From Calditrichota bacterium (GTDB lineage: Bacteria > Calditrichota > Calditrichia > RBG-13-44-9 > J042): DNA of 16,264 bases. The position numbers and the translations under genes were made by a program. Position 1 is the stretch's first letter. Each line of letters begins with the position of its first letter. The stretch covers positions 1 through 16,264 of the forward strand of contig JAADJD010000042.1 of NCBI GenBank assembly GCA_013150955.1, written 5' to 3'. The notes beneath the pieces are model-generated. The model saw nothing but the letters and a program-made list of their open reading frames with translations, did no database searches and was not told where the DNA came from. This document shows positions 1 to 16,264 of the stretch, one piece after another.

Positions 1-155
1 ATGGTTTCATAAGTAGTATACCCAGCTTCTATGGAAAGGCCATTAGCTTCTTTTTCAAGAAATTGCCCCTGTGCTCGACTCATAAGGGGAAACATAACTA
101 CAATCAACGTAACGTAAAAGAAAAACACTTTTAAATGAACATTAAATCCACGCAT
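1..155 (-). CDS. N-terminus of an exported (probably outer-membrane) protein, partial
   Basis: The gene runs leftwards and leaves the window after about 51 codons. The visible start reads MRGFNVHLKVFFFYVTLIVV, followed by MFPLMSRAQGQF. This is a classical signal peptide: a short basic N-region, a hydrophobic core of about 18 residues, and a likely cleavage near SRAQG. The mature start (FLEKEANGLSIEAGYTTYET) has the alternating polar/aromatic character of an outer-membrane beta-barrel, but too little is visible to assign a family. The ATG at 155 is preceded on the minus strand by AGAGGT at a suitable distance, and no other in-frame start fits the signal peptide. Export is well supported; the outer-membrane location is inference; function is unknown. 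Confidence 0.6.
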   Translation of the reverse strand, partial: MRGFNVHLKVFFFYVTLIVVMFPLMSRAQGQFLEKEANGLSIEAGYTTYET

Positions 156-442
156 CGTGCCCTGACCTCTCACTTAAATATATAACTGACAAGCTACATA
201 TTTGAAAAGTATATCATCTGATTCATACAATAACTTGGTGCAAAATTAGACAACCCACAATACCTTGAAGTCAAATAGAATAAATGAATTCCGATTTTCA
301 CGATTTACTAATTTTGAAATTAATTTAGCTTTACTTTTCATCAAAGAGAAGCTGATCTTATTGTTGTTTAAGTTAAAAAACATATATATTATTGTCAACC
401 CGTTGTGCGAATTAAATAACCCAAACCGTTAAAATGGTTCTA
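156..442. other. AT-rich intergenic stretch, no gene seen
   Basis: No convincing reading frame is present on either strand. The minus strand just upstream of the partial gene carries AT-rich hexamers (for example TTTTCA and TTATAT separated by 17 bases, ending about 20 bases before its ribosome-binding site) that could serve as a promoter, but this is a weak match. The rest is featureless AT-rich DNA leading into the first repeat element. Confidence 0.4.
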
Positions 443-616
443 TAAACCCAATTATAATGCGTTAAATCACGAATAACGCGAATGAATTCGAATCATATCA
501 ACAAAATAACGAATGTATCCGGGAAAACATTTTCGTCTAGATAGAATCCAGTGCAATTTACTCTTTTTGTTGGTGTCAATTCGTGTAATTCGTGGTTCTA
601 ATGCATAATCTGGGAT
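443..616 (-). repeat. MITE-like palindromic element, copy A1 (full length)
   Basis: This is a 174-bp copy of the interspersed element described for 15914-16081, in the opposite orientation. On the minus strand it begins ATCCCAGATTATGCATTAG, passes through the conserved core GGATTCTATCT, and ends with ATTGGGTTTA. Its two ends are imperfect inverted repeats built from CACGAAT/ATTCGTG motifs. It has no coding capacity. Confidence 0.75.
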
Positions 617-784
617 AAAATACGTTGGATTGTATGTGGATGAAAATGTGTTACCGGGTTTATTCGCTATTTTATTAATATTTTTGGATTTATTCGCGTA
701 ATTCGCGTTTAATGCATTATTTTGGTTTTATTAATTTCATTTGTGTTCATTCGTGTCATTCGTAGGCTAATGCATAATCTGGGA
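617..784. repeat. Composite repeat: half element (+) joined to an inverted end
   Basis: From 617 to about 731 the sequence matches the right part of the element in plus orientation (core GGATGAAAATGTGTTACCGG, then the TTCGCG-rich arm and TTTAATGCATTATTTTGG). From about 735 to 784 it matches the left end in minus orientation (TTCGTGTCATTCGTAGGCTA, then ATGCATAATCTGGGAT). The arrangement looks like recombination or insertion between palindromic copies. The remaining bases up to 839 hold nothing recognisable. Confidence 0.6.
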
Positions 785-839
785 TTAAAATAAACAATAA
801 ATCCACTGCAAGCCATAAAACAAAAATATCAAATGCCAA

Positions 840-2231
840 TCACTCCACCTTTGATGAACGTGAAATTCTAAATCGCTGCAGATAATAATTCAAGGTCGTT
901 CGGGGAATGCCCAGCAACCGCGCGGCACGGGAAATGTTTCCCTCCACCAACTCCAGGGCTTTTTCAATTAACTGGCGCTGCGCTTCATGAAACAGATTCT
1001 TACCCGGCTCCGGAATCAAATTCAACGTTAATCCCGCATCGGCAGTCCATTTGTCATCCGGGGCTCCGGCTCCCCAGAAATCCTTCAAATCGATGACCGT
1101 CCCCTTTTTTAACAACATGGCGCGCTCAATGTAGTTGCGCAATTCCCGCACGTTACCCTGCCAGGGTGCCGAAAGCAAAAAGTGCTCGGCCGCTTCGGTA
1201 ATTCCGGTAACCTGTTTGTGGAATTTTTGATTGAACTGTTCAATAAAATATTTGGTCAGTGGCAAAATGTCTTCCTTTCGTTCCCGCAGCGGTGGAATGC
1301 GCAGGGTAGCCACGTTCAGCCGATAATATAAATCCAGTCGAAATTGTTTCGCCTCCACCCGTTGCCGTAAGTCGGCATTGGTCGCGGCAATAAATCGCAC
1401 ATCCACCCGGATGGGCTGGAGTCCACCAACCCGATAAAATTCCCGCGTTTCCAGCACGTGCAACAGCTTGGTCTGCAAGTCCAGGCTTAATTCGCTGATT
1501 TCGTCCAGAAACAGCGTTCCTCCATCGGCCCGTTCCAGCAACCCAATTTTGCCTTTCTGATCGGCTCCGGTGAAGGCGCCTTTTTCGTATCCAAACAGTT
1601 CGCTTTCCATCAGCTGAGCCGGTATGGCACCACAATTCAGGCTGACAAAGGGTTTGTCAAAGCGGGGACTGTTATAATGGATGTACTGTGCAATCAGATT
1701 TTTCCCGGTGCCCGTCTCCCCGGTGATCAGGATGGTGGTATCGGTCTGGGCAAATTCGCGCGCCATTTCCAGTACCTGTTTCATGGCGGGACAGGCGGAG
1801 ATGATCTGTGGCAACTGCCGCTCCTCCTGAAACGCAGCCTGAAGTTCTTCCACCTCTTTCTTCAGGCGCAAATTGTCCAGGGCCCGTTCAATGGTGAAGC
1901 GAATAAACGCCGGCTGCTCTTTTTTCTGGATAAAATCATACGCCCCCAGCTTCATGGCCTTTACCGCCGTCTCCACACTGCCGTATGCGGTGATCATGAT
2001 GACCATCAACCGGGGAAATTTTTCCAGAAAATCCTCCAGCACGTGGAGTCCATCGATGCCATCCAGCTTATAATCCAGCAGCAGCAAATCGATGGGATGT
2101 TTACGCAGCATCGCCTCGGCTGCTTCCACATTGGTGGCAATAAAGACCTGCTTTTCATCGTCCTGTATCAACCGCTTCAGGGACTTGCACACCAGTTCTT
2201 CATCGTCCAGGATGAGAATGTTAAACCGCAT
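840..2231 (-). CDS. NtrC-family sigma-54-dependent response regulator
   Basis: A 463-residue cytoplasmic transcription activator. Residues 1-120 are a receiver domain with the acidic pair D9/D10, phospho-acceptor D53 (LLLLDYKLDG), T81 and K103. A linker leads to an AAA+ sigma-54-interaction domain: Walker A GETGTGKN at 171-178, the sigma-54 contact loop GAFTGA at 218-223, and Walker B LFLDE with D243/E244. The C-terminus carries a Fis-type helix-turn-helix (NISRAARLLGIPRTTLNYYL). All catalytic residues are intact. A TTG at 2237 is in frame, but the ATG at 2231 is preferred because AGAGGG lies 6 bases before it. The start overlaps the kinase stop by 11 bases, so the two are translationally coupled. 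The divergent nap operon, with a sigma-54-like promoter, is the obvious target; that link is inference. Confidence 0.93.
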   Translation of the reverse strand: MRFNILILDDEELVCKSLKRLIQDDEKQVFIATNVEAAEAMLRKHPIDLLLLDYKLDGIDGLHVLEDFLEKFPRLMVIMITAYGSVETAVKAMKLGAYDFIQKKEQPAFIRFTIERALDNLRLKKEVEELQAAFQEERQLPQIISACPAMKQVLEMAREFAQTDTTILITGETGTGKNLIAQYIHYNSPRFDKPFVSLNCGAIPAQLMESELFGYEKGAFTGADQKGKIGLLERADGGTLFLDEISELSLDLQTKLLHVLETREFYRVGGLQPIRVDVRFIAATNADLRQRVEAKQFRLDLYYRLNVATLRIPPLRERKEDILPLTKYFIEQFNQKFHKQVTGITEAAEHFLLSAPWQGNVRELRNYIERAMLLKKGTVIDLKDFWGAGAPDDKWTADAGLTLNLIPEPGKNLFHEAQRQLIEKALELVEGNISRAARLLGIPRTTLNYYLQRFRISRSSKVE

Positions 2232-4140
2232 GGCCAACCCTCTGCTTGTACGGTAAAGAGATCACAAAAATGGTTCCCAGTCCCAGCTGGCTTTCCACCC
2301 GATACCGGGCATGGTGCTGATCCAGGATTCGCTGCACAATGGCCAGTCCCAGCCCGGTGCCATTGGGGGACTTTGAATAGAAGGGATCGAAAATGCGGCT
2401 CAGGTCTTCGGGAGGGATGCCCCGGCCGGAATCTTCGATGCGAATTTCCAGATGATGGCGCTGGTTACGGGTAACAATCTTTAATTGTCCGGCTCCATCC
2501 ATGGCCTGAAAGGCATTCAGGAATAAATTGATGAACACCTGCTCCAGCTGATGCGGATCGGCCTGCACCTTTCGCGGTTGCTCCACAAATTCGGTCACGA
2601 TCCGAATCCGCGATTTTTCAAATTGCTTCTGCACCAGCACCAGGCTTTTCTCAATCACCGTGTGGATGTCCACCGGTTTAAATTCCGGCTGATGCGGACG
2701 GGCATAATCCAGAATCGCCGACACAATATTCTGAATCCGATCCACCCCATTCTGCAACTCCTGATAAACCTCCTGAAAATCCGGGTCATCGCCAAATCGT
2801 TCCTTTAAATATTCGATGTTATTGTTTAACGCAAACAATGGATTGCGAATCTCATGCGCAATCCCGGAGGAAAGCTGTCCCAGGGCAAACATCTTTTCGG
2901 TCTGGATGGCGTACTGTTCAATTTTCTTGCGTTCGGTCAAATCCCGCACGTAAACAAAGGAAAGATTGGACTGATCCCCCAGAGAAAATCCGCGGATGAG
3001 GTAAATTTCCACCGGGATTTCCAGATCATCGCGGGTGTACAGCACAGTTTCGAAGCGTTCCGAATCGCCATTACTCGGCGTTGCGGGATCGATTTTCCGC
3101 CGCTGACGCAAATCCAGCAAATCCTCCAGTTGCAAATGCCGAATGGTCTCCCGATCATAACCGGTTAAATGCAATAATTTCGAATTGCAATCGATGATTG
3201 CACCGCGTTCGTCCACAATGGCCACCGCTTCCAGCGAATGTTCGATCAGGCTCCGATATTTTTTCTCCGAATCCTTCAGCTGGCGGGTATAGGCCTGAAT
3301 GCGATCGCGCATGACCTCGAATGTGCGAGCCAGATTCCCGATTTCATCGCGCTGTTTTAGATTCAGACTGAAGTTGTACTCCCCCTCCTGAATCTTCCGC
3401 GCCGCACTTTCGATCTTGCGCAGGGGACGAATGACGCTGCCCTGAATGGCGACAAAAATCAAAATGCTTAAAAAGAGGATGGTGAATAGCGCCGAACCAA
3501 ACAAAAAGGCCAGATTGGCCTGCTTGGCCTGCTGGTAACGATCCATATCCACCAGAATGCTGATCCCTCCGCGCAAATCGCCCACCTTGTATCCCTGGGC
3601 GGAATGACAGGTCAAACAGGATTCCTCTGTATACAATGGCGCCACATAGCGGAAAATGGTGTGCCCATCAATTCGTTCCACCCGGTAAAATTCTCCCTGC
3701 TTTACGCGACTGGTGTCCCGCTCAAAATAAATCAGGGCACTGGTCTCAAATTCATCCGGTTTGTTGACGGGATTGATGTACCGTAAACTGGCCATGTGAA
3801 AGGAAAAATTGCCCCCCATGTAGCCACTGAGCTCGCTCAGTTCGCGGGTCACCAGGGCGGGATTTTTCAGGGTCAACGTATCGCCAGAGGTGGTGACCAG
3901 ATCCGGATGGGGCAGATAGGGATTGGACTTGACGCCGGGGAGTTTCAGCACGTACACGCCGTTGTAGCGGGACACCCACTTGCGCACGATCAGGATGTTT
4001 TTGTAAATCGAACGCGCCCGGATGAGCAGATCTTCTTCCATCTGCTTTTCGAACCGTTGCATGAGGACGTAAAAGATGATGGAAATTATGGTGGTTACGG
4101 TCAGGACAATGATCAGGATGACCTTGGTTGTCAGGCGCAT
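2221..4140 (-). CDS. Membrane histidine kinase with periplasmic haem-c sensor domain, HAMP and PAS
   Basis: A 639-residue sensor kinase. TM1 spans about 7-27 and TM2 about 209-232. The periplasmic part (about 28-208) ends in ESCLTCH at 173-179, a c-type haem attachment motif, followed by GDLRGGISILVDMD, which resembles DUF3365/Tll0287-like sensor domains. Then come HAMP (about 234-288), PAS (about 295-400), HisKA with H429 in SSGIAHEIRNP, and the ATP-binding domain with an N box near N542, the D570-S-G-R-G box and GTGLGLA at 594-600. All kinase motifs look functional. The haem suggests sensing of redox state or of a gas or nitrogen oxide (inference). No strong ribosome-binding site precedes the ATG at 4140; the spacer there is A/T-rich. 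Confidence 0.92.
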   Translation of the reverse strand: MRLTTKVILIIVLTVTTIISIIFYVLMQRFEKQMEEDLLIRARSIYKNILIVRKWVSRYNGVYVLKLPGVKSNPYLPHPDLVTTSGDTLTLKNPALVTRELSELSGYMGGNFSFHMASLRYINPVNKPDEFETSALIYFERDTSRVKQGEFYRVERIDGHTIFRYVAPLYTEESCLTCHSAQGYKVGDLRGGISILVDMDRYQQAKQANLAFLFGSALFTILFLSILIFVAIQGSVIRPLRKIESAARKIQEGEYNFSLNLKQRDEIGNLARTFEVMRDRIQAYTRQLKDSEKKYRSLIEHSLEAVAIVDERGAIIDCNSKLLHLTGYDRETIRHLQLEDLLDLRQRRKIDPATPSNGDSERFETVLYTRDDLEIPVEIYLIRGFSLGDQSNLSFVYVRDLTERKKIEQYAIQTEKMFALGQLSSGIAHEIRNPLFALNNNIEYLKERFGDDPDFQEVYQELQNGVDRIQNIVSAILDYARPHQPEFKPVDIHTVIEKSLVLVQKQFEKSRIRIVTEFVEQPRKVQADPHQLEQVFINLFLNAFQAMDGAGQLKIVTRNQRHHLEIRIEDSGRGIPPEDLSRIFDPFYSKSPNGTGLGLAIVQRILDQHHARYRVESQLGLGTIFVISLPYKQRVGHAV

Positions 4141-4200
4141 GGTTTTTTATTTTAATATGAAGAAAATTTTCACATTTTCGCAAGTATTTTTTCACGGGGT

Positions 4201-4220
4201 AAATCATTTACAGATGATTT
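4201..4220. promoter_or_regulatory. Inverted repeat upstream of the kinase gene
   Basis: AAATCAT and ATGATTT form a 7-bp inverted repeat separated by six bases, about 60 bases before the kinase start. It could be an operator or simply a chance palindrome in AT-rich DNA. The rest of 4141-4474 has no gene I can support and no clear promoter consensus. Confidence 0.25.
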
Positions 4221-4474
4221 TCCAGAAGGGGAAAACAGAATGCATTTGGCGGGATCGACAGGTGGCCACTCCTCCTGCCGGCATAATAATGAATAACACC
4301 GGGAACCCCGAACCTGTGAATGGGGATATTTCAGAGTGCAACCGATTGCTACGGCCGACATCCGTCAGGTTGATCCCCCTCGATGAAACACTGCCCCCCG
4401 AACGCCCCAAAAAGCCACTTATCATCATAAATACTGTGAAAACGAGATTTTTGCAGGAACCACAGTGAACCGTT

Positions 4475-4790
4475 TAAACCCAACGGATGCTCAAGACCAC
4501 GAATGATGCGAATGAACAGCAAAACAAAGGTTCATCCAGATAGAATCCAGTGGTGTTATTTTTATCCCGGATTATGCATGAGCCTACGAATTACACGAAT
4601 TAAAACGAATAAAAATAATAAAATCCATTTGATGATAGTTGGATGAAAATGTGTTCCGGGTTTATTCGCGATTTTGCCGATATTTTTTGGCTTCATTCGC
4701 GTGATTCGCGGTTTAATGCATTATTTGGGTTTATTAGTGTTCATTCGTGGAATTCTTAGGGGAATACATCATCCAAATTCAACCCAGATC
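4475..4790 (-). repeat. Minus-orientation repeat element interrupted by a second copy
   Basis: Bases 4475-4560 (TAAACCC end, CCACGAATGATGCGAATGAA, core GATAGAATCCAGTG) match one side of the element in minus orientation. The match resumes after 4732 (TTAGTGTTCATTCGTGG and a degenerate end to about 4790). The plus-orientation copy at 4564-4732 lies between the halves, so this reads as a nested insertion. Confidence 0.5.
4564..4732 (+). repeat. MITE-like palindromic element, copy B (full length)
   Basis: A 169-bp copy starting ATCCCGGATTATGCAT, with the core GGATGAAAATGTG and an end reading TGCATTATTTGGGTTT. It is colinear with the copies at 15370-15540 and 15914-16081. Confidence 0.75.
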
Positions 4791-4799
4791 ATGCATTCG

Positions 4800-4846
4800 C
4801 AACCGGTTCATTCGCGATTTAATCCAATTATAATCAACCGGTTCAT
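4800..4846. repeat. Pair of 12-bp direct repeats CAACCGGTTCAT
   Basis: CAACCGGTTCAT occurs at 4800-4811 and again at 4835-4846, 35 bases apart start to start. Each contains the palindrome AACCGGTT. Whether they are debris of the repeat family or binding sites cannot be told from sequence. Confidence 0.35.
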
Positions 4847-4870
4847 GTAAAATTATTTGTTTAAGAACCG

Positions 4871-5095
4871 TTACGTTTTTTCTACAATAATATCATCTTC
4901 TAAAAATTTGTTTTTATTCGCGTTTATTCGTGTAATTCGTGGTTTAAAACATAATTTGGGTTCAATGCTCCTGGATTGGGTTTCTTCGAACTCAGGGCCT
5001 TTCTCGATTAACCCGATGGGTGATTCCGGTAAAATGGAGTAAATTGACCGCATACCAACAGGGTGACGGTATACCGTCACATCAAGTGAATTCAT
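4871..5095 (-). CDS. Questionable small ORF with a strong ribosome-binding site
   Basis: An ATG at 5095 on the minus strand is preceded by AGGAGG with a 6-base spacer, as good as any site in the window. The 74-residue product begins MNSLDVTVYRHPVGMRSIYS and ends in residues encoded by a repeat arm (PRITRINANKNKF). No domain is recognised, and the 18-bp palindrome falls inside its first codons. It may be a genuine small gene, a decayed gene whose 3' end was replaced by the repeat, or chance. I keep it only because of the ribosome-binding site. Confidence 0.22.
   Translation of the reverse strand: MNSLDVTVYRHPVGMRSIYSILPESPIGLIEKGPEFEETQSRSIEPKLCFKPRITRINANKNKFLEDDIIVEKT
4912..4965 (+). repeat. 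Partial repeat element (right arm)
   Basis: TTATTCGCGTTTATTCGTG followed by AATTCGTGGTTTAAAACATA and ATTTGGG matches the right arm of the element, without the core. Translations of this arm give the FIRVIRG-type peptides that are frequent spurious ORFs. Confidence 0.5.
5045..5080. promoter_or_regulatory. Candidate activator-binding site: tandem palindrome upstream of the nap operon
   Basis: GTGACGGTATACCGTCAC at 5063-5080 is a perfect 18-bp palindrome. Nineteen bases upstream, TGACCGCATACCAACA (5045-5060) matches TGACGGTATACCGTCA at 12 of 16 positions. The pair lies about 80-110 bp before the sigma-54-like -24 element, where NtrC-type activators usually bind. Binding by the divergently encoded response regulator is inference. 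Confidence 0.5.
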
Positions 5096-5158
5096 GAACA
5101 ACCTCCTCCCCTATCTATTCCCTTGAAAATTCAACAATTACCGCCGATTTATATCTTC

Positions 5159-5174
5159 TGGTATGGGTTTTGTA
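5159..5174 (+). promoter_or_regulatory. Sigma-54-like -24/-12 promoter for the nap operon
   Basis: TGGTATGGGTTTTGTA fits the sigma-54 consensus TGGCACG-N4-TTGCA with the GG at -24 and a 10-bp gap, but has C-to-T changes at three positions, including the -12 GC, which reads GT. Transcription from here would give a leader of about 45 bases before the ATG at 5231. A strong sigma-54 activator gene lies divergently. The imperfect -12 element keeps this a candidate only. Confidence 0.4.
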
Positions 5175-5230
5175 TCCTTATCGAGCGTCAATTAATTTGT
5201 ACCAAAAATCACAAACTGAGGAGGTTCTTC

Positions 5231-6733
5231 ATGAGATACGCCATAGCCATCGCCATTACCCTGTCCATTTTCATGACCTCTGCCCTGGCCACGGAATTTA
5301 AAGTCAGTGGTGTGTACACCGCCTGGGGACAATCGCAGCATGATTTCTGGTTCGGGAAAAAAGGAAAAGCCAACGAAGACTACAATGACAATTACGTGGT
5401 GCAAATGCTGCGATTCAAAGTGGTGGGGGCTGTTAATGACAATTTGCGCTTTGTGACCCGTCTGGACATTGCTCAGGGCTGGTGGGGTATTGATAACGCT
5501 CTGCGGAGCGTCCAGCGCACCCAGACCGCCGGGGGTAGCTCGCTTTTCGATTTTAAGGACACCAACTTCCTGGTACACGTGGATCAGGCCTATGTGGAAT
5601 TCACCGTCCCCAACACGCCGCTGGATGTCCGGGTGGGACGCATGTGGTATGGTCTGGGCAATCGGATTATGGTGGATAACAACTACGACGGGGTGCAGTT
5701 CGATTTGAAGGATGTTGTTGGCAAAAAGCTCACCTTTAGCTGGGCAAAAGTGTCCGAAGGCGTGGACGCCCTGAGTGACGAACGGGTGGTAAAACCGGAT
5801 GCCCGCGGCTACACCGATGCCCGTGACGCCCACATGTTTATCCTGAACCTCAACAATGCCACCGGCTCCTTGAATTACGACGTGTACGGCATGTACTACT
5901 GGGATGCTTCCATTGCCGATGGCAATGCCTATGTGCCCGACCACCTGCAATTCTTCAAAACCCGTTTCTCTCCTCAAATCAGCAACCTGATGGCCATTGG
6001 TCTGGCGGGAACATTCAAAAAGGACAAACTCACCATCAAAGGCGAACTGGATTATCTGAGCGGGAAAGACAAAATCAAGAATACCACCTATGGCCTCAAA
6101 CAGAAATGGGACATTAACAACGGCGATCTGAGCGGTTACAACATTTATTTGAAAACCACTTATGCGGCCACCGATAAAGTCTCCGTGGGTGCGGTGTTTG
6201 GAATGGGATCCGGTGACGACGATTTGACCGGCGGAAAAGGCAACGTGAACAAGCTGCGCACCTCCGGTTTCTTCTACATCACCGAAGTGTGGGAAGATTC
6301 CATCATGCCGGATGAAGAGGGCATTACACCTCAGGGTCTGGGCGCGCCCAACGTACGGGGCTACCGCGAGCTGGAAAATACTACCATTCTGCAGCTCAAC
6401 ACCACCATCAAGCCCGTACCCAAACTGTCCTGCTTCTTCTCCTATAACTATCTCAAAGCCACCCAGCCCATTCCCAAATGGGTTTATAAAGAAAGAAAAG
6501 AAGGTGATAAAATCATCGTAGAAAAGAATGAAATCGATTACTCCGAAACCGCCACCGATCTGGGTCAGGAAGTAGACTTCAAGATTTCCTATAAAATGTA
6601 CAAAGAACTGGATCTGACCCTTCGCGGTGGAGTGTTCATGCCGGGCGATGCGGCCGCTTTCTTAATCAACGGAACCAATAAATTCAAGAAAAATGCCTGG
6701 GAGCTGAAGGCCACCATTACCTACAAATTCTAA
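5231..6733 (+). CDS. Outer-membrane beta-barrel porin, first gene of the nap operon
   Basis: A 500-residue exported protein. The signal peptide is MRYAIAIAITLSIFMTSALA, with cleavage expected before TEFKVSG. The rest consists of alternating amphipathic strands rich in Tyr, Trp and Gly with Asp/Asn turns (for example VRVGRMWYGLGNR and ELDYLSGKDK), and the protein ends in the aromatic ...ITYKF typical of barrels recognised by the BAM machinery. It contains no haem motif. The frame is open further upstream to a TTG at 5123, but the ATG at 5231 follows GAGGAGG by 5 bases and begins the signal peptide. Leading the operon, it may admit nitrate or export nitrite; I recognise no named family and this role is inference. 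A 12-bp hairpin follows it. Confidence 0.85.
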   Translation: MRYAIAIAITLSIFMTSALATEFKVSGVYTAWGQSQHDFWFGKKGKANEDYNDNYVVQMLRFKVVGAVNDNLRFVTRLDIAQGWWGIDNALRSVQRTQTAGGSSLFDFKDTNFLVHVDQAYVEFTVPNTPLDVRVGRMWYGLGNRIMVDNNYDGVQFDLKDVVGKKLTFSWAKVSEGVDALSDERVVKPDARGYTDARDAHMFILNLNNATGSLNYDVYGMYYWDASIADGNAYVPDHLQFFKTRFSPQISNLMAIGLAGTFKKDKLTIKGELDYLSGKDKIKNTTYGLKQKWDINNGDLSGYNIYLKTTYAATDKVSVGAVFGMGSGDDDLTGGKGNVNKLRTSGFFYITEVWEDSIMPDEEGITPQGLGAPNVRGYRELENTTILQLNTTIKPVPKLSCFFSYNYLKATQPIPKWVYKERKEGDKIIVEKNEIDYSETATDLGQEVDFKISYKMYKELDLTLRGGVFMPGDAAAFLINGTNKFKKNAWELKATITYKF

Positions 6734-6741
6734 AAAATCAC

Positions 6742-6775
6742 CGGGAGGGGAAGTGTGCGGCTTCCCCTCCCGTTT
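6742..6775 (+). terminator. Hairpin after the porin gene (leaky terminator or mRNA stabiliser)
   Basis: CGGGAGGGGAAG and CTTCCCCTCCCG form a perfect 12-bp stem around a 7-base loop, followed by only three T residues. Lying 8 bases after the porin stop and inside the operon, it probably lets part of transcription through or protects the porin message. Confidence 0.6.
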
Positions 6776-6808
6776 ACTCATCGTTAACAAAAAATACGAG
6801 GTAGAGCA

Positions 6809-7177
6809 ATGAAACATCATCTGGTCACCCTTTTTGGCGTGTTTGCCCTGAGCATTCTGTTGATTGGCCTTTCTTTTGCTTTACCCGAAGGCACTCAAGG
6901 GGAACAGCATCCCGATGTGGATTTTGACGTCAGCTGTATGGAGTGCCATGCGGAGGAAACGCCGGACATTTTCAGCGACTGGCAGGGCAGCAAGCACGGT
7001 TTCATGAATTTTGGTTGTTATATGTGCCACGGTGACGGTACGGTGGATTTCGAAATTAAGCCCAGCACGGACAAATGTGCCAGTTGTCACGGCGGATATT
7101 CGGTGGATTTTTCTCGCCTGAACGTAAACAGCTGTTTTGATTGTCACCCCGGTCATACGTTGAAATTGCATCAATAG
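6809..7177 (+). CDS. napM: Small tetraheme cytochrome c (NapM-like)
   Basis: A 122-residue periplasmic cytochrome. An N-terminal hydrophobic segment (about 5-24, ending LSFALPEG) is a signal peptide or anchor. Four CxxCH motifs start at C43 (CMECH), C70 (CYMCH), C90 (CASCH) and C109 (CFDCH), and further histidines (H34, H63, H116) can act as distal ligands. Size, haem number and position directly before napA match NapM of the napMADGH-type clusters known from sulfate reducers, where it carries electrons to monomeric NapA. The ATG follows GAGGT at a good distance. The stretch SKHGFMNFGCYMCH resembles SRHAVMGIGCYECH at the start of the octaheme protein of this operon. Cytochrome identity is certain; the NapM name is likely. 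Confidence 0.85.
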   Translation: MKHHLVTLFGVFALSILLIGLSFALPEGTQGEQHPDVDFDVSCMECHAEETPDIFSDWQGSKHGFMNFGCYMCHGDGTVDFEIKPSTDKCASCHGGYSVDFSRLNVNSCFDCHPGHTLKLHQ

Positions 7178-7198
7178 AAAATTAAATAGGAGGTGAAC

Positions 7199-9469
7199 AT
7201 GCCTTTAAAACGTAGAGAATTTCTCAAAGCCTCGGCAGCGGCAGCCGCGGCCGCCAGCATCGGCGTAAACCTGATTCCCGGCATGGAAAACAAGCTGTTT
7301 GCCGATGCCATCACCTGGCATAAATCGGTGTGTCGGTTTTGTGGAACCGGTTGTGGTGTGATGATCGGGAAAAAGGGGGATAAGGTGGTGGCCATCAAAG
7401 GCGATCTGGAGAATCCCATTAACAAAGGCCATATTTGCGTCAAGGGCTTTTTCCTGCACAAAGTGATTTATGCCAGGACGCGCCTGCTATATCCCATGAT
7501 TCGTAAAAACGGCAAATTTGTGCGGGTAAGCTGGGACGAGGCGCTGGATTACGTGGCCAAACGGTTCAACGAAATTCGGGAAAAATATGGGCCCGATGCC
7601 CTGGCGTTTTACGGCTCCGGTCAGGCTGAGACGGAAGAAACCTACATGGCCAATAAGCTCTTCAAGGGCTGCATTGGCACCAACAACATGGAAGGGAATC
7701 CCCGCCTGTGCATGGCCAGTGCGGTGGGGGGCTACCTTACCAGTCTGGGTTTGGACGAACCCGCCGGTACCTATCAGGACATTGAACATGCGGAGCTGTT
7801 TTTGCTGATTGGTTCCAACACGGCGGAATGCCACCCCATTATTTTTGAACGCATTGTGCGGCACAAAACCAAAAATCCCAATGTCAAGATCATCATCATC
7901 GATCCCCGCAAAACCCCCACGGATCAGGTGGCCGATCTGCACCTGTTTCCCAAACCGGGGTGGGATCTGGCCGTCCTGCATGCCATGGCGTATGTGATCA
8001 TCAAAGAAGGCTATGCGGATCTGGACTTCATCAAAAAACATGTCAATTTCAAGAATAACGAGGGCAAGGACATTAGCTTCGAGGAGTTTCAGAAATTTCT
8101 GGAAGATTACACCCCGGAAAAGGCCGAAAAAATCAGCGGTGTCCCTGCCAGTGAGATCGTCAAGGCGGCCCGCATGTTTGGCCAGGCCAGAACGGCCATG
8201 AGCATGTGGACGATGGGGATCAACCAGCGAACGCGCGGTGTATGGGCCAACAATCTGATTCACAACCTGCATTTGTTAACCGGGAAGATCGGGGTGCCAG
8301 GCAGCGATCCGTTCTCCCTGACCGGTCAGCCGAACGCCTGCGGTGGGGTGCGTGAAGGCGGCGGGCTATGCCACCTGCTCCCTGGCCATCGAAAGGTCAC
8401 CAATGCCAAGCATCGCGAAGAAGTGGCCAGAGTATGGGGCGTACCGGTGAGCAACATTCAGCCCAAACCCGGAAAGCACACCATTGCCATGTTCGAGGCG
8501 CTGAATGAGGGTAAGATTAAAGGCATTTACATCATGTGCACCAATCCGGCCCAATCGCTGCCTCATGCGCAAAAATTCTGGAAAGGCCTGAAGGAACAGT
8601 TCGTGGTGCTGGCGGAATCGTTTTATCCCACCGCCACCTCGGAATACGCAGACGTGTTGCTACCGGCCGCTTTCTGGGCGGAGAAGGAAGGCGTCTACGG
8701 CTGCACCGAACGCCGATCCCAGTACATGCCCCAGGTACTGCAACCCATGGGCGAAGCCCGCTGGGATGCCTGGATTTTGCGAGACCTGGCCATCCGAATG
8801 GGCTTTAAGAAGGAATTTGAAAAGTACAAAACGGCGGAAGATATCTGGAACGAGTACATCAGCCTGACCAAGGGTCGGGATATGGATTTGAGCGGCGCCA
8901 CCTATCGCCGCCTGAAGAAGGTACGGGGGCTGACCTGGCCGGTACCCAGCGAAGACCATCCCGGCACCTACAAGCGATACGTGAAAGGCGATCCTTTCTT
9001 CGACAAACTGCCGGAGGAAAAGAAGAAAGGTCGTCGGATGTACTTCTACGGAAAACCGGACGGCAAGGCCGTGGTGTGGGCACGACCCGCCAAACCACCG
9101 GCAGAACCCACAGACAAAGACTATCCCTTCGCGCTCACAACCGGAAGGGTACTGGAACACTGGCACACGGGTACCATGACCCGTGCGGTTCTGGAACTGG
9201 AACGCGCGGTGCCCAAAGCATACGTGGAAATTCACCCGGATGATGCTAAAAAACTGGGCATTGCCAATAAGGATATGGTCATTGTGGAAACCCGGCGCGG
9301 TAAGTTGAAAATCGAGGCGCGGGTCATCGACCGCCCCGAACCGGGAACGCTGTTCATCCCCTGGCACTGGAAAGAATGGCTGGCGAACCTGCTGACCATC
9401 GACGCATTCGATCCGGGTTCCAAGGAACCAGAATACAAAGTTGCCGCAGCCCGAATTTACAAGGCATAG
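7199..9469 (+). CDS. napA: Periplasmic nitrate reductase catalytic subunit NapA
   Basis: A 756-residue molybdoenzyme reducing nitrate to nitrite in the periplasm. It begins with a Tat signal (KRREFLKASAAAAAAAS). The [4Fe-4S] ligands are C45, C48, C52 and C80, followed by K82, the lysine that relays electrons to the molybdopterin. C171 in NPRLCMASAVGG is the expected Mo ligand. The C-terminus FIPWHWKEWL..TIDAFDPGSKEPEYKV is typical of NapA. At about 755 residues it matches the monomeric form rather than the ~830-residue NapB-bound proteobacterial form, and no napB is present. A GTG at 7193 is in frame, but the ATG at 7199 sits 5 bases after AGGAGG. NapD downstream is its chaperone. Nitrate specificity is inferred from family and context. 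Confidence 0.96.
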   Translation: MPLKRREFLKASAAAAAAASIGVNLIPGMENKLFADAITWHKSVCRFCGTGCGVMIGKKGDKVVAIKGDLENPINKGHICVKGFFLHKVIYARTRLLYPMIRKNGKFVRVSWDEALDYVAKRFNEIREKYGPDALAFYGSGQAETEETYMANKLFKGCIGTNNMEGNPRLCMASAVGGYLTSLGLDEPAGTYQDIEHAELFLLIGSNTAECHPIIFERIVRHKTKNPNVKIIIIDPRKTPTDQVADLHLFPKPGWDLAVLHAMAYVIIKEGYADLDFIKKHVNFKNNEGKDISFEEFQKFLEDYTPEKAEKISGVPASEIVKAARMFGQARTAMSMWTMGINQRTRGVWANNLIHNLHLLTGKIGVPGSDPFSLTGQPNACGGVREGGGLCHLLPGHRKVTNAKHREEVARVWGVPVSNIQPKPGKHTIAMFEALNEGKIKGIYIMCTNPAQSLPHAQKFWKGLKEQFVVLAESFYPTATSEYADVLLPAAFWAEKEGVYGCTERRSQYMPQVLQPMGEARWDAWILRDLAIRMGFKKEFEKYKTAEDIWNEYISLTKGRDMDLSGATYRRLKKVRGLTWPVPSEDHPGTYKRYVKGDPFFDKLPEEKKKGRRMYFYGKPDGKAVVWARPAKPPAEPTDKDYPFALTTGRVLEHWHTGTMTRAVLELERAVPKAYVEIHPDDAKKLGIANKDMVIVETRRGKLKIEARVIDRPEPGTLFIPWHWKEWLANLLTIDAFDPGSKEPEYKVAAARIYKA

Positions 9470-9486
9470 TGCGGACGCTCCTCCGG

Positions 9487-9514
9487 GGGTGGGGCCCACT
9501 GCCCCACCCTTTTT
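9487..9514 (+). terminator. Intrinsic terminator-like hairpin after napA
   Basis: GGGTGGGGC and GCCCCACCC form a 9-bp stem around CCACT, followed by TTTTT. It has the form of a rho-independent terminator but lies between napA and the ferredoxin gene, so it would lower rather than stop expression of the downstream genes. Confidence 0.7.
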
Positions 9515-9538
9515 ATTACCAAAACACGAGGAGATCCA

Positions 9539-10159
9539 ATGAAAACGCTGGAAAAAACCGTCACCCGAAAAGATTTCTTCAAAGAAATCTTCCAGCTGTT
9601 TCGGAATGGTGGAGTGGCCACGGAAACGGAATCACATGCCCGCCAGTTGCAAAAGTACATCCTTCCCCCCGGAGCCGGGAACGAAGCGCAATTTCTTCAG
9701 CAATGCAACCAGTGCCAGGCATGCGTGAGCGCCTGTCCGCATTTTGCCATTCAAATTTGCCGGGACGAAACCAGCCATCTGTATGGTTACCCGGTCATTG
9801 CACCCCGGCAACAGGCCTGTTATCTGTGCCGGGATTTTCCCTGCATTCAGGCGTGCCCGACGGACGCCCTTTCGACTGCCAATCACCCCCAAAAACTGGG
9901 AACGGCACGAATCCACGCTGCCCGCTGCCTGGATTATCTGCAGGGATTCTGCCAGAGCTGCTTGAACCACTGTCCGCACATGGGGCGGGCGATTTTCCGG
10001 AACGCAACCGGCCAGTTGCACATCAATCCCCAACACTGCACCGGTTGCGGCATTTGTGTGATGGTTTGCGTGCAGGAACAATCCGCCATCGAAATTTTAC
10101 CGGTGCAAAACGAACCCATGGCGTTCACCGAAAACGTTTCATCCAACAGGGATCCATAA
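9539..10159 (+). CDS. Four-cluster [4Fe-4S] ferredoxin, NapF/NapG family
   Basis: A 206-residue iron-sulfur protein with four cysteine sets: C56/59/62/66, C94/97/102/106, C130/138/141/145 and C167/170/173/177. The third set, with the wide C-x7-C spacing (CLDYLQGFCQSC), and the fourth, CTGCGICVMVC, are typical of the NapG/MauM group, while the fourth-cluster sequence also fits NapF. The N-terminus (MKTLEKTVTRKDFFKEIFQL) has no twin-arginine or hydrophobic signal, so the protein is expected in the cytoplasm, as for NapF, which is thought to act in maturing NapA. ATG at 9539 follows GAGGAG by 5 bases. It lies between napA and napD. NapF is the better functional guess, but the sequence does not settle it. 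Confidence 0.8.
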   Translation: MKTLEKTVTRKDFFKEIFQLFRNGGVATETESHARQLQKYILPPGAGNEAQFLQQCNQCQACVSACPHFAIQICRDETSHLYGYPVIAPRQQACYLCRDFPCIQACPTDALSTANHPQKLGTARIHAARCLDYLQGFCQSCLNHCPHMGRAIFRNATGQLHINPQHCTGCGICVMVCVQEQSAIEILPVQNEPMAFTENVSSNRDP

Positions 10160-10178
10160 AAGCAAAGGAGTATGACGT

Positions 10179-10448
10179 ATGCCAATTGCAGGTGTTGTTG
10201 TCGTAACGGTACCGGAACGGACATCCAGTGTGCTGCAGGAATTGAAGAAACTGAGCAACGTAACCACTTACGGGGTACACAAGGAAAATAACATCATCGC
10301 CGTGCTGGAATCGGACACCACCAAAGGCCTGGAGCAGTTGTCCAATCAAATCAGCCAGGCCATTCAGGGGGTTATTGGGGTGTTCCCGGCATATATCAAT
10401 TTCGAGGATGAGATTTCAGATTCCGGAACGGATACATCCACCAATTAA
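10179..10448 (+). CDS. napD: NapD, chaperone for NapA maturation
   Basis: An 89-residue cytoplasmic protein of the NapD family, which binds the Tat signal of NapA and holds back export until the cofactor is inserted. It shows the typical start PIAGVVVVTVPERTSSVLQE, a conserved valine-rich strand followed by an amphipathic helix, and the GVIGVFPAYINFED ending expected of the ferredoxin-like fold. Length is normal. The ATG at 10179 follows AAAGGAG by 8 bases, 19 bases after the preceding stop. Its stop codon (10446-10448) lies in the end sequence of a diverged repeat element. Confidence 0.88.
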   Translation: MPIAGVVVVTVPERTSSVLQELKKLSNVTTYGVHKENNIIAVLESDTTKGLEQLSNQISQAIQGVIGVFPAYINFEDEISDSGTDTSTN

Positions 10449-10619
10449 ACCCTAATTAGGCTTTAGACCACGAATGACACGGATGAATACAAATAAAAAT
10501 CCTGGAAGACGATATTATCGCCGGCAAAACATACCGGTGCTGAAACGAATCTATCAGAAACGATTGATTTTAACTGTATTAGACCCCAATGAGCCGGTTG
10601 TGAATGCATAATCCGGGTT
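10446..10619 (-). repeat. Diverged MITE-like element between napD and napG (copy C)
   Basis: This 174-bp spacer starts TAAACCCTAATTAGG, continues ACCACGAATGACACGGATGA and ends GAATGCATAATCCGGGTT, matching both ends of the 174-bp copy at 443-616 in the same orientation; the middle has diverged. It begins at the stop codon of napD. CCTAATTAGG (10451-10460) is a perfect palindrome near its edge. No other gene or clear promoter is seen in the spacer. Confidence 0.5.
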
Positions 10620-10647
10620 CAACATAAAAACGGGATAGCCATCGGGC

Positions 10648-11157
10648 ATGATTCTGGATTTTCTGAAAAAATTGGCGCAGCTGCATCCACCGCTGCGGCC
10701 ACCTGGCGCCATCGACGAGGCGGCCTTTCAGAAATATTGTATTCGCTGTCGGAAGTGTGCTGAGGTGTGCCCATATGGCTCCATTCGAATGACGCACGGG
10801 GAATGGGGCATCAAAATGGGAACACCGGTCATTTATCCCCGGCAAACGCCCTGCTACCTGTGCATGAAGTGCCCGCCGGTGTGCCCCACCGGTGCGCTGG
10901 ATCCGATTACCGACATGACCGCCGTGAAAATGGGAACGGCCGTTATTCAAACAGAATCGTGCTTGGCATATAACGGGGTGCTGTGCCGCGCCTGTTACGA
11001 GCGCTGTCCCATTTATCGCGAAGCCATTACCCTGAAGGAAGAAATTTACCCGGTGGTGCATCCCGAAAAGTGTGTGGGATGCGGCATTTGCGAAAGTGTT
11101 TGTCCAACAGAGCCGGCATCCATCACCGTAACAAGCAAACATTTTGGAGCATGGTGA
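10648..11157 (+). CDS. napG: NapG-type four-cluster ferredoxin without Tat signal
   Basis: A 169-residue protein with four [4Fe-4S] sets: C31/34/37/41, C69/72/75/79, C105/113/116/120 and C142/145/148/152. The surrounding sequence (LRPPGAIDEAAF, CIRCRKCAEVCPYGSI, SCLAYNGVLCRACYERCP, CVGCGICESVCP) is characteristic of NapG, which with NapH passes electrons from quinol towards NapA. NapG normally starts with a Tat signal and acts in the periplasm. Here the protein begins MILDFLKKLAQLHPP with no twin arginine or export segment, and an in-frame stop at 10636-10638 rules out an upstream extension. No good ribosome-binding site precedes the ATG. The gene sits directly after the repeat copy at 10446-10619, so its 5' end may have been altered. 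Confidence 0.85.
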   Translation: MILDFLKKLAQLHPPLRPPGAIDEAAFQKYCIRCRKCAEVCPYGSIRMTHGEWGIKMGTPVIYPRQTPCYLCMKCPPVCPTGALDPITDMTAVKMGTAVIQTESCLAYNGVLCRACYERCPIYREAITLKEEIYPVVHPEKCVGCGICESVCPTEPASITVTSKHFGAW

Positions 11158-11158
11158 G

Positions 11159-12043
11159 ATGGTCGATCCCGTTCGTCACCTGAACAATCACCTGCACCTG
11201 TATCGCCGCATCAGTCAATGTCTGGTGATGGCCGCCATTATCCTGATCCCGGTGCTCAACACCTTTCAGGTTAACACCGTGATCGGAACCTTTTATAGTT
11301 TGACCATCGGCCATCTCACCGTGATGGATCCGGCTCTGTTGATTCAATTGGTACTGCTTACCGGAAAACTGGCCTTCCCCTGGTTACTGGCGGCAGCCAT
11401 TCCCTTTTTGATGGCCGCATTTCTGGGCAAGGTTTTTTGTAGCTGGATGTGTCCCTTCAATTTGCTGGGGGAATGGGCACAGCATCTGCGTCGCCGGATC
11501 GGGAAACCGGCTCCGCCCCTGCGATTCTTCAATCCACCAGCAATCCGATACTGGATGATCCTTGCCGGCCTATTCCTGATCCTGGCCATTCTGGGGATTC
11601 CATTAATCAATTTCATTTCCATGCCGGGACTCATCTCTGCCCAAATCGCCGATCTGATTGTCAACAAAACGCTGGGCATCGAGGTGGCGCTGGTCTTCAT
11701 CATTCTGCTTCTGGAAATGGCCACACGATCACGCTTCTGGTGCAAATATCTGTGTCCCGTGGGAGCCACGCTGGCCCTTCCCATGCACAGGCACACCCTG
11801 CGGGTGGCCTATTCTCCGCAAAAGTGCGAAGCCTGCACCGTGCGGGGGCCCCACAAACCGTGTGGCAACGCCTGTCCATTCCATCTGGATCCTCGACGCC
11901 CGGATATTTATCCCTACTGCTACAATTGTGGGGAATGCGTGGCGGCCTGCCAGCAACGGGGACAGGCCCTGCGCCTGACGTTTACCCCGACGCGGAAAAT
12001 TAAACGGCAAAGCCCGGCTCGAATCATCGAAAACACCGATTAA
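11159..12043 (+). CDS. napH: NapH, membrane quinol-oxidising iron-sulfur protein
   Basis: A 294-residue integral membrane protein. Hydrophobic segments lie at about 22-42, 69-93, 131-155 and 172-188. It has the family's two CxxxCP motifs (CSWMCP at 94-99 and CKYLCP at 195-200) and two C-terminal [4Fe-4S] sets, C223/226/235/239 and C254/257/260/264. The first set has an extended C-x8-C spacing instead of the usual C-x2-C. NapH oxidises menaquinol and partners NapG. A TTG at 11144 is in frame, but the ATG at 11159, one base after the napG stop and 9 bases after GGAG, gives the expected length and suggests coupled translation. Confidence 0.88.
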   Translation: MVDPVRHLNNHLHLYRRISQCLVMAAIILIPVLNTFQVNTVIGTFYSLTIGHLTVMDPALLIQLVLLTGKLAFPWLLAAAIPFLMAAFLGKVFCSWMCPFNLLGEWAQHLRRRIGKPAPPLRFFNPPAIRYWMILAGLFLILAILGIPLINFISMPGLISAQIADLIVNKTLGIEVALVFIILLLEMATRSRFWCKYLCPVGATLALPMHRHTLRVAYSPQKCEACTVRGPHKPCGNACPFHLDPRRPDIYPYCYNCGECVAACQQRGQALRLTFTPTRKIKRQSPARIIENTD

Positions 12044-12058
12044 CCATGGAGGTGCATA

Positions 12059-12523
12059 ATGAGTCATGAAGAGGCCAAACAAACCCGAAGAAGTTTCCTG
12101 AAAAACTTCGGTATCCTGGGTGCGCTTACCCTGGCGGCACTGGGATTTCTGCGCAACCTGGTGCTGTACCTCTTCCCTCCCCTGGAAAAGAAGAAGTACC
12201 ACAAGTACCTGGTCAGTAAGGAAAGTGAAATTCCCGTGGGTAAGGCCAAAAAAATCACCATTGGTCGAAAGCCCGTGTACGTGGTGCATTTGGAGTCCGG
12301 GTACAAAGTCTTTTCCGGGATTTGCACCCATCTGGGCTGCATCATTCGCTGGGAAGAGGAAAAAGGGCGATTCTACTGCCCGTGCCACAAAGGGGTGTTC
12401 GATAAGAACGGCACCGTCCTGAGTGGCCCACCACCCCGTCCTCTGGACGAATTCAAAGTGGAGGTAGATAAAAAATTGGTCTTCATCTATGTGGAAGAGA
12501 AAATCAGGGGGCCATGGACATGA
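12059..12523 (+). CDS. Rieske [2Fe-2S] protein of a cytochrome b complex
   Basis: A 154-residue Rieske subunit. A Tat-type anchor (TRRSFLKNFGILGALTLAAL) is followed by the soluble domain. Box I is CTHLGC (ligands C89 and H91) and box II CPCHKG (ligands C107 and H110); C94 and C109 form the disulfide. The downstream GPPPRPL is the usual Pro loop. Compared with high-potential proteins reading CPCHGSHY, the Ser and Tyr that hydrogen-bond the cluster are G112 and F114, which is known to go with lower potential and menaquinol. GGAGGTG lies 4 bases before the ATG, 15 bases after napH. The cytochrome b gene overlaps its stop by 4 bases, so the two form one complex. It could be named petC or qcrA by family. 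Confidence 0.93.
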   Translation: MSHEEAKQTRRSFLKNFGILGALTLAALGFLRNLVLYLFPPLEKKKYHKYLVSKESEIPVGKAKKITIGRKPVYVVHLESGYKVFSGICTHLGCIIRWEEEKGRFYCPCHKGVFDKNGTVLSGPPPRPLDEFKVEVDKKLVFIYVEEKIRGPWT

Positions 12524-13566
12524 GCTGGAAAGAATGGTTTAAAGAACGCTTTCCCATCGACTATCAAAAATTTGTGGAATTCAATGAACGGATTTTCATT
12601 AAAGAACCCATCCCCGTGCACATGAAAAAATGGTTCTACTGCATGGGGGCCACGCCGTTAATCTTGGCCGGATTTCAGATTATCACCGGAATTCTGTTGA
12701 TGTTCTATTTTGTACCATCTCCGGAAATGGCTTACGAAAGCATCCGGCACATAACAGAGGACGTTCGTGTGGGATTCTGGGTACGGGGGTTGCACCGTTG
12801 GGGATCTAACCTGATGATCATCGCCCTGTTGTTGCACATGACCCGCGTGTTCTTTACCCGGGCCTATCAAAAACCCCGGGAGTTGAACTGGATAATCGGC
12901 GTGATGTTATTTCTGGTCACCATGGGGCTGGCGTTTACCGGTTATTCGTTAACTTATAACCAACTCAGTTACTGGGCCACCACGGTAGGCACCAATTTAA
13001 TCCGGGAAGTGCCATTGATCGGGAAATGGGTCTTCCTCTTTCTGCGTGGCGGGGAAGAAGTGACCGCCAACACGCTAACCCGCTTCTACTACATTCACGT
13101 GGGATTTCTGCCCCCACTGCTCATTTTCCTGATTGCCCTGCATATCATTATCCTGCGGCTGCATGGGGTGTCGGAACCCGAAGGGTTTCCTAAGGGATAC
13201 TACCCGTTCTATCCGCATCATTTTTACAAGATCATCATTGCCACACTTTTCCTGCTGACGCTGATGAGTACGCTCACGGTCATTCTGCCACCGGGCATCG
13301 GGGTTCCTGCGGATCCCACTGTTACGCCGGCGCATATTAAGCCAGAATGGTATTTCTATCCCACGTATCGCTTCCTGAAACTGGTTCCACTGAAAGTGGG
13401 CATTTACGCCACGGCAGCGTTCATGGTGGCCATGACCTTCTGGCCATTCATCGAACCCATGATTGCGAAAAAGAAAGAAACCCGGATCAAGACCAGCTTT
13501 GCGGTGGGTGCGTTAACGCTGATCATCACACTGGCGTTGACCATCTGGGAAACGATTGCCATGTAA
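12520..13566 (+). CDS. Cytochrome b, b6 type with fused subunit IV
   Basis: A 348-residue membrane protein with about eight helices, the quinol-oxidising partner of the Rieske protein. Haem b ligands are H92/H106 and H193/H208; the 15-residue spacing of the second pair is the b6 pattern (14 in mitochondrial cytochrome b). C41 in KWFYCMGATP aligns with the b6 cysteine that covalently holds haem c_i. PEWY at 275-278 marks the quinol-oxidation site, here in the same chain, so the b6 and subunit-IV parts are fused. Two ATGs are in frame; 12520 is preferred over 12514 because it overlaps the Rieske stop as ATGA and lies 8 bases after AGGGGG. There is no cytochrome f or c1 gene; the octaheme gene that follows is the likely substitute. 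Confidence 0.93.
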   Translation: MSWKEWFKERFPIDYQKFVEFNERIFIKEPIPVHMKKWFYCMGATPLILAGFQIITGILLMFYFVPSPEMAYESIRHITEDVRVGFWVRGLHRWGSNLMIIALLLHMTRVFFTRAYQKPRELNWIIGVMLFLVTMGLAFTGYSLTYNQLSYWATTVGTNLIREVPLIGKWVFLFLRGGEEVTANTLTRFYYIHVGFLPPLLIFLIALHIIILRLHGVSEPEGFPKGYYPFYPHHFYKIIIATLFLLTLMSTLTVILPPGIGVPADPTVTPAHIKPEWYFYPTYRFLKLVPLKVGIYATAAFMVAMTFWPFIEPMIAKKKETRIKTSFAVGALTLIITLALTIWETIAM

Positions 13567-13606
13567 ACCGAGAAAACAACAGATTAACCTTATCAGGAGG
13601 GTCAAT

Positions 13607-15226
13607 ATGGATACTGTAAAAGCACAGCAATGGCTTATCGGGATTTTCAGCGTCTTACTGATTGTTTCCTTGCTGATCGTGGCAGGCGTGGAGATGAAGA
13701 AAACCCGCACCTTTAAACCCGAAATCGAAATCGATGAAACCACGGCCAAATGTATTAACTGCCACGAAAAGAAAGGCATTGCAGTAAAGTTGATCGACGA
13801 ATGGAAGGAAAGTCGGCACGCGGTGATGGGCATTGGTTGCTATGAATGCCACCAGGCTGCGGAAGAGGATTTCGACGCCTTCCGCTGTCCGGAAAGCGAA
13901 TTCATCATCGGTAAACATCCCACGCCCAAGGATTGTAACCAGTGCCACGAGGATCAGGTGAAGGAATTTAACAACAGCAAGCATGCGGCCGCTCAGATCA
14001 TGATGGCGCTGAAAGGACCGGATCGCAACGTCTTTCAGCCCACCATTTCCACCAAACACGGCTGCGAACAATGCCACAACATTGGCAACTACTGGCCAGA
14101 CGGTAGCATCGGGGAATGCGATGCCTGCCATTCCAAACATCGGTTTTCGCTGAAGCAGGCCCGCCATCCCGAAACCTGCGGAGAATGCCACATCGGGCCG
14201 GATCATCCGCATATCGAAATCTACCTGGAATCCAAGCACGGGAACCTGTACGTGGCCCACAAGGACGAATGGGATTGGAATTATCCACCGGGAGAACCGG
14301 TTCCCTTTAGCGCACCCACCTGCGCTACCTGTCACATGAGCGCTACCCGAACGAACAAAAAATCCACCCACAACGTCAGCAATCGATTGACCTGGGAAAG
14401 CCAGGCTCCGTTTTCCGTACGTACCCAGGAATATTGGGGAGGCATCAGCTGGCAGGAAAAACGAGCCAACATGGAAGGCGTGTGCTACCAGTGCCACTCT
14501 CAAAGTTTTGCCGATCGCTACCTGCTGGTGGCCGACCTGGTCAACCTGCAATATAACGAAATCTGGAAGGCGACCATCGATTGGATGAATCTTTTGAAAA
14601 AATACAACGTAATAAAGACAGATCGCTTTATGTACGAAGGGGATTTCATTACGGCCTGGCCAAAAGAAGGCTACGATGAGGAAGTGGAACATATTGCGTA
14701 CCGCAACTGGCATCACGAAGGTCGCCGCTTCCGGCATGGCGCGGAAATGATGGGTGCGGACTACACGCAATGGCACGGCATCTGGGAACTGCAGGAGAAT
14801 CTGGTGAAGATCATTGAATATGGTGCAGAACACGGCGTACCGGAAGCTAAACGGTGGATGAACAGTAAGGATCCCAACAAATTCATCATGTACGCCTTAT
14901 ACGACATACCCGGAAGCACCTGGGGCCCATCGGCATTGATGTATCGGGGACAGATGCCCATGGATCGGATTCCCAATTACTGGGAAATTGTATACAAAAA
15001 CGTGAAGGCCGCTTACGAAAAGGGATTGTTGACCGACAAACAGTGGGCCCTGTACGAAGAGATTTACAAGAACAAGGACAAAGAAATTGGCCGCATCTAT
15101 CCCCTGCCCGAATTGCACGAGGAACTGCTGAAGAATCTGAATTATGACCTGAAGAAACTGTATCCTGAACAAAAGCTGACTCTGACACCATTCAATATTC
15201 CATTTCAGAAAGGTTCCGGTTACTGA
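13607..15226 (+). CDS. Membrane-anchored octaheme cytochrome c, hydroxylamine oxidoreductase (HAO) family
   Basis: A 539-residue protein with eight CxxCH motifs starting at C49, C78, C110, C153, C171, C191, C239 and C293, and a long helical C-terminal half, as in HAO. An uncleaved-looking N-terminal helix (about 9-28) anchors it to the membrane. The segment GADYTQWHG (383-391) lies in the region after haem 8. Family members oxidise hydroxylamine or hydrazine, or reduce nitrite; which applies depends on the active-site haem tyrosine, which I cannot assign without an alignment. The frame is open to 13556, but the ATG at 13607 is 6 bases after AGGAGG and starts the anchor. As last gene after Rieske and cytochrome b, it is a likely electron acceptor of that complex, perhaps a nitrite reductase (inference). 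Confidence 0.9.
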   Translation: MDTVKAQQWLIGIFSVLLIVSLLIVAGVEMKKTRTFKPEIEIDETTAKCINCHEKKGIAVKLIDEWKESRHAVMGIGCYECHQAAEEDFDAFRCPESEFIIGKHPTPKDCNQCHEDQVKEFNNSKHAAAQIMMALKGPDRNVFQPTISTKHGCEQCHNIGNYWPDGSIGECDACHSKHRFSLKQARHPETCGECHIGPDHPHIEIYLESKHGNLYVAHKDEWDWNYPPGEPVPFSAPTCATCHMSATRTNKKSTHNVSNRLTWESQAPFSVRTQEYWGGISWQEKRANMEGVCYQCHSQSFADRYLLVADLVNLQYNEIWKATIDWMNLLKKYNVIKTDRFMYEGDFITAWPKEGYDEEVEHIAYRNWHHEGRRFRHGAEMMGADYTQWHGIWELQENLVKIIEYGAEHGVPEAKRWMNSKDPNKFIMYALYDIPGSTWGPSALMYRGQMPMDRIPNYWEIVYKNVKAAYEKGLLTDKQWALYEEIYKNKDKEIGRIYPLPELHEELLKNLNYDLKKLYPEQKLTLTPFNIPFQKGSGY

Positions 15227-15254
15227 CCCGCCCCCACGGGTTGTAACAACCACG

Positions 15255-15289
15255 CAGCCGATCCGCCCGGCGGATCGGCTGTTTTTTTT
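15255..15289 (+). terminator. Strong intrinsic terminator of the nap operon
   Basis: CAGCCGATCCGCC and GGCGGATCGGCTG form a near-continuous stem (about 11-12 usable pairs with a small loop), followed by eight T residues. It lies 29 bases after the octaheme stop. Confidence 0.93.
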
Positions 15290-15297
15290 GGATTTGC

Positions 15298-15350
15298 CCA
15301 CGAATGAGGCGAATGAATCCAGATTATGTATTAGCCTACGAATTACAAGA
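15298..15350 (+). repeat. Partial repeat element (left arm)
   Basis: CCACGAATGAGGCGAATGAA, then CCAGATTATGTATTAGCCTA and CGAATTACAAGAATTCACA repeat the left-end motif of the element that follows at 15370. Confidence 0.5.
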
Positions 15351-15369
15351 ATTCACACCAATAAAAATA

Positions 15370-15540
15370 ATCCCAGATTAAGCAATAGCCTACGAATTAC
15401 ACGAATTAACACAAATAAAACCAATAAAATACATTAGATTGTGTCTGTATGAAAATGTGTCCCAGGGTTTATTCGCGATTTTGTAGATATTTTTTGGTTT
15501 TCATTCGCGTGATTCGCGGTTTATTGCATTATTTGGGTTT
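15370..15540 (+). repeat. MITE-like palindromic element, copy D (full length)
   Basis: A 171-bp copy from ATCCCAGATTAAGCAATAG through ATGAAAATGTGTCCCAGGG to TTATTGCATTATTTGGGTTT, in the same orientation as the copies at 4564 and 15914. Confidence 0.75.
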
Positions 15541-15620
15541 AGTCCTTGCCATTCTTTTGTCAGAACGCTGTGTGGTTGGAAAATGGAACGCATGTACCCG
15601 GTAGATGCGAGAATTATGCT

Positions 15621-15846
15621 CAGTTTACAGTTTGCAATTGGCAGTGGGCAGTGGTAGCCGCAGGCTTTACGCCCATGTTCCAGTAGGCAGTATGCAGTTG
15701 GCAACGGTAGTCGCAGGCTTTACGCCCATGTTCCAGTAGGCAGTTTGCAGTTGGCAATGGTAGCCGCTGGTTTTACGCCCATGTTCCAGTGGGCAGTTTG
15801 CAGTATGCAGTTGGCAACTGTAGCCGCAGACTTTACGTCTGCGTGA
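15621..15846. repeat. Four-unit tandem repeat, 53/60 bp
   Basis: Units at 15621-15680 (60 bp), 15681-15733 (53), 15734-15786 (53) and 15787-15846 (60) each run from CAGT..GCAGT heptamers through GCAGTTGGCAA and GTAGCCGCAGGCTTTACGCC to CATGTTC. The 7-bp length difference equals one extra CAGTTTG/CAGTATG-type heptamer. The last unit ends in a perfect hairpin, CGCAGAC-TTTAC-GTCTGCG (15825-15843 approximately). Short ORFs here are products of the repeat. Confidence 0.75.
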
Positions 15847-15913
15847 TGACAGGCCGACTGAAAGAGAATTAGAATATTCTGAAAACGTAACAAGTCCAAT
15901 GTACACTTACATA

Positions 15914-16081
15914 ATCCCAGATTATGCATTAGCCTACGAATGACACGAATGAACACCAATAAAAAAATAAAATGCACTTGATTCTATCTGGATGAAAATG
16001 TTTACCCGGATATATTCGCTATTTTGTTGATTTTTTTCGATTTCATTCGCGTGATTCGTAGTTTACCGGTTTATTTGGGAT
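15914..16081 (+). repeat. MITE-like palindromic element, copy E (full length, reference copy)
   Basis: A 168-bp unit beginning ATCCCAGATTATGCATTAG and ending TTATTTGGGAT. The first ~45 bases (CCTACGAATGACACGAATGA) and the last ~45 (TTCATTCGCGTGATTCGTAG) are imperfect inverted repeats, with the core TTGATTCTATCTGGATGAAA between. It encodes nothing. Confidence 0.75.
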
Positions 16082-16085
16082 AAAT

Positions 16086-16113
16086 AAAAAAGCGGGTCAA
16101 TAGACCCGCTTTT
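16086..16113 (-). terminator. Terminator of the Hsp20 gene
   Basis: AAGCGGGTC and GACCCGCTT form a 9-bp stem around AATA. On the minus strand it is followed by a run of T residues, 20 bases after the Hsp20 stop. A shorter T run on the other side could make it bidirectional. Confidence 0.88.
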
Positions 16114-16133
16114 CACATTCAGACCGGATGAAA

Positions 16134-16264
16134 TCAGGACACCTTGATATCGATTTCTTTGGCCTTGGCTTTTTCAGCCTTCGGCAGGTGAACGGTCAGG
16201 ATACCATCCTTGTAGCTGGCTTCAATCTTGTCTTCCCGCACTTCAGCCGGCAGATGGAAGGTTC
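16134..16264 (-). CDS. Hsp20/alpha-crystallin small heat-shock protein, C-terminal part
   Basis: Only the last 42 residues are in the window; the gene enters from the right edge. They read TFHLPAEVREDKIEASYKDG, then ILTVHLPKAEKAKAKEIDIK and VS. The L-P-x-E-V-x-x-D-K-I-x-A-x-Y-K-D-G-x-L-T-V-x-L-P-K pattern is the end of the alpha-crystallin domain (beta-8/beta-9), and the short tail with I-x-I/V (IDIKV) is the oligomerisation motif. The product is an ATP-independent holdase. It is convergent with, and unrelated to, the nap operon. Confidence 0.93.
   Translation of the reverse strand, partial: TFHLPAEVREDKIEASYKDGILTVHLPKAEKAKAKEIDIKVS

Follow-up and report, generated by a model that had tools for sequence, protein, structure and literature searches.

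The window, by which we mean the whole 16,264-nucleotide stretch of Calditrichota DNA that was analyzed, carries a nitrate-to-ammonia gene cluster in which a Rieske protein, a b6-type cytochrome b and an octaheme cytochrome probably form a membrane-bound menaquinol:nitrite oxidoreductase, with the octaheme replacing cytochrome c1/f. The cluster encodes ten proteins, all on the + strand between 5231 and 15226, in the order porin, NapM-like cytochrome, NapA, Fe-S protein, NapD, Fe-S protein, NapH, Rieske protein, cytochrome b and octaheme (Table 1). All the genes that an earlier note had named from the letters of the DNA are there, in the same order and in one direction, and a domain search of the ten cluster proteins found no NapB or NapC domain, in line with that note. 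The order is not due to chance, as the whole of it recurs in other genomes: full synteny was found in at least five other Calditrichota and also in KSB1 and Marinimicrobia. In addition, the NtrC-type regulator beside the operon is kept in L037, L039 and L043. The cluster and its electron path have largely been published already, for C. abyssi in 2017 (PMC5317091), and the window holds an orthologous copy from another family of the phylum.

Table 1. Features of the window, with their positions and strands.
Feature	Position	Strand	Remarks
NtrC-type sigma-54 response regulator, divergent from the operon	840..2237	-	Pfam Response_reg, Sigma54_activat, Fis HTH
Sensor histidine kinase: periplasmic Tll0287-like domain with CxxCH, HAMP, PAS	2221..4140	-	
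Outer-membrane porin, DESULF_POR1-like below cut-off	5231..6733	+	relatives have it too
Hairpin followed by a T-rich tract, porin-napM gap	6742..6772	+	
Tetraheme cytochrome, NapM-like	6809..7177	+	Cytochrom_c3_2; in the position of napM of C. abyssi
NapA, monomeric Desulfovibrio-type periplasmic nitrate reductase, Tat signal	7193..9469	+	
Terminator-like hairpin, gap between napA and the first Fe-S gene	9485..9511	+	
Four-cluster ferredoxin, NapF/NapG-like, RK motif, without hydrophobic segment	9539..10159	+	
NapD chaperone	10179..10448	+	PF03927
199-nt gap with dispersed-repeat copy	10449..10647	.	
NapG-like four-cluster ferredoxin without signal peptide	10648..11157	+	
NapH membrane Fe-S protein	11144..12043	+	
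Rieske subunit, Tat-type anchor	12059..12523	+	
Cytochrome b, b6 and subunit-IV parts in one chain	12514..13566	+	
Octaheme HAO-family protein (eHao/OCC type), uncleaved N-terminal membrane helix (predicted)	13607..15226	+	
Strong intrinsic-terminator-like hairpin, 3' of the octaheme gene	15254..15290	+	

The Rieske protein has the [2Fe-2S] motifs of its family. The cytochrome b is a chain of 350 residues, with a b6 part (1-222) and a subunit-IV part (233-347), in which the four haem-b histidines (His94/108/195/210) and the PEWY motif (277-280) are invariant in 12 sequences; the helix-D histidines lie 14 residues apart, which is the b6-type spacing. There is no dedicated mono- or dihaem cytochrome c1/f subunit in the cluster, and the octaheme gene directly follows that of cytochrome b. 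Ser and Tyr at two positions raise the potential of bc1 Rieske proteins. Where high-potential Rieske proteins carry this Ser and Tyr, the window protein has Gly and Phe, and among the readable Rieske sequences encoded beside a cytochrome b and an octaheme, Ser is replaced by Gly or Ala in all 29 and Tyr by Phe in 27 of 29. Because of these replacements, the predicted low-potential Rieske protein would suit menaquinol as the donor. The haem-ci cysteine of cytochrome b was tried as a defining trait and dropped, as the window has it whereas C. abyssi and some others carry another residue there. The genome of the window also contains a second Rieske/b complex, encoded in a Rieske–cytochrome b–nonaheme cluster (on C25), and further multihaem cytochromes.

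In the mechanism that we propose, NapA, with NapM and NapD, would reduce nitrate to nitrite in the periplasm, and menaquinol would be oxidized at the Qo (PEWY) site of cytochrome b. Of its electrons, one would reach the octaheme by way of the low-potential Rieske cluster and be passed to nitrite, which takes up six to become ammonium, while the other would be recycled through the b haems, making the step electrogenic. The octaheme, standing in for cytochrome c1/f, would be attached to the complex through its N-terminal membrane helix.

How far the arrangement extends was followed in a scan of named genomes (80 loci). Triads, defined as genes for a Rieske protein, cytochrome b and then an octaheme on the same strand, were counted over the window, L034-L053 and L054-L133; L041 was counted although its contig ends within the cytochrome b gene. 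We found triads at 38 loci from more than a dozen phyla, in a fixed order with the octaheme directly after cytochrome b. The hosts are Calditrichota, KSB1, Chrysopegis, Marinimicrobia, Ignavibacteria, Bacteroidota, Chlorobiota, Planctomycetota (including Anammoxibacter), Nitrospinaceae, Acidobacteria, Myxococcota, Poribacteria, Spirochaetia, Omnitrophota and others. Within Calditrichota, 11 of 40 genomes, the window's own included, encode the full-length octaheme (about 540 residues, 55-92% identical), and its gene always adjoins that of cytochrome b and, wherever the contig reaches, that of the Rieske protein. The nap genes are less constant. They lie upstream of 15 triads, a NapA-like gene lies downstream of 9 (in L085 and L087 this nap is of the NapAGHB type), none is present within the contig of 11, a statement about the contig since nap may sit elsewhere in the genome, and 3 are cut by a contig end. 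Thus the unit is the triad rather than the nap operon, and it is an independent module that forms the conserved core of the cluster. The search for adjacent napA, Rieske, cytochrome b and octaheme genes proposed in the earlier note therefore bears out the order in relatives of the window but not a constant nap, and its description of the module as the nap operon's own is not supported. Triads without nap within the contig, a pattern that the note had named as evidence against its reading, do occur; they count against the coupling to nap and leave that between Rieske/b and octaheme untouched.

The nap genes of the window (napA, napD, napG/H and the tetraheme napM, with no napB) are of the NapMADGH type, and the best solved match of NapA is the monomeric D. 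desulfuricans NapA 2jio (834 bits). Read by eye in the window and in relatives with the same nap type, neither Nap Fe-S protein has a hydrophobic signal for export, and the window thus does not encode the exported (Tat) NapG that characterizes the NapGH quinol branch; a predicted Tat signal has been reported for NapG of C. abyssi (Kublanov 2017, PMC5317091). This makes the NapGH route to the periplasmic NapA doubtful and leaves a route from the Rieske/b complex via NapM as the alternative, so that NapA may be supplied by either. One could go further and suppose that electrons from the Rieske/b complex go via NapM to NapA, besides or instead of to the octaheme, which would then be fed by any low-potential periplasmic carrier. 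The export signals missing from the Fe-S proteins, the absence of NapC from the cluster and the proposal of NapM as mediator in C. abyssi (Kublanov 2017, PMC5317091) speak for this, as does Qcr-coupled nitrate respiration, reported in a paper cited in PMC6896113. Nevertheless we consider it unlikely, as the Rieske/b genes follow the octaheme rather than nap, with triads that have no nap within the contig and an anchor that tracks Rieske/b (see below), and as nap clusters of the MADGH type exist without Rieske/b (Deferribacter, without qcrABC).

The octahemes of the triads are set apart by their N-terminus, which consists of a hydrophobic helix, charged residues immediately after it and a linker of 20-26 residues to the first haem. 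An uncleaved N-terminal anchor was predicted in 38 of 38 triad octahemes and in 2 of 61 non-triad octahemes (Fisher, 2e-25), where BLAST and a regular expression were applied to short loci to assign triad and anchor; the other 59 of the 61 have no anchor and mostly resemble proteins with cleavable signal peptides. Two loci in which the anchor is present, L073 and L074, were set aside because little upstream sequence is left on their contigs. When the tree was built with the N-terminus left out, nine changes of the triad label were seen, and in all or nearly all of six independent, well-supported contrasts the anchor goes with the triad (sign test, p 0.03), a result to be read with the small number of strongly supported contrasts in mind, as the triads may descend from few ancestors. 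Moreover, inside Calditrichota the anchor helix is 84-94% identical, compared to 55-58% for the whole octaheme, and in C. abyssi it is the best-conserved 32-residue segment of the protein; for comparison, the NapM signal peptides are 16-24% identical. This conservation is clear in Calditrichota and not in all distant triads.

The anchor could merely tether the octaheme. The genes would then be neighbors with shared regulation, and the octaheme, tethered independently, would take electrons from several donors. The observations come down to adjacency and the anchor, and the second Rieske/b–nonaheme complex and the other multihaem cytochromes of the genome might provide such donors; even so, we think this distinctly improbable in view of a triad order that is fixed across phyla, the tight match between anchor and triad and a helix that is extremely conserved in Calditrichota. 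Such conservation would be required for contact with cytochrome b or the Rieske protein but not for a simple tether, and we therefore infer from the sequences that the octaheme is a subunit of the complex. Loci without the triad are consistent with an exchange of donors. In several Calditrichota and other genomes, octahemes without Rieske/b adjoin a NapC/NrfH-like quinol dehydrogenase, which suggests that either donor can take the place of the other. L044-L047, which have no Rieske/b, encode an octaheme of about 440 residues with a signal peptide and, directly after it, a NapC/NrfH-type membrane protein with five haems. The octaheme of L052 also has a signal peptide, and the Rieske/b beside it comes with a nine-haem cytochrome of its own. 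In Nitrospira, NapC stands in place of Rieske/cytochrome b in lineage IV (PMC12342949). For the wider view, the chances seem to us evenly balanced: the octaheme would be a permanent, anchored catalytic subunit of a single-complex, Q-cycle menaquinol:nitrite (ammonifying) oxidoreductase in more than a dozen phyla, next to which nap genes of different types have become established and for which a NapC-type donor is interchangeable.

The octaheme itself has eight CxxCH motifs, the HAO fold and the active-site Asp-His pair, and was counted as a member of the HAO family on these grounds. Its AlphaFold model from 91 sequences (pLDDT 89) was used in place of one from 18 sequences, which was too poor (pLDDT 56). 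The closest solved protein in both fold (VIA; Z 24.7, rmsd 2.4) and sequence (22-28% identity) is 4qo5, which we take to be the Ignicoccus hospitalis octaheme; HAOs and Kustc0457/0458 score Z 22-23, and NrfA, TvNiR and MccA far lower in the same list (Z 5.6-9.6). Asp199-His200, aligned with the DH of HAO, is invariant in 91 of 91 sequences. The C-terminal third aligns in sequence with 4qo5 and with none of the HAOs; in column 386, considered as a possible site of the HAO cross-link tyrosine, the family has Y, F, W or I. The genome check for nrfA suggested in the earlier note found no NrfA over the cut-off in a genome that is 99.7% complete, PF02335 giving a sub-threshold match only (20.6 bits, to an eight-haem protein), and neither Hcp nor a siroheme nitrite reductase domain (NIR_SIR) was found there. 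The octaheme is therefore the best candidate in this genome, as judged from gene content, for the reduction of nitrite to ammonium. Together with the co-occurrence of Rieske/b and octaheme far beyond the host genome, these results support the b6-type menaquinol complex with an octaheme partner that the note had envisaged. An octaheme that is oxidative or releases hydroxylamine as its product (HAO or reverse-HURM type), as the HAO fold and the reverse-HURM proposed for Nautilia (PMC3701875) might suggest, is very improbable given its co-location with nap, a genome without an Hcp that could consume hydroxylamine, the alignment of the C-terminal third with 4qo5 and not HAO, and the HAO cross-link tyrosine reported missing in C. 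abyssi eHao (Kublanov 2017, PMC5317091).

The description of the cluster as having short gaps or overlaps stands in part. The second Fe-S gene and those after it, down to the octaheme, overlap or nearly abut, but napD is followed by 199 nt with a repeat copy, where a same-genus relative has only about 20-50 nt, and terminator-like hairpins interrupt the cluster after the porin and after napA. A hairpin in the porin-napM gap was present in 9 of 10 genomes in which both genes were found, and each of the 11 genomes compared has one after napA, before the first Fe-S gene. Both are strong, with T-rich tails and sequences that are unlike among genomes, and such hairpins are nearly absent from the other gaps. 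Transcription of the whole cluster as a single unit, as the earlier note had it, is thus doubtful; the hairpins suggest graded expression or processing, with which read-through would be compatible. A sigma-54 promoter search before the operon gave nothing above chance in the window, and the one perfect site was that of L071, 48 nt upstream of the porin gene there.

Nap coupled to NrfA, or to eHao with NapC-type donors, is held to conserve energy poorly or not at all. If the nitrite reductase is indeed a subunit of the Rieske/b complex, many uncultured anaerobes would carry out electrogenic ammonification, and a bc complex would end directly in a terminal reductase. With the triad so widespread and the anchor so tightly linked to Rieske/b, the idea of 2017 becomes testable, and the anchor is a useful addition to it, as a simple mark by which Rieske/b-bound octahemes, and hence such complexes, might be predicted.

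In C. abyssi the same cluster is Cabys_2564-2556, with the octaheme named eHao and with NapB and NapC missing, and it was proposed that Rieske/cytochrome b oxidizes quinol and donates to NapM and/or eHao, possibly with energy conservation (Kublanov 2017, PMC5317091). The genes, their order and the proposed electron path are those of the window. L039, a locus very probably from C. abyssi, corresponds to the window in every gene, the porin, kinase and regulator among them, with identities of 83% for napA, 76% for cytochrome b and 58% for the octaheme. The window differs in the repeat copy after napD, in the haem-ci Cys of cytochrome b, which is Val in C. abyssi, and in its genome's second Rieske/b complex, as C. 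abyssi was reported to have one Rieske/cytochrome b pair (PMC5317091). In eHao/HaoC and NrfHA an octaheme or pentaheme nitrite reductase has a NapC/NrfH-type quinol dehydrogenase as donor, whereas in the window no NrfA exceeds the cut-off and the proposed quinol donor is the Rieske/b complex. Nitrospira resembles the window in that an octaheme nitrite reductase (ONR/OCC) adjoins the Rieske/cytochrome b genes petBC (PMC6606698, PMC6311188, PMC12342949) and an analogous electron path has been proposed (PMC6606698, PMC12342949), a likeness drawn from published descriptions rather than sequences; unlike in the window, the proposed role is assimilatory. Finally, the Kuste4569-4574 complex of Kuenenia stuttgartiensis is, like that proposed here, a b6-type Rieske/b complex with an HAO-like octaheme, which co-migrates as a subunit, although Kuste4574 could not be modeled into the complex (PMC12954380). 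It differs in its split b6 and subunit IV, an extra multihaem cytochrome, an NAD(P) oxidoreductase-like subunit and a high-potential Rieske protein (303 mV), in contrast to the low-potential signature of the window.

Full-length octahaems of the same class as the HAO-family protein encoded in the window were found without Rieske/cytochrome b genes at loci L063-L070 and L084, which belong to Chloroflexi, Desulfuromonas-like and Denitrovibrio genomes, and most of these proteins carry signal peptides. The window's own genome (G000) encodes a second Rieske-cytochrome b complex, which is adjoined by 8- and 12-haem cytochromes, and further multihaem cytochromes at other loci (see table). Among the latter, the eight-haem protein is possibly exported to the cell surface, as suggested by its sorting domain, and one of the three larger cytochromes matched the NapC/NirT family.

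Features in the window and elsewhere in the same genome
Feature	Location	Position
Dispersed intergenic repeat copies	window	450-790, 4469-4960, 10440-10630, 15319-15545, 15905-16075
Tandem array, 53-nt period	window	15599-15840, downstream of operon
Sensor kinase with Tll0287-like domain	window	2221-4140 (-)
Second Rieske-cytochrome b complex with its own nine-haem cytochrome	L140 (G000:C25)	3650-6481
Eight-haem cytochrome with type-9 secretion sorting domain	L049 (G000:C11)	4627-6096
Three neighbouring cytochromes, 17 to 19 haems each	L143 (G000:C49)	1109-8562

One copy of the dispersed repeat sits within the operon. The core of this family, CGAATKACACGAATKAA, occurs in 533 exact copies in the 4.07-Mb genome (reversed control, 0).

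The Tll0287-like domain of the sensor kinase contains a CxxCH motif (CLTCH); judged from this motif, the domain may be a haem-binding sensor that responds to a redox signal or to a nitrogen oxide. No perfect sigma-54 site of the form TGGCAC-N5-TTGCT was found in the window; in the Marinimicrobia locus L071 such a site lies ∼48 nt upstream of the porin gene, ahead of the nap cluster, fitting an NtrC-type regulator.
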